From assembly GCA_902790525.1 (NCBI GenBank), contig CADASI010000038.1, forward strand, positions 1 through 44,162: 44,162 nt of DNA. Reading direction: 5' to 3'. The stretch comes from an uncultured Eubacteriales bacterium. Its GTDB lineage: Bacteria; Bacillota; Clostridia; Christensenellales; Aristaeellaceae. The notes under the pieces are model-generated. The model saw only the letters and a program-made list of their open reading frames with translations, had not been told where the DNA came from and ran no database searches. The position numbers and the translations under genes are program-made. Of this stretch, positions 1 to 44,162 are shown piece by piece (the stretch's first letter is position 1; each line of letters begins with the position of its first letter).

Positions 1-48
1 TTTGGGCGGCTACTCACAATGATCACCCCTGCTATATTGCGTCTGTAC

Positions 49-77
49 ATTATAGCAGAATTTGGCCTGATTAGCAA
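49..77 (-). promoter_or_regulatory. Leftward promoter
   Basis: On the minus strand a TATAAT (54-49) lies 17 bp from TTGCTA (77-72). It would drive a gene lying to the left of the window. Nothing else is recognisable in the first 170 bases. Confidence 0.4.
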
Positions 78-174
78 CACTGGGCAAATACCGATTTTTT
101 TTATAGGCAGACTGCGAAGCAACAGCCTGCATGGCTACATCTGTCATATTTTTGTCTGATTTTGGCGTTTTCTA

Positions 175-202
175 TTGTTTTTTTGTCATATTTTGATATA
201 AT
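175..202 (+). promoter_or_regulatory. Promoter of the glycosidase-family gene
   Basis: TTGTTT (175-180), a 16-bp spacer and a perfect TATAAT (197-202) lie about 60 bp upstream of the ATG at 261. The surrounding sequence is AT-rich, unlike the GC-rich gene that follows. Confidence 0.55.
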
Positions 203-260
203 ATGATAGGGAATACCAGATGAACAAACCGCAGTACAGACAAATGACAGGCAGAGAACA

Positions 261-1373
261 ATGTCAAGCAAGAGGAAATCAAGAGGGCTGAAGGGGCAAT
301 TCAGCCGCCGTCCGCTGCCCCTGTGGATCGTGATCATCGCGGACGTGCTGGCGTTCGGAATCGCACTGAACGTCTTTGCGCTGTTCCACCACGTGCTGCC
401 GCGCCGGGAGGAATCGCTGAACATCGTTTCGGACCACTTCCAGATCGTGCAAGCACCGGAGGCGGAGATCGCCGCGCCAGCGATGGCCCCCGCCCCGACG
501 CCCGCCGGGGACGCGCCCACACCGGAGCCCTCCGCGACGCCCGCCGGGGCCGCACCCACGCCGAAGCCCTCCGAGACGCCCGAGCCCACGGAAGCGCCCG
601 AGAAGGACTGGGTCGGCCATTTCGGACAGAAGTTCGCCACCAGGTTCACCGATGGCGAGATCATCAAGGACAGGCACAGCTACAAGAGCGACACGCTGAG
701 CGTCACGCTGACCCAGCGGCGCTACAACAAATCAAACATCTATGTCGCGGACATCTACGTCAAGGACATACAGCAGTTCAAGACCGCGTTCGCCAACGAC
801 ACCTTCGGCACCGGCCAGTACGAATGGCCGCGCCACATCTGCAAGCGCGTGGACGCCGTGATCGCCGTGAACGGCGACAACTACGCGGCGCGGCAGGACG
901 GCGTAGTCATACGCAACGGCGAGCTGTTCAAGAACCGCAACGCCAGCATGGATGTCTGCGTGATCTACTGGGACGGTCGTATGGAGACCTTCCGTGGTCG
1001 CAGCTTCAAGGCCAAGGACGCCATCGCTGCCGGGGCCTATCAGGCGTGGAACTTCGGGCCCACGCTGCTGGACAAGAACGGCGCCCCCCTGAAGCACTTC
1101 ACCAACACTACTGTCGGAGACACCAATCCTCGAACGGTGCTGGGCTACTTCGAGCCGGGCCACTACTGCCTGGTGGTGGTGGACGGGCGGTCGGAGGATT
1201 CCGTGGGACTGGGCTTTCGTTCCCTGGCGAAGCTGATGAGCGCCCTGGGTTGCAAGCAGGCCTTCAATCTGGATGGAGGCAACACGTCGATGATGATGGT
1301 GGGCGACACGGTCATCAGCGAGCCCTCCGAAGGCGGCCGCGCCTCCAGCGACATAATCTACTTTGTCCCGTAA
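261..1373 (+). CDS. Membrane-anchored phosphodiester glycosidase (NAGPA-like) family protein
   Basis: This 370-residue protein probably acts outside the membrane on a phosphodiester-linked sugar in cell-envelope or exopolysaccharide material. Residues 1-16 are basic and about 20-42 form one transmembrane helix, so it is likely type II anchored. A Pro/Ala/Thr-rich linker (about 70-115) with repeated TPAG/TPEPS units follows. The remaining ~250 residues match the phosphodiester glycosidase (NAGPA-type, exopolysaccharide biosynthesis) family: AVNGDNYAA near residue 210, a repeated VVVDGRS element, and the typical C-terminal NLDGGNTSMMMV near 335-346. The upstream Shine-Dalgarno is weak (GGCAGAG). 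The next gene starts 12 bp downstream, so the two are probably co-transcribed. Family assignment is good; the exact substrate is unknown. Confidence 0.85.
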   Translation: MSSKRKSRGLKGQFSRRPLPLWIVIIADVLAFGIALNVFALFHHVLPRREESLNIVSDHFQIVQAPEAEIAAPAMAPAPTPAGDAPTPEPSATPAGAAPTPKPSETPEPTEAPEKDWVGHFGQKFATRFTDGEIIKDRHSYKSDTLSVTLTQRRYNKSNIYVADIYVKDIQQFKTAFANDTFGTGQYEWPRHICKRVDAVIAVNGDNYAARQDGVVIRNGELFKNRNASMDVCVIYWDGRMETFRGRSFKAKDAIAAGAYQAWNFGPTLLDKNGAPLKHFTNTTVGDTNPRTVLGYFEPGHYCLVVVDGRSEDSVGLGFRSLAKLMSALGCKQAFNLDGGNTSMMMVGDTVISEPSEGGRASSDIIYFVP

Positions 1374-1385
1374 GGAGATGGACCC

Positions 1386-1628
1386 ATGCGAAAGCTGTTC
1401 CCCCACGCCACCATCATCATCGCCGCGATGTATCTGGTGTTCTTCGTCATCGACCGGTTCAACGAGCCCATGGCCTTCGTCAACAACCGCATGACCAAGG
1501 ATTTGCTGCTTGCGATGTGCGCCATGTCCGTTGTCAACGCCGTGGCGCTGATCCGCTATGACCGCGAAGAGGCGCGCAGGCGTCGGAAAAAAAGAAAAAG
1601 GTCGACGACAAGCGACGCGCCCCGATGA
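1386..1628 (+). CDS. Small two-helix membrane protein
   Basis: This 80-residue protein has two hydrophobic stretches (about 9-23 and 40-57) and a very basic tail (RRRRKKRKR) that would sit in the cytoplasm by the positive-inside rule. A clear AAGGAG stands 8 bases before the ATG, and the gene begins 12 bp after the glycosidase-family gene, so the two likely form an operon. I do not recognise a family. It may be an accessory membrane partner of the upstream protein, which is inferred only from position. Confidence 0.7.
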   Translation: MRKLFPHATIIIAAMYLVFFVIDRFNEPMAFVNNRMTKDLLLAMCAMSVVNAVALIRYDREEARRRRKKRKRSTTSDAPR

Positions 1629-1751
1629 TCCACCCTTCGGCGAGAAATACTGTGAACACTGGGGAATATGGACTTGGAGATAGAAATGCAGCGCCTGAAT
1701 CCGGGCATGATGGACTGATGCCCACACCAGCACCCCCAGCGCCATTGCCCC

Positions 1752-1767
1752 GTGTGGTTATCCACAC
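1752..1767 (+). promoter_or_regulatory. DnaA-box-like palindrome 1
   Basis: GTGTGG-TTAT-CCACAC is a perfect 6-bp-arm palindrome that contains TTATCCACA (1758-1766), the consensus DnaA box. Confidence 0.45.
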
Positions 1768-2005
1768 TGGTTTCCTGCCTCTGATTCGCCATAATCTGTA
1801 TTTATTTGGTCAAAACCAAAAGGTCGCAGGATGCGTATTTTCAGTCCGAGCCAAAAGGTCGCTATCCTCTCCCATCGCTGTTCTCGCGCCATTGTGGCCA
1901 AATGTGGCCCGCCAACAGCCAAAGCCACGTGTCAGTGCGTGGAGCCCCTCGTAGAGGCCGATAGTGGGCCAACGAGGGGCCAACGAGGGGCCATCACCGT
2001 GCCCC

Positions 2006-2021
2006 GTGTGGTTATCCACAC
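2006..2021 (+). promoter_or_regulatory. DnaA-box-like palindrome 2
   Basis: Second copy of the same palindrome with TTATCCACA at 2012-2020, 254 bp after the first. Confidence 0.45.
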
Positions 2022-2220
2022 GGATCCCCGCCTCTGGGTCGCCATAATCTGTATTTGTTTGGTCGAAACCAAAAGGTCGCTATCCTCTCCCATCGCTGTT
2101 CTCGCGCCATTGTAGGCGACAGAGCCCTACAGTGGCCCGTCAACAGCCAAAGCCACGTGTCAGTGCGTGAAGCCCTCGGAGAGGCGACAAAGAGCCAACG
2201 AAGGGCTATCACCGTGCCCC

Positions 2221-2236
2221 GCGTGGTTATCCACAC
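2221..2236 (+). promoter_or_regulatory. DnaA-box-like palindrome 3
   Basis: Third copy, with one changed base in the left arm (GCGTGG). TTATCCACA is retained at 2227-2235, 215 bp after the second copy. Confidence 0.45.
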
Positions 2237-2379
2237 TGATATCCCGCCTCTGAGCCGCCATAATCTGTATTTTTTTGGTCAAAACCAAAAGGTCGCAAGA
2301 TGTATATGTTTGGTCGAAACCAAAAGGTCGCAATATGTGATAATCTACGTATTTTCAGCCCGATCCAAAGGAGTGCAAT

Positions 2380-2600
2380 GTGCACTAATGTACACTAATG
2401 ACTTCTTTTGTCCGCTTACGTCCACTAATGACTGCTTTTGTCCGCTCACGTCCGCTCACGTCCGCTTTGCAACCACAATCTTAACAATCCTCCAAAACCC
2501 AACACTTCCCACCAGTACCAAACGTTCGACCAAACAATAATTTTGTACTATTTTTGTCCGCTTTTGTCTGCTTATGTACACTAATGTCCGGGAATATCTT
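2380..2600 (+). repeat. GTCC(G/A)CT short-repeat tract
   Basis: This AT-rich, gene-free stretch repeats short words such as TTTTGTCCGCTTACGTCCAC, GTACACTAATG and CGTCCGCTCACGTCCGCT at irregular spacing. It looks like degenerate iterated sequence rather than coding DNA. Confidence 0.55.
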
Positions 2601-2613
2601 GTTTGCAACCCGG

Positions 2614-2701
2614 AAACACTAAAAAACCCGGACATGGCCAGACAAAATAAGACAAAAAAACACTAAAAAACCCGGACATGGCCAGACAAAATAAGACAAA
2701 A
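2614..2701 (+). repeat. Perfect 44-bp tandem duplication
   Basis: Bases 2614-2657 are repeated exactly as 2658-2701. Each unit contains AAAAAACCCGGACATGGCCA followed by GACAAAATAAGACAAAA. Exact identity suggests recent duplication. Confidence 0.9.
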
Positions 2702-2816
2702 ATGTCCGTTGCAGTCCGGTTGCGTCCGAAAAAGTGAATGTTAAGTCGATGTCCGGTTTTGTCCGGTAGGTTTTTCCAAAATTAACGCATTTTCCCTGTT
2801 TTTGCAAATCATTGCA

Positions 2817-2854
2817 TAAAAAATAGTTGGCAAGTTTTAGCAAACCTACCAACT
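2817..2854 (-). terminator. Terminator beside the left tRNA-Pro fragment
   Basis: On the minus strand AGTTGG (2854-2849) pairs with CCAACT (2830-2825), with partial inner pairing, and is followed by a run of T. It lies directly 3' of the left tRNA-Pro fragment, as expected for a tRNA transcript end. Confidence 0.5.
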
Positions 2855-2857
2855 TTT

Positions 2858-2902
2858 TGGTCGAGGTGACAGGATTTGAACCTGCGACCTTTTGGTCCCG
2901 AA
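2858..2902 (-). repeat. Left attachment-type repeat (tRNA-Pro 3' fragment)
   Basis: These 45 bases are identical to 29498-29542. Read on the minus strand they give the end of an anticodon loop with CGG, the descending anticodon stem, variable loop, T arm (GCAGG-TTCAAAT-CCTGT), the 3' acceptor strand CACCTCG, discriminator A and CCA: the 3' part of a tRNA-Pro(CGG). The 5' half is absent; the adjoining sequence cannot pair to finish the anticodon stem. This is the left boundary of the integrated element. Confidence 0.85.
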
Positions 2903-2938
2903 ATCCGAACAAATGTTCGTTCTTGTCATCTCCAGACA

Positions 2939-2969
2939 GGAAAAGCCGGGCTTTTTCCTCGCTTTTTTT
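2939..2969 (+). terminator. Hairpin with T-run, possible terminator
   Basis: GGAAAAGCC and GGCTTTTTCC form a hairpin (2939-2958), followed after CTCGC by seven T. It reads rightward, but no rightward gene ends here; it may block transcription entering the element from the left end. Confidence 0.35.
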
Positions 2970-3076
2970 GTCTCAGACGGACAGGGGGTGACAGATTCGG
3001 TTGCAGGATAGTTGCATAGTAACTCGACCTTTGTTTTCTTGATTCTGCATAAAACGCAATACGGCAATTCATATTG

Positions 3077-4033
3077 CTATAAGTCAAAAATGGATTCTTG
3101 GTGTGCTCCAAATGGAAGTATTTTCCATGACTCCACTTTACGCTCTATGATCGTGTCCTCTTCTCCAACCTCTCCAAACAACAACGGGGATGCCGGGTTA
3201 TGCTTTTCGCTATTCTTGCTTACCGTTTTTGTGCTATAATTTGCATAGCAATAAAGGCATCCGTTTTTGCATGTGTTATAGGCTCCGATATCGATGCTCG
3301 CAACGCAGCCGCACTCGGGTCTCTGATTCTTGTCCTTTTCAACCTTGAGTTGGCAATTCGCTAATCTTTCCAGACGCTCTTTGTCAATACAGCAAGCGTG
3401 TGGTATCTCCAAACCGCCAAGTTCAATTGCTTCCGCACAGGTATCAATATAGATTCCATATTGATGCGCTGTCTGAGAAAACGAACTCAATAGTTCAAGT
3501 TGTTGTTCGTGCGTCTCAATTTGTATATGCAATGGTTGAACATTTCTGGCAGTATTTCGATACAGATCCAGAAAACTGACCGTACACTTCTCCGTATAGT
3601 CGCCCAGAATGGAAGTGAGCTTTTTGAAGTACTTACAGTGGTATTCCATGGTATATTTATCGTTGAAGAAGATAGGATCATATCGCCAGATCACACGTTC
3701 ACGTCCAATAGTCTTTGACAACTCAATAAAAGCCGGTATGATTGTATCATTCTTGGAAGGAACATTTGGCTCTACATCTTTTCCGTAGGCATTTAATGTG
3801 AACTGGAAATAGAAGTTGTATTTTTCCAGTTCTGAAAGCTGTCCAAGCATGGGAATTGGATTCTTGGTCCACAAAACAAGCCCATCAACTACCGCAGGTG
3901 AAAGGCTGATCTTTCCCACATGATGTATGTTCATAGGATTGCGTACCAAAACATACTCTTCGCGAAGGCGATTTAGTAACCAATCGGAGTAATATGTTGG
4001 AATGTCTGTTCTTCTGCTCGCACTAATTATCAT
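3077..4033 (-). CDS. DUF1848 family protein with radical-SAM-like cysteine motif
   Basis: This 318-residue protein begins with MIISASRRTDIP and matches the DUF1848 family, whose function is not established. Near the C-terminus it has CGC (241-243) and CX3CX2C (C255, C259, C262) with an aromatic residue before the last Cys. That is the pattern of a [4Fe-4S]-binding radical SAM motif, but it lies at the C-terminal rather than the N-terminal end. I chose the ATG at 4033 because GGGGG precedes it by about 8 bases; the longer reading frame overlaps the upstream gene. That gene stops 4 bp before this start, so the two are co-transcribed. Enzymatic role unknown; a metal-cluster enzyme is likely. Confidence 0.8.
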   Translation of the reverse strand: MIISASRRTDIPTYYSDWLLNRLREEYVLVRNPMNIHHVGKISLSPAVVDGLVLWTKNPIPMLGQLSELEKYNFYFQFTLNAYGKDVEPNVPSKNDTIIPAFIELSKTIGRERVIWRYDPIFFNDKYTMEYHCKYFKKLTSILGDYTEKCTVSFLDLYRNTARNVQPLHIQIETHEQQLELLSSFSQTAHQYGIYIDTCAEAIELGGLEIPHACCIDKERLERLANCQLKVEKDKNQRPECGCVASIDIGAYNTCKNGCLYCYANYSTKTVSKNSEKHNPASPLLFGEVGEEDTIIERKVESWKILPFGAHQESIFDL

Positions 4034-4037
4034 ATAA

Positions 4038-4958
4038 TTACCCCCTTTTATAAATAAGCATTTGTGCACTTGCACAAGTGTTAAAAGGAGAATACTTTCC
4101 ATAATGTGCGAAATCAAAACAGTTTGCATTATGAGGAAACTCTCCGTCAGAATTATCTCCATAAGGATATCCTCGATCATAATATCCAAACGCATTATCA
4201 TTACAGAAGCGTCCTTTTCGAACACTTACATTAGACAATTTGGCAGATAATTGATCAAAGTACTCTCTTCCACCACCGTACGCAGTCCCTAGGTTAACGT
4301 CATTTAGCAGAATATATGCCTTTGCTTGTACGGTATTATTAAAATATTGAGCAAACACATTGATGAATTCTGAAAGCTTTTCGTCGCCCGTATGTTTATA
4401 CATATCTGAAAACACATATTGAAAGACGATAAGGTTTGGAGTCCAAGTACCGTCTGCAATATCATGAATAACATCACACGCATTCTGATAATAGAAATAT
4501 ATATGTCTAGAATCGTTTTCAAAGTGTTTAATATCTCGATGGATATTCTCCCACACATCCCGACTATAATCAATGCCACGATATTCTAGAGAATCATACG
4601 ATATCTTCCCCTTTTCGTGTAGGTAGTCGATAGCAAACAAATCAGTACAAGGTCCACAGCCAAACGATAACACTTTAAAATGGTCAAGTGTCATCAAATA
4701 TTTCATGCGTTTCAAGGCATAGATAATCTCTGATGTATATCTGAAAGAATACTTACAAGTATAGAAATCCGCCATATGTGCACAGTCGTATTTTCTTTCA
4801 GGAGCGCCTTGTGGAGCATGTCTGGGATTATGAATAGCATCTAAACAGTGCTCACACGATCCACGGCAAAAAGGGCCATACGAACAAGATGGACAGTTCC
4901 CACATTGATGTGAGGACCAGCGTTCATCACACCTCGCAAGTATTGTATCGATAATCAT
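4038..4958 (-). CDS. Cys-rich class I SAM-dependent methyltransferase-like protein
   Basis: The 306-residue protein has an N-terminal cysteine cluster (CDERW..CGNCPSC..CRGSCEHC, residues ~10-38) that could hold a metal or Fe-S cluster. A Rossmann-type methyltransferase core follows, with the motif VLSFGCGPCTDL (near 95-106), which fits motif I for SAM binding. AAGGAG stands 8 bases before the ATG, and a TTGAAT/TATAAT promoter lies about 125 bp upstream. It is transcribed leftward together with the DUF1848 gene. The substrate is unknown. Its AT-rich composition contrasts with the GC-rich chromosome and supports acquisition with the element. Confidence 0.65.
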   Translation of the reverse strand: MIIDTILARCDERWSSHQCGNCPSCSYGPFCRGSCEHCLDAIHNPRHAPQGAPERKYDCAHMADFYTCKYSFRYTSEIIYALKRMKYLMTLDHFKVLSFGCGPCTDLFAIDYLHEKGKISYDSLEYRGIDYSRDVWENIHRDIKHFENDSRHIYFYYQNACDVIHDIADGTWTPNLIVFQYVFSDMYKHTGDEKLSEFINVFAQYFNNTVQAKAYILLNDVNLGTAYGGGREYFDQLSAKLSNVSVRKGRFCNDNAFGYYDRGYPYGDNSDGEFPHNANCFDFAHYGKYSPFNTCASAQMLIYKRG

Positions 4959-5261
4959 GAATCATTCTCCTTGCTCGTGCCGCCATAGTTTACACACGTC
5001 AACCTCAGTCAGCTTACCTATGTTTTCCATGGAAAGCACTCCTCATAACGTGTTGCAAACAATTCACGTCGTTCTTTTATACATTATAACAAAAACCACG
5101 AGGCCATTCAACAACAAATATGGGCTCGGGTGGGATAGTTGGTGAAATGCTTCCACTCAAGACTGGGCCTGACTATCCCGCCACGGGAGCAAAGACATTA
5201 TTGAATTGCTCTCTTTCTTTTTGCCGGTGGATATGGTACTGTCTGGCCGGAGGTGGTACCA
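4959..5261. other. Divergent intergenic region with inverted repeat
   Basis: This ~300-bp gap separates the leftward methyltransferase operon from the rightward small genes. It contains the leftward promoter (5084-5111) and an inverted repeat GGGATAGT (5132-5139) / ACTATCCC (5172-5179). No coding sequence is evident. Confidence 0.5.
5084..5111 (-). promoter_or_regulatory. Promoter of the methyltransferase-DUF1848 operon
   Basis: Minus-strand TTGAAT (5111-5106), a 16-bp spacer and TATAAT (5089-5084), reading toward the ATG at 4958. Confidence 0.55.
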
Positions 5262-5570
5262 ATGCGCAATATCCTTGAAAGCATCTATTACGGTAACGAG
5301 GCGATCAGCGCCCGCACGTTCAAGCCAGCAACCCGTTATGCTCGGTTGATGGAGGAGGCCTCCCAGCTGGAGGACAAACTAAAAGATGCCCTGTCCGATG
5401 AAACCAGGCCGATGTTTATACGTTTTGCCGAGGTATCCTCGGAAATTGGCAGTATCTCCAGCCTGGAGGATTTCAAGGCCGGTGTCCAGCTGGGTGTCAG
5501 TTTCATCCTGGCTGCTTTGCATGACAACAGCAGCTGTTTCCAGCCGATTGCCCAGCCTGATGACAAATAG
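5262..5570 (+). CDS. Small hypothetical protein (DUF6809-like)
   Basis: This 102-residue acidic helical protein begins MRNILESIYYGNEAISAR. GGAGG sits 8 bases before the ATG at 5262; a GTG at 5253 in the same frame would overlap that ribosome site, so I prefer the ATG. The sequence resembles small uncharacterised clostridial mobile-element proteins that I recall as DUF6809, but I am not certain. It is followed 66 bp later by another small gene on the same strand. No catalytic motif is visible. Confidence 0.65.
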   Translation: MRNILESIYYGNEAISARTFKPATRYARLMEEASQLEDKLKDALSDETRPMFIRFAEVSSEIGSISSLEDFKAGVQLGVSFILAALHDNSSCFQPIAQPDDK

Positions 5571-5636
5571 CCGGCAGCGCAGGGCCAGGAAAACGGAATC
5601 TATATCCGTAAAACAAGAGAAATTGGAGGTTTCATC

Positions 5637-5888
5637 ATGTGCGAGGTTCGAAAAGGATATGTCATCGCGGCTTTTAATTTCACGGATATGCTGGAAGTCG
5701 AGCGTGATGATAGTATGAACATATATGAAGATGACGAGCAGGCCGTCGAAGCAGCGGTCGCTGAAGGGATCAGAATCATCCCGGTTGACGAGTTACCGAA
5801 GAATTTTGACCGGCGTTACTATGGCTGGATAGATACCCCAGAGAACAGGAGGGCGATTCAAAGGTATTGCGACCAGTATCTATCATGA
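5637..5888 (+). CDS. Small hypothetical protein
   Basis: An 83-residue acidic protein (MCEVRKGYVIAAFNFTDMLE at its start) with GGAGG 8 bases before the ATG. It follows the previous small gene on the same strand, probably in one transcript, and converges on the SprT-like gene, whose stop lies 48 bp away on the other strand. I do not recognise a family; no membrane segment or catalytic motif is visible. Confidence 0.6.
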   Translation: MCEVRKGYVIAAFNFTDMLEVERDDSMNIYEDDEQAVEAAVAEGIRIIPVDELPKNFDRRYYGWIDTPENRRAIQRYCDQYLS

Positions 5889-5936
5889 CCGCCCAGCGAA
5901 AAACAGAAGCCAGGCCGGCTGCTGCTTTTCTGAGAT

Positions 5937-6590
5937 TTATCCGTCGATCTCGAAGCCTATATCACAGTCCCCACATACCACATTCACCAGCTTGGTCGCC
6001 CGGATGATCGCGCCGCACTTCGGGCAGACATATTTGATGCTGCGGTTCTTGCTGGTACTACGCCCGCCCTTGATGGTCGTGGTAGATTCCCCGTCGTCGT
6101 CTCCCTTGGTCTTGATCTGGAGCGTGGCCTGTCGGCTGGCGGCGATGTCGCTCAATTCCGGCTGAAGTGCGACCCACTCGGCGGTTTCCGGAGCTAGTTC
6201 CGTCACCGTCCATCCGTAGGTCTGGTGATGGTTGATCACCAGGCCGTGGGCTTCGGCGGTTTCCTTGAATTTCTTGTTGTGATAGTACCCATTGTTGGAT
6301 ACGTCCTTGATCCCATGATTCAGGTTGTAGAGGTGGGCCATCTCATGGAGCATGGTCGCCGCCACCTCCCCGATAGGCCGGTTGATGTACTCGGCGCAGA
6401 TGTTGATTTCCCGGTATGCCTGGCCATCCGCCTGCCAGATTTCGTATACGGTGCACCAGCCATAGGCTCCGCGTCCGCCGTCCGGAGATACGGTGATGGC
6501 CGGGCGGGCCAGCTCGCCATCGTAGAAGTGGGCGTTGAACATGTCGAACATGGTCTCGGCCTTGGCTACGATCTCGGAAATGTTCAGCAT
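5937..6590 (-). CDS. SprT-like zinc metalloprotease domain protein
   Basis: This 217-residue protein has the SprT-type metalloprotease motif HEMAH (H82, E83, H86) with a likely third ligand His at 104. A C-terminal zinc ribbon (CPKCG...CGDC, about residues 188-212) follows a Ser/Thr/Gly-rich linker. SprT/Spartan-family domains are known for processing proteins bound to DNA, though bacterial mobile-element members are poorly characterised. The start at 6590 has AAGGAGG 8 bases upstream. It is the last gene of the leftward defence-type operon, 100 bp after mcrC. A long inverted repeat abuts its ribosome site and may control translation or transcript ending. Confidence 0.8.
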   Translation of the reverse strand: MLNISEIVAKAETMFDMFNAHFYDGELARPAITVSPDGGRGAYGWCTVYEIWQADGQAYREINICAEYINRPIGEVAATMLHEMAHLYNLNHGIKDVSNNGYYHNKKFKETAEAHGLVINHHQTYGWTVTELAPETAEWVALQPELSDIAASRQATLQIKTKGDDDGESTTTIKGGRSTSKNRSIKYVCPKCGAIIRATKLVNVVCGDCDIGFEIDG

Positions 6591-6603
6591 TGGTGATTCC
6601 TCC

Positions 6604-6659
6604 TTGAAAGTTATGTTTGATTGTGACTGTGAGTGTACGGATTTCAAACATAACTTCAA
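6604..6659 (-). promoter_or_regulatory. Long hairpin next to the SprT ribosome site
   Basis: TTGAAAGTTATGTTTGA (6604-6620) and TCAAACATAACTTCAA (6644-6659) pair over 16 bp with one bulged base and a 23-base loop. In the leftward transcript the 3' arm runs directly into the AAGGAGG of the SprT-like gene, so folding could limit ribosome access. It lacks a T-run, so a simple terminator is unlikely. Confidence 0.6.
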
Positions 6660-6690
6660 GTCAGAATATGAGACAAAGAACAGCTCAAAA

Positions 6691-7737
6691 TTATAGCCCA
6701 CTTGCCAGTCGGTCCAGCTGCTCCGCGATCAAGGCGAAGGGTTTGTTGAGGTCCAGGGTTTTGACCCCGATGCGATTGCCACCGATGTTGTAATCAAAAT
6801 CGGGAATCAGCTCTTCTCCGGTACGGGCATACAGCAGGACGCCGGACACATCCCCTGTGTGGTTCGTATCCATGTTCTTCACATAGGCATATATCTGATA
6901 CAGGTGCGCGGAACGAATGGCTTCGCTGTTATGATGCTCAAGCATGATTCGCCCGTAATACTTGGCGTCAATGATCAGCGTCCCGACATCTCCCCTCAGG
7001 GTGATATCGGTTTGCATGGCAGGGAGGAACATCAGCGCGCGTTCGTCGTTGTCCTCGTCCAAATCCCACTTGACTAGGGCTGGCGATGGCCGGAGGTGCG
7101 GGTGATGGGCGCGGTAGTATTCCAGAATGAACTTTTCATACAACCGCTCCATATGCTCGTCCGAGAATTCCCGCATGCGGTGCTGCCCCTGTTCTGTAGT
7201 CTGGAGCATGCCGTCCAGCACGAAGTAACAGATGTTCATGAGCATCCGGTAAGTCTGGTTGCTACGGTGATAGCCGAGCGTGTTCCAGTGGATGGCAGAA
7301 GGATCAACCATGTCGATGCCGTCGAAAAACAAGATCACCCGCTTGAGGGCTTGCCGGCGCTCTGACGTCACGCCGGGATCGCGGATCAGGATGTCCGCCG
7401 TCGTGCGCAGAATCTGGTTGTAGATATTGTTCTCGGACAGTTCATCATACTCACAGCCCAGCTGCTGGCGCAGCCGGAGGCGGTTGTTCAGCGTCTCCTG
7501 GATATCCAGCTTCCCGCGCAGCACCGAAAGGCTCTCCGCTTTGGGGATGTACTCCCGATAGAGCCCATGCTTCAGCTGCTGGGCAATGCCCTTGGCCAGG
7601 ATGGAAGCAAAGAGGTCCTGGATGTTCTCGAATGGCTCGCCAGCAATCTCCCGGTAATTCTCCTGTTTCAGCACCTGGAAGGCATAGGAGAGCATGTAAT
7701 AGATATTCTGGATCAGGATGCCCTTATCTTCAGTCAT
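6691..7737 (-). CDS. mcrC: McrC family restriction endonuclease subunit
   Basis: McrC is the nuclease partner of the McrB motor in modification-dependent restriction. This 348-residue protein has the family's N-terminal region (ILIQNIYYMLSYAF) and a C-terminal PD-(D/E)XK-type site (QTDITLRG then LIIDAKYYG, residues about 235-255). The ATG at 7737 overlaps the mcrB stop by 8 bp, which suggests translational coupling; a GTG at 7749 is an alternative start. Family members are generally 330-450 residues, so this is full length. Confidence 0.9.
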   Translation of the reverse strand: MTEDKGILIQNIYYMLSYAFQVLKQENYREIAGEPFENIQDLFASILAKGIAQQLKHGLYREYIPKAESLSVLRGKLDIQETLNNRLRLRQQLGCEYDELSENNIYNQILRTTADILIRDPGVTSERRQALKRVILFFDGIDMVDPSAIHWNTLGYHRSNQTYRMLMNICYFVLDGMLQTTEQGQHRMREFSDEHMERLYEKFILEYYRAHHPHLRPSPALVKWDLDEDNDERALMFLPAMQTDITLRGDVGTLIIDAKYYGRIMLEHHNSEAIRSAHLYQIYAYVKNMDTNHTGDVSGVLLYARTGEELIPDFDYNIGGNRIGVKTLDLNKPFALIAEQLDRLASGL

Positions 7738-10006
7738 CGAAAACACCACTCAGCCTGTTTTCCCACTGCCGCAGCTTCTCGGGATCATCGAACCAGTATT
7801 CCCGGAGCGTGGGAAGAATGTCATAGTATACCACAGCCTTCATCCATTCGTCGGTGCATTCCTGCTGGTTGCAGAAATAGCTGTGGCCGATGCGGAAGCC
7901 CGCCCCCAGCGCCGGGTCCTTCAGGATGGCGCGGTTCAGTTCGCGGACGCATTCGATCAGCCGGTCAAAGGTCTCGTTGTCCAGCCCCTTCTGGTAAGCC
8001 TGGAAGCCCTCCGTGTCGAAACCCGGCTCCATATCATAGAAGCTGAACCGACGGCGCAGCGCATAGTCGATCAGCGCCAGGCTGCGGTCCGCAGTGTTCA
8101 TCATGCCGATGATGTAGATGTTCTCCGGCACGGTGAAGGGCTTGCGGGTATAGGCCAGCGTGGCGGGTGTGCCGCGATAGTCCTTCTCAATCAGCATCAG
8201 CAGCTCGCCGAAGATCTTGCTCAGATTGCCCCGGTTGATCTCGTCGATGATGAAGAAGTAATCCCGGTTCCTATCCTGTCCGGCGCGCTGGCAGAATTCG
8301 TAGAATATGCCCTCGGTCAGCTTGAATCCTTCCCCGTCGGGCTTGTAGCCCATGATGAAATCCTCATAGGCGTAATTCTGATGGAACTGGACAAACTGGA
8401 TACGGGATTCGTCCTGCGCGCCCATTATGGACCAGGCCAGCCGCTTGGCGGCGAAGGTCTTGCCCACGCCCGGCGCGCCCTGGAGAATGACGTTCTTCCG
8501 GTGTTTGAGCAGGGCGACCAGGGTGTCGTACCGCTCGCCGGACATGTAAACCTGATTCAGGAAGGCCGCTTTGTCGTAGGGATCGACTGCCGGGGCTTCG
8601 ATCTCCGGCTCGGGGGTTTCCAGTTCGATATCGCTTTCTTTCTCGGCATACAGTGGCACGTTCGACAGGTCAAACTGATCCAGCGCGTCGCTCAATTCCT
8701 TTCGGAGCTTCCAGACGTATGATCCCTGTTCTTTTTCCTTGTCAGCAGGTTTTCCAAGGTATATGACTGGCCACCATCGAGAGTTTTCCGAATCCCTCGG
8801 CATCACCGGGCATCCCGTTTTCTCGACGATTCGACGGGCCAAGTAGGTAGAACCGCTTAGATAATAGTTTTTGCTTTCGCCGTATTTGATGGCAAGCTGT
8901 GTGCAGGTCGCAGCACCGCCGTAATCCTTAAAGCGCTTGACAATTGCCAGCGAGGAATCAAAGAATACTTCTTTGTCTCCCAGCAGCGCAAGCCATTGCT
9001 CCATGGTCAAGCCTGGTGTGTATTCCTCTTGCGTGGGCCACCATTCTTCTTCCTGATCCGGCTGATAATTCCTCAATCCCCACACGCCGCTGCCTATCCC
9101 TTCCACGGAATAGAACAGATCATCGTTTCCTTCAACATAAGACTGAGCGTCCGTACTATGGCTCTGGATCTCTCGGGAAACAGCATTGGTCCATGCCGGA
9201 TTGGTGAGGATGCTCTGGAGTTTTCCCCGTTCCTTCATGACACGGCAGATATCATTGAGATGCCCCCTGCCGCCGAGACTCTTGAGGGCTTCGGTGATTT
9301 CGGACAGATACGTCACCTTGCTTTTCTGAGAATAATATCGACTGATATAAAACACCACATCCATGGTCAATGTGCGCAACTCACTGTCCGGCCAGCAGGA
9401 TTCCGTCAGATGTGATTTCAGCAACTCAATCAGTTCGGTATCCTTGAGCAACTCCTCTCGGATTTCATTAAAGAAAGTGATCCAATTGCGAATGTTGGCC
9501 ACATAGGCACCTTTCTTGAACACATAATTCGCCACCAGTACCTTTGCAGCTTCCTTCACCTCACTATACTTGTAATCAGAATAAGTGTCAGGATAGCGTA
9601 GCCATAAGTACACAGAAATAGCATTCTCTTTTTGAAAGTGGCTGATGGCTCCATCACCGTACTTTTCCAACATCACGTCAGCCTGGGTCTTGAATGCCTG
9701 TATGCGTTCAACGACATCCCGGCTCTCGTCATAGAGGGCAATAAACGCTCCTCTCACTTCTTCCGGAGCCTTTTCTGCAAAGATTTGAATCATACCTCTT
9801 GGGAAATAACTGCCGGAAGTCAGTAAATTGCCAGTCTTATCCAAAGATCGCTTCAGCATATCCGGAAAGTTAACCGCATTAACATTCCAGTTGTCCTGGA
9901 AGCACTTTACTGCCTCCCACTTGTAGTGTTCTTCCTTCCACTGGAATTCCGTGAAATCACGCTTGTAATCCGCGATCACATCCTTGAGTATTTCCCTGTC
10001 AAACAT
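7730..10006 (-). CDS. mcrB: McrB-type AAA+ GTPase with N-terminal HARE-HTH-like region
   Basis: This 758-residue motor subunit has Walker A GAPGVGKT (510-517), Walker B FFIIDEINR (584-592) and the McrB signature MNTADRSLALIDYALRRRF (636-654). The N-terminal ~450 residues would supply target recognition. They include a winged-helix, HARE-HTH-like segment (about 233-312, ending in GSGVWGLR), often associated with modified-DNA recognition; this is inference. GAGGAGG stands 8 bases before the ATG. It lies 50 bp after the PLD-helicase gene and overlaps mcrC, forming a canonical McrBC pair inside a larger leftward operon. N6-methylation by the upstream methylase would have to be compatible with its specificity. 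Confidence 0.9.
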   Translation of the reverse strand: MFDREILKDVIADYKRDFTEFQWKEEHYKWEAVKCFQDNWNVNAVNFPDMLKRSLDKTGNLLTSGSYFPRGMIQIFAEKAPEEVRGAFIALYDESRDVVERIQAFKTQADVMLEKYGDGAISHFQKENAISVYLWLRYPDTYSDYKYSEVKEAAKVLVANYVFKKGAYVANIRNWITFFNEIREELLKDTELIELLKSHLTESCWPDSELRTLTMDVVFYISRYYSQKSKVTYLSEITEALKSLGGRGHLNDICRVMKERGKLQSILTNPAWTNAVSREIQSHSTDAQSYVEGNDDLFYSVEGIGSGVWGLRNYQPDQEEEWWPTQEEYTPGLTMEQWLALLGDKEVFFDSSLAIVKRFKDYGGAATCTQLAIKYGESKNYYLSGSTYLARRIVEKTGCPVMPRDSENSRWWPVIYLGKPADKEKEQGSYVWKLRKELSDALDQFDLSNVPLYAEKESDIELETPEPEIEAPAVDPYDKAAFLNQVYMSGERYDTLVALLKHRKNVILQGAPGVGKTFAAKRLAWSIMGAQDESRIQFVQFHQNYAYEDFIMGYKPDGEGFKLTEGIFYEFCQRAGQDRNRDYFFIIDEINRGNLSKIFGELLMLIEKDYRGTPATLAYTRKPFTVPENIYIIGMMNTADRSLALIDYALRRRFSFYDMEPGFDTEGFQAYQKGLDNETFDRLIECVRELNRAILKDPALGAGFRIGHSYFCNQQECTDEWMKAVVYYDILPTLREYWFDDPEKLRQWENRLSGVFDD

Positions 10007-10056
10007 GGCACAGCCTCCTCTGCCTGTATACTCCTATCATCAAAGCGTATTTCTAT

Positions 10057-10923
10057 TTACCCCATCACCTGCTGCGTCTTCCTCAGGAACTTCGCCGGGA
10101 TCTCCTGATGCAGCTGCCACACGATGTTCATGGGGCGGCTGCCGGTGTGGCGGACATAATCCGCCGTGCCGAGGAAGGTATAAGGCGCGGCGCCACAGGC
10201 GTCGCTCTTGGTCTCCCGGACGAAAAGCAGCACATGGCTGCCACGGGATTTGTGGTTGATGTAGCGCTGGCCGGTAGGCGAATCGGCGCTGGTGGTGGAC
10301 TGGCTCTGCCAGTGGAACAGCCGGGAATTGATGGAATAGTCGTTGTACATCGTCGTGGGCGAATACTCCTTATCCGACTTGTTCAGCGTAATGAGCAGCA
10401 CGTCGGTCTGTTTGTCGGCCAGCCATTTCACGCCCTCGCGCAGCGTCTTGGGCTTCATGAAATCCAGCGCCAGCAGCAGCTGGTCGCGGGTATAGGCACA
10501 GTGCACGTCCAGCGGACAATCGTAAGGCAGGTCCGCCGGGGCGTCAATGAAGTCGATGGTATCCAGCTTGTATTTCAGAAGCTCGATCAGCTCGCCCAGC
10601 ATGACCGGGCTGTCCGCCAGTGCATACAGTCTCTCCAAAACTGCGTCCGCACTGAAATCCTCAATGACCTCCTGCCACACGGTCACATAGAACATATTGA
10701 GCATCCGCTTCTCGTTCTCGCCCAAGGCGGTAAAATCCACGTCGTCCAGCCTCGGCAGAATGTCCAGCAGGAAGCCGATCCAGCGCCGGGAGTCGATGGC
10801 GCACAACCGACTGAACGCTTTGGTCAGCACGTCCTCCACCGGCTCGGCGAAATCATCCCGTACGCCGGCCTCGGCGCACAGCCGGGCGAAGTTGAATATG
10901 GCATAGATGGTGCGTACGTCCAT
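10057..10923 (-). CDS. C-terminal DUF3427 part of the frameshifted PLD-helicase
   Basis: This frame continues the helicase protein. Reading back through 11030 it gives SYGFRAGLVSRIASFEED and then LPLTLENFLTYHHMDVRTIY, which belongs directly after the helicase C-terminus. The conserved end (FLGTADYVRHTGSRPMNIVW) is typical of DUF3427, a C-terminal domain found on PLD-nuclease helicases. The MDVRTIY methionine at 10923 has no good ribosome site, so this is probably not an independent gene. A one-base loss (or two-base gain) near 11025-11032 separates the frames. It could be a real inactivation, a sequence error or, less likely, programmed frameshifting. Confidence 0.7.
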   Translation of the reverse strand: MDVRTIYAIFNFARLCAEAGVRDDFAEPVEDVLTKAFSRLCAIDSRRWIGFLLDILPRLDDVDFTALGENEKRMLNMFYVTVWQEVIEDFSADAVLERLYALADSPVMLGELIELLKYKLDTIDFIDAPADLPYDCPLDVHCAYTRDQLLLALDFMKPKTLREGVKWLADKQTDVLLITLNKSDKEYSPTTMYNDYSINSRLFHWQSQSTTSADSPTGQRYINHKSRGSHVLLFVRETKSDACGAAPYTFLGTADYVRHTGSRPMNIVWQLHQEIPAKFLRKTQQVMG

Positions 10924-10952
10924 ATGGTGATACGTCAGGAAGTTCTCCAGCG

Positions 10953-13142
10953 TCAGCGGCAGGCCGCTGTCCTCCTCGAAGGACGCGATGCGGCTGACCA
11001 GCCCCGCCCGGAAGCCGTAGCTCTCTCCAGTTGGATGTAACAGCCCTTCGGCACGGACACGAACCCGTGGCGCAGCTCCTGCTCCACGCTGTGGTTGGTG
11101 TTATCCAGCAGCGCGGCAAACTTCTCCTCGAAGTTGTACTTGCGGTTGGCCGCGCCGATGAAGTCCAGCACCGTGAGGCATTCCTTCCCCTCGGCCAGGC
11201 GCAGGCCGCGCCCCAGTTGCTGGAGGAAGATCGTCAGCGATTCCGTGGGCCGCAGAAACAGCACCGTATTCACCTCGGGGATGTCCACACCTTCGTTGTA
11301 AATGTCCACCACGAACAGCACACGAAGTTCGCCCCTGACCAGCCTCTCCTGGGCAGAGGCGCGCACATCGTCCCGGCTGTCGCCGGTCAGCGCCAGCGCG
11401 GGCACGCCGCAGTGGTTGAAGTAGTCCGCCATGAACCGCGCGTGCTCGATGGAGACACAGAATCCCAGGGCCCGCACGTCGTTCATGTCGGTCACATATT
11501 TATCCATGCTGCGCAGGATGTGGTCGGCGCGCTTCTCCGCCACGCCCTGGCTGAGCGTGTACAGATTGCTCAGCTCCGACCGGTCATAGCCGCCTCGCAC
11601 CCAGCGCAGGTCGTCCAGGTCCACGGTGTCCGACACGCCGAAGTACTGGAACGGGCACAGCAGCTTGCGGTTGATGGCCTCCGGCAGGCGAATCTCCGCC
11701 GCGACGCGCCGGTCGAAATACCTGTAGATGTCCTGGCCGTCCATGCGCTCCGGCGTGGCGGTCAGGCCCAGCAGCACCTTGGGCTGGAAGTGAGTGAGCG
11801 CCTTTTCATAGGATTGCGCCGCCGCATGGTGGGATTCGTCGATGACGATATAATCGTAATAATCAGCGGGGAGCCGCTGGTCCAGCACCTGGGAGTTCAG
11901 CGTCTGCACCGACACGAACAGGTGCTCCAGGCTCTCCGGACGATAATTACCCACGTAGAGCTCACCGAAGTTGACGTCCTTCAGCACCCCGGCGAAGGTC
12001 GCCTGGCTCTGCTTCAGTATCTCCTCCCGGTGGGCGATGAACAGCAGACGGTTGGCCCTGCCGGGATTTTGTTTGCAGAAGCGGCGATAGTCGAAGGCGG
12101 CGATCACGGTCTTGCCCGTGCCGGTGGCGGCGACGATCAGGTTGCGAGTGGAGCCGCGCACCTCGCGCTCGGCCAGTAGCTTGTCCAGGATCTCCTGCTG
12201 ATAGGGATAGGGCCGGATGTCGAACAAAAACTGGGGATGCTCCCGGTCGTAGTGCTCGGCCTTGAGTGCCTCCACCAGCCGGGGCCGCATGTCCGGGCCG
12301 TACAACTCGAATTCGTCCGAGTGCCAGTAGGTGTCGAAGGTTGCCGCGATCTTGCGGATCGTCGCGGGCAGGTCCTTCGCCGTGACCTTCACGTTCCACT
12401 CCAGGCCGCTGGAAATGGCGACGTTGGACAGATTCGACGAGCCCACATAGGCCGTGGTGAAGCCGGTCTCCCGATAGAACACATAGGTCTTGGCGTGCAG
12501 GCGCGTGCGCTTGGTATCGTAGCTGACCTTGATGCGGGCGTTCGGCAGCGCGGCCAGCGCCTCCACGGCCTTGACGTCCGTCGCACCCATGTAGGACGTG
12601 GTGATGATGCGCAACTCCCCGCCCCGCCGAGCGAACGCCTCCAGGTCCTCGAGGATCAGCCGCAGGCCGCTCCACTTGATGAAGGACACCAGCATATCGA
12701 TGCGGTCGGCGCTGGCGATCTCCTTCTTGAGCTCGGAAAACATCTGCGGCTCGTGCACCGCGCCGGTGAACAGGCTGCTCTGGGCGATGGAGGTCTCCGG
12801 GCGCACGGCGTCGCGCGCCGTCTTCCCCAGCGCCAGCGCCGGGTCCTGCTCCGCCAGCAGCGCCATCAGCTGCTCCGCACGGTCGTCGATGCCCTGGCCG
12901 TCCGTCTCCGGGAGCAGCCCGATCAGCCGGTTTGCCAGCGCCACCTGATCCGCCACGTCGCCCCGCCCCTCGGCCATGCCGGACAGCGCCCGCTTCGCCG
13001 CCTCCGCGATGTACCGCGAAAGCACCTCCGCCGCCTCGGCAGGGTCGACAGGCGCGACAGACTTGCGCTCCGCTGGAATAGCCTCCAATTCCTGGCGCAG
13101 CGCGCGGTTGATCAGTTGTTCGTAGAGACCAGGGTGGAGCAT
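10953..13142 (-). CDS. PLD-nuclease / SF2 helicase, N-terminal part (frameshifted)
   Basis: In this 729-residue frame an N-terminal helical region is followed by a phospholipase-D-type nuclease domain (RLHAKTYVF with H216 and K218; GSSNLS 235-240). A superfamily 2 helicase follows, with Walker A AATGTGKT (338-345), DESH (435-438) and a C-terminal QQLGRGLR motif VI. Such proteins act as restriction-type DNA translocase-nucleases. The last ~20 residues (after GCYIQLER) are out of frame and lack similarity; the true C-terminal DUF3427 domain lies in the next frame down to 10057, giving a family-typical ~1,025 residues. The ATG at 13142 has GAGGA 8 bases upstream. It sits 31 bp after the DGQHR-NDT gene. 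Confidence 0.85.
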   Translation of the reverse strand: MLHPGLYEQLINRALRQELEAIPAERKSVAPVDPAEAAEVLSRYIAEAAKRALSGMAEGRGDVADQVALANRLIGLLPETDGQGIDDRAEQLMALLAEQDPALALGKTARDAVRPETSIAQSSLFTGAVHEPQMFSELKKEIASADRIDMLVSFIKWSGLRLILEDLEAFARRGGELRIITTSYMGATDVKAVEALAALPNARIKVSYDTKRTRLHAKTYVFYRETGFTTAYVGSSNLSNVAISSGLEWNVKVTAKDLPATIRKIAATFDTYWHSDEFELYGPDMRPRLVEALKAEHYDREHPQFLFDIRPYPYQQEILDKLLAEREVRGSTRNLIVAATGTGKTVIAAFDYRRFCKQNPGRANRLLFIAHREEILKQSQATFAGVLKDVNFGELYVGNYRPESLEHLFVSVQTLNSQVLDQRLPADYYDYIVIDESHHAAAQSYEKALTHFQPKVLLGLTATPERMDGQDIYRYFDRRVAAEIRLPEAINRKLLCPFQYFGVSDTVDLDDLRWVRGGYDRSELSNLYTLSQGVAEKRADHILRSMDKYVTDMNDVRALGFCVSIEHARFMADYFNHCGVPALALTGDSRDDVRASAQERLVRGELRVLFVVDIYNEGVDIPEVNTVLFLRPTESLTIFLQQLGRGLRLAEGKECLTVLDFIGAANRKYNFEEKFAALLDNTNHSVEQELRHGFVSVPKGCYIQLERATASGRGWSAASRPSRRTAACR

Positions 13143-13173
13143 AACACATCCTCATTCCATTAGCTGTGTTGAT

Positions 13174-14604
13174 CTACCTAACACCATAGAAATCCTTTAT
13201 TTTTTGAAGAAGCCTCGGCCTTAGGTCCGTCTGGTTTTTATAACGGAGTTGATCATACATGGTGATGTTGGAGCCAATCTCTTGCTTTGGATCAACACCG
13301 TCACGGGTATGATATAGTAATAGCACAGGCTTGTTTAAAGCTTGAGCATATCCGATTTCATGATGAACATTCTTATTACCATAAGAAAGATCCGCTATTA
13401 CTAAAGCAGACTCTCGGATTCCTTTCACAATTCTTTTATAGATGTCATCCGAGTATCCGTCGCTATGTTCATCGACTTTAATGATCTCAAAGTCAATCTT
13501 ATTCTCATCCTTGAGTATTTTCTGCACATCCTTTACTGTTTGATATGTATCTTGAGTATCAATACAGAACTGCATAGACATAAACACTTTCTTAGGCATA
13601 TTGTCATACACCTTGTCAAAAATGCTTATTAAATCTGCCATATGAATACCTTTTGCCTCAGTGATACAATTATCTTTGATCCAATACAGGAATCGCACAT
13701 ACTTCTTTTCATCCACCAGTTTGTAATACGATAAAGCTCCTATGACAGACAGATTTTCGGTGCCGCTGCACACGCTTGCTTCTTTCAACGCCAATTCTAT
13801 CTTAGGTAATTGATTGACAAAAGCATCAACGGAAGCTTCATCCTCGTTCAAAACTTTTGCTTTCAAAAGAAGAGTGAATTCCTCCAATAAATACGTATAC
13901 TCTTCTCCTCGAATAAGGAATTGAATGAATGGATAATCGCCAAAACGCACTTTATTTGCTACTTGTCGCGCAAGGTAATACTCCCAGCCGAAGGAAGGAT
14001 CAGTCTTTAACTTACTATCTGTAAATACATCCTTGCTTTCTAAAATCACCTTCAGATTCTGTTCAAGCTTTAGTGGGATTTGTTTCGCGTTTATATTGTG
14101 AAAAATCGCTCTTGAGTACTGTGATTCTTCTTCCTGGTTTCTGCACAGGACAAGGCAAAATGGTACCTTAAAATCCGTTATCACATCATCGGACGCAGAT
14201 AAGCGATGGTTTCCATCTATTCTATTGAGCTTAACCTTACTCTCATCAAATGTAATGTGTGCTATTTGATTCTTGTCACCAGCACTGTGACGGAATATAG
14301 AAAAATTAAACACACCAAGACTTTTGTTCCATTCTCTATTTGAGCGGAAGGCTTCATAGAAATCTTGGACCTCTTCAAAATTACCATCGGATAATAACGA
14401 CACAGACAATACAACCTCAGGGAAAAATCTATATTCTCCCTGATTAAGGAAACGCGCCATCTCCCCGGCGTGTTCTGCAATCAGATCACGCTGGACGTCA
14501 GGATTTCTTTCAGATACTCCACTCAGTTGTTTATATGAAGCGTATCCCCTTATGCACAGGAAATTTCCCATCGAGAATTCCATTAATCCACTAAGCCTTG
14601 CCAT
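13174..14604 (-). CDS. DGQHR-domain protein fused to a nucleoside deoxyribosyltransferase-like domain
   Basis: This 476-residue protein joins two defence-related parts. The N-terminal ~330 residues contain NRIDGNHRLSA (near 128-138), the D-G-x-H-R motif of DndB/DGQHR-type, ParB-like proteins. The C-terminal ~140 residues start at VFMSMQF and end with ALVIADLSYGNKNVHHEIGY; the glutamate of HEIGYA (E416) matches the catalytic Glu of the nucleoside 2-deoxyribosyltransferase superfamily, related forms of which act as NAD- or nucleotide-processing effectors in anti-phage systems. GAGGAG precedes the ATG by 9 bases. It lies 14 bp after the HEPN gene, in the same operon. The fusion suggests a sensor-effector protein; this is inference. 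Confidence 0.7.
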   Translation of the reverse strand: MARLSGLMEFSMGNFLCIRGYASYKQLSGVSERNPDVQRDLIAEHAGEMARFLNQGEYRFFPEVVLSVSLLSDGNFEEVQDFYEAFRSNREWNKSLGVFNFSIFRHSAGDKNQIAHITFDESKVKLNRIDGNHRLSASDDVITDFKVPFCLVLCRNQEEESQYSRAIFHNINAKQIPLKLEQNLKVILESKDVFTDSKLKTDPSFGWEYYLARQVANKVRFGDYPFIQFLIRGEEYTYLLEEFTLLLKAKVLNEDEASVDAFVNQLPKIELALKEASVCSGTENLSVIGALSYYKLVDEKKYVRFLYWIKDNCITEAKGIHMADLISIFDKVYDNMPKKVFMSMQFCIDTQDTYQTVKDVQKILKDENKIDFEIIKVDEHSDGYSDDIYKRIVKGIRESALVIADLSYGNKNVHHEIGYAQALNKPVLLLYHTRDGVDPKQEIGSNITMYDQLRYKNQTDLRPRLLQKIKDFYGVR

Positions 14605-14618
14605 TTGTAACGACTCCT

Positions 14619-15353
14619 CTATTCAGTAATATTCGAGTACTTCACGCCCTCATCAATCTTGTACATCAGCATACTGGCGTACATCAACCGGCGCATAGCC
14701 TCTTCTCTGGATATGACAACATCATTGGAATGAGCCTTCGGATTGCGCAGGGCAGACATAGCCCCGGCAAGCATTTGCATATAGCCCAGTTGGGTGTTCA
14801 TCCCTGTATCATCGGTCAGATCGCAAAACTTTATCATCGGATTGTTTTTCGAGAACACTTTATTCATTGCATCTGCACCATCTGGAACGGGATCATTGGG
14901 CCGGAGCTTATGAAACAGCTTTTTCACCCGGGCATTGATTTCAATGAAAGCATCTGCTGCTGCGTTGGCATAGGAGCCATCAACAAACAGTTTCTTTGAT
15001 GATTTTTGGATCAAAGGATGAATATATGCCCATTTTTCATCCTCGGGTTCTGGATTGTTTCTCCTCGCCTGTCGTTTCCCTTCAAGGTAATCCAGCCCGA
15101 AAATGATCTCACCCAGTGCATAGGGGTTCAGCATGGCCTGCCCATACTGATTTGTATAGAACAACCTATCCTTAGATCGTATCAACTGACTGGCAATTTG
15201 CGGCTCATATTTCTCGGCGTCTTTTGCTATAGCAATAATATCTTCCCGGATACTCGACGCTCGATTGGCATCGAATGGGAGCATGGTGATATTTGGTATA
15301 CTTGCTGTCTGTCTAAGCCGACTTATGAATGTGGTCAGGAATAATGAATTCAT
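14619..15353 (-). CDS. HEPN-type Abi_Ymh (TIGR02391) family protein
   Basis: The 244-residue protein matches the TIGR02391/Abi_Ymh family: FVDGSYANAAADAFIEIN in the middle, then GYMQMLAGAMSALRNPKAH. RNPKAH (R203 to H208) is a perfect R-x4-H HEPN ribonuclease motif. Proteins of this family are often found inside type I restriction loci and are thought to act in abortive infection, probably by cutting RNA. The ATG lies only 3 bp after the hsdS stop, with GGGAGA in front, so it is co-translated with the restriction genes. An RNase effector role is inferred from the motif. Confidence 0.8.
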   Translation of the reverse strand: MNSLFLTTFISRLRQTASIPNITMLPFDANRASSIREDIIAIAKDAEKYEPQIASQLIRSKDRLFYTNQYGQAMLNPYALGEIIFGLDYLEGKRQARRNNPEPEDEKWAYIHPLIQKSSKKLFVDGSYANAAADAFIEINARVKKLFHKLRPNDPVPDGADAMNKVFSKNNPMIKFCDLTDDTGMNTQLGYMQMLAGAMSALRNPKAHSNDVVISREEAMRRLMYASMLMYKIDEGVKYSNITE

Positions 15354-15356
15354 TAT

Positions 15357-16784
15357 CTATTCTCCCAACAATTCTTTCTCAAACTGTGCCTTGGCTTCGG
15401 CCCATTCTTTGGCTGCTTCTTTTCGCAGCTCGTTTGCCTGGCTTCTGCGTCGCATGATTTCCGCGGCAATCTCATCCTGTATGCTCTTATCGGGAAGAGG
15501 GATTCGTACTTTTTTCAGGGTTTCAATGTTGATGCCTGCTTGGTTATTGAAATTGGTACACAACAGTTTCCAGTACCCGATGCTGAGCAGCACATTGAAG
15601 AAGGCAGCAACATAATACGGATTAACCCCATCTTTGACGGTTATCCGCGTCATGTGGTTGGATGTTGCGCAAAGCACATCCTGGTCAAAAACCGTTGTTT
15701 TGCCAACCAAATCAGGCGAATTGGTGTTATTGAATATCACCTCGCCCTTTTGGCAGTAATCTTCCGACTTTAATCTATCCTTTGGCACGTACTTCTTCGT
15801 CTCAAACGACAGTTCCCCCTCTGGTGTAATGCTAAAGGGGCGCAATTGAGCAACCCGTTGATCATCCGGCAGATCATCCGCTTGATCTTGCTTACCTGCC
15901 GCGAATCCTGTAACAATTCTATTGCAAATAGCACCTATTTCCGTCGATGGATAAAAGGACCTTTCGATTTGTTTCCTGAAGCTTTCGAATTTCGGGGTGT
16001 AATAATCTACATCTAATCTCGCTGTTATATCACACAATCGTATTGAGTGACAAAGCACTTGGCCCTCTCTATCAAAACAAAGCCCAAGTCTGTCAAGTAC
16101 CATATTTGTATGACCTAATAACAACCCATTAGCATGATTTAGTTTTTTGTTTATATAAACTCTTTTCTGTCCTATGTCCCGGGCTAATTCTTCTTGTAGC
16201 AGAGTATCTGGAAGTATTATATCTATATCCGATATATCCGCTACAGTTATTGTCTCTTGCACCCCCCCTGATATTTGCTTTTTTATCAATGCCTTACCAA
16301 GTGCAGAATTCAAATACTCCCAAACATAGTTTGGAGCTATTTCCACATCATTCCAATATTTTTTTAAACGTATCTTTATTACATTCCCACTAATATTGCA
16401 TCCTGCTAATTGTTCTGTAACAAGTCCTGTTTTCCCAACTTCACCACGGACGGTCATGACTAAATCGTTCTTTTGAAGTACTGTCCTCAGGAACCTATTG
16501 TTCGTCTCCTTATCAATAAAGCCAAGGTCATTTATCTTTACCCACTCTCCAGAACGTGCAATATTCTCCCCTTTTATGACACCAATACCGTTTGAAACAT
16601 ATTTTATATTATAAAATGTCGGGTATCGGTATATATCTTCAATTAATTCTCCGAATTTGACTATTGTGTAGGTGGAATTAAGCTTAATCAATTTACCATG
16701 AAGACAATAATCAACATCAAACCGTTTCTTTGTATTCCCCCGTTTTACGGCGAAGACACAAAGGTCATTCGCACCGGGGGTCAT
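15357..16784 (-). CDS. hsdS: Type I restriction-modification specificity subunit
   Basis: This 475-residue protein carries two target-recognition halves. Each ends in the typical conserved region: IDIILPDTLLQEELARDIGQ near residue 200 and VRIPLPDKSIQDEIAAEIMR near 430, followed by a coiled-coil helix. HsdS sets the DNA sequence methylated by the partner methylase. Its ATG overlaps the methylase stop by 4 bp (ATGA). The composition is clearly more AT-rich over the first target domain (about 16050-16750) than in flanking genes, as often seen for exchanged specificity domains. Confidence 0.9.
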   Translation of the reverse strand: MTPGANDLCVFAVKRGNTKKRFDVDYCLHGKLIKLNSTYTIVKFGELIEDIYRYPTFYNIKYVSNGIGVIKGENIARSGEWVKINDLGFIDKETNNRFLRTVLQKNDLVMTVRGEVGKTGLVTEQLAGCNISGNVIKIRLKKYWNDVEIAPNYVWEYLNSALGKALIKKQISGGVQETITVADISDIDIILPDTLLQEELARDIGQKRVYINKKLNHANGLLLGHTNMVLDRLGLCFDREGQVLCHSIRLCDITARLDVDYYTPKFESFRKQIERSFYPSTEIGAICNRIVTGFAAGKQDQADDLPDDQRVAQLRPFSITPEGELSFETKKYVPKDRLKSEDYCQKGEVIFNNTNSPDLVGKTTVFDQDVLCATSNHMTRITVKDGVNPYYVAAFFNVLLSIGYWKLLCTNFNNQAGINIETLKKVRIPLPDKSIQDEIAAEIMRRRSQANELRKEAAKEWAEAKAQFEKELLGE

Positions 16785-18595
16785 ACGAAAAAAGGGTGCG
16801 CGTCCTCCTGGAATTCCTCGTATTTTTGAACAATCTCATCAAACTGTGATGCCGTTTCCCTGCCGGTAGCGTCATAGCCGATCAGCTCCGGCGCGGCCAT
16901 AAAGATGGTCTCGTCCATATCCGGCTTTTCTTTCGGCGCCCGCTTTCGCACAAATATGATGGACGCCTTCACGCCCGCGCCAAAATGGGCGAAGGCATGC
17001 TGCGGCAGGCTCACCACGGCCAGAAGCTGGAACTTCTCAAGGATGAAATCCCGAACATACTGGGAAGAGCTGTTGGTCAAAACACCGTCCGGCAGCACTA
17101 TCGCCGCCTTGCCGGTGCCAGGCTTCAGGAATTCCCATATCCGCTCGATAAACAGAATCTCCGAGCTTTGGTTCTTCCGGGGCTTCTTTTTGCCCTTTGC
17201 ATCATAAGTATTGCCCAATTCATAATTGGCCAGATAGGGCTTTTCGGCTTTGTTGATCGTGGAGCCAAAAGGAGGGTTGGTCAATATCAGATCAAACTTA
17301 TCCTTGCTGAATCCCCGGTTATGATCGTGCATGGTGTCAATGCTGCCCAGCGCATCGAAACTGATGACGTTGGTGTGTCCATCGTCATGCACAATCATAT
17401 TCATCTTGGCAACGCGCGCAATCTCATCGTTGATTTCAATGCCATAGAGATGCTTCGCGGCGAAGTCGTGCCAGTAATTGTAGTATTCAACTTGCTGCGC
17501 TTCTTTGTCGAAGTATTCCCCTGCCTGACGGCGCATGTAATCGAGAGTGTGCAAGAGGAATCCACCGGACCCACAAGCCGGATCCAGCACATCCCAATCG
17601 TTTTCCGGCTTCATCATCTTTACCGCGAATTCAATGATCTTGCGCGGCGTGAAATACTGGCCGAAATCACCCTTGAAGAAACCGTCCATGAACTGCTCGA
17701 AGGCAACGCCCTTCACATCCAGGTCGGTCTTGTTCAGGTTGATGGCCTCTAAATGGGAAACCACTGTGCGAAGCACCCGGTCGTCCACCTTGATGGAATC
17801 CGTAAAGACCTCCGGATCCTTCGTCTTTTGCTCGTCGTAAAGCTCGTTGATGCGTTCAGCCAGCTTGGAAGAGGGCTCATGCGTTTTAATCTGGAATTGG
17901 TACGGCTGGCCATTTTTCCGCGGCTTTTGTTCATCGCTGATCTTGACGAAAATCAATTTGCACAACTCGCCAAAGGCAGTCGGCGGAGAAAGCCGGCCAC
18001 CACCCCAAAGTGTTTGATGGCATTTTTTTATCGCCGCAATGAGCTCTTCACGAGATACGGGCTTGATATCGTTATCTGTGCCCTTATAGAATCTGAATTC
18101 CTGGGGCTTGCCATATGCCTTAGGCAAATCCGCAATGATGTTTTGCTCACGTTCATATGCGCCATATTTGTCGGAAACATCCAGCACGCGCCGGGTGCCG
18201 CCGGCGACAATCACCACATACTCCGCACGCAGCTTCACCCATGTCGCATTACCTACACCTTGCTCGATGGCCTGGGCAAATTCCGCATCCGTAACGCCGT
18301 CCTTTTTACACTCTACGACGGTATAGGGGCGCTTGCATTCATCATCACTGAAAATGACGATGTCAGCCCTGTCTATCGGCAAACGATCCGGAACAACTAC
18401 CTCTATTTTGATTCGTGCCGCCGGGTATTCATACTTGTATATGAGTTCCGCCCAGAATTCTGCGCGCACTTGTTCCTCAGGGGCGTTATAATTCTCCGTA
18501 TGGTTATCAGAAGTCACATATGTGATCTTCTGCCGGTTCTCCGGGCCAGTAATAACGGCGTATCCATCTTTTTTTGCTCTTTCCAAATAACTCAT
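16781..18595 (-). CDS. hsdM: N6-adenine DNA methylase with N-terminal PD-(D/E)XK nuclease domain
   Basis: The 604-residue protein carries a C-terminal type I N6-adenine methylase core with SAM motif LDPACGSGGF and catalytic LTNPPFG. Its N-terminal ~150 residues resemble the HsdR_N nuclease domain: D78 in RADIVIF, and E95/K97 in TVVECKK form a D...ExK site. No separate HsdR follows, so cutting and methylation may reside in one polypeptide that works with the adjacent HsdS. I prefer the ATG at 18595 because GGGGG lies 8 bases upstream; an ATG at 18610 would include that site. It opens the eight-gene leftward operon, behind a TTGAAA/TATCAT promoter. Confidence 0.85.
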   Translation of the reverse strand: MSYLERAKKDGYAVITGPENRQKITYVTSDNHTENYNAPEEQVRAEFWAELIYKYEYPAARIKIEVVVPDRLPIDRADIVIFSDDECKRPYTVVECKKDGVTDAEFAQAIEQGVGNATWVKLRAEYVVIVAGGTRRVLDVSDKYGAYEREQNIIADLPKAYGKPQEFRFYKGTDNDIKPVSREELIAAIKKCHQTLWGGGRLSPPTAFGELCKLIFVKISDEQKPRKNGQPYQFQIKTHEPSSKLAERINELYDEQKTKDPEVFTDSIKVDDRVLRTVVSHLEAINLNKTDLDVKGVAFEQFMDGFFKGDFGQYFTPRKIIEFAVKMMKPENDWDVLDPACGSGGFLLHTLDYMRRQAGEYFDKEAQQVEYYNYWHDFAAKHLYGIEINDEIARVAKMNMIVHDDGHTNVISFDALGSIDTMHDHNRGFSKDKFDLILTNPPFGSTINKAEKPYLANYELGNTYDAKGKKKPRKNQSSEILFIERIWEFLKPGTGKAAIVLPDGVLTNSSSQYVRDFILEKFQLLAVVSLPQHAFAHFGAGVKASIIFVRKRAPKEKPDMDETIFMAAPELIGYDATGRETASQFDEIVQKYEEFQEDAHPFFV

Positions 18596-18656
18596 TAGCA
18601 CAACCCCCATAGCAGGTCATAGATCTGATTATTTAAAATTGTAAACCACTATAAAT

Positions 18657-18685
18657 ATGATACAGCAATAACACACTCATTTCAA
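18657..18685 (-). promoter_or_regulatory. Promoter of the defence operon
   Basis: Minus-strand TTGAAA (18685-18680), a 17-bp spacer and TATCAT (18662-18657), about 60 bp before the methylase start. It reads through all the tightly spaced leftward genes down to 5937. Confidence 0.6.
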
Positions 18686-18698
18686 GTATTATATACAG

Positions 18699-19988
18699 CT
18701 ATAGTTTCCCTACCGCATACAGCGGCCAGTTCTCCATCCACTCTTCCTTCCTGTGATCCGACATGGATGTGCGAACGGGACGAAGGCCAGGGTATTTCTC
18801 GTTGAAGCTGCGCAGGCTGCGGGCGCGGAGGTTCTCCTCAGCCTTGACCTCCAGGGGAACGATGGTGCCGGCCAGCTGGAACAGGAAGTCGATCTCGCCG
18901 GTGCCGTGCTCGGAGGACCAGTAATAGGGGGTGACGCCGACCTCGGCAATCAGCTGCTGGAGGACATACTGCTCCGTCAGCGCGCCTTTGAACTCGACGA
19001 ATATGTCGTTGCCGCCCAGGAGGGTACGCACGTCGATGTCGCCCATAGCGGCCAGCAGGCCCACGTCCAGGAGATACAACTTGAACGCCGTCAGATCATG
19101 ATAGGCTTTCAGCGGCATGCCGGGCTTGGAGACGCGATGGACCCGGTGGATCAGGCCGCAATCAGCCAACCATTGCAGCGCCACCTCAAAGTCCTTCGCC
19201 CTGGCTCCCTCTCGGAGCATGCCATAGATGAACTTCCGATTCTCCTTCGCCAACTGGGCAGGGATGGATTGCCACACCATACGCAGCCGGGGGACGATGT
19301 TGTTGGGGGCATGTTTGGAGAAGTCCTGCTCGTAGGCGGCCAGCAGCGCGTTCTGTATGGTGCGCACCTCGGCGAAGTCGCCCCGCTCAACGTAGGCGGC
19401 CACAGCTTCCGGCATCCCGCCGACGTAATAGTACTGGCGCAGCAGGTCGATATATTTGGATTTGAAGGTGGTGATCAGCGGCCAGTCCAGATGATCCAGC
19501 AGGTCCACCAGCGGCGCGTTTTCCGTCGCCAGCAGGAACTCCCGGTAGCTCAGCGGGTAAAGCTGCAACTCGTCCACCTTGCCCACGGGGAAGTTGGTCC
19601 CCTGGTGCATGGCGATGCCCAGCAGCGATCCCGCCGCGATGACTGCATACTCCGGCGCATTCTCATAGAAGTACTTCAACGCCGTCAGCGCCTGCGGGAC
19701 TTCCTGCACCTCGTCGAATATGATCAGCGTGTCCTGAGGCGTGATCTTCTCCCCAGATTCGATCTGCAACGCGGTGATGATGCGCTTGAGGTCGTAGTCA
19801 TCCTCGAACAGGATCTTCATCCGGCGGTTGTTGTCAAAATTGATATAGGCGGTGTTGGCAAAGGACGTGCGCCCGAACTCCTTCATGAGCCAGGTCTTGC
19901 CGACCTGCCGCGCCCCGCGAATGATCAGCGGCTTGCGGTTGGGCTTGTCCTTCCATGCCTGCAGCTTGGTCAATGCGCTTCGGTACAT
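18699..19988 (-). CDS. AAA_14/DUF4143 family ATP-binding protein
   Basis: This 429-residue protein has Walker A GARQVGKT (about residues 26-33), Walker B LIIFDEVQE and a C-terminal DUF4143 domain ending in a PD-(D/E)XK-like stretch (GEIDFLFQ...PLEVKAEEN). Such AAA_14-DUF4143 proteins are common in Bacillota and often show strain-specific presence; their function is unknown. The ATG at 19988 is chosen because GGAGG lies 8 bases upstream; a GTG at 19997 would overlap it. It is upstream of, and in the same direction as, the defence operon, but the operon has its own promoter. It may be a separate cargo gene. Confidence 0.85.
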   Translation of the reverse strand: MYRSALTKLQAWKDKPNRKPLIIRGARQVGKTWLMKEFGRTSFANTAYINFDNNRRMKILFEDDYDLKRIITALQIESGEKITPQDTLIIFDEVQEVPQALTALKYFYENAPEYAVIAAGSLLGIAMHQGTNFPVGKVDELQLYPLSYREFLLATENAPLVDLLDHLDWPLITTFKSKYIDLLRQYYYVGGMPEAVAAYVERGDFAEVRTIQNALLAAYEQDFSKHAPNNIVPRLRMVWQSIPAQLAKENRKFIYGMLREGARAKDFEVALQWLADCGLIHRVHRVSKPGMPLKAYHDLTAFKLYLLDVGLLAAMGDIDVRTLLGGNDIFVEFKGALTEQYVLQQLIAEVGVTPYYWSSEHGTGEIDFLFQLAGTIVPLEVKAEENLRARSLRSFNEKYPGLRPVRTSMSDHRKEEWMENWPLYAVGKL

Positions 19989-20177
19989 GGCATTCACCTC
20001 CGATATCCTTATTATACCGGATCATTCCCGTTTTTACAACACAAATATGATCCGATATCGCATTTTTTCGAAGATAATTCCCCCTGTTGCAATATTACAC
20101 TGTGTTCGATAGCTTTTCCGGCGACTGTGTGATATAATCGTTTGCATCGAACATATGTTTTGTATGGAGGTGATTTC

Positions 20178-20591
20178 TTGAATTTTTTCGATGCATCAGC
20201 CTGCCTCCCCGCAAAGGACGTTTTGTTCATGGCATATTTTATTTCAAAGAAGTACAACTTCCCCAGGATTGATGTTGAAAGGTTCATGCGTGCGTATGAT
20301 GATCCCGAAAATGATGGTCCATACATCCTGTATAACCAAAATAGGATTCTGTGGATGGATCGATATTATACCGCCTATGTGTGGCGTGACCGCATGGTTC
20401 ATTACTCTTACATAACCTGGCACCATGTGTTGGAGGAAATGGAATCGCTCGAGAAGGCAAAAGGGAGAAGCTTCTATTATTCGCTGGCTGCTGAAATACA
20501 GTTGTTCTTCCAAGAGCCCGTCCAGTATATGCGTGACCGGAATACACCCATCTGGATTGCACCAGCGTTTTTACAAATCCCAGCGGCATAG
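20178..20591 (+). CDS. Hypothetical protein
   Basis: A 137-residue protein starting with TTG at 20178, chosen because a perfect GGAGGTG lies 7 bases upstream; a TTG at 20142 in the same frame has no such site. A TATAAT (20133-20138) with a poor -35 lies about 40 bp upstream. The protein is rich in aromatic residues (FMAYFISKKYNFPRID, WMDRYYTAYVWRDRMV). It opens the rightward replication/packaging module of the element, 22 bp before the next gene. I do not recognise the family. Confidence 0.65.
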   Translation: MNFFDASACLPAKDVLFMAYFISKKYNFPRIDVERFMRAYDDPENDGPYILYNQNRILWMDRYYTAYVWRDRMVHYSYITWHHVLEEMESLEKAKGRSFYYSLAAEIQLFFQEPVQYMRDRNTPIWIAPAFLQIPAA

Positions 20592-20613
20592 GAATAAGGA
20601 CGGAGACTGACCC

Positions 20614-21687
20614 ATGAAACCATCCGAGATATTTGATTTTCTGGATATCAAGGCACCGGAAGAGCCGTCGAGCAAAGGCGGCCTTGCCACATTCAAATCC
20701 ATCAGCATCGGCGGTTTGGGTGATATTCGGCTGAAAGCAATTCGCTTTCATGAGTACAGATTTGAATGCCGCGACGATCAGTACTGGCTTCGACCCGTGT
20801 ATCATCCCGGCATCCATGAGGCGTGCTCCCAGGAGGCGAGTGTTTCCGGGCCGGACATGCTGGTTGATCTGATGAATCTGTATGAGAAGATCAATCGCCC
20901 TGGCAAGAGCGACAAAGCGGCTATAGACCTGGTTGCCGAATGGTGCACCGGCAATATTCACCCCTATGCTCAGTATGAGATAAGCGAAGAAATGGAGATG
21001 GCGAGATGCTATGCCGATGAAGAATATGAAATTGAGATTACTTCGGATGATCCTATGGAAAAGCTGCTTCCCCGGTATGATCCCGAAGAACCCACAGGCC
21101 ATCTTACCGCAGCTGATATTCAGCGTTTGGAATACCGCGCAGCCTTTCTCCTGGACGATTTCCTTTGGGACCTTCAAGCGCTGATCAATACCTTCAGCAC
21201 TTATCTGGCCATCACCGATCTGAAGCATAATAAACCTGAAACAGCAGAAACGCTGTATTATGTGGGCAAGCGATTTGACGGGCCGGCGTTGTTTGAGCAA
21301 TTCAGGACAACCAACGGGCCGATATGGGCAAATGACGGCGTGATGTATCACTTTGCAGACATGTTCCCGCCACTCAAGATGAAGATGGCCTATGATTACG
21401 ATCAAGACGCCATGGTGCTGATGCCCGTTGTTCGCTCTGTGTTCGATGCCTGCTGGTATACCCTCAGTTGCGTCACGGGCCTGGTGGATCAGGCAGAGCC
21501 TGGGAAAGCACGACACCGTTTTATTCGTTGCGCTGCCTGCGGGAAGGTGATCACCGCCTATGGGAGGCAACGCTATTGCCAGGACCGCGAGTGCCAGAAG
21601 CAGCGTTATCGAAATAAAAGCCAGGCTGCCTACGAGCGACGCAAAGGAAAAGCCTTACCGAATGCCTTACCGAATGGAAAAGCCTGA
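20614..21687 (+). CDS. Hypothetical protein with C-terminal CGNR-like zinc finger (DUF6076-like)
   Basis: A 357-residue protein with a C-terminal Cys cluster: CAACGKVITAYGRQRYCQDRECQKQ (seen near residues 307-331), followed by a basic helix. This fits a CGNR-type zinc finger used for nucleic-acid contact. The rest is helical and acidic without a recognised motif; I recall DUF6076 as a similar clostridial family but cannot confirm it. GGAG stands about 9 bases before the ATG. It follows the previous hypothetical gene by 22 bp, so the pair is probably co-transcribed. A transcription-regulating role is inferred only from the finger. Confidence 0.6.
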   Translation: MKPSEIFDFLDIKAPEEPSSKGGLATFKSISIGGLGDIRLKAIRFHEYRFECRDDQYWLRPVYHPGIHEACSQEASVSGPDMLVDLMNLYEKINRPGKSDKAAIDLVAEWCTGNIHPYAQYEISEEMEMARCYADEEYEIEITSDDPMEKLLPRYDPEEPTGHLTAADIQRLEYRAAFLLDDFLWDLQALINTFSTYLAITDLKHNKPETAETLYYVGKRFDGPALFEQFRTTNGPIWANDGVMYHFADMFPPLKMKMAYDYDQDAMVLMPVVRSVFDACWYTLSCVTGLVDQAEPGKARHRFIRCAACGKVITAYGRQRYCQDRECQKQRYRNKSQAAYERRKGKALPNALPNGKA

Positions 21688-21691
21688 AAAG

Positions 21692-21720
21692 TTGAAAAAA
21701 CAGGCTATCTGTAGTATAAT
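21692..21720 (+). promoter_or_regulatory. Promoter of the replication/packaging module
   Basis: TTGAAA (21692-21697), a 17-bp spacer and TATAAT (21715-21720): close to consensus. It lies about 100 bp before the RinA-like gene, with a perfect hairpin in between. Confidence 0.7.
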
Positions 21721-21751
21721 ACAAACGTGGTTGGGGGAAGAACACCCCATC

Positions 21752-21794
21752 CGAAGCAAGGCATCCGAGCGCGCAGGATGCCTTGCTTCGTTTT
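21752..21794 (+). terminator. Terminator-like hairpin in the leader
   Basis: CGAAGCAAGGCATCC (21752-21766) and GGATGCCTTGCTTCG (21776-21790) form a perfect 15-bp stem with a 9-base loop, followed by TTTT. Its place between promoter and first gene suggests attenuation or antitermination control, or a short RNA that ends here. Confidence 0.7.
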
Positions 21795-21820
21795 CCATTA
21801 CCGACGAACAGGAGGGAAGC

Positions 21821-22270
21821 ATGGACAAAACGTTTTTTATTCTGCTGGAGGAGACACGCCTCGCTCGGGAACGGGCGGAAGAAGCCGCCGAGCGACTGGA
21901 GGCATTTTCCAGCCGAAGCACAGCGACCAGCCGTCGATTTACGCCGGACGGCATTCGCGGAAAAGGACGGCACAGCGATCCCACCGCGCACAGCGTCCTT
22001 GGGAAAATTGCCCTGGAGCAAAACTACAGGGCCGCCGTAGACAGGCTCGTGGAATGCAAGTGCCGGCTGGAGCGGGACATCGATTCCGACCCCATGCCGG
22101 ACATGAAGCGGGTGCTGTACTGGCGAATCATCTGCGAGCATCCCTGGGAGGAAATATGCAGCCGGTTGAATGCCCGCTATACTCCCCGTGGGCTGCAACG
22201 GTCTGTCCGTATGCTGATCGCGTCAGATGATCAGGGCAGATGGCAGCGAATGCTGCAACAGGCGCTTTAA
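21821..22270 (+). CDS. RinA/ArpU-like phage transcription regulator (tentative)
   Basis: A 149-residue protein, starting at the ATG at 21821 with AGGAGG 8 bases before it. The N-terminal half is a charged helix (ERAEEAAERLEAF), and the C-terminal half (LYWRIICEHPWEEICSRLN ... RGLQRSVRM) looks like a helix-turn-helix of the sigma-region-4/RinA-ArpU type found in phage late-gene activators. It sits behind a terminator-like leader and upstream of the primase and terS genes. Such a regulator would fit late gene control in a phage or satellite, but the family match is only by general pattern. Confidence 0.5.
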   Translation: MDKTFFILLEETRLARERAEEAAERLEAFSSRSTATSRRFTPDGIRGKGRHSDPTAHSVLGKIALEQNYRAAVDRLVECKCRLERDIDSDPMPDMKRVLYWRIICEHPWEEICSRLNARYTPRGLQRSVRMLIASDDQGRWQRMLQQAL

Positions 22271-22343
22271 ACAAACAACCAAATCATCATCAGGCACGGC
22301 CAAGAAGGTCGTGCTTTTTTGATGCCATCAGAAAGGAGAGTGT

Positions 22344-24815
22344 ATGGATAGAATCCCAGTAACCCCGAAGCAGTTCCTCGGTGCGTTCTTCAATGCCGGG
22401 GACACGATCCACCTGCGTATCTTCGCAGACCAGAAGGATCAGCCCTTCACCGGCATGAAGCTGGCGACCAACCTGGAGTTGTTCGACGGCCTGCTGCTCC
22501 AGTTGCAGGCACACAACGCCAGGAATCGCGGCATCTTCTTCGTGGTCAACGCCGGCGGGCAGACAGATCAGGAGATCACCCGGATCAACGCCCAGTTTGT
22601 GGAGTGCGACGATCTGCCCCTGGACGAGCAGTGGAAGCAGATCAGAGATTTCCCGCTGGAGCCGTCCATCGTCGTCAGGACCCGGAAGTCGCTGCACACC
22701 TACTGGCTCATGAAGGACGCTGAGGTCGCCGCCTTCCGGCGCATCCAGCGGAAGCTGATCGCCCGCTTCCACGGGGACCCGGCCTGTGTCAACGAGAGTC
22801 GTGTCTTGCGTCTACCGGGCTTCAACCACTGCAAGCAGGAGCCGGTCATGGTGGAATGCGTGAAGTTCAACTCGGAACTGCGATACACCCAGGCGCAGCT
22901 GGAAGCCTGCCTGCCGGATAGCGAGGTCCCGGAGCCCATCGAAGCCCCAAAGCCCCTGCAGGGCGGCCTAGACCGTGTTCTGGACGGCTGCGACTTCCTG
23001 CGGTATTGCCGGGAGAATGCGACCACGCTGCCTGAACACGACTGGTATGCGATGATCAGCAACCTGGCGGTGTTCCAGGGCGGCGAGACAGCTATTCACC
23101 AGCTGTCTGCCATTTACCCCAACTATAGTAAGGAAGAGACCGACGCGAAGATCGCCCACTTCCGGGCATCCGGGAGCGGGCCGATTACCTGCAAGATCAT
23201 CGCGGAAAAAGGCTTCCTCTGCCCGAGGCTGCTGGATGGCAGCTGCACCTGCGCCGCACCCGCCGCAATGAGCCGGAAGCCCCTCGGCGCGGATCAGCTG
23301 CGGGAACGGATGAACGCCCTTCGCCCGACCAACCGAAAGTACGAGGACGCCCTGGCGGCGCAGCACTTTGTCGAGCGCAACATGGCGGACATGGAACCCT
23401 CGGGCGCGGCGCTGTTCATCCAGCACGAGCTCCGACCCTTCCTGCACCTGACGGCAGCGGACATCAAGCCGATCATCGCCCGGCAGCGCGAACTGTACGG
23501 CAATCGGAGCAACGACCGTCCCAAAGTGGAATCCCTGCCGGAGTGGTACGAGGTCACCCAGCGGGGTGGCACCCGCTTCAAGCCCGGCATCCTGGCGAAT
23601 CACCTAGCCAAGGAGGTCGCGGCCTTCTCCGCCACCGGCATCTTCTACGCCTACGAGGACGGCGTCTACCAGGCACGGGACGAGAGTTGGGCAGCGAACA
23701 CTGCGCGACAGTACATGATCCAGGACACCGCCACCCGGCGGGACATCGCGGATTGTGCCTGGCAGTGGCAGATCCAGGTGGTCCAGCAGACCTCAGAGAT
23801 CAATGCTGACCCGTTGACGCTGAATCTGCGGAACGGCCTCTATCACGTCATGGAGGACACGCTGACCCCACACACACCGGAGCACCTCTCCACGGTGCGA
23901 ATCCAGGCGGCCTATGATCCCGAGGCGCGCTGCCCGGTGTTCATGGAGGCCCTGGAGACCATGCTGGCGGAGCCGGAAATCCGGCTACTGCAGGAAATCA
24001 TGGGCTACGTGCTGGTGCCGGTGACCAAGGCGCAGAAGGCATTCATCTTCGTCGGCGCGGCGAACGCAGGCAAGTCCACCATACTGTCGGTCATTCAGGA
24101 CGTGCTGCTGGGCCGGGAGAATGTTTCGAACATCCCCTGGCAGGACCTGGGCGAGCGGTTCAACAAGGCAGAATTGTTCGGGCGGCTAGCGAACATCTTT
24201 GCCGACCTGCCCAGCAAGGCCATCGACGACAACGGCATGTTCAAGTCCCTGACCGGTGAGGATTACATCACCGCCGAGCGCAAGAACCGCGACCCCTTCG
24301 CCTTCCGCAGCACTGCCCGGTTCCTGTTCTCCTGCAACGAGATGCCCCGGAATTACGGCGACCGCAGCGAGGGCTTCTACCGAAGGCTGGTGATCATCCC
24401 CTTCACGAAGGCCATTCCCGAGGACAGGCGCGATCCGGATATCCGGAGCAAGCTGGCGAAGGAGCGGGACGGCATCCTGATGTGGGCATTGGAGGGGCTC
24501 AGGCGGCTGATCCGCAATGAATACCGGTTCAGCGAGACCGAGACCACGAAGGCCGAGATCGAGCGCTATCGCGTGGAATCCAACAGCGCGCTGCAATTCT
24601 TCCAGGAATGCTGCGCCCTGGATGATACGAGTGCGGTATCCCGTACCCTGGTGTTTGAACGCTACAAACAGTTCTGCCAGGACAACTGCCTACGGCCCAT
24701 GTCCCAGAACAACTTCAACAAGGATATTGAGCGGGCGTATCCCACGATCACCCGCGATATCGACAGGCTCGCCAAGATGCGGATCTGGCGGGGCATGAAA
24801 CTATTGGAGGAATGA
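22344..24815 (+). CDS. P4-family phage/plasmid primase-helicase
   Basis: This 823-residue replication protein has an N-terminal RepB-like primase domain (about 1-190: QFVECDDLP 84-92, RKSLHTYWLM 114-123, ESRVLRLPGFNHC 151-163). A middle region contains Cys residues (CPRLLDGSCTC, about 293-303), and the C-terminus is a D5/superfamily 3 helicase with Walker A GAANAGKS (571-578) and the SF3-typical FLFSCNEMPR segment. It would start and unwind replication of the excised element from a nearby origin. AAAGGAGAG lies before the ATG. Length and domain order fit the family. It is followed by a short non-coding stretch with inverted repeats. Confidence 0.9.
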   Translation: MDRIPVTPKQFLGAFFNAGDTIHLRIFADQKDQPFTGMKLATNLELFDGLLLQLQAHNARNRGIFFVVNAGGQTDQEITRINAQFVECDDLPLDEQWKQIRDFPLEPSIVVRTRKSLHTYWLMKDAEVAAFRRIQRKLIARFHGDPACVNESRVLRLPGFNHCKQEPVMVECVKFNSELRYTQAQLEACLPDSEVPEPIEAPKPLQGGLDRVLDGCDFLRYCRENATTLPEHDWYAMISNLAVFQGGETAIHQLSAIYPNYSKEETDAKIAHFRASGSGPITCKIIAEKGFLCPRLLDGSCTCAAPAAMSRKPLGADQLRERMNALRPTNRKYEDALAAQHFVERNMADMEPSGAALFIQHELRPFLHLTAADIKPIIARQRELYGNRSNDRPKVESLPEWYEVTQRGGTRFKPGILANHLAKEVAAFSATGIFYAYEDGVYQARDESWAANTARQYMIQDTATRRDIADCAWQWQIQVVQQTSEINADPLTLNLRNGLYHVMEDTLTPHTPEHLSTVRIQAAYDPEARCPVFMEALETMLAEPEIRLLQEIMGYVLVPVTKAQKAFIFVGAANAGKSTILSVIQDVLLGRENVSNIPWQDLGERFNKAELFGRLANIFADLPSKAIDDNGMFKSLTGEDYITAERKNRDPFAFRSTARFLFSCNEMPRNYGDRSEGFYRRLVIIPFTKAIPEDRRDPDIRSKLAKERDGILMWALEGLRRLIRNEYRFSETETTKAEIERYRVESNSALQFFQECCALDDTSAVSRTLVFERYKQFCQDNCLRPMSQNNFNKDIERAYPTITRDIDRLAKMRIWRGMKLLEE

Positions 24816-24845
24816 TGATGACGATCAACCTGTTCATCCATTTCC

Positions 24846-24958
24846 GGAACGGAAAGAACGGCTTTTGTCCAATCTCTCACGGATGGGAAAAGAAAAATGA
24901 GGATAGAAAAAAGAATCCTATAAAAAGGGATTCTCAAAAAACCCGTTCCTTCCGTTCC
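24846..24958. repeat. 16-bp inverted repeat pair downstream of the primase
   Basis: GGAACGGAAAGAACGG (24846-24861) and CCGTTCCTTCCGTTCC (24943-24958) are inverted copies with one mismatch, 81 bp apart. Between them AGAATCC and GGGATTCT form a small hairpin (24912-24934). An ORF from 24812 runs through this stretch, but it is low in conserved look and I treat it as non-coding. A replication origin or a transcript-end structure is possible. Confidence 0.55.
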
Positions 24959-24993
24959 AATCGACATTATTGCACTATCAGGAGGTTAATGGT

Positions 24994-25377
24994 ATGTATA
25001 TTGATAAGGGTTATTACATTGGTAAACTGAGATCCCGTGAAGACGATTTGCGCTTGGAAGTGCTGGATTATCTCATGGCGTTTCTGCGCCGTCGCAATGG
25101 TATCAACAAAGGTATTCCTGTGGAGATGATTCGCCGGCACTGTGAGTCGACACTTCAAACCTATGTGCCCATGGACGCAATGATAGGCGCTCTGCTGGAG
25201 GATCACTACACTGTCAACTGCATCAAGGGGCAGTGGTATGCCGGCGTCAGCTGGGATTCGCCCATTGGAAGAATGGTGCAGCACAAGCACATTGACAGGA
25301 TATCTTTGGATGCACTCCATCGTTGGTATGGCGATCTGATCGACCCCACCACCGGTGAACGGTATGACCTGCAATAG
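24994..25377 (+). CDS. Hypothetical protein
   Basis: A 127-residue protein beginning MYIDKGYYIGKLRSREDD, with AGGAGG 8 bases before the ATG at 24994. The sequence (RLEVLDYLMAFLRRRNG then VEMIRRHCE) suggests a small winged-helix fold, but I do not recognise a family. It lies between the primase and the terminase small subunit on the same strand and is probably part of the same transcript. Confidence 0.65.
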   Translation: MYIDKGYYIGKLRSREDDLRLEVLDYLMAFLRRRNGINKGIPVEMIRRHCESTLQTYVPMDAMIGALLEDHYTVNCIKGQWYAGVSWDSPIGRMVQHKHIDRISLDALHRWYGDLIDPTTGERYDLQ

Positions 25378-25548
25378 CGCATGTCTCATATACCCTCGAG
25401 CAGAGCAACATGCTCTGCCTGGGGGGTAGGGGCGGAGCAAATCTCCAATGCGATTATCACTGCTATCGGATGCGCCCCATCGTGAAAGAGGTCGCGAAAG
25501 TTTTGTCCCAATTTGTCGAAAGAAATCTTCAAACAAGGAGGAAGGATT
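25378..25548 (+). other. Non-coding gap before terS, with hairpin
   Basis: This gap contains the hairpin GCAGAGCA-ACA-TGCTCTGC (25400-25418), followed by a G-rich stretch. Packaging (cos/pac) sites often lie beside terS in phages and satellites, so this is a place to look, but no sequence here identifies one. Confidence 0.3.
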
Positions 25549-26076
25549 ATGGGTGCAAGAGGACCCAAACCGGGCACTGGCGGAAGGCCGAGGAAGCCTC
25601 TGGCCGATAAGCTGTTGGACGGCAATCCCGGAAAGCGCGGTATTTATGTATTGAAGAATTATACAGATTTGGAGGGCGTGGACATGCCCGATCCCAGGGA
25701 GTATCTGTTGGATGCCCAGAAGGATGGCAAGCCCTTCGAGGCGGAGGGGATATACAAGGCGGTGTGCAAATGGCTGGAGGAGCGGGAATGCAGCCAGCAC
25801 GTTTCGCCGGAGATCATCGAGCATTACGCCCTGTCGGCGGCCCGTATGATCCAGTGCGAACGCTGCATCTCCACCTTCGGCTTCCTGGCAAAGAACTCCC
25901 AGGGGAACGCGATCATCTCGCCATACATCACCATTGCCCAGGCTTATATGAAGCAGGCGAACAATCTGTGGTCGATGATCTACAGCATCGTTCGTGAGAA
26001 CTGCTCGACGGAATATAGCGGGAAAACCCCGCAGGACGATGTCATGGAACGGCTGCTTTCCATGCGAAGGAATTGA
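25549..26076 (+). CDS. P27-type phage terminase small subunit
   Basis: A 175-residue protein opening with MGARGPKPGTGGRPRKPLAD, the typical basic N-terminus of P27-family small terminase subunits, followed by a helical region (EGIYKAVCKWLEERE ... HYALSAARMIQ ... QAYMKQANNLWSMI). TerS recognises packaging sites and directs the large terminase. AAGGAGG lies 7 bases before the ATG at 25549. No large terminase or other structural gene is nearby, so if functional it would need a helper phage's machinery, which is a hallmark of PICI-type satellites. Confidence 0.8.
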   Translation: MGARGPKPGTGGRPRKPLADKLLDGNPGKRGIYVLKNYTDLEGVDMPDPREYLLDAQKDGKPFEAEGIYKAVCKWLEERECSQHVSPEIIEHYALSAARMIQCERCISTFGFLAKNSQGNAIISPYITIAQAYMKQANNLWSMIYSIVRENCSTEYSGKTPQDDVMERLLSMRRN

Positions 26077-26089
26077 TAGGGAGGAGAAC

Positions 26090-26389
26090 ATGGCGGTTTC
26101 TGATAGAATGAACGACATGCTGGAGCGATACGGCGAGGTTTGCCCGCAGATCAAGGCGGCACAGATTCTCAGTGTTTCGCCCAGGACCATAATGAGAATG
26201 GCGGATGATGGCCGCCTGCGCCGGGTCGGCTCGCACATCGACGTGCGTTCCATCTGTCATTATATTGAGAATGACCAGGAGATGAACTTCCGGGCCAGGT
26301 ACCGGAAACGCTATCCGGCTTTGAGGGATGATTCCACCATAGCCGACGGTGAATTCTATGCTGCTTCTCGCAAGAAAAGAGCCCATTAA
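26090..26389 (+). CDS. Excisionase-like helix-turn-helix protein
   Basis: A 99-residue basic protein with AAQILSVSPRTIMRMADDGRLRRVG, the MerR/AlpA-like (HTH_17) pattern of excisionases and small phage regulators, followed by DVRSICHYIEN. GGAGGAG precedes the ATG at 26090. It lies 13 bp after the terminase small subunit and 60 bp before the integrase, the classic xis-int position. A role in excision directionality or integrase control is likely. Confidence 0.7.
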   Translation: MAVSDRMNDMLERYGEVCPQIKAAQILSVSPRTIMRMADDGRLRRVGSHIDVRSICHYIENDQEMNFRARYRKRYPALRDDSTIADGEFYAASRKKRAH

Positions 26390-26449
26390 GGCTTGCTTTC
26401 ACGGTCGTTTTCCGTAGACTGTCAAGCTGAGAACAAAGGGGGTGTATCC

Positions 26450-27664
26450 ATGGGAAAGAAAAACGAATCGGGCAAGTATCGTGGGCGGGTACAGATCGGC
26501 GTTGACAAGGACGGCAAGCCCATCAACAAATACGTCTGCGCCTCAACGATGCGCGAGCTCGAACATAAGAAGGAGGAAGTCCGGCAGCATTACATCGACG
26601 GCGTGCCGATCAGGGAGGACATGCCGTTTTATCAGTATGCCGAGGAATGGTACAAGGTGCGCAAGGAGCCGTTCATCTCCGAGGCCAGTCGCAGCGCCTA
26701 TCGGTCCATGCTGATGAAGCACATCCTCCCGGCGTTCGGCCTGCGTCATCTTCGTGCCATCACGGCCAACGAACTACAGGTGTTCGTCAATACCTTCGCC
26801 GGATTGAGCAAGTCGCAAATCACCATTGTGATTGGGATTCTCAAGGCAGTCATGAAAGGCGCTTACGCCGACGGGATCATCCCGCGCGACCCCAGCGTCT
26901 CGCTGATCCGCCCGAAGGCGAAGAAGAAAGAATCCCGGCGCGCGCTAACCGACCGGGAGAGGGAGCATGTACTGGTGACCATCAAGCGGCATCCTGACGG
27001 CCTTCTGCTGGCGATCCTGTATTATTGTGGCCTGCGTCGAGGCGAGGCCCTCGGCCTGCGCTGGGAGGACTTCGACTTTGAGAGCGATACCATCCACATC
27101 CAGCGGGATATCGACTTTGTAGGCTCCACTTCCCATGATGGCACCCTGAAAACCGAGGCGGCGGATCGATTCGTTCCGATCCCCGCCGACCTGCGGGAGA
27201 TGCTGCTGCCGCTGCGCAGCCTTCCGGGCGTGTACCTGTTCCACCAGGCCGACGGCAGGCCGCTATCCCAGAGCACCTTCAAGCGCAAGTGGCTGAGCCT
27301 GATGGAAGATTGCTACTGTGTCCAGGACCGCGAAATCGACGAGAATACGGATCGCCCCAACGATATCCGCAAACGCCTGAAACCCACCCTGACACCGCAT
27401 TACTTCCGGCACAATTACATCACCATGCTGTACGAGGGCGGCATCGACCCGCTGATCGCCATGAAGATCGTGGGCCACACCGACTACCAGACCACGGCCA
27501 ACATCTACACCCACCTGAGCGAAGAAACCATGCGCCGGGCCAGCGTGAACCTCGATGATGTATTCCAGAAGAAAGCAAAGAAGAAAGCCACCAAGAGCGG
27601 CGCGAGCGCACGAAGTAGGAAACCGCCGGTGGATACCAGCCTGCCCTGGGCGAACAAGTTTTAG
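26450..27664 (+). CDS. int: Tyrosine-type site-specific integrase
   Basis: A 404-residue phage-type integrase. The N-terminal AP2-like arm-binding segment (GKYRGRVQIGVDKDG) precedes a SAM-like core-binding domain (about 60-165) and the catalytic domain. Arg is in YYCGLRRGEALGLRW, HxxR in HYFRHNYITMLYEGG, His in IVGHTDYQTT and the nucleophile Tyr in NIYTHL. AAAGGGGG lies before the ATG at 26450. A strong terminator follows. It is the likely enzyme for recombination at the tRNA-Pro fragments. Confidence 0.93.
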   Translation: MGKKNESGKYRGRVQIGVDKDGKPINKYVCASTMRELEHKKEEVRQHYIDGVPIREDMPFYQYAEEWYKVRKEPFISEASRSAYRSMLMKHILPAFGLRHLRAITANELQVFVNTFAGLSKSQITIVIGILKAVMKGAYADGIIPRDPSVSLIRPKAKKKESRRALTDREREHVLVTIKRHPDGLLLAILYYCGLRRGEALGLRWEDFDFESDTIHIQRDIDFVGSTSHDGTLKTEAADRFVPIPADLREMLLPLRSLPGVYLFHQADGRPLSQSTFKRKWLSLMEDCYCVQDREIDENTDRPNDIRKRLKPTLTPHYFRHNYITMLYEGGIDPLIAMKIVGHTDYQTTANIYTHLSEETMRRASVNLDDVFQKKAKKKATKSGASARSRKPPVDTSLPWANKF

Positions 27665-27678
27665 TGGCTGGGTAGCAT

Positions 27679-27724
27679 CCCGACTAATTGGAAGATTTTT
27701 CCAATTAGTCGGGTCTTTTCTTTT
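27679..27724 (+). terminator. Terminator of the int operon
   Basis: CCCGACTAATTGGAA (27679-27693) and TTCCAATTAGTCGGG (27699-27713) form a perfect 15-bp stem, followed by TCTTTTCTTTTT. Confidence 0.9.
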
Positions 27725-27808
27725 TGGCTAAATGGACAAACTGACCATTTAGTGTCTGTACTCTGATTTGACTGACGTGAATCTTATTCCCGTCAGTCGA
27801 TCAGACTT

Positions 27809-28102
27809 TTACGGACTGGAAAAATCTTCCACTCCGTCATTCTCCCCTGATTCGCGATCCTTGAATCTATCAGGAATGGCTGAATAATCATGTACATTCC
27901 CATTTTTCATATTGTTATATCCAGCCAACAATTCTGTGCGCAATTCATCCACGGTCATATCATCGGCATTGATGGACGGAGGTGCCTTTTTCTGCGCTTC
28001 CCTTGTCTCGGCAATGCTCATGGACTTGGCACCATGCAATCGATCTTCCTCGTCCTGAAGAATCCGTGTCTGCAGTTTTTGCAATTGTTCCTGTCGCTCC
28101 AT
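27809..28102 (-). CDS. Small acidic protein, possible RelB-like antitoxin
   Basis: A 97-residue protein, starting at the ATG at 28102 with AAGGAG 8 bases before it. The N-terminus is a charged helix (MERQEQLQKLQTRILQDEED), and the C-terminal part (TVDELRTELLAGYNNMKNGN) resembles the toxin-embracing segment of RelB/StbD-type antitoxins. It lies 62 bp downstream of the Fic gene on the same strand, so the two may form a toxin-antitoxin-like unit, but the order is unusual and the match is weak. Confidence 0.55.
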   Translation of the reverse strand: MERQEQLQKLQTRILQDEEDRLHGAKSMSIAETREAQKKAPPSINADDMTVDELRTELLAGYNNMKNGNVHDYSAIPDRFKDRESGENDGVEDFSSP

Positions 28103-28164
28103 AGACGGCTCCTTTCCGGCTTCACATGGCAAACCACATAATCATGCTGATGAAAACATGGGCG

Positions 28165-29157
28165 CTACTTCTTGATGTAGGTCTGGTTCCTCGATGTGGG
28201 CTTATCCGGGATGCCCATGGCGATCAGGTTTCTCTCAAGCGCCGGGATCAGGTAGAGTTTCCGGAAATTGGCGCGGGATTTCAAACCCAACCTTTCCATC
28301 AGCTGCGAAGCTGAATAGGGGACGTCATAGTCCATGGCGTCCAGCAGCTTCTTTACGGTCTCGGGGAGGTATGCGTCCTTCTCCGAGGCCTGTTGCAGAG
28401 CCCAATCCAGCGTCAGGTTGATCTTATCCAGCATGAATGTGACGAATGCATTCGAACTTCCCGACCCATGGCAGGCGGCGATGGCGTCATAATAGCCGTC
28501 CTGGAACTCCTGGATGCGGCTCTCCAGCGGCATATACTGGAAGATCGGGTTCCATTCCGACAGCAGCGCCGTTTGCCACAGGCGCGCCATGCGGCCGTTG
28601 CCGTCCGAGAAGGGGTGGATGAACACGAACTCATAGTGGAACACCGAGGACAGGATCAGGGGGTGCACCTCCGTCCTTGCGCTATCCATCCAGTCAAACA
28701 GTGCTTGCATCTGCCCCGGAACCAGATGCGGTGGCGGAGCCATGAAGATGCACTGATCGCCCTTGAAGACCCCCTCATTGTGGCAGCGGAACACGCCGGA
28801 TTCCTGCACGGTCAGATAGGTCATGATCCCATGCAGCCTTTTCAAGTCCTCGAGAGAGTAAGGATCAAACCGGCCCAGCTGCTCATAGGCCTGATAGGCG
28901 TTTTTGACCTCCTGGATTTCCTTCTGAGGCCCGATGACCGTCTTTCCACTGATCACGTTGCGCACCTCGTCCAGCGAGAGGGAATTGGCCTCGATGGCCA
29001 GGGAGGAATGAATGGACCGGATGCGATTGTTGCGGCGCAGATGCGGCTTTGTCTCGAACGAATGGAAATTGCTCACGCTGCCGGTCTTTTCGGCGACCTC
29101 CGCGACCAGCATGAGCATCTGATTGGTGATGGTGAATGGCGGCACATACCGTTCCAT
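28165..29157 (-). CDS. Fic family protein (AMP transferase-type)
   Basis: A 330-residue Fic/DOC protein with the active motif HPFSDGNGR (181-189) and an N-terminal helix SSLAIEANSLSLDEV (51-65). The helix matches the inhibitory (S/T)xxxE motif of class II Fic proteins, with Ala in place of the usual Gly after the Glu. A C-terminal winged-helix (VPYSASQLMERLGLKSRANF) follows. Fic enzymes usually transfer AMP to target hydroxyls; the targets here are unknown. The ATG at 29157 has GGGGTG 6 bases upstream; an ATG at 29178 is a possible longer start. It is the last gene before the right boundary. Confidence 0.88.
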   Translation of the reverse strand: MERYVPPFTITNQMLMLVAEVAEKTGSVSNFHSFETKPHLRRNNRIRSIHSSLAIEANSLSLDEVRNVISGKTVIGPQKEIQEVKNAYQAYEQLGRFDPYSLEDLKRLHGIMTYLTVQESGVFRCHNEGVFKGDQCIFMAPPPHLVPGQMQALFDWMDSARTEVHPLILSSVFHYEFVFIHPFSDGNGRMARLWQTALLSEWNPIFQYMPLESRIQEFQDGYYDAIAACHGSGSSNAFVTFMLDKINLTLDWALQQASEKDAYLPETVKKLLDAMDYDVPYSASQLMERLGLKSRANFRKLYLIPALERNLIAMGIPDKPTSRNQTYIKK

Positions 29158-29459
29158 GGAAGCACCCCGCTTTCCCATACAGTATAGCACGAAACCTGCC
29201 CGACATTCAACATCTTATATGTTTTCTTATATTCTTTCTTTGATGCGGGGGATGAATCATGGTGCCGGATACCAAATGGTCGCAAACCCGAAAACGCAAG
29301 ATATAGTGGTCATTCTTGCAAAACGTCTATATGTTGTGGAATCCGAAAAGCCGCCCAGTTGCAATGGGTTGCAAATGCGTTGCAAAGTGGCAGTACATCC
29401 TTTGTAAAGATTATTACAGAATGGAAAAGAATGCAAATTCATATTATCATATATACAAG

Positions 29460-29495
29460 AAAAATCTGTGAGATTTATTCAAACCTCACAGATTT
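29460..29495 (-). terminator. Terminator after the right tRNA-Pro fragment
   Basis: On the minus strand ATCTGTGAG (29493-29485) pairs with CTCACAGAT (29472-29464), followed by TTTTTC. It ends the transcript of the tRNA-Thr and tRNA-Pro fragment. Confidence 0.75.
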
Positions 29496-29497
29496 TG

Positions 29498-29547
29498 TGG
29501 TCGAGGTGACAGGATTTGAACCTGCGACCTTTTGGTCCCGAACCAAA
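29498..29547 (-). repeat. Right attachment-type repeat (tRNA-Pro 3' fragment)
   Basis: Bases 29498-29542 are identical to 2858-2902. Here the fragment is slightly longer: TTTGG-TTCGGGA-CCAAA gives a complete anticodon arm with CGG, then variable loop, T arm, acceptor strand and CCA. The D arm and 5' acceptor strand are missing; instead the fragment is fused to the end of tRNA-Thr. It cannot make a full tRNA-Pro. Confidence 0.85.
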
Positions 29548-29617
29548 CAATGAAGGGACTCGAACCCTTGACCTGCGGTTTACGAAACCGCTGCTCTGCC
29601 AACTGAGCTACATTGGC
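29545..29617 (-). tRNA. tRNA-Thr(CGT), with altered 3' acceptor end
   Basis: On the minus strand GCCAATG-TA-GCTC...GAGC-A-GCGGT-TTCGTAA-ACCGC gives the acceptor, D arm and anticodon arm with CGT (threonine). The T arm is AAGGG-TTCGAGT-CCCTT. The 3' acceptor strand reads CATTG and then TTTGG of the tRNA-Pro fragment instead of the expected CATTGGC, so the last two acceptor pairs are a G-T and a mismatch. A TGGACA/TATAAT promoter lies just upstream. The tRNA may be impaired unless another copy exists. Confidence 0.85.
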
Positions 29618-29648
29618 GCGATTCAATCCTAACCGCTGACAGTAATAG

Positions 29649-29678
29649 ATTATACCACACCGGCACGGTTTTTGTCCA
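29649..29678 (-). promoter_or_regulatory. tRNA-Thr promoter
   Basis: Minus-strand TGGACA (29678-29673), an 18-bp spacer and TATAAT (29654-29649) with an extended -10 TG. The words GTGTGGTATAAT recur before the coiled-coil gene at 30315. Confidence 0.65.
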
Positions 29679-29727
29679 TAGCTTTTGTGTGAGGACGGTA
29701 TTTTTAACAATCTTCAGGGCGCGACGG

Positions 29728-30315
29728 TCACTGAGCGGCGGGGGGTTCGCCCTCGCCCAGCAGGTCGCTGAGCGTCACCTGGTTGGGCAATCCCTCGGCG
29801 CGGCGGCGGCTGCCGCGGCGGAGCTGGGCAGCGTTGAGCCTGTCGATCTCCTCCTGCTTGTCGGCGATGATCTGCTGCAGCATGGCTTCGCCGGCGCGCT
29901 GGGACTCGGCCTGCTCCCGCAGCTTGCGGTTGGCCTCGTCGAGCTGGCGCTCCAGCAGGTCCAGCTTCATGCGGCGCGCGCCCTCCTCCTTTTCCTTGAG
30001 GATGCGCAGGCCGCTTTCGTGGAACAGGTTCAGGTTCAGGTCGTGGGCCTGCTGCTCCATCTCATGGAGGGAATCTTCCGTTTTGCGCAGCCGGGACTTG
30101 AGCTTGCGGTTCTCGGCGATCCGGCCGTCCAGCAGCTGCTGGAGGTTCTGCCGGATCGCGCGGTCCTGCTCCATCTCGCGGCAGTGGGCCCGGGCCTGCC
30201 TCAGCGCCTGCGCCGTCGTGTAGAGCCGCCAGCCCAGCGCTCCGGTGGCCCCCAGGGCCAGGACCAGCGCGATTATCAGGTATAACAATATCAACACCAC
30301 GCCTATGTACAGCAA
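29728..30315 (-). CDS. Membrane-anchored coiled-coil protein
   Basis: A 195-residue protein with one N-terminal transmembrane helix (about 3-28), then a long charged coiled coil (about 35-160) and a short acidic tail with a LPNQVTLSDLLGEGEPPA end. An extended -10 (TGGTATAAT, 30335-30327 on the minus strand) lies just before the start. The family is not recognised. A structural or divisome-type role would be a guess. It lies alone between the tRNA-Thr gene and the divergent Spo0A-like gene. Confidence 0.75.
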   Translation of the reverse strand: MLYIGVVLILLYLIIALVLALGATGALGWRLYTTAQALRQARAHCREMEQDRAIRQNLQQLLDGRIAENRKLKSRLRKTEDSLHEMEQQAHDLNLNLFHESGLRILKEKEEGARRMKLDLLERQLDEANRKLREQAESQRAGEAMLQQIIADKQEEIDRLNAAQLRRGSRRRAEGLPNQVTLSDLLGEGEPPAAQ

Positions 30316-30501
30316 TTCGTACCCCGATTATACCACACCACATTGTAACAAAAGTGAACTTGCGGGAAAGATTCCTGAGCAATATTAAGCGCGTGCCGAC
30401 ATAATCGCCGCAAAAGCGGGTTAACTTAACAGAAAATGTGTCAGACACGCAGGATTTTTGCCATGCCGTGTAGAATGTAAAAGGTTTGGAGGGATTAGGA
30501 T

Positions 30502-31272
30502 ATGCAAACCGGGCGCGAACGGGCGATGATCGCCTGCCGGGCCATGACCGCCTGTCATGCCATGACCGCCTGCCTGAGCGCTGAAAGCGCGCGGCGGTTT
30601 GCCGACGCGCTGGCGGCGGCGGGCTATGAGACGGTGGCCGGGGCGTTCTCGGCCCGGGAGGTGCTGCCGATGCTGCGCCTGCACCGGCCCCGGCTGCTGC
30701 TGGCGGAGGCGGTGCTGCCCGGCGGCGACGGCGTGTCGCTCGCGCGGGACATCGTCGCGGCGTCGCTGGATCTCTATCCCCACCTGCTGCTGGTCCTCCC
30801 GCCCCGGCTGGCGCTGCCCGGGCTGGAGGCGCTTGACGACCTCGGCGCGGCGCTCGTGGACGGGCCGCCGACGCCCGGCGGCATACTGGACGCCGTGGCG
30901 GCGCTCAGGGCGCGGGACACCCGGCTGCCCCCGGCGCAGTGCGCGCGGCTTCAGGGGCTGCTCGACCGGCTGGGCGTGCCCGATCACCCGGGCCGGGAGA
31001 TGCTCAGGGGCGCGGTGGGGCTGGTCTGGCGGGACCGGAGCCGGCTCCGGAACCTGCGGGACAGGGTCTATCCCGACGCGGCGCGGCCCCTCGGGCGCAC
31101 CGGCGCACAGGCGGAGCGCGCCATACGGCACGTGATCGACGCCGCCTGGCGCACGGGCGAAATCGACGAACAGCAGCGCATATTTGGCGATACCATTGAC
31201 GCAAGGCGCGGCAGGCCCACCTGCAGCGAGATGATTGCGCAGCTTGCGGACATACTCAGATGGGAGGGTTGA
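30502..31272 (+). CDS. Spo0A-like response regulator with degenerate receiver
   Basis: A 256-residue protein. The C-terminal ~105 residues (LLDRLGVPDHPGREML ... AERAIRHVIDAAWRTG ... IFGDTIDARRGRPTCSEMIA) match the DNA-binding domain of Spo0A, the sporulation master regulator. The N-terminal domain (about 22-130) looks like a receiver, but the phospho-acceptor Asp position carries Glu (E69, in LLLAEAVLPGGDG) and the usual acidic pair and Lys are not evident, so it is probably not controlled by phosphorylation. GGAGGG lies before the ATG. It is 2 bp upstream of deoB. Likely a Spo0A paralogue, not the canonical gene. Confidence 0.8.
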   Translation: MQTGRERAMIACRAMTACHAMTACLSAESARRFADALAAAGYETVAGAFSAREVLPMLRLHRPRLLLAEAVLPGGDGVSLARDIVAASLDLYPHLLLVLPPRLALPGLEALDDLGAALVDGPPTPGGILDAVAALRARDTRLPPAQCARLQGLLDRLGVPDHPGREMLRGAVGLVWRDRSRLRNLRDRVYPDAARPLGRTGAQAERAIRHVIDAAWRTGEIDEQQRIFGDTIDARRGRPTCSEMIAQLADILRWEG

Positions 31273-31274
31273 CC

Positions 31275-32453
31275 ATGAAGAAGATGAAGCGCGTCGTCGT
31301 GATCGTACTGGACGGCTGCGGCGCGGGCTGGCAGCACGACGCGGCGCAGTACGGCGACGAGGGCGCCAACACCTTAAAGCACGTGCTGGAGCAGGCGAAG
31401 CCCGATCTGCCGAACCTGACGGATCTGGGGCTGATGAAGATCATGGGCATGCAGCCCGCGGACGCCGACGACCCCATCGGCTGCTACGGCACGATGGTGG
31501 AGCAGGCCGCGGGCAAGGACACCACCACCGGCCACTGGGAAATCGCGGGGCTGACGCTTCACAAGCCCTTCCCCACCTATCCCAACGGCTTCCCGCCGGA
31601 GGTCATCGAGCAGTTTGAGCACGAGACCGGCATGGGCACCATCGGCAACAAGGTGGCCTCGGGCACCGAGATCATCAAGGAGCTGGGCGCGGAGCACCTG
31701 CGCACCGGCAAGCTGATCATCTACACCTCCGCCGACAGCGTGTTCCAGATCGCCGCGCACGAGAAGATCGTGCCCGTCTCCACGCTGTGGGACTTCTGCC
31801 GCGACGCCCGCCGCATACTGCGGGGCGAGCACAACGTGGGGCGCGTCATCGCCCGGCCCTTCGAGGGCGAGGTGGGCGCGTTCGTCCGCACCGCCAACCG
31901 GCGCGACTTCTCCGTCGATCCCACCGGCCGCACGATGCTCGACGTCGCCAAGGACGCCGGGATGGACACCCTGGGCGTGGGCAAGATCGAGGACATATTC
32001 AACCACCGGGGGCTTACGCAGTCCAACCACGCCGCGGGCAACCCCGCCTGCATCGACGCCACCATCGAGTACCTCAGGAAGGACCGCTGGAAGGGCATAC
32101 TGTTCGTCAACCTCGTGGACACCGACATGCTCTACGGCCATCGCCGCGACGTGCCGGGCTTCGCCAGATCGCTGGAGGAGTTCGACCAGAAGCTGCCGGA
32201 GATCATGCGGCTGCTGGGCGAGGACGGCATGCTGATCCTCACCGCCGACCACGGCTGCGACCCCGCCTACACCAAGCACACCGACCACACCCGCGAGCGC
32301 GTGCCGCTGTTGGTGTGGGGCCTGAACCTGGAGGAGGGCGTCGATTTGGGCGAGCGCGACAGCTTCGCCGATGTCTCCGCCACCGCGCTGGAGGCGCTGG
32401 GGCTGAGCGAGAAGCTGGACGGCAAGTCGTTCTACAGGGAGATTGCGCTTTGA
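31275..32453 (+). CDS. deoB: Phosphopentomutase
   Basis: Phosphopentomutase converts (deoxy)ribose 1-phosphate and 5-phosphate in nucleoside salvage. The 392-residue length is typical. Family marks include VVVIVLDGCGAGWQHDAAQY (N-terminus, metal-binding Asp), DEGANTLKH, DTTTGHWEIAG and LILTADHGCDPAY with TKHTDHTRERVPLLVWG near the C-terminus, which supply the two-manganese site of the alkaline phosphatase superfamily. The ATG at 31275 has GGGAGGG 7 bases upstream and comes 2 bp after the Spo0A-like gene, so the two are translated together. A hairpin inside a 35-bp inverted repeat follows. Confidence 0.95.
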   Translation: MKKMKRVVVIVLDGCGAGWQHDAAQYGDEGANTLKHVLEQAKPDLPNLTDLGLMKIMGMQPADADDPIGCYGTMVEQAAGKDTTTGHWEIAGLTLHKPFPTYPNGFPPEVIEQFEHETGMGTIGNKVASGTEIIKELGAEHLRTGKLIIYTSADSVFQIAAHEKIVPVSTLWDFCRDARRILRGEHNVGRVIARPFEGEVGAFVRTANRRDFSVDPTGRTMLDVAKDAGMDTLGVGKIEDIFNHRGLTQSNHAAGNPACIDATIEYLRKDRWKGILFVNLVDTDMLYGHRRDVPGFARSLEEFDQKLPEIMRLLGEDGMLILTADHGCDPAYTKHTDHTRERVPLLVWGLNLEEGVDLGERDSFADVSATALEALGLSEKLDGKSFYREIAL

Positions 32454-32455
32454 CA

Positions 32456-32623
32456 GAGTACAGGGAACAGAGTTCAGAGTACAGTTTTGGAGGGAATCCT
32501 TCGGATTCCTTTTCATGAGAAGGTACGGATTTTGCACTATCGAACCGCTATGGCTGTTTAATCAAACAAATCCCACAAGGGATTTGAACCAAAACTGCAC
32601 TCTGTACTCTGCACTCTGTACTC
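32456..32623. repeat. MITE-like element with 35-bp inverted ends
   Basis: The left end 32456-32490 (GAGTACAGGGAACAGAGTTC, then AGAGTACAGTTTTGG) and right end 32589-32623 are inverted copies with a few mismatches. The 98 bp between them hold two small hairpins (32493-32509 and AAATCCC/GGGATTT near 32570-32585) and no ORF. It begins 3 bp after the deoB stop. The rest of this 330-bp gap holds the gap promoter. Confidence 0.8.
32493..32513 (+). terminator. Terminator after deoB
   Basis: GGAATCC-TTC-GGATTCC followed by TTTT, 40 bp after the deoB stop and inside the inverted-repeat element. Confidence 0.65.
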
Positions 32624-32684
32624 GAACCCCCGTTGATGATCGGTATCATTTATTAATATCGTGTGATATTTTACAAAAAAGGGC

Positions 32685-32713
32685 TTTTCATTCCCTGTAC
32701 AATGGGGTACAAT
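32685..32713 (+). promoter_or_regulatory. Promoter of gap
   Basis: TTTTCA (32685-32690), a 17-bp spacer and TACAAT (32708-32713), about 70 bp before the gap start. Confidence 0.45.
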
Positions 32714-32785
32714 AATGTTGTGGTTATAGGTGTCGGGACAACCCCCCGGCACTGAAAACGAACATATTTTAGGAGGTTGATTCCA

Positions 32786-33799
32786 ATGGCTGTTAAAGTT
32801 GCTATTAATGGTTTTGGCCGTATCGGCCGTCTGGCTTTCCGTCAGATGTTCGGCGCTGAGGGCTATGAGATCGTTGCCATCAACGACCTGACCACCCCCA
32901 AGATGCTGGCGCACCTGCTCAAGTATGACTCCACGCAGGGCAACTACGCCCGCGACCACAAGGTGGACTTCACCGACAACTCCATCATCGTGGACGGCAA
33001 GGAGATCACCATCTACGCCAAGGCGAACGCCGCCGAGCTGCCCTGGGGCGAGCTGAAGGTGGACGTCGTCCTGGAGTGCACCGGCTTCTACACCAGCAAG
33101 GCCAAGGCCCAGGCGCACGTTGACGCCGGCGCCCGCAAGGTCGTCATTTCCGCTCCCGCTGGCAACGACCTGCCCACCATCGTCTACAACGTCAACCACA
33201 CCACCCTGAAGCCCGAGGATGCCATCATCTCCGCCGCTTCCTGCACCACCAACTGCCTGGCCCCCATGGCCAAGGCCCTGAACGACGGCTGGGCCATCGA
33301 GTCCGGCATCATGTGCACCATCCACGCCTACACCGGCGATCAGATGATCCTGGACGGCCCGCAGCGCAAGGGCGACCTGCGTCGCTCCCGTGCCGGCGCC
33401 TGCAACATCGTGCCCAACAGCACCGGCGCCGCCAAGGCCATCGGCCTGGTCATCCCCGAGCTGAACGGCAAGCTGATCGGCGCGGCCCAGCGCGTGCCCA
33501 CCCCGACCGGCTCCACCACCATCCTGAACGCCGTCATCGCCGGCCAGCCCTCCGTTGAGGAGATCAATGCCCAGATGAAGAGCGAAGTGACCGAGTCCTT
33601 CGGCTACAACGAGGACCAGATCGTTTCCTCCGACGTCATCGGCATGCGGTTCGGCAGCCTGTTCGACGCCACCCAGACCATGGTCAACAAGCTCGAGGGC
33701 GGCAAGAGCCAGGTGCAGGTCGTGTCCTGGTACGACAACGAGATGAGCTACGTGAGCCAGATGGTTCGCACCATCAAGTACTTCTCCGAGCTCAAGTAA
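32786..33799 (+). CDS. gap: Type I glyceraldehyde-3-phosphate dehydrogenase
   Basis: This glycolytic enzyme oxidises glyceraldehyde 3-phosphate to 1,3-bisphosphoglycerate with NAD. It is 337 residues long, the usual length. The Rossmann motif [10 protein letters not shown] is at the N-terminus, the catalytic cysteine lies in [13 protein letters not shown] (about residue 153), and the His and phosphate-binding segments follow in [23 protein letters not shown] and [14 protein letters not shown] lies 9 bases before the ATG at 32786. It stands alone between a promoter and a strong terminator. Codon use is strongly biased to C-ending codons, as expected for a highly expressed gene. Confidence 0.97.
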
Positions 33800-33815
33800 T
33801 CCCCAATAGACAACG

Positions 33816-33847
33816 CGCCCCGTTTCCGTAGGGAAGCGGGGCGTTTT
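33816..33847 (+). terminator. Terminator of gap
   Basis: CGCCCCGTTTCC (33816-33827) and GGAAGCGGGGCG (33832-33843) pair over 12 bp with one G-T, followed by TTTT, 17 bp after the gap stop. Confidence 0.9.
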
Positions 33848-33877
33848 ATCCATTCGGACGCGAGAGGAGGGAGCCCT

Positions 33878-34177
33878 TTGGCACGTCCCTATACGATCGA
33901 CCAGATCAAGGCGCGACTGACGCCCGTGTTCGTCCGGAACAACGTCCGCAGGGCCGTGCTGTTCGGCTCCTACGGCAAGGGAAGCGCCACGCCGGAGAGC
34001 GATATCGACATCCTCGTGGACAGCGGGCTGCCCGGCCTCTCCTTCTTCGGGCTTCTGGAGGACGTCTGCCGGTCCTTCGATTGCACGGTGGACCTGATCG
34101 ACACCCGGGATATCGTTCCCGGCTCGAGGATCGAGCGCGAAATACAGAAAACGGGGAAGGTCATCTATGAGCGATAA
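33878..34177 (+). CDS. MntA-like minimal nucleotidyltransferase
   Basis: A 99-residue protein with the minimal nucleotidyltransferase motif GSYGKGSATPESDIDILVD (G30, S31, D42, D44). Proteins of this kind (MntA) act as antitoxins that modify a partner HepT (HEPN RNase). The start is a TTG at 33878 with AGGAGGG upstream. The expected HepT gene follows only as a 20-codon stub overlapping the end of this gene, so this appears to be an orphan antitoxin-type gene. Confidence 0.8.
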   Translation: MARPYTIDQIKARLTPVFVRNNVRRAVLFGSYGKGSATPESDIDILVDSGLPGLSFFGLLEDVCRSFDCTVDLIDTRDIVPGSRIEREIQKTGKVIYER

Positions 34178-34229
34178 GCGAAACGCGCTGTCGCTTATTT
34201 TGAATTATATCACTGAAACCAATCATTAA
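34167..34229 (+). pseudogene. Truncated HepT-like stub
   Basis: An ATG overlapping the end of the nucleotidyltransferase gene opens a 20-codon frame (MSDKRNALSLILNYITETNH) that looks like the first helix of a HepT protein and then stops. A terminator follows at once. I infer deletion of the rest of the toxin gene; the stub is too short for certainty. Confidence 0.4.
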
Positions 34230-34233
34230 AAGC

Positions 34234-34264
34234 AAAAGGCGGAACGCTCGTTTCCGTCTTTTGT
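34234..34264 (+). terminator. Bidirectional terminator
   Basis: AAAAGGCGGAA and TTCCGTCTTTT pair across the loop CGCTCGT, with T-rich ends on both strands. It serves the nucleotidyltransferase transcript and the leftward CopG-like gene. Confidence 0.65.
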
Positions 34265-34447
34265 TTACTCTATCTCTATGTTTTCCACGCCGTGGGCGAG
34301 GATGAGGTTAATCAGTTCGTTGCGGGAGTAGTTGGTCTCGGCGGCGATGCGGTCCAGTTCCGCGAGGGTTTCTTCTTTGATGCGGACTGATATGACTTTA
34401 TAGCCATCTTCGCCGCGACGCTTGATCTTTAGAACATTGTCAGTCAT
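34265..34447 (-). CDS. Ribbon-helix-helix (CopG-type) small protein
   Basis: A 60-residue protein with KVISVRIKEETLAELDRIAA followed by TNYSRNELINLILAHGVE, the strand-helix-helix pattern of CopG/Arc-type DNA-binding proteins and many antitoxins. I use the ATG at 34447; a GTG at 34453 with AAAGG 6 bases upstream is equally possible. Its own TATAAT (34482-34477) faces left, divergent from the strong rightward promoter at 34485, so it may repress that promoter. No toxin partner is adjacent on its strand. Confidence 0.75.
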   Translation of the reverse strand: MTDNVLKIKRRGEDGYKVISVRIKEETLAELDRIAAETNYSRNELINLILAHGVENIEIE

Positions 34448-34484
34448 AGGCACACCTAACCTTTCTTAACACTATCATTATATA

Positions 34485-34514
34485 TTGACAAAGGTTTGAT
34501 TGATATGCTATAAT
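34485..34514 (+). promoter_or_regulatory. Consensus promoter of the HEPN-like gene
   Basis: TTGACA (34485-34490), an 18-bp spacer and TATAAT (34509-34514), both perfect. It drives the two genes at 34594-35840. Confidence 0.8.
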
Positions 34515-34593
34515 GAAATATGAAGTTTAATATCGTTTTATATCCATTCAATATTCACTGATGATTTAACACTACAAGGGAGGGTGGAATGCG

Positions 34594-35061
34594 TTGGGCG
34601 AGGCTAACAATCAGTTGAAGTATGGAAACTACACAGAGCAGATGGGACGATTGAAGAAGGCGATGGGGAGTGGTTTCTATCTGGAAGCCATGTTTATCGA
34701 ATATGCTGTGATTGAGGACAGGACAGAATCCATCTTGCGGCACGCTGGCGTCTTCAACTCAGAGAAGCATAACACGCTGGCACGAAAGCTAAATCGCATT
34801 GCTGATTTGGCGAGAGGTAAGAAAGCCCTGCTGCGAAAATACATCACAGTCGAGACAGTCGATGAAATCAGAACATGGAAGGGGGAACGCAACAGATTAA
34901 TACACGCCCTGTTGGACCAGGACCTTTCGACAGATGAGTTGGAACAGATTGCCAAAGAGGGGCAGAGGTTGGCAAAGCTGCTTTGCTCCAAGGCGACTTC
35001 ATACAGAGGGGCATTGGAGAGAGAACGACAGAAGAACGAGAATGGAGGCGACATTCGATGA
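34594..35061 (+). CDS. HEPN-like helical protein
   Basis: A 155-residue helical protein. EIRTWKGERNRLIHALLDQD contains R99-x4-H104, the HEPN ribonuclease motif, and the surrounding helix pattern agrees with HEPN folds. The frame requires the TTG at 34594, with AAGGGAGGG about 9 bases upstream; an ATG at 34590 is out of frame. The next gene starts inside its stop (4-bp overlap). A ribonuclease or toxin-like role is inferred from the motif alone. Confidence 0.65.
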   Translation: MGEANNQLKYGNYTEQMGRLKKAMGSGFYLEAMFIEYAVIEDRTESILRHAGVFNSEKHNTLARKLNRIADLARGKKALLRKYITVETVDEIRTWKGERNRLIHALLDQDLSTDELEQIAKEGQRLAKLLCSKATSYRGALERERQKNENGGDIR

Positions 35062-35840
35062 AAAAGATGCTTTGCGTTTTGATGGTTGCTTTGCTGTTGA
35101 TGGGAACAGCATTTGCCGAAGAGATTACCATATTGGGCAATACCGAAGACAGATTCTCAATTAGAAATGGAATAATGTTTGGAATGTCAAGAAAAGAAGT
35201 TGAAGCAATAGAGAGCAGCAATGATAATGGGGAATATGAAATAGAAGAAGATAGTACATGGTATTTTCGGAATACAGTTGCTGGAATAGATAATGGATGG
35301 ATAGAATATGTATTTGATAATGATGAATTATCGCGTATTAGATACAATTGGATCATGTACTGGGATAAAACAGCAAAGATGCACCACGCAACCCCATTTG
35401 ACCTGAATGATGAAAACACTGTGAAAAAGAGATGTGTTGAGAATTACAATACACTTGTTGAAAGCTTAGATGAAAAATATGATTGTATTGGATATATGAG
35501 TTCTGTAGATGATGATAAAATCATAGATATCGGCAGTCTCGATATGTCAGTTAAAAATATGGTAAAAGAAAAGTCTATAACATATTATGATGTGAATACT
35601 AATGAATATGATTTAGTTGGTTATCGGGAGTATTTAACTCATGATGGAGAGAATTATGCGGTGATTCTAATAGGTTGCTATGATATAAATATGTATGGGT
35701 ATACTTTCGCTGATGGATGGGTACATATGGGTATTGAACATGCAATTAGAATAGAGTTTTGTCCAGTAGATAAAGAGATTATTGAAAACATAATAAAAGA
35801 TGAAAATAGTAGGGTAGAACAGAGAAAGAACGATCTATAA
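35058..35840 (+). CDS. Secreted hypothetical protein
   Basis: A 260-residue protein with a clear signal peptide (MKKMLCVLMVALLLMGTAFA, cut likely after AFA). The mature part is acidic and rich in Asp, Asn, Tyr and Ile, without a motif I recognise. The start at 35058 has GGAGG upstream and overlaps the HEPN-like gene by 4 bp. From about 35130 on the DNA is much more AT-rich than the surrounding chromosome, which points to recent acquisition. Followed by a recombinase remnant. Confidence 0.7.
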   Translation: MKKMLCVLMVALLLMGTAFAEEITILGNTEDRFSIRNGIMFGMSRKEVEAIESSNDNGEYEIEEDSTWYFRNTVAGIDNGWIEYVFDNDELSRIRYNWIMYWDKTAKMHHATPFDLNDENTVKKRCVENYNTLVESLDEKYDCIGYMSSVDDDKIIDIGSLDMSVKNMVKEKSITYYDVNTNEYDLVGYREYLTHDGENYAVILIGCYDINMYGYTFADGWVHMGIEHAIRIEFCPVDKEIIENIIKDENSRVEQRKNDL

Positions 35841-35861
35841 AGCTCAGTAGCCCCTGACGTT

Positions 35862-35996
35862 TTATATAGCCCCCTGCCTCGCCCTCACCAACGTGCTTTT
35901 GCTAATCCCTGTCATTTTCTGGACCAGTCCATAACTCTTGCCAGAAGCCAGCAGGTCGAGGGCATGGGACAGGTAGACATTTGGATATCTATGGAT
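35862..35996 (-). pseudogene. C-terminal remnant of a serine recombinase
   Basis: On the minus strand the frame ending at the TAA at 35862 reads SHALDLLASGKSYGLVQKMT then GISKSTLVRARQGAI, the helix-turn-helix tail typical of resolvase/invertase-type recombinases. Upstream the frame meets a stop within about 45 codons and no catalytic domain is present. It marks an old mobile-element event next to the AT-rich gene pair. The rest of the 35841-36128 gap holds only the terminator. Confidence 0.6.
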
Positions 35997-36078
35997 CAGT
36001 CATCCATGAAGTCAGAGGTTTGCGGATAATGATCTTCCTCATAGGCGGTTATTCCGAAAACCATATAGATGAAGCAAA

Positions 36079-36120
36079 ACCGCCCGTCCTTAAATCAAAG
36101 GGTCGGGCGGTCGTTTTTTT
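36079..36120 (-). terminator. Terminator of the kdu operon (bidirectional)
   Basis: ACCGCCCGTCC (36079-36089) and GGGTCGGGCGGT (36100-36111) form a GC-rich stem. The minus-strand end reads TTTTGC and the plus-strand end has eight T. It lies just after the kduD stop. Confidence 0.75.
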
Positions 36121-36128
36121 TATTTGCT

Positions 36129-36932
36129 TTACGGCTGCTTGCCGATATAGGCCAGTATGCCGCCATCGACATAGAGCACATGGCCATTGACGAAGTTGGA
36201 GGCGTCGGAGGCCAGGAACACGGCGGGGCCCATGAGGTCATCGGTGGTGCCCCAGCGGGCGGCGGGGGTCTTGGCGACGATAAACTGATCGAAGGGATGG
36301 CGGCTGCCGTCGGGCTGGCGCTCCCTGAGCGGCGCGGTCTGGGGGGTGGCGATGTAGCCGGGGCCGATGCCGTTGCACTGGATATTGAACTCGCCGTACT
36401 CGGAGCAGATGTTGCGGGTCAGCATCTTGAGGCCGCCCTTGGCCGCGGCGTAGGCGGACACGGTCTCGCGGCCCAGCTCGGACATCATGGAGCAGATGTT
36501 GATGATCTTGCCGTGGCCCTTCCTGATCATGGAGGGGATGACGGCCTTGGCCACGATGAACGGGGCCACCAGGTCCACGTTGATGACCTTGCTGAACTCG
36601 GAAGCGGGCATTTCGCACATGGGGATGCGGCGGATGATGCCGGCGTTGTTGACCAGTATGTCCACCACGCCGACCTCGGCCTCGATCTTCTTGACCAGCG
36701 CCTGCACGGCGGCCTCGTCGGTCACGTCGCACACGTAGCCGCGGGCGTCGATGCCGGCCTCCTTGTAGGCGGCCAGGCCCTTGTCCACCAGCTCCTGGTT
36801 GATGTCGTTGAACACGATCCTCGCGCCGCTGTGGGCGTAGGCGGTGGCGATGGCGAAGCCGATGCCGTAGCTCGCGCCGGTGATCCAGGCGATCTTGCCC
36901 TCAAGGCTGAAGTTCTTCATAAAATCGTTCAT
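36129..36932 (-). CDS. kduD: SDR oxidoreductase, 2-dehydro-3-deoxy-D-gluconate 5-dehydrogenase (KduD) or gluconate 5-dehydrogenase
   Basis: A 267-residue short-chain dehydrogenase with the cofactor motif TGASYGIG (about 19-26), NNAG near 95, catalytic Ser in ICSMMSELG and YxxxK in YAAAKGG. Its position 14 bp after kduI argues for KduD, which reduces 2,5-diketo-3-deoxygluconate from uronate breakdown; close clostridial homologues are also named gluconate 5-dehydrogenase. AAGGAGG lies before the ATG. It is co-transcribed with kduI and ends at a strong hairpin. Acts in the cytoplasm. Confidence 0.88.
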   Translation of the reverse strand: MNDFMKNFSLEGKIAWITGASYGIGFAIATAYAHSGARIVFNDINQELVDKGLAAYKEAGIDARGYVCDVTDEAAVQALVKKIEAEVGVVDILVNNAGIIRRIPMCEMPASEFSKVINVDLVAPFIVAKAVIPSMIRKGHGKIINICSMMSELGRETVSAYAAAKGGLKMLTRNICSEYGEFNIQCNGIGPGYIATPQTAPLRERQPDGSRHPFDQFIVAKTPAARWGTTDDLMGPAVFLASDASNFVNGHVLYVDGGILAYIGKQP

Positions 36933-36946
36933 GGGATATCTCCTCC

Positions 36947-37789
36947 TTAACGCAGTTCGGTGGTGGGTATGTTGTCCATGTCGTCAAAGGCCTGGTTCTC
37001 GCCGCCCATGGCCCAGATGAAGGTGTAGTTGCCGGTGCCCGCGCCGGCGTGGATGGACCAGGAGGGGCTGATGACGGCCTGCTCGTTGAGCATCACCACG
37101 TGGCGGGTCTCGTTGGGCTCGCCCATGAAGTGGAACACCACGTTGTCCTTCGGCACCTCGAAGTAGAAGTACACCTCCATGCGCCGCTCGTGGGTGTGGG
37201 CGGGCATGGTGTTCCACACGCTGCCGGGCTCGAGTACAGTCATGCCCATGGAGAGCTGGCAGGTCTTCAATACGTCGGGGTGGATGAACTGGTTGATCAC
37301 GCGCTTGTTGCTGGTTTCCGCCGCGCCGCAGGGCTTCTTGGCCGCGTCGGCGATCTTGATGAGCCGGTTTTCATAGCGGGTGTGCGCCGGGGCGGACACC
37401 AGGTAGAACTTGGCGGGCTTCGTCGGGTCGTCGGAGGCAAACACGACCTCCTTCGCGCCCATGGTGAGGTACAGGCAGTCCTTGTAGCCCAGCGCGTACG
37501 TCACGCCGTCCACCGTCACCGTGCCCGCGCCGCCGACGTTGAACATGCCGGCCTCGCGGCGCTCCAGGAAGGCGTGGGTGCCGAAGCAGTGCCACACGTC
37601 GATGCCGTCGTCGATGGGCAGCGGCCTGTCCGCGGGCATGATGCCCACCGTGACCATGCGGTCCACGTGGCTGTACACCGGCGTCACCTTGCCCGGCACG
37701 AACAGGGTTTCGATCAGGAACTCCCTCCGCACCTCCTCGGTGGTGTAGCGTCTGAAGTCGCGCTGGTTGCAGGAATAGCGAATATCCAT
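36947..37789 (-). CDS. kduI: 5-dehydro-4-deoxy-D-glucuronate isomerase
   Basis: KduI isomerises 5-keto-4-deoxyuronate, the unsaturated-uronate product of pectin or glycosaminoglycan breakdown, to 2,5-diketo-3-deoxygluconate for KduD. The 280-residue length and the cupin features fit the family: SVWNTMPAHTHERRMEVYFY with zinc-binding His and Glu, then SPSWSIHAGAGTGNYTFIWA. GGGGG lies before the ATG. A perfect TTGACA-17-TATAAT promoter stands about 40 bp upstream. No sugar lyase or transporter gene is in the window. Confidence 0.95.
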   Translation of the reverse strand: MDIRYSCNQRDFRRYTTEEVRREFLIETLFVPGKVTPVYSHVDRMVTVGIMPADRPLPIDDGIDVWHCFGTHAFLERREAGMFNVGGAGTVTVDGVTYALGYKDCLYLTMGAKEVVFASDDPTKPAKFYLVSAPAHTRYENRLIKIADAAKKPCGAAETSNKRVINQFIHPDVLKTCQLSMGMTVLEPGSVWNTMPAHTHERRMEVYFYFEVPKDNVVFHFMGEPNETRHVVMLNEQAVISPSWSIHAGAGTGNYTFIWAMGGENQAFDDMDNIPTTELR

Positions 37790-37827
37790 TGGTATGACCC
37801 CCTATTTCTTGTCATTTCCTGATTACA

Positions 37828-37856
37828 ATTATAGCATCCCTCCCGATCAGTGTCAA
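37828..37856 (-). promoter_or_regulatory. Promoter of kduI-kduD
   Basis: Minus-strand TTGACA (37856-37851), a 17-bp spacer and TATAAT (37833-37828), both perfect. Confidence 0.85.
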
Positions 37857-37876
37857 CGATTGCGGCAGGGTTTCTG

Positions 37877-37906
37877 TTGACAGCGCGGGGCGCGAGAGGG
37901 TATAAT
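37877..37906 (+). promoter_or_regulatory. Promoter of the secreted metalloprotease gene
   Basis: TTGACA (37877-37882), an 18-bp spacer and TATAAT (37901-37906), both perfect. It is divergent from the kdu promoter, with only 20 bp between the two -35 boxes. Confidence 0.85.
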
Positions 37907-37983
37907 CGGACGTGGAAGAAGCCGGAAGGGGCGCGGGTTGCGCGCCGGACCGGCACCACATCTGAACGGCGAACGGGTGAGGC

Positions 37984-40734
37984 ATGATGAAGCAAAAACT
38001 GATCAGTCTGCTGTTGATCGTGACGCTGCTGTGCGGGTGGGCGACGGCCCCGGCACAGGCGGAGATCGAGGTGGAGACGCTGGAGAAGCTGGTTTCCGAC
38101 GCGGTGGAGGACGAGCGCCTGAGCCACGCGGCGGAGGAGGCGGTCATCGGCGCGATCGAGATCGCGGACCTGGACGCCCCCCGCCCCGGCGCGGCCTTCG
38201 ACACCGAGGCGACCGTCATTGGCGTCCGCGCCGACGGCGTGGGCGAGGTCCGCTGGCGCACGCCGGTGATCTGGACCGACGCAGCGGGCAACCTCATCGA
38301 CACCGCCCGCGCGGGGCAGCGCTGCATGCCCTTCATCACGCTGTTCGTGCCGGAGAGTTACACGCTCGTCGGCGAGGAGGTGCGCGAGCAGGCCAACATC
38401 ACCCTGCCCGCGTTCTTCGCCGAGGCCACGGAGAAGAACGGCACGCTGTACTTCCTGGAGGCCCCGAACAGCGGCCTGGTGTTCATCACCGGCACGCTGA
38501 CCGTGCCCGGCGCCGCCGTCGCGACCCGGGACGCGGGAGGCCGCGCGCAGGTCGGGCGGAAGGCGCGAAAGCAGCCCGAGGCGCCCACCGCCACGCCGCA
38601 GGCCACGCTGTCGCCCGAGCTGATGGTCCACACCAATCAGGAGACGGTGGACCTCTACGGCCCGGAGTACGTGGGCGATCTGATCGAGATCGTCAAAAAC
38701 GTCATCGAACCCAGGGCCGTCAACATGCTCGTCGACGCCTTCCCGGTGTACCGCGAGGCGCTGCAGCGGGGCGAGCTGAGCGGCGGCATCGGCTTCTTCG
38801 TCGAAAAGCAGCAGAACACCATCGCCTACCTCAAGTGCGCCACGCTGGTCTACAAGAACAGCGGCAGGACGGCGGGCAAGGCGATGCGCGTGGTGGTCAA
38901 CGCGGACTTCTTCGCCGTCTGGGACGCGGAGCGGGGCAAGTACACGTTCAACGAGGAACGCCGCGCCGACCTGGAGTTCACCATCACCCACGAGATACTG
39001 CACGCCACCATGTACGACTACGTCCCCAACGGCATGCTGGGCGTGGACGACCAGGGCGTCAGGACGCCGGAGAACAAGTTCCCGCTCTGGTTCCGGGAGG
39101 GCACCGCCACCACGGTGGACAACGCCTTCCGCTACCGGCGCAACGACCTGCTGTACCTGTGCCTCGACATCGACCGCTATCAGAGCGAAAACACCGCCTA
39201 CGTCAGCTTCACCCCGGAGCGCATGATCGCCAATTACAGCCGCCTGGCCGGGCTGTACGGCATCAACGGCCAGGCGGAGAGCGACCGGCACGCCTACACC
39301 TCGGGCTACCTCGCCTCGCTGTACCTGATGCAGCTCGCCAGCGAGACCGTCAGGGGCGACCGGCACGTCGCCGGCCGCGAGACCTACCAGAGCGGCGACA
39401 TGCGCGAGGGCTTCAATTACATCCTCGGGGAGCTGCACGACGGCCGCAGCCTCGACCAGATCATCGCGAAGATCTCCCCGTCCGACGCGGACGGAAACCC
39501 CGTCTACCAGAGCCTCGCCGACTTCCAGGCGCGCTTCCTGGCCGAGAGCGACCGGGACTTCTCCGCGTCCTTCTGCGCCAACTTCCTCAGATACCTGAAC
39601 AGCCTGAGCGCCAACGGGGTGCACTCCTGGGGCTGCATACTCATCGACTTCGACGACATGCGCACGACACTGTTCAACGACGGCAACGCGCCCGTGGACG
39701 CCCTGGCCTACAAGATCCAGAACACCGGCGACTACGTCAGGTCCGACGCGCCCACCGACTTCGACACCGGCGGCGCGACCATTCCCGGGCCCGGGGACGA
39801 GGCCGTCGCCGCAAAGGACGGGGCGGACGGCGGGGACGTGCCCGACATCGGGGACGATTTCATCGTCGAGGAGGAAACCCCGGCGGAGGAGGATCCCGAC
39901 GTCGACGTCGCGCCCGAAACTGACGATGCGCCGGACGCCGGGGACGCACCCGCGACAGAGGACGATCCCGCGACGGAGGACGAACCTGCGACGGAAGATG
40001 TACCTTCGACGGAAGATGCGCCCGCGACAGAAGATGCGCCCGCGACGGAAGATGTACCCAAGACAGAGGATGAACCTGATATCGCGGACGCGCCCGGTAC
40101 GGAGGAAGCCCCCGACGCCGAGGGAGAGCCCGTCCTCGAGGAACAGCCCGGGCATGAAGCGGAGCCCGGGGAGTCACCAAAGACTGAGGACGAAGACAAA
40201 CCCGAAGAGCCGCAGAAGAGCGAGGACGAAAACAAGCCCGAAGAGCCGCAGAAGAGCGAGGACGAAAACAAGCCCGAAGAACAGCCCGTGGCCGAGCCGG
40301 AGCATAAGTCCGAAGAGCAGCCCAAGGCTGAACCCGAGCACAAGTCCGAGGAGCAACCCAAGGCTGAACCCGAGCACAAGCCCGAGGAACAGCCCAAGAC
40401 TGAACCCGAGCACAAGTCCGAGGAGCAACCAAAAACAGAGGAGAAGCCGAAGGCAGAAGAAAAGCCCAAGGCGGAGGAGAAGCCCAAGGCCGAGGAGAAG
40501 CCCAAGGCCGAGGAGAAGCCCAAGGCCGAGGAGAAGCCAAAAGCGGAAGAAAAGCCCAAGGCCGAGGAGAAGCCCAAGGCGGAGGAGCCGAAGGCAGAAT
40601 CGGCCCCCGCGCCGGCCCCCGCCCCGGCGGTCGAGGAAGCGCCCGCCCCGCCGCCACCCCCGCCGCCACCGCCGGAGGCCCCCAGCGCGCCCGAGGAACC
40701 CGCGCCCGAGGAACCCGCCCCGGCAGAAGGATGA
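37984..40734 (+). CDS. Secreted gluzincin-type metalloprotease with long acidic and Pro-rich repeat tail
   Basis: A 916-residue exported protein. The signal peptide (KLISLLLIVTLLCGWATAPAQA) ends near residue 26. A metalloprotease domain follows, with HEILH (H336, E337, H340) and a distant Glu in WFREGTA (E372), the spacing of a gluzincin zinc site. From about residue 600 to the end the sequence is low-complexity: ATEDAP units, KPEEPQKSEDEN units, 13-residue AEPEHKSEEQPK-type units, eight or so KAEEKP units, then a proline tract. That tail could span or bind the cell wall; no sorting motif is visible. It is preceded by a perfect promoter and followed by a MITE. Long frames on the opposite strand are codon shadows. 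Confidence 0.8.
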   Translation: MMKQKLISLLLIVTLLCGWATAPAQAEIEVETLEKLVSDAVEDERLSHAAEEAVIGAIEIADLDAPRPGAAFDTEATVIGVRADGVGEVRWRTPVIWTDAAGNLIDTARAGQRCMPFITLFVPESYTLVGEEVREQANITLPAFFAEATEKNGTLYFLEAPNSGLVFITGTLTVPGAAVATRDAGGRAQVGRKARKQPEAPTATPQATLSPELMVHTNQETVDLYGPEYVGDLIEIVKNVIEPRAVNMLVDAFPVYREALQRGELSGGIGFFVEKQQNTIAYLKCATLVYKNSGRTAGKAMRVVVNADFFAVWDAERGKYTFNEERRADLEFTITHEILHATMYDYVPNGMLGVDDQGVRTPENKFPLWFREGTATTVDNAFRYRRNDLLYLCLDIDRYQSENTAYVSFTPERMIANYSRLAGLYGINGQAESDRHAYTSGYLASLYLMQLASETVRGDRHVAGRETYQSGDMREGFNYILGELHDGRSLDQIIAKISPSDADGNPVYQSLADFQARFLAESDRDFSASFCANFLRYLNSLSANGVHSWGCILIDFDDMRTTLFNDGNAPVDALAYKIQNTGDYVRSDAPTDFDTGGATIPGPGDEAVAAKDGADGGDVPDIGDDFIVEEETPAEEDPDVDVAPETDDAPDAGDAPATEDDPATEDEPATEDVPSTEDAPATEDAPATEDVPKTEDEPDIADAPGTEEAPDAEGEPVLEEQPGHEAEPGESPKTEDEDKPEEPQKSEDENKPEEPQKSEDENKPEEQPVAEPEHKSEEQPKAEPEHKSEEQPKAEPEHKPEEQPKTEPEHKSEEQPKTEEKPKAEEKPKAEEKPKAEEKPKAEEKPKAEEKPKAEEKPKAEEKPKAEEPKAESAPAPAPAPAVEEAPAPPPPPPPPPEAPSAPEEPAPEEPAPAEG
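40300..40580 (+). repeat. In-gene tandem repeats of the protease tail
   Basis: About 39-bp units (GAGCACAAGTCCGAGGAGCA-type) are repeated four times, followed by 18-bp units (GAGAAGCCCAAGGCCGAG) repeated about eight times with little variation. Such near-identical short units are prone to copy-number change. Confidence 0.85.
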
Positions 40735-40743
40735 TCATATAAA

Positions 40744-40875
40744 AGGGGCTGTCTCAAAACGAATCAACGCCGTACAATTCACCGTAGGGGCGGCATTCAT
40801 GCCGCCCGCGGACGCCATAAATGGCGTCCCTACGGATCGATTGTATCGCATGCTCGTCGTTTTGAGACAGCCCCT
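40744..40875. repeat. 132-bp MITE with perfect 19-bp terminal inverted repeats
   Basis: AGGGGCTGTCTCAAAACGA (40744-40762) and its exact inverse at 40857-40875 enclose 94 bp without ORF. The interior holds further hairpins (CCGTAGGG/CCCTACGG, GGGCGGCAT/ATGCCGCCC). The ends resemble insertion-sequence termini, so it is probably a non-autonomous element moved by a transposase elsewhere. Between two convergent genes it would also act as a strong terminator. Confidence 0.85.
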
Positions 40876-40890
40876 CCTTGTTGTTTTGCG

Positions 40891-41265
40891 CTATGCGCGC
40901 TCATACCACGCCTTGACGCGATCGTAGGTCTCGGCGCTGATGTCGTGCTCGATGCGGCAGGCGTCCTCCTCGGCGATCTCCCGGGGCACGCCCAGGCGCA
41001 CGAGCACGTCGGTGAGCAGCCGGTGCCGCCCGAGCACCGACGCGGCGTAGTCCATGCCCTTCTCGGTGAGCACCAGGTTGCCGTCGGCCAGCTTGCGGGC
41101 GTAGCCCAGCCGGGACAGGTTGGACACCGCCACGGACACGCTGGCCTTCGTGAAGCCCAGGTGGTTGGCGACGTCCACGGACCGGCAGTGTCCGTTGCGC
41201 TGCTGGATGACCAGTATGGCCTCCAGGTAGTCCTCGATGGATTGATTGGTGGTAGGTCTTGCCAT
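40891..41265 (-). CDS. DtxR/MntR-family metal-dependent regulator
   Basis: A 124-residue protein: an N-terminal winged helix (SIEDYLEAILVIQQ ... VANHLGFTKASVSVAVSNLS) and the metal-binding dimerisation domain (GRHRLLTDVLVRLGV ... DACRIEHDIS), as in MntR/DtxR/IdeR. These repress iron or manganese uptake genes when metal is bound. It lacks the SH3-like third domain, as in MntR. GGAGG lies 7 bases before the ATG at 41265. It is 94 bp downstream of the feo genes on the same strand, so it likely regulates them. Confidence 0.88.
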   Translation of the reverse strand: MARPTTNQSIEDYLEAILVIQQRNGHCRSVDVANHLGFTKASVSVAVSNLSRLGYARKLADGNLVLTEKGMDYAASVLGRHRLLTDVLVRLGVPREIAEEDACRIEHDISAETYDRVKAWYERA

Positions 41266-41359
41266 GGTCAACCTCCTACTGTTTCTTGTCGATGACGGCG
41301 AGGGGCAAGTCGGGAAAGCCAGACGGGCAGTAAGCAGGGGAGGTTGATCGGGTCAGGGG

Positions 41360-41527
41360 TCATCGCTCGGGGGGTCGGGCGCCGGCGTCCCGGCGCGCGC
41401 AGGCTCTGTCGCACCCGGCGCAGCCGCATCCGCAGCCGCCGGAGCGCCGGGTCCTCACGGCATGGCGCACGGCGAAGAACACCGCCGCGGCGATGGCCAG
41501 CATCAGCAGGATGTCGATGAAGTTCAC
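41360..41527 (-). CDS. FeoB-associated Cys-rich membrane protein
   Basis: A 55-residue protein starting with GTG at 41527 after AAGGAGG. One transmembrane helix (IDILLMLAIAAAVFFAV) is followed by a Cys cluster (GGCGCGCAGCDRAC) and a short polar tail. This is the usual form of the small Cys-rich protein found next to feoB, thought to assist ferrous iron transport or delivery. It starts 12 bp after feoB. Confidence 0.85.
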   Translation of the reverse strand: MNFIDILLMLAIAAAVFFAVRHAVRTRRSGGCGCGCAGCDRACARRDAGARPPER

Positions 41528-41539
41528 GGGCACACCTCC

Positions 41540-43246
41540 TTATCCCAGTCCCAGCGCCAGGCCGATCACGCGCACGCACAGCGCCACGAACCAGGCGATG
41601 CCGCACTGCCAGAGCACCACGCCCACGGCCCAGCGGCGGCCCAGCTCGCGCCGTATGGCGGCCACGGCGGCCACGCAGGGGGTGTAGAGCAGGCTGAACG
41701 CCAGCATGCTGGCCGCGGACAGCGTGCTCATGGCGGCCACCACGCCGGTTTCCCCGCGGTAGAGCATCTGCATCACGGTCACCACGCTCTCCTTGGCCAT
41801 GAAGCCGGTGATCAGCGACGTGGCCACGCGCCAGTCGCCCAGGCCCAGGGGCCTGAGGATCGGGGCCAGCCAGCCGGAGAGCAGCGCGAGTATGCTCTCG
41901 CGCATGTCCTCGGTGAGGTTGAAGTGGGTGTCAAAGTGGGACAGGCACCACACCACGATGGTCGCCACGAGGATCACCGAGAAGGCGCGCTGCAAAAAGT
42001 CCTTGGACTTGTCCCACAGCAGCTGCATGACGCTTCTGGGGCTGGGCAGCCGGTAGTTGGGCAGCTCCAGCACCAGCGGCACGGCCTCGCCCTTGAACAG
42101 CGTGCTCTTGTAGAGCGCCGCCGCGGCGATGCCGGTGAGTATGCCCAGGGCGTACAGCGCCACCATCACCAGCCAGCCGCGCTTCGGGAAGAACGCCGCC
42201 ACGAAGAAGCCGTAGATGGGCAGCTTCGCCGTGCAGGACATGAAGGGCGTGAGCAGTATGGTCATGCGGCGGTCGCGCTCGCTGGGCAGGGTGCGGGTGG
42301 ACATCACCGCGGGCACCGTGCAGCCGAAGCCGATCAGCATGGGCACGATGCTGCGGCCCGAGAGGCCGATCTTGCGCAGCAGCTTGTCCATGAAGAACGC
42401 CACCCGGGCGATGTAGCCGGAGTCCTCCAGCATCGACAGGAAGAAGAACATCACCACGATGATGGGCAAAAAGCTCAGCACGCTGCCCACGCCCTCGAAG
42501 ATGCCGCCGATGATCAGGTTGTGGATCACCGGGTTGACCCCCGCGGCGCTCAGCGCGGCGTCCGCGGCGCCGGTCAGCGCCGAAACCCCCGCGGCCATCA
42601 GGTTCTGAAGCCACGCGCCGACCACGTTGAAGGTCAGGTAGAACACCAGGCCCATGATCAGTATGAACATCGGTATGGCGGTGAAGCGCCCGGTCAGCAG
42701 CCGGTCGATGCGCTCGCTGCGCAGGTGCTCCTTGCTCTCGTGGGGCCGGGTCACGCAGGCGTCGCACACCTTCTCGATGAACGAAAACCGCATGTCCGCC
42801 ATGGCCGCGGCGCGGTCCAGGCCGCGCTCGGACTCCATCTGCTTAACGATGTGGTCCAGCATTTCCAGCTCGTTTTCGTCCAGATTCAGCTTGTCCAGTA
42901 TCAGCCTGTCGCCCTCGACGATCTTGCTGGCCGCGAACCGCAGCGGCAGCCCCGCGCGCTGGGCGTGGTCCTCGATCAGATGGCACACCGCGTGCAGGCA
43001 GCGGTGCACCGCGCCGCCCTGATCGTCCTTGCCGCAGAAGTCCTGGCGAAGCGGCGGCTCCTGATACCGGGCGATGTGCACCGCGTGGTTTTTGAGCTCC
43101 TCCACGCCCTCGTTCTTGGCCGCGGAGATGGGCACCACGGGCACGCCCAGCATGGCCTCCATGCGGTTGATGTCCACCGAGCCGCCGTTGCCGCGCAGCT
43201 CGTCCATCATGTTGAGCGCCACCACCGTGGGGATGCCGGTCTCCAT
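41540..43246 (-). CDS. feoB: Ferrous iron transporter FeoB, C-terminal part (disrupted gene)
   Basis: This 568-residue frame starts in the G-domain (METGIPTVVALNMMDEL, the NxxD-type G4 region) and continues through the helical linker and the membrane domain with two Gate/nucleoside-recognition halves and several helices (FILIMGLVFYLTFN; PIIVVMFFFLSMLED; AFSVILVATIVVWC). It lacks the FeoA, G1, G2 and G3 parts, which lie in another frame upstream. The METGIPT methionine has no ribosome site. About 17 residues (the stretch normally reading like VVDATNIERNLYLTMQL) are missing at the junction, so a deletion of about 50 bp shifted the frame. Confidence 0.85.
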   Translation of the reverse strand: METGIPTVVALNMMDELRGNGGSVDINRMEAMLGVPVVPISAAKNEGVEELKNHAVHIARYQEPPLRQDFCGKDDQGGAVHRCLHAVCHLIEDHAQRAGLPLRFAASKIVEGDRLILDKLNLDENELEMLDHIVKQMESERGLDRAAAMADMRFSFIEKVCDACVTRPHESKEHLRSERIDRLLTGRFTAIPMFILIMGLVFYLTFNVVGAWLQNLMAAGVSALTGAADAALSAAGVNPVIHNLIIGGIFEGVGSVLSFLPIIVVMFFFLSMLEDSGYIARVAFFMDKLLRKIGLSGRSIVPMLIGFGCTVPAVMSTRTLPSERDRRMTILLTPFMSCTAKLPIYGFFVAAFFPKRGWLVMVALYALGILTGIAAAALYKSTLFKGEAVPLVLELPNYRLPSPRSVMQLLWDKSKDFLQRAFSVILVATIVVWCLSHFDTHFNLTEDMRESILALLSGWLAPILRPLGLGDWRVATSLITGFMAKESVVTVMQMLYRGETGVVAAMSTLSAASMLAFSLLYTPCVAAVAAIRRELGRRWAVGVVLWQCGIAWFVALCVRVIGLALGLG

Positions 43247-43862
43247 TGATGATGGCCCGGGGCTTTTCGTTGAGCACGAAGTCGCGGGACACCAGCTCCT
43301 CGCTGGAGTAGGGGGACATGGAGTAGATGCCCGGCAGGTCGGTGATGCGGGTGTTGCGCGCGCCGATGATGGCGCCGTCCTTGCGGTCCACCGTCACGCC
43401 GGGGAAGTTGCCCACGTGCTGGTTCATGCCGGTGAGCTGGTTGAACAGCGTGGTCTTGCCGCAGTTCTGGTTGCCCACCAGCGCGAAGGTCAATATCTCC
43501 GTGTCCGGCAGGGGATGGCCTGTGCCCGGGGGATGGAATATGCCCTCCTCGCCCAGGCCCAGGTGCCGGGACTTCTCCGCGCTCTCCGCGATATCGGGCT
43601 TCTGCGCGCGGCGCGGGATGGGCGTGATCTCGATCTTCTCCGCGTCCGAGAGCCGAAGCGTCAGCTCGTAGCTGTGGATCCTCAGCTCCATCGGGTCGCC
43701 CAGCGGGGCGTATTTCACCAGCGTGACCTCCGCCCCCGGGATCACGCCCATGTCCAGGAAATGCTGCCGCAGCGCGCCGTCGCCGCCCACGGCCTCGATC
43801 CGCGCCGATTTGCCGATCTCAAGCTCCCTTAATGTCGTAGTAATCGCCTCCGGTCCGTCCAA
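42843..43862 (-). CDS. feoB: FeoA-FeoB fusion, N-terminal part (disrupted gene)
   Basis: The first 206 residues are genuine; the rest to 42843 is out-of-frame Arg/Gly-rich sequence. Residues ~10-80 form a FeoA (SH3-like) domain fused to the FeoB G-domain: G1 GNQNCGKT (130-137), G2 NFPGVTV, G3 DLPG (175-178), then SEELVSRDFVLNEKPRAIIN. After N206 (43245) the homology resumes in another frame at METGIPT. The start is a TTG at 43862 with GAAGG upstream. The transporter would not be made intact unless the sequence is in error. Confidence 0.8.
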   Translation of the reverse strand: MDGPEAITTTLRELEIGKSARIEAVGGDGALRQHFLDMGVIPGAEVTLVKYAPLGDPMELRIHSYELTLRLSDAEKIEITPIPRRAQKPDIAESAEKSRHLGLGEEGIFHPPGTGHPLPDTEILTFALVGNQNCGKTTLFNQLTGMNQHVGNFPGVTVDRKDGAIIGARNTRITDLPGIYSMSPYSSEELVSRDFVLNEKPRAIINGDRHPHGGGAQHDGRAARQRRLGGHQPHGGHAGRARGAHLRGQERGRGGAQKPRGAHRPVSGAAASPGLLRQGRSGRRGAPLPARGVPSDRGPRPARGAAAAVRGQQDRRGRQADTGQAESGRKRAGNAGPHR

Positions 43863-43903
43863 TTCGCCTTCCCGATAGGGTCAGGCACCATGCCGATGTC
43901 CTT

Positions 43904-43942
43904 CAATACCTTTAGGATATTCGCGTTTCGACCCGTTGTCAA
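43904..43942 (-). promoter_or_regulatory. feo promoter with possible metal-repressor site
   Basis: Minus-strand TTGACA (43942-43937), a 17-bp spacer and TATCCT (43919-43914). The -10 lies in AATACCTTTAGGATATT (43904-43920), an imperfect dyad containing TTAGGATA, which resembles a DtxR-type half-site. Repression by the nearby regulator is inferred. Confidence 0.55.
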
Positions 43943-44162
43943 GCCCAATTTTGCCCTGAGCGCCCCGGGGTATTGATGCGATCAAAGTTAACATTCAATT
44001 TCAGGTTCGTTTTATGTTTCCCTGATATCATTCGGCCATAATCGAGAGGAGGAACTAGAGTGCGTTTCTAAATGCCGGGAGATGCAGTTTCGAGCGGATT
44101 TGGCTGCATTTCAAGGCGATTTTCCGCAGGCTTAGTGGGGCAATAGCAGTCGCGCCACTGCC
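43943..44162. other. Gene-free right end of the window
   Basis: I see no gene here. A GAGAGGAGG near 44043-44051 is followed by GTGCGTTTCTAA, which stops after three codons. A promoter for a gene to the right cannot be decided from this sequence. Confidence 0.4.

Follow-up and report, generated by a model that had tools for sequence, protein, structure and literature searches.

The window (the whole stretch of DNA that was analysed, 44,162 nucleotides) carries between positions 5937 and 18610 a run of leftward genes (Table 1), which a preliminary description had taken for an eight-gene composite defence operon. The named domains were borne out by domain matches, with the PLD-helicase-DUF3427 gene represented by two ORFs. 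The gaps calculated from the coordinates (-4, 3, 14, 31 and 50 bp, followed by approximately -8 to -20 and -11 to 100 bp, the last two varying with the start codons chosen for McrC and SprT) agree with the tight spacing claimed. As for the single promoter also proposed, the sequence is merely compatible with it: there are promoter-like sites (18685-18657; 18655-18628) and, at 5920-5908, a terminator-like one, all of them consensus matches only, and a further leftward gene (AAA_14/DUF4143) lies 88 bp upstream. By the same consensus matching, the region holds 28 promoter-like sites versus 15.0 (sd 4.2) in shuffles, and 18 terminator-like sites versus 15.1 (sd 3.9).

Table 1. Features of the defence cluster and its carrier element in the window
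Feature	Position	Strand	Remark
Left att-like repeat (tRNA 3' part), 49 nt	2854..2902	.	
SprT-like metalloprotease, HEMAH	5937..6701	-	
McrC subunit	6691..7749	-	
McrB-like subunit, AAA_5, Walker A GAPGVGKT	7730..10006	-	N-terminal part: no Pfam match above cut-off
C-terminal piece (DUF3427) of PLD-helicase type IV enzyme, other frame	10057..10923	-	
N-terminal piece (PLDc_2/ResIII, PLD + helicase) of type IV enzyme (PADLOC mREase_IV)	10953..13142	-	
DGQHR-NDT protein: DGQHR + Nuc_deoxyrib_tr (nucleoside deoxyribosyltransferase-like) domains	13174..14604	-	core gene 3
HEPN protein Hypoth_Ymh, RNPKAH (Rx4H) motif	14619..15353	-	optional insert
HsdS-type specificity subunit, two Methylase_S stretches	15357..16784	-	core gene 2
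Nuclease-methylase fusion: HSDR_N_2 PD-(D/E)xK nuclease domain + N6_Mtase, BsaXI-like	16781..18610	-	core gene 1
AAA_14 + DUF4143 protein, PADLOC candidate PDC-S01	18699..19997	-	ends 88 bp upstream of core
D5-type primase-helicase of element	22344..24815	+	
Small terminase (phrog_83 / Terminase_4)	25513..26076	+	
Tyrosine integrase of element	26393..27664	+	
Right att-like repeat, 98% identical to left copy	29494..29542	.	

The PLD-helicase-DUF3427 gene, described before as one gene, is not intact in the window: a frameshift leaves two ORFs in different frames, the frame being lost near the end of the first. Of PADLOC model PDLC03659, the N-terminal piece covers positions 12-612 and the C-terminal piece 670-935, and an intact single ORF of 1042 aa at another locus (L117) shares 96.6% identity with the former and 94.8% with the latter. 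The frameshift may be a mutation or an assembly error; either fits.

The proposal of a satellite-like carrier holds as far as tested. The edges of the element are a 49-nt tRNA-derived direct repeat, the defence cluster lies inside, and the integrase, primase and small terminase genes between att-like repeats resemble the equipment of PICI-like phage satellites. No structural phage family was found among ten element ORFs scanned with PHROGs (small ORFs left out), a search for the empty integration site in related genomes gave only partial flank matches, and among 66 relatives of the element's primase on viral contigs, none had DGQHR-NDT in the fetched flanks.

The restriction-modification genes and their DGQHR-NDT partner

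The nuclease-methylase is closest to the type IIB enzyme RM.BsaXI. A profile built from 66 methylases aligns with RM.BsaXI from position 11 to 689 (E = 2e-71), almost the entire core of the protein, the HSDR_N_2 domain was found in 64 of the 66 rows, and E70, E100 and K102 align with the catalytic residues E73, E105 and K107 of BsaXI (PMC11997821), with D83 two columns off D90. Common to both are the fusion of nuclease and N6-methylase, an S subunit that is a protein of its own and has two recognition domains, and the aligned catalytic E/E/K; the enzymes differ in length (916 aa in BsaXI versus 609 aa in the window), and the available parts of PMC11997821 describe no DGQHR-NDT partner. Judged from the families and the catalytic residues, the nuclease-methylase and HsdS would together make up a type IIB RM(S) enzyme of the BsaXI kind, its activity being predicted. 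With regard to type I RM, no HsdR motor-nuclease subunit lies beside the window methylase and HsdS. The best NCBIfam matches are the MAD2 (methyltransferase) model for the methylase and the MAD5 (HsdS) model for HsdS, which is a likeness to MADS; however, the scores are under the curated cut-offs (328.8 vs 720 for MAD2, 94.8 vs 400 for MAD5), for which reason a MADS identity was rejected, and the window operon has no kinase. A kinase and the MAD8 ATPase belong to the MADS composition; these other MAD genes are absent from the window operon, where the MAD8 model does no more than touch the ATPase of McrB, with 20.5 bits.

The preliminary description had suggested a survey of the gene order around DGQHR-NDT in other genomes. 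Relatives were gathered by scanning for the DGQHR-NDT protein without regard to its neighbours, the best 80 of 135 were kept, and neighbourhoods of at most 10 kb either side of the match were fetched; core genes were counted if they lay within 8 kb and on the same strand. The nuclease-methylase, HsdS and DGQHR-NDT genes were found together in 70 of these best 80 of 135, and a type I RM set with DGQHR-NDT in a further seven; the remaining three loci lie at contig edges (L055 and L103 without an RM call, L119 with HsdS only). The best 80 span about ten phyla, as judged from titles. The junction between HsdS and DGQHR-NDT is an exact 4-nt overlap in 36 of 60 cases measured, the trio is also present in genome G687, and a Leisingera plasmid encodes an in-frame methylase::DGQHR-NDT fusion, which is what a deletion within such an operon would leave. 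The methylase-HsdS-DGQHR/NDT order is conserved and the eight-gene set is not: the trio is a real conserved unit, and the remaining cluster genes are interchangeable add-ons. For HsdS at five loci (L068, L075, L076, L087 and L091) and for the methylase at L092, long open frames were taken, which the family HMMs confirmed; HsdR, at seven of the best 80 of 135 loci, was Pfam-checked in L068 only and called by phmmer in the other six.

DGQHR-NDT distances correlate with those of the methylase (r = 0.62 over 66 rows, a value reached in none of 2000 permutations). At L117, the methylase is 98% identical to that of the window, yet HsdS and DGQHR-NDT are only 26% and 28% identical, and in a set of 11 rows with close methylases (the window and 10 loci) DGQHR-NDT identity does not track methylase or HsdS identity (Spearman -0.18 and -0.22). 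Therefore, if the protein touches the methylase, the contact must put up with divergence. In this set of close methylases DGQHR-NDT was not seen to be coupled to HsdS specificity.

BsaXI-like RM genes mostly occur without the partner: DGQHR-NDT was found at none of five such loci in 244 other genomes of the class, and 2765 plasmid records match the methylase, only two DGQHR-NDT, one of these in the NDT part alone; the long match is the Leisingera plasmid only. One near-full-length and one partial relative were found on viral contigs, where the first two scans with one- and two-sequence queries had found nothing. A phage collection gave no match, and E. coli DNA none at the sensitivity used.

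Accessory genes and the downstream slot

With the window proteins as queries (phmmer, 1e-5), the HEPN Ymh gene was found at two of the best 80 of 135 loci (L043, L055), McrB with McrC at two (L090, L097), an intact PLD-helicase-DUF3427 gene right behind DGQHR-NDT at one (L117), and SprT at none. Because of these counts the eight-gene set is not conserved. A conserved eight-gene system, as previously described, is ruled out by the gene order in relatives; the full set occurs at none of the 80 loci.

Modification-dependent enzymes (type IV) were found in the tight downstream run at 12 of the 47 loci that have tight downstream genes versus one of 38 upstream (Fisher p = 0.005; raw loci, best 80 of 135). 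After relatives were collapsed (DGQHR-NDT at least 60% identical merged, 40 groups), the figures are 6/25 versus 1/22 (p = 0.10), and the excess is for that reason a suggestion only, namely that type IV enzymes favour the slot downstream of the core, which points toward the view of the preliminary description. Pfam covered part of the 149 tight neighbours, mostly downstream, and the type IV counts were made with phmmer and a Mrr profile on both sides; the GmrSD of L081 and L085 and the McrBC of L090 and L097 were called by phmmer, the McrB of L090 also matching AAA_5, and an upstream helicase of L117 (without PLD and without DUF3427) was left out. The type IV enzymes in the slot vary in kind (Mrr, GmrSD, McrBC, PLD-helicase), and elsewhere the slot also holds AbiGi/AbiGii, RhuM, T5orf172 and AlbA proteins. 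A fixed fourth partner was sought by clustering the 149 neighbours; it gave small groups only, the largest, of 10, comprising Mrr-type proteins and the McrB-like proteins of L090 and L097.

That all eight proteins act in a single pathway, as originally proposed, is in our view very unlikely. The tight co-directional spacing and the downstream excess of type IV enzymes would fit such a system, as would the PLD-helicase gene of L117, which is 91% identical in DNA to that of the window at a locus with a 98% identical methylase. Against it stand the absence of the full set from the best 80 of 135 loci, the variety of other proteins housed in the slot, and the frameshift in one of the eight genes. 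The opposite extreme, a plain defence island of independent RM, HEPN, DGQHR-NDT and type IV genes linked by co-transfer only, would account for downstream and inserted genes that differ between loci, and for a DGQHR-NDT identity that, where the methylases are close, does not go with that of HsdS. As an explanation of the whole cluster it is nevertheless unlikely: an RM set accompanies DGQHR-NDT at 77 of the best 80 of 135 loci across about ten phyla by title (the other three being those at contig edges), the core genes often share 4-nt overlaps, and islands do not yield one fixed partner. For the non-core genes the plain-island view is adopted as our own reading. Of the multi-layer reading as a whole, the three-gene core and the downstream hint of type IV enzymes stand, and the notion of eight genes as one conserved system falls; mixed defence operons of this kind can be read as a fixed core plus exchangeable cargo.

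Operons that combine RM with HEPN Ymh (PMC3710099) and type I RM with McrBC (E. coli K-12 branch, PMC11090510) have been described already and have the same pairings as the window; in contrast, no DGQHR-NDT is described in the available parts of these sources, and the word DGQHR is absent from PMC11090510. The novelty appears to sit in the DGQHR-NDT partner.

Candidate function of the DGQHR-NDT protein

The residues Q38, R39, F168, N172, N412 and E416 are identical in 79 of 79 rows, and D405 is replaced by N in seven of the 79; the invariance of D130-R134 is partly built in, because RIDGNHRL served as a scan pattern. The 79 rows comprise the window, 77 loci and L042, and a 77-row alignment the window and 76 loci; L116, L119 and L121 (<440 aa) were left out, and L103 is also absent from the 77-row set. 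The motifs known for the DndB, DpdB and GmrS proteins (DGQHR and DUF262 domains), i.e. a QR pair, a DG-x-HR pentapeptide and FxxxN (PMC4619093), are present in the family; the window protein differs in its pentapeptide, DGNHR, in its C-terminal NDT domain, and in having an RM enzyme as partner. It scores 29.9 bits with the DGQHR model TIGR03187, under the curated cut-off of 58.85, and 65 of 77 rows match this model at E<=0.001; among the 77 members, matches to Pfam DndB number nine, those to the Dnd-associated DGQHR model 11, and those to DpdB two. By these model scores the family is a diverged branch of DGQHR and no clean member. With the NDT model PF05014 the window protein scores 28.1 bits (cut-off 28.8; 37 of 77 rows match), and the NDT part has matches among NDTs of solved structure (best E = 5e-5). 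The protein is probably an enzyme that cleaves nucleosides or nucleotides. No function for DGQHR-NDT is described in the literature and family models searched, and its conserved partnership with RM appears to be new.

RM is one of the defences most often met in bacteria, yet to our knowledge few such systems have a fixed partner known to step in once restriction has failed. The reading that we favour, at a little better than even, is of a stacked defence cluster on an integrated satellite-like element, built around a three-gene core in which a type IIB-like RM enzyme is linked to an abortive effector, or guardian, acting by cleavage of N-glycosidic bonds. The BsaXI-like RM(S) enzyme would methylate self sites and cut unmethylated DNA, with DGQHR-NDT as its accessory effector. 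The DGQHR domain, a ParB/sulfiredoxin-like module of the modification-linked DndB, DpdB and GmrS, would sense a nucleotide or else the state of the DNA or of the RM complex, and the NDT domain, with its presumed catalytic glutamate kept, would hydrolyse N-glycosidic bonds of NAD+ or deoxynucleotides once the first line fails. In this reading the HEPN Ymh protein is a second, optional RM-linked toxin, and PLD-helicase-DUF3427 and McrBC are modification-dependent enzymes in the exchangeable downstream slot, which would cover phages that dodge RM through modified DNA; SprT is probably an unrelated passenger.

DGQHR-NDT would back up the RM enzyme as PrrC backs up EcoprrI by tRNA cleavage. PrrC and PARIS are treated as RM guardians in the available parts of PMC12707154, and the likeness is that a candidate toxin gene has a fixed place in the RM operon, as a proposed backup; unlike the DGQHR-NDT protein, PrrC is an anticodon nuclease. 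An effector-like gene fixed in an RM operon, the mark of such guardians, is what was found for DGQHR-NDT among the best 80 of 135 relatives. NDT/TIR-like domains with a conserved Glu serve in abortive defence in the NDT-type effector of Retron-Eco1, linked to NAD+ hydrolysis (PMC12405507), and in the DUF4062 (Swarozyc) TIR/NDT-like NADases, for which Glu is essential (preprint PMC13174449), as far as these sources are available; the sensor part and the gene context of DGQHR-NDT are different. With its spread over about ten phyla and its invariant catalytic-type residues, the protein is a candidate for an abortive effector linked to RM in general, and one that can be tested directly.

It is unlikely that DGQHR-NDT is instead a regulator or a cofactor-controlling subunit of the RM enzyme with an NDT domain that merely binds nucleotide. 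DGQHR is a domain of the DndB superfamily, with the model matches given above, and DndB has been proposed as a negative regulator in Dnd (PMC12839542, available parts); but a mere binding domain would hardly need E416 and N412, which are identical in all 79 diverse rows. It is highly improbable that the protein acts on DNA itself, with the DndB/ParB-like domain docking the NDT-type catalytic domain on DNA that is foreign or unmodified, and bases being removed or exchanged under the steering of HsdS-methylase. If this were true, restriction would proceed through base loss or exchange and not through strand cleavage.

Gene cluster and integrated element

The window is the entire contig C38 of a 199-contig, 3.75-Mb genome, and its leftward cluster contains the gene families named in the preliminary description. 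That description had counted eight genes; however, the PLD-helicase and DUF3427 ORFs lie in different frames and are two pieces of a single protein, matching positions 12-612 and 670-935 of the PADLOC mREase_IV model; this protein is undivided in the fetched locus L117 (one 1042-aa ORF). Promoter-like and terminator-like sites at both cluster ends are compatible with the single-promoter operon proposed, but are weak evidence of it. An AAA_14/DUF4143 gene upstream of the core was also found in two relatives (L059 and L052).

The cluster lies between att-like direct repeats that also enclose a tyrosine integrase, an HTH protein, a phrog_83/Terminase_4 small terminase and a D5-type primase-helicase; a PHROGs scan of ten element ORFs (small ORFs left out) gave no match to capsid, tail or large-terminase families. 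'Satellite-like' is a fair label for this element, with the defence genes as its cargo. In viral contigs, 66 proteins are related to the element primase at 46-57% identity, and DGQHR-NDT was absent from the fetched flanks of all 66. The right repeat reads as the 3' half of a tRNA different from the adjacent tRNA-Thr(CGT), whose acceptor 3' end is poorly paired, and neither repeat copy gives a full tRNA call; this junction (29494-29617) is possibly the scar of an older insertion, or an assembly join.

Features of the window and of related loci (window positions unless a locus is named)
Feature	Position or loci	Strand	Remark
Imperfect-repeat cluster, 59-120 nt, several copies	1746-2702		TTTGGTC...GACCAAA-like core; just beyond left att-like site; 30- and 44-nt tandem repeats adjoin
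Direct repeat, 49 nt	2854-2902 and 29494-29542		copies 98% identical; reads as tRNA gene 3' part
DUF1848 gene and overlapping 306-aa ORF	3077-4958		element left end, further cargo; 306-aa ORF without Pfam match
Leftward cluster, transcription order	18610 -> 5937	-	HSDR_N_2 + N6 methylase, HsdS, HEPN Ymh, DGQHR-NDT, PLD-helicase, DUF3427, McrB, McrC, SprT-like
AAA_14/DUF4143 gene	18699-19997	-	PADLOC candidate PDC-S01; ends 88 bp upstream of core
Fic protein gene	28165-29190		within element, adjoins right att-like site
tRNA-Thr(CGT)	29545-29617		abuts right att-like repeat directly
Array of 18-, 36- and 72-nt repeats	39942-40722		coincides with the 40-41 kb stretch of strong AT skew; probably a chromosomal protein's low-complexity tail
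AAA_14/DUF4143 gene (PDC-S01) in a relative	L059:4646-6199
Leisingera plasmid fusion ORF	L010:10891-13134
Small third proteins	L129:6355-7122; L032:11272-12063
Type I RM (HsdS, HsdR), DGQHR-NDT as next gene	L057, L060, L061, L065, L068, L070, L080
Downstream GmrSD	L079, L081, L085, L117
Downstream Mrr	L066, L096, L082, L086, L071, L104
Downstream McrBC	L090, L097
Downstream PLD-helicase-DUF3427	L117
Downstream AbiGi/AbiGii	L043
Downstream RhuM	L088
Downstream T5orf172	L050, L059
Downstream AlbA	L099

Occurrence of the RM-linked DGQHR-NDT core

Full-length DGQHR-NDT was rare in the 291 genomes sampled from the same class, the 297 from the order and the 398 from the phylum; among the matches listed, all others were to the NDT part only, except in genome G687, which carries methylase, HsdS and DGQHR-NDT as three abutting, HMM-confirmed genes. 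On a Leisingera plasmid, a single ORF annotated as N-6 DNA methylase joins the beginning of the methylase (50% identity over 329 aa) in frame to most of DGQHR-NDT (79% identity to L079; 30% to the window across 397 columns), which is what a deletion that kept the frame would leave of a methylase...DGQHR-NDT operon.

An alignment of these three DGQHR-NDT proteins (window, G687, Leisingera), without use of neighbour genes, was used as query against one genome per species (84,980 species), and the best 80 of 135 relatives were kept. Methylase, HsdS and DGQHR-NDT were present together in 70 of the 80 loci, and a type I RM set (HsdS and HsdR; HsdM also in five) accompanied DGQHR-NDT in seven, so DGQHR-NDT also partners RM enzymes other than the type IIB-like ones; the remaining three are cut by contig edges. 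Six RM subunits were scored by hand from long open frames and then HMM-confirmed. The gene order is methylase, DGQHR-NDT, HsdS in 15 loci, and the HsdS/DGQHR-NDT overlap is 4 nt in 36 of 60 measured junctions. Records with the RM core are titled as Clostridia, Pseudomonadota, Bacteroidota, spirochaetes, Phycisphaerae, Desulfobacterales, Nitrospinota, Lentisphaerae, Kiritimatiellae, Arcobacter and Thermotoga (phyla assigned by ourselves from titles; MAG labels as deposited). Methylase and DGQHR-NDT correlate in their pairwise distances (r = 0.62, 66 rows, 0/2000 permutations as high), and so does the methylase with the DGQHR part (r = 0.67) and with the NDT part (0.40; each unmatched in 2000 permutations), shared host ancestry being still included in these values.

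Among other loci, the viral contig L139 carries an HsdS-like 649-aa ORF immediately before a 517-aa DGQHR-NDT; in L119 DGQHR-NDT is divided into two ORFs, and in L121 it has 375 aa and stops ahead of the NDT part.

RM enzyme, DGQHR-NDT and proposed mechanism

A profile of 66 methylases matched RM.BsaXI over positions 11-689 (E = 2e-71), and the next solved methylase far more weakly (E = 6e-28). HSDR_N_2 is present in 64 of the 66. PMC11997821 reports BsaXI residues E73, D90, E105 and K107 to be absolutely conserved in the type IIB family that it describes; three of these have aligned counterparts in the window protein (E70, E100, K102), and D83 lies two columns off D90. The methylase-HsdS pair is thus a type IIB-like RM(S) enzyme rather than a bare methylase. 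BsaXI-like RMs usually lack a DGQHR-NDT partner: it was absent from all five other such loci (E <= 1e-100, 244 class genomes), where the third gene is different or missing, and 2765 plasmid records had a match to the methylase as against only two to DGQHR-NDT. On a Klebsiella plasmid, two DUF262 genes and one for a hypothetical protein accompany a BsaXI-like RM; on a Bacteroides plasmid, a kinase lies behind the RM pair. Beside such pairs without DGQHR-NDT in L129 and L032, similar-looking small third proteins have a KAWxAFNAW stretch in common, spotted by eye.

The DGQHR hallmarks given in PMC4619093 are present in the window protein (Q38 R39, D130-R134 as DGNHR, F168xxxN172); the invariance of D130-R134 is partly by construction, because RIDGNHRL served as scan pattern. 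Among 77 rows, matches were obtained to TIGR03187 (65), a Dnd-associated model (11), DpdB (2), Pfam DndB (9) and GmrSD_N (3), and also to Nuc_deoxyrib_tr (37) and CAP12-type TIR (10). Among solved structures, nucleoside deoxyribosyltransferases match the C-terminal domain (best E = 5e-5), whose match to nucleotide N-glycosidases is not significant. PADLOC 2023 gave a weak TIR effector match only. All 79 rows share N412 and E416, and at position 405 there is D in 72 rows and N in seven; E416 would be the nucleophile, going by NDT enzymology and the alignment to solved deoxyribosyltransferases.

Gene content, conservation and invariant residues are directly observed; we propose that the RM(S) enzyme would carry out restriction, with DGQHR-NDT as a putative N-glycosidase effector held in reserve; its trigger may be RM inhibition, or a nucleotide or DNA signal via the DGQHR domain. 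PrrC and PARIS, described as RM guardians (PMC12707154), are precedents, as are the HEPN Ymh proteins encoded with R-M genes (PMC3710099), Retron-Eco1 with its NDT effector and NAD+ hydrolysis (PMC12405507), and the DUF4062 NADase (preprint PMC13174449).

For the composite operon the preliminary description knew of no described system with exactly these genes, but arrangements of this sort are known: operons of R-M with HEPN Ymh (PMC3710099) and McrBC with type I RM, likely as a single operon (PMC11090510), are in print. DGQHR as RM partner was not found in titles and abstract openings of the DGQHR literature, nor a deoxyribosyltransferase linked to defence or RM by title among the matches listed. 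The RM-linked DGQHR-NDT core looks new among RM systems with a linked effector; an earlier description elsewhere is possible, since the search did not extend to REBASE, subscription papers or most preprints.

Variable genes around the core

The whole cluster had been read as one multi-layer system; gene order shows a conserved unit of methylase, HsdS and DGQHR-NDT, but does not extend it to the other genes, with Ymh (upstream of DGQHR-NDT in L043 and L055) and McrBC in only two of the 80 loci each, and SprT in none as fetched. Other inserts between HsdS and DGQHR-NDT are DUF4238 plus an unknown ORF (L050), and unknown ORFs (L052, L073, L077, L093, L094, L117).

Of the 47 loci in which a co-directional gene follows tightly downstream, 12 have type IV enzymes there, as against one (L069) of the 38 in which a gene lies tightly upstream (p = 0.005). 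After collapsing of relatives (DGQHR-NDT at least 60% identical) the counts are 6/25 versus 1/22 (p = 0.10), so downstream enrichment is not established; this recount left the core intact. Within one group of at least 60% identity, the gene right after DGQHR-NDT varies between GmrSD (L079, L081, L085), Mrr (L082, L086) and McrBC (L090, L097).

In L117, from an uncultured Clostridiales MAG, the methylase is 98% identical to that of the window and the PLD-helicase-DUF3427 gene shows 91% DNA identity to the window's across 3.1 kb; between them lie an HsdS of 26% identity, a different small ORF and a DGQHR-NDT of 28%. In the 11 rows whose methylase is at least 76% identical to that of the window, the identity of DGQHR-NDT does not track that of HsdS (Spearman -0.22, p = 0.11); the DGQHR-NDT partner is retained, yet untied to any one target sequence.
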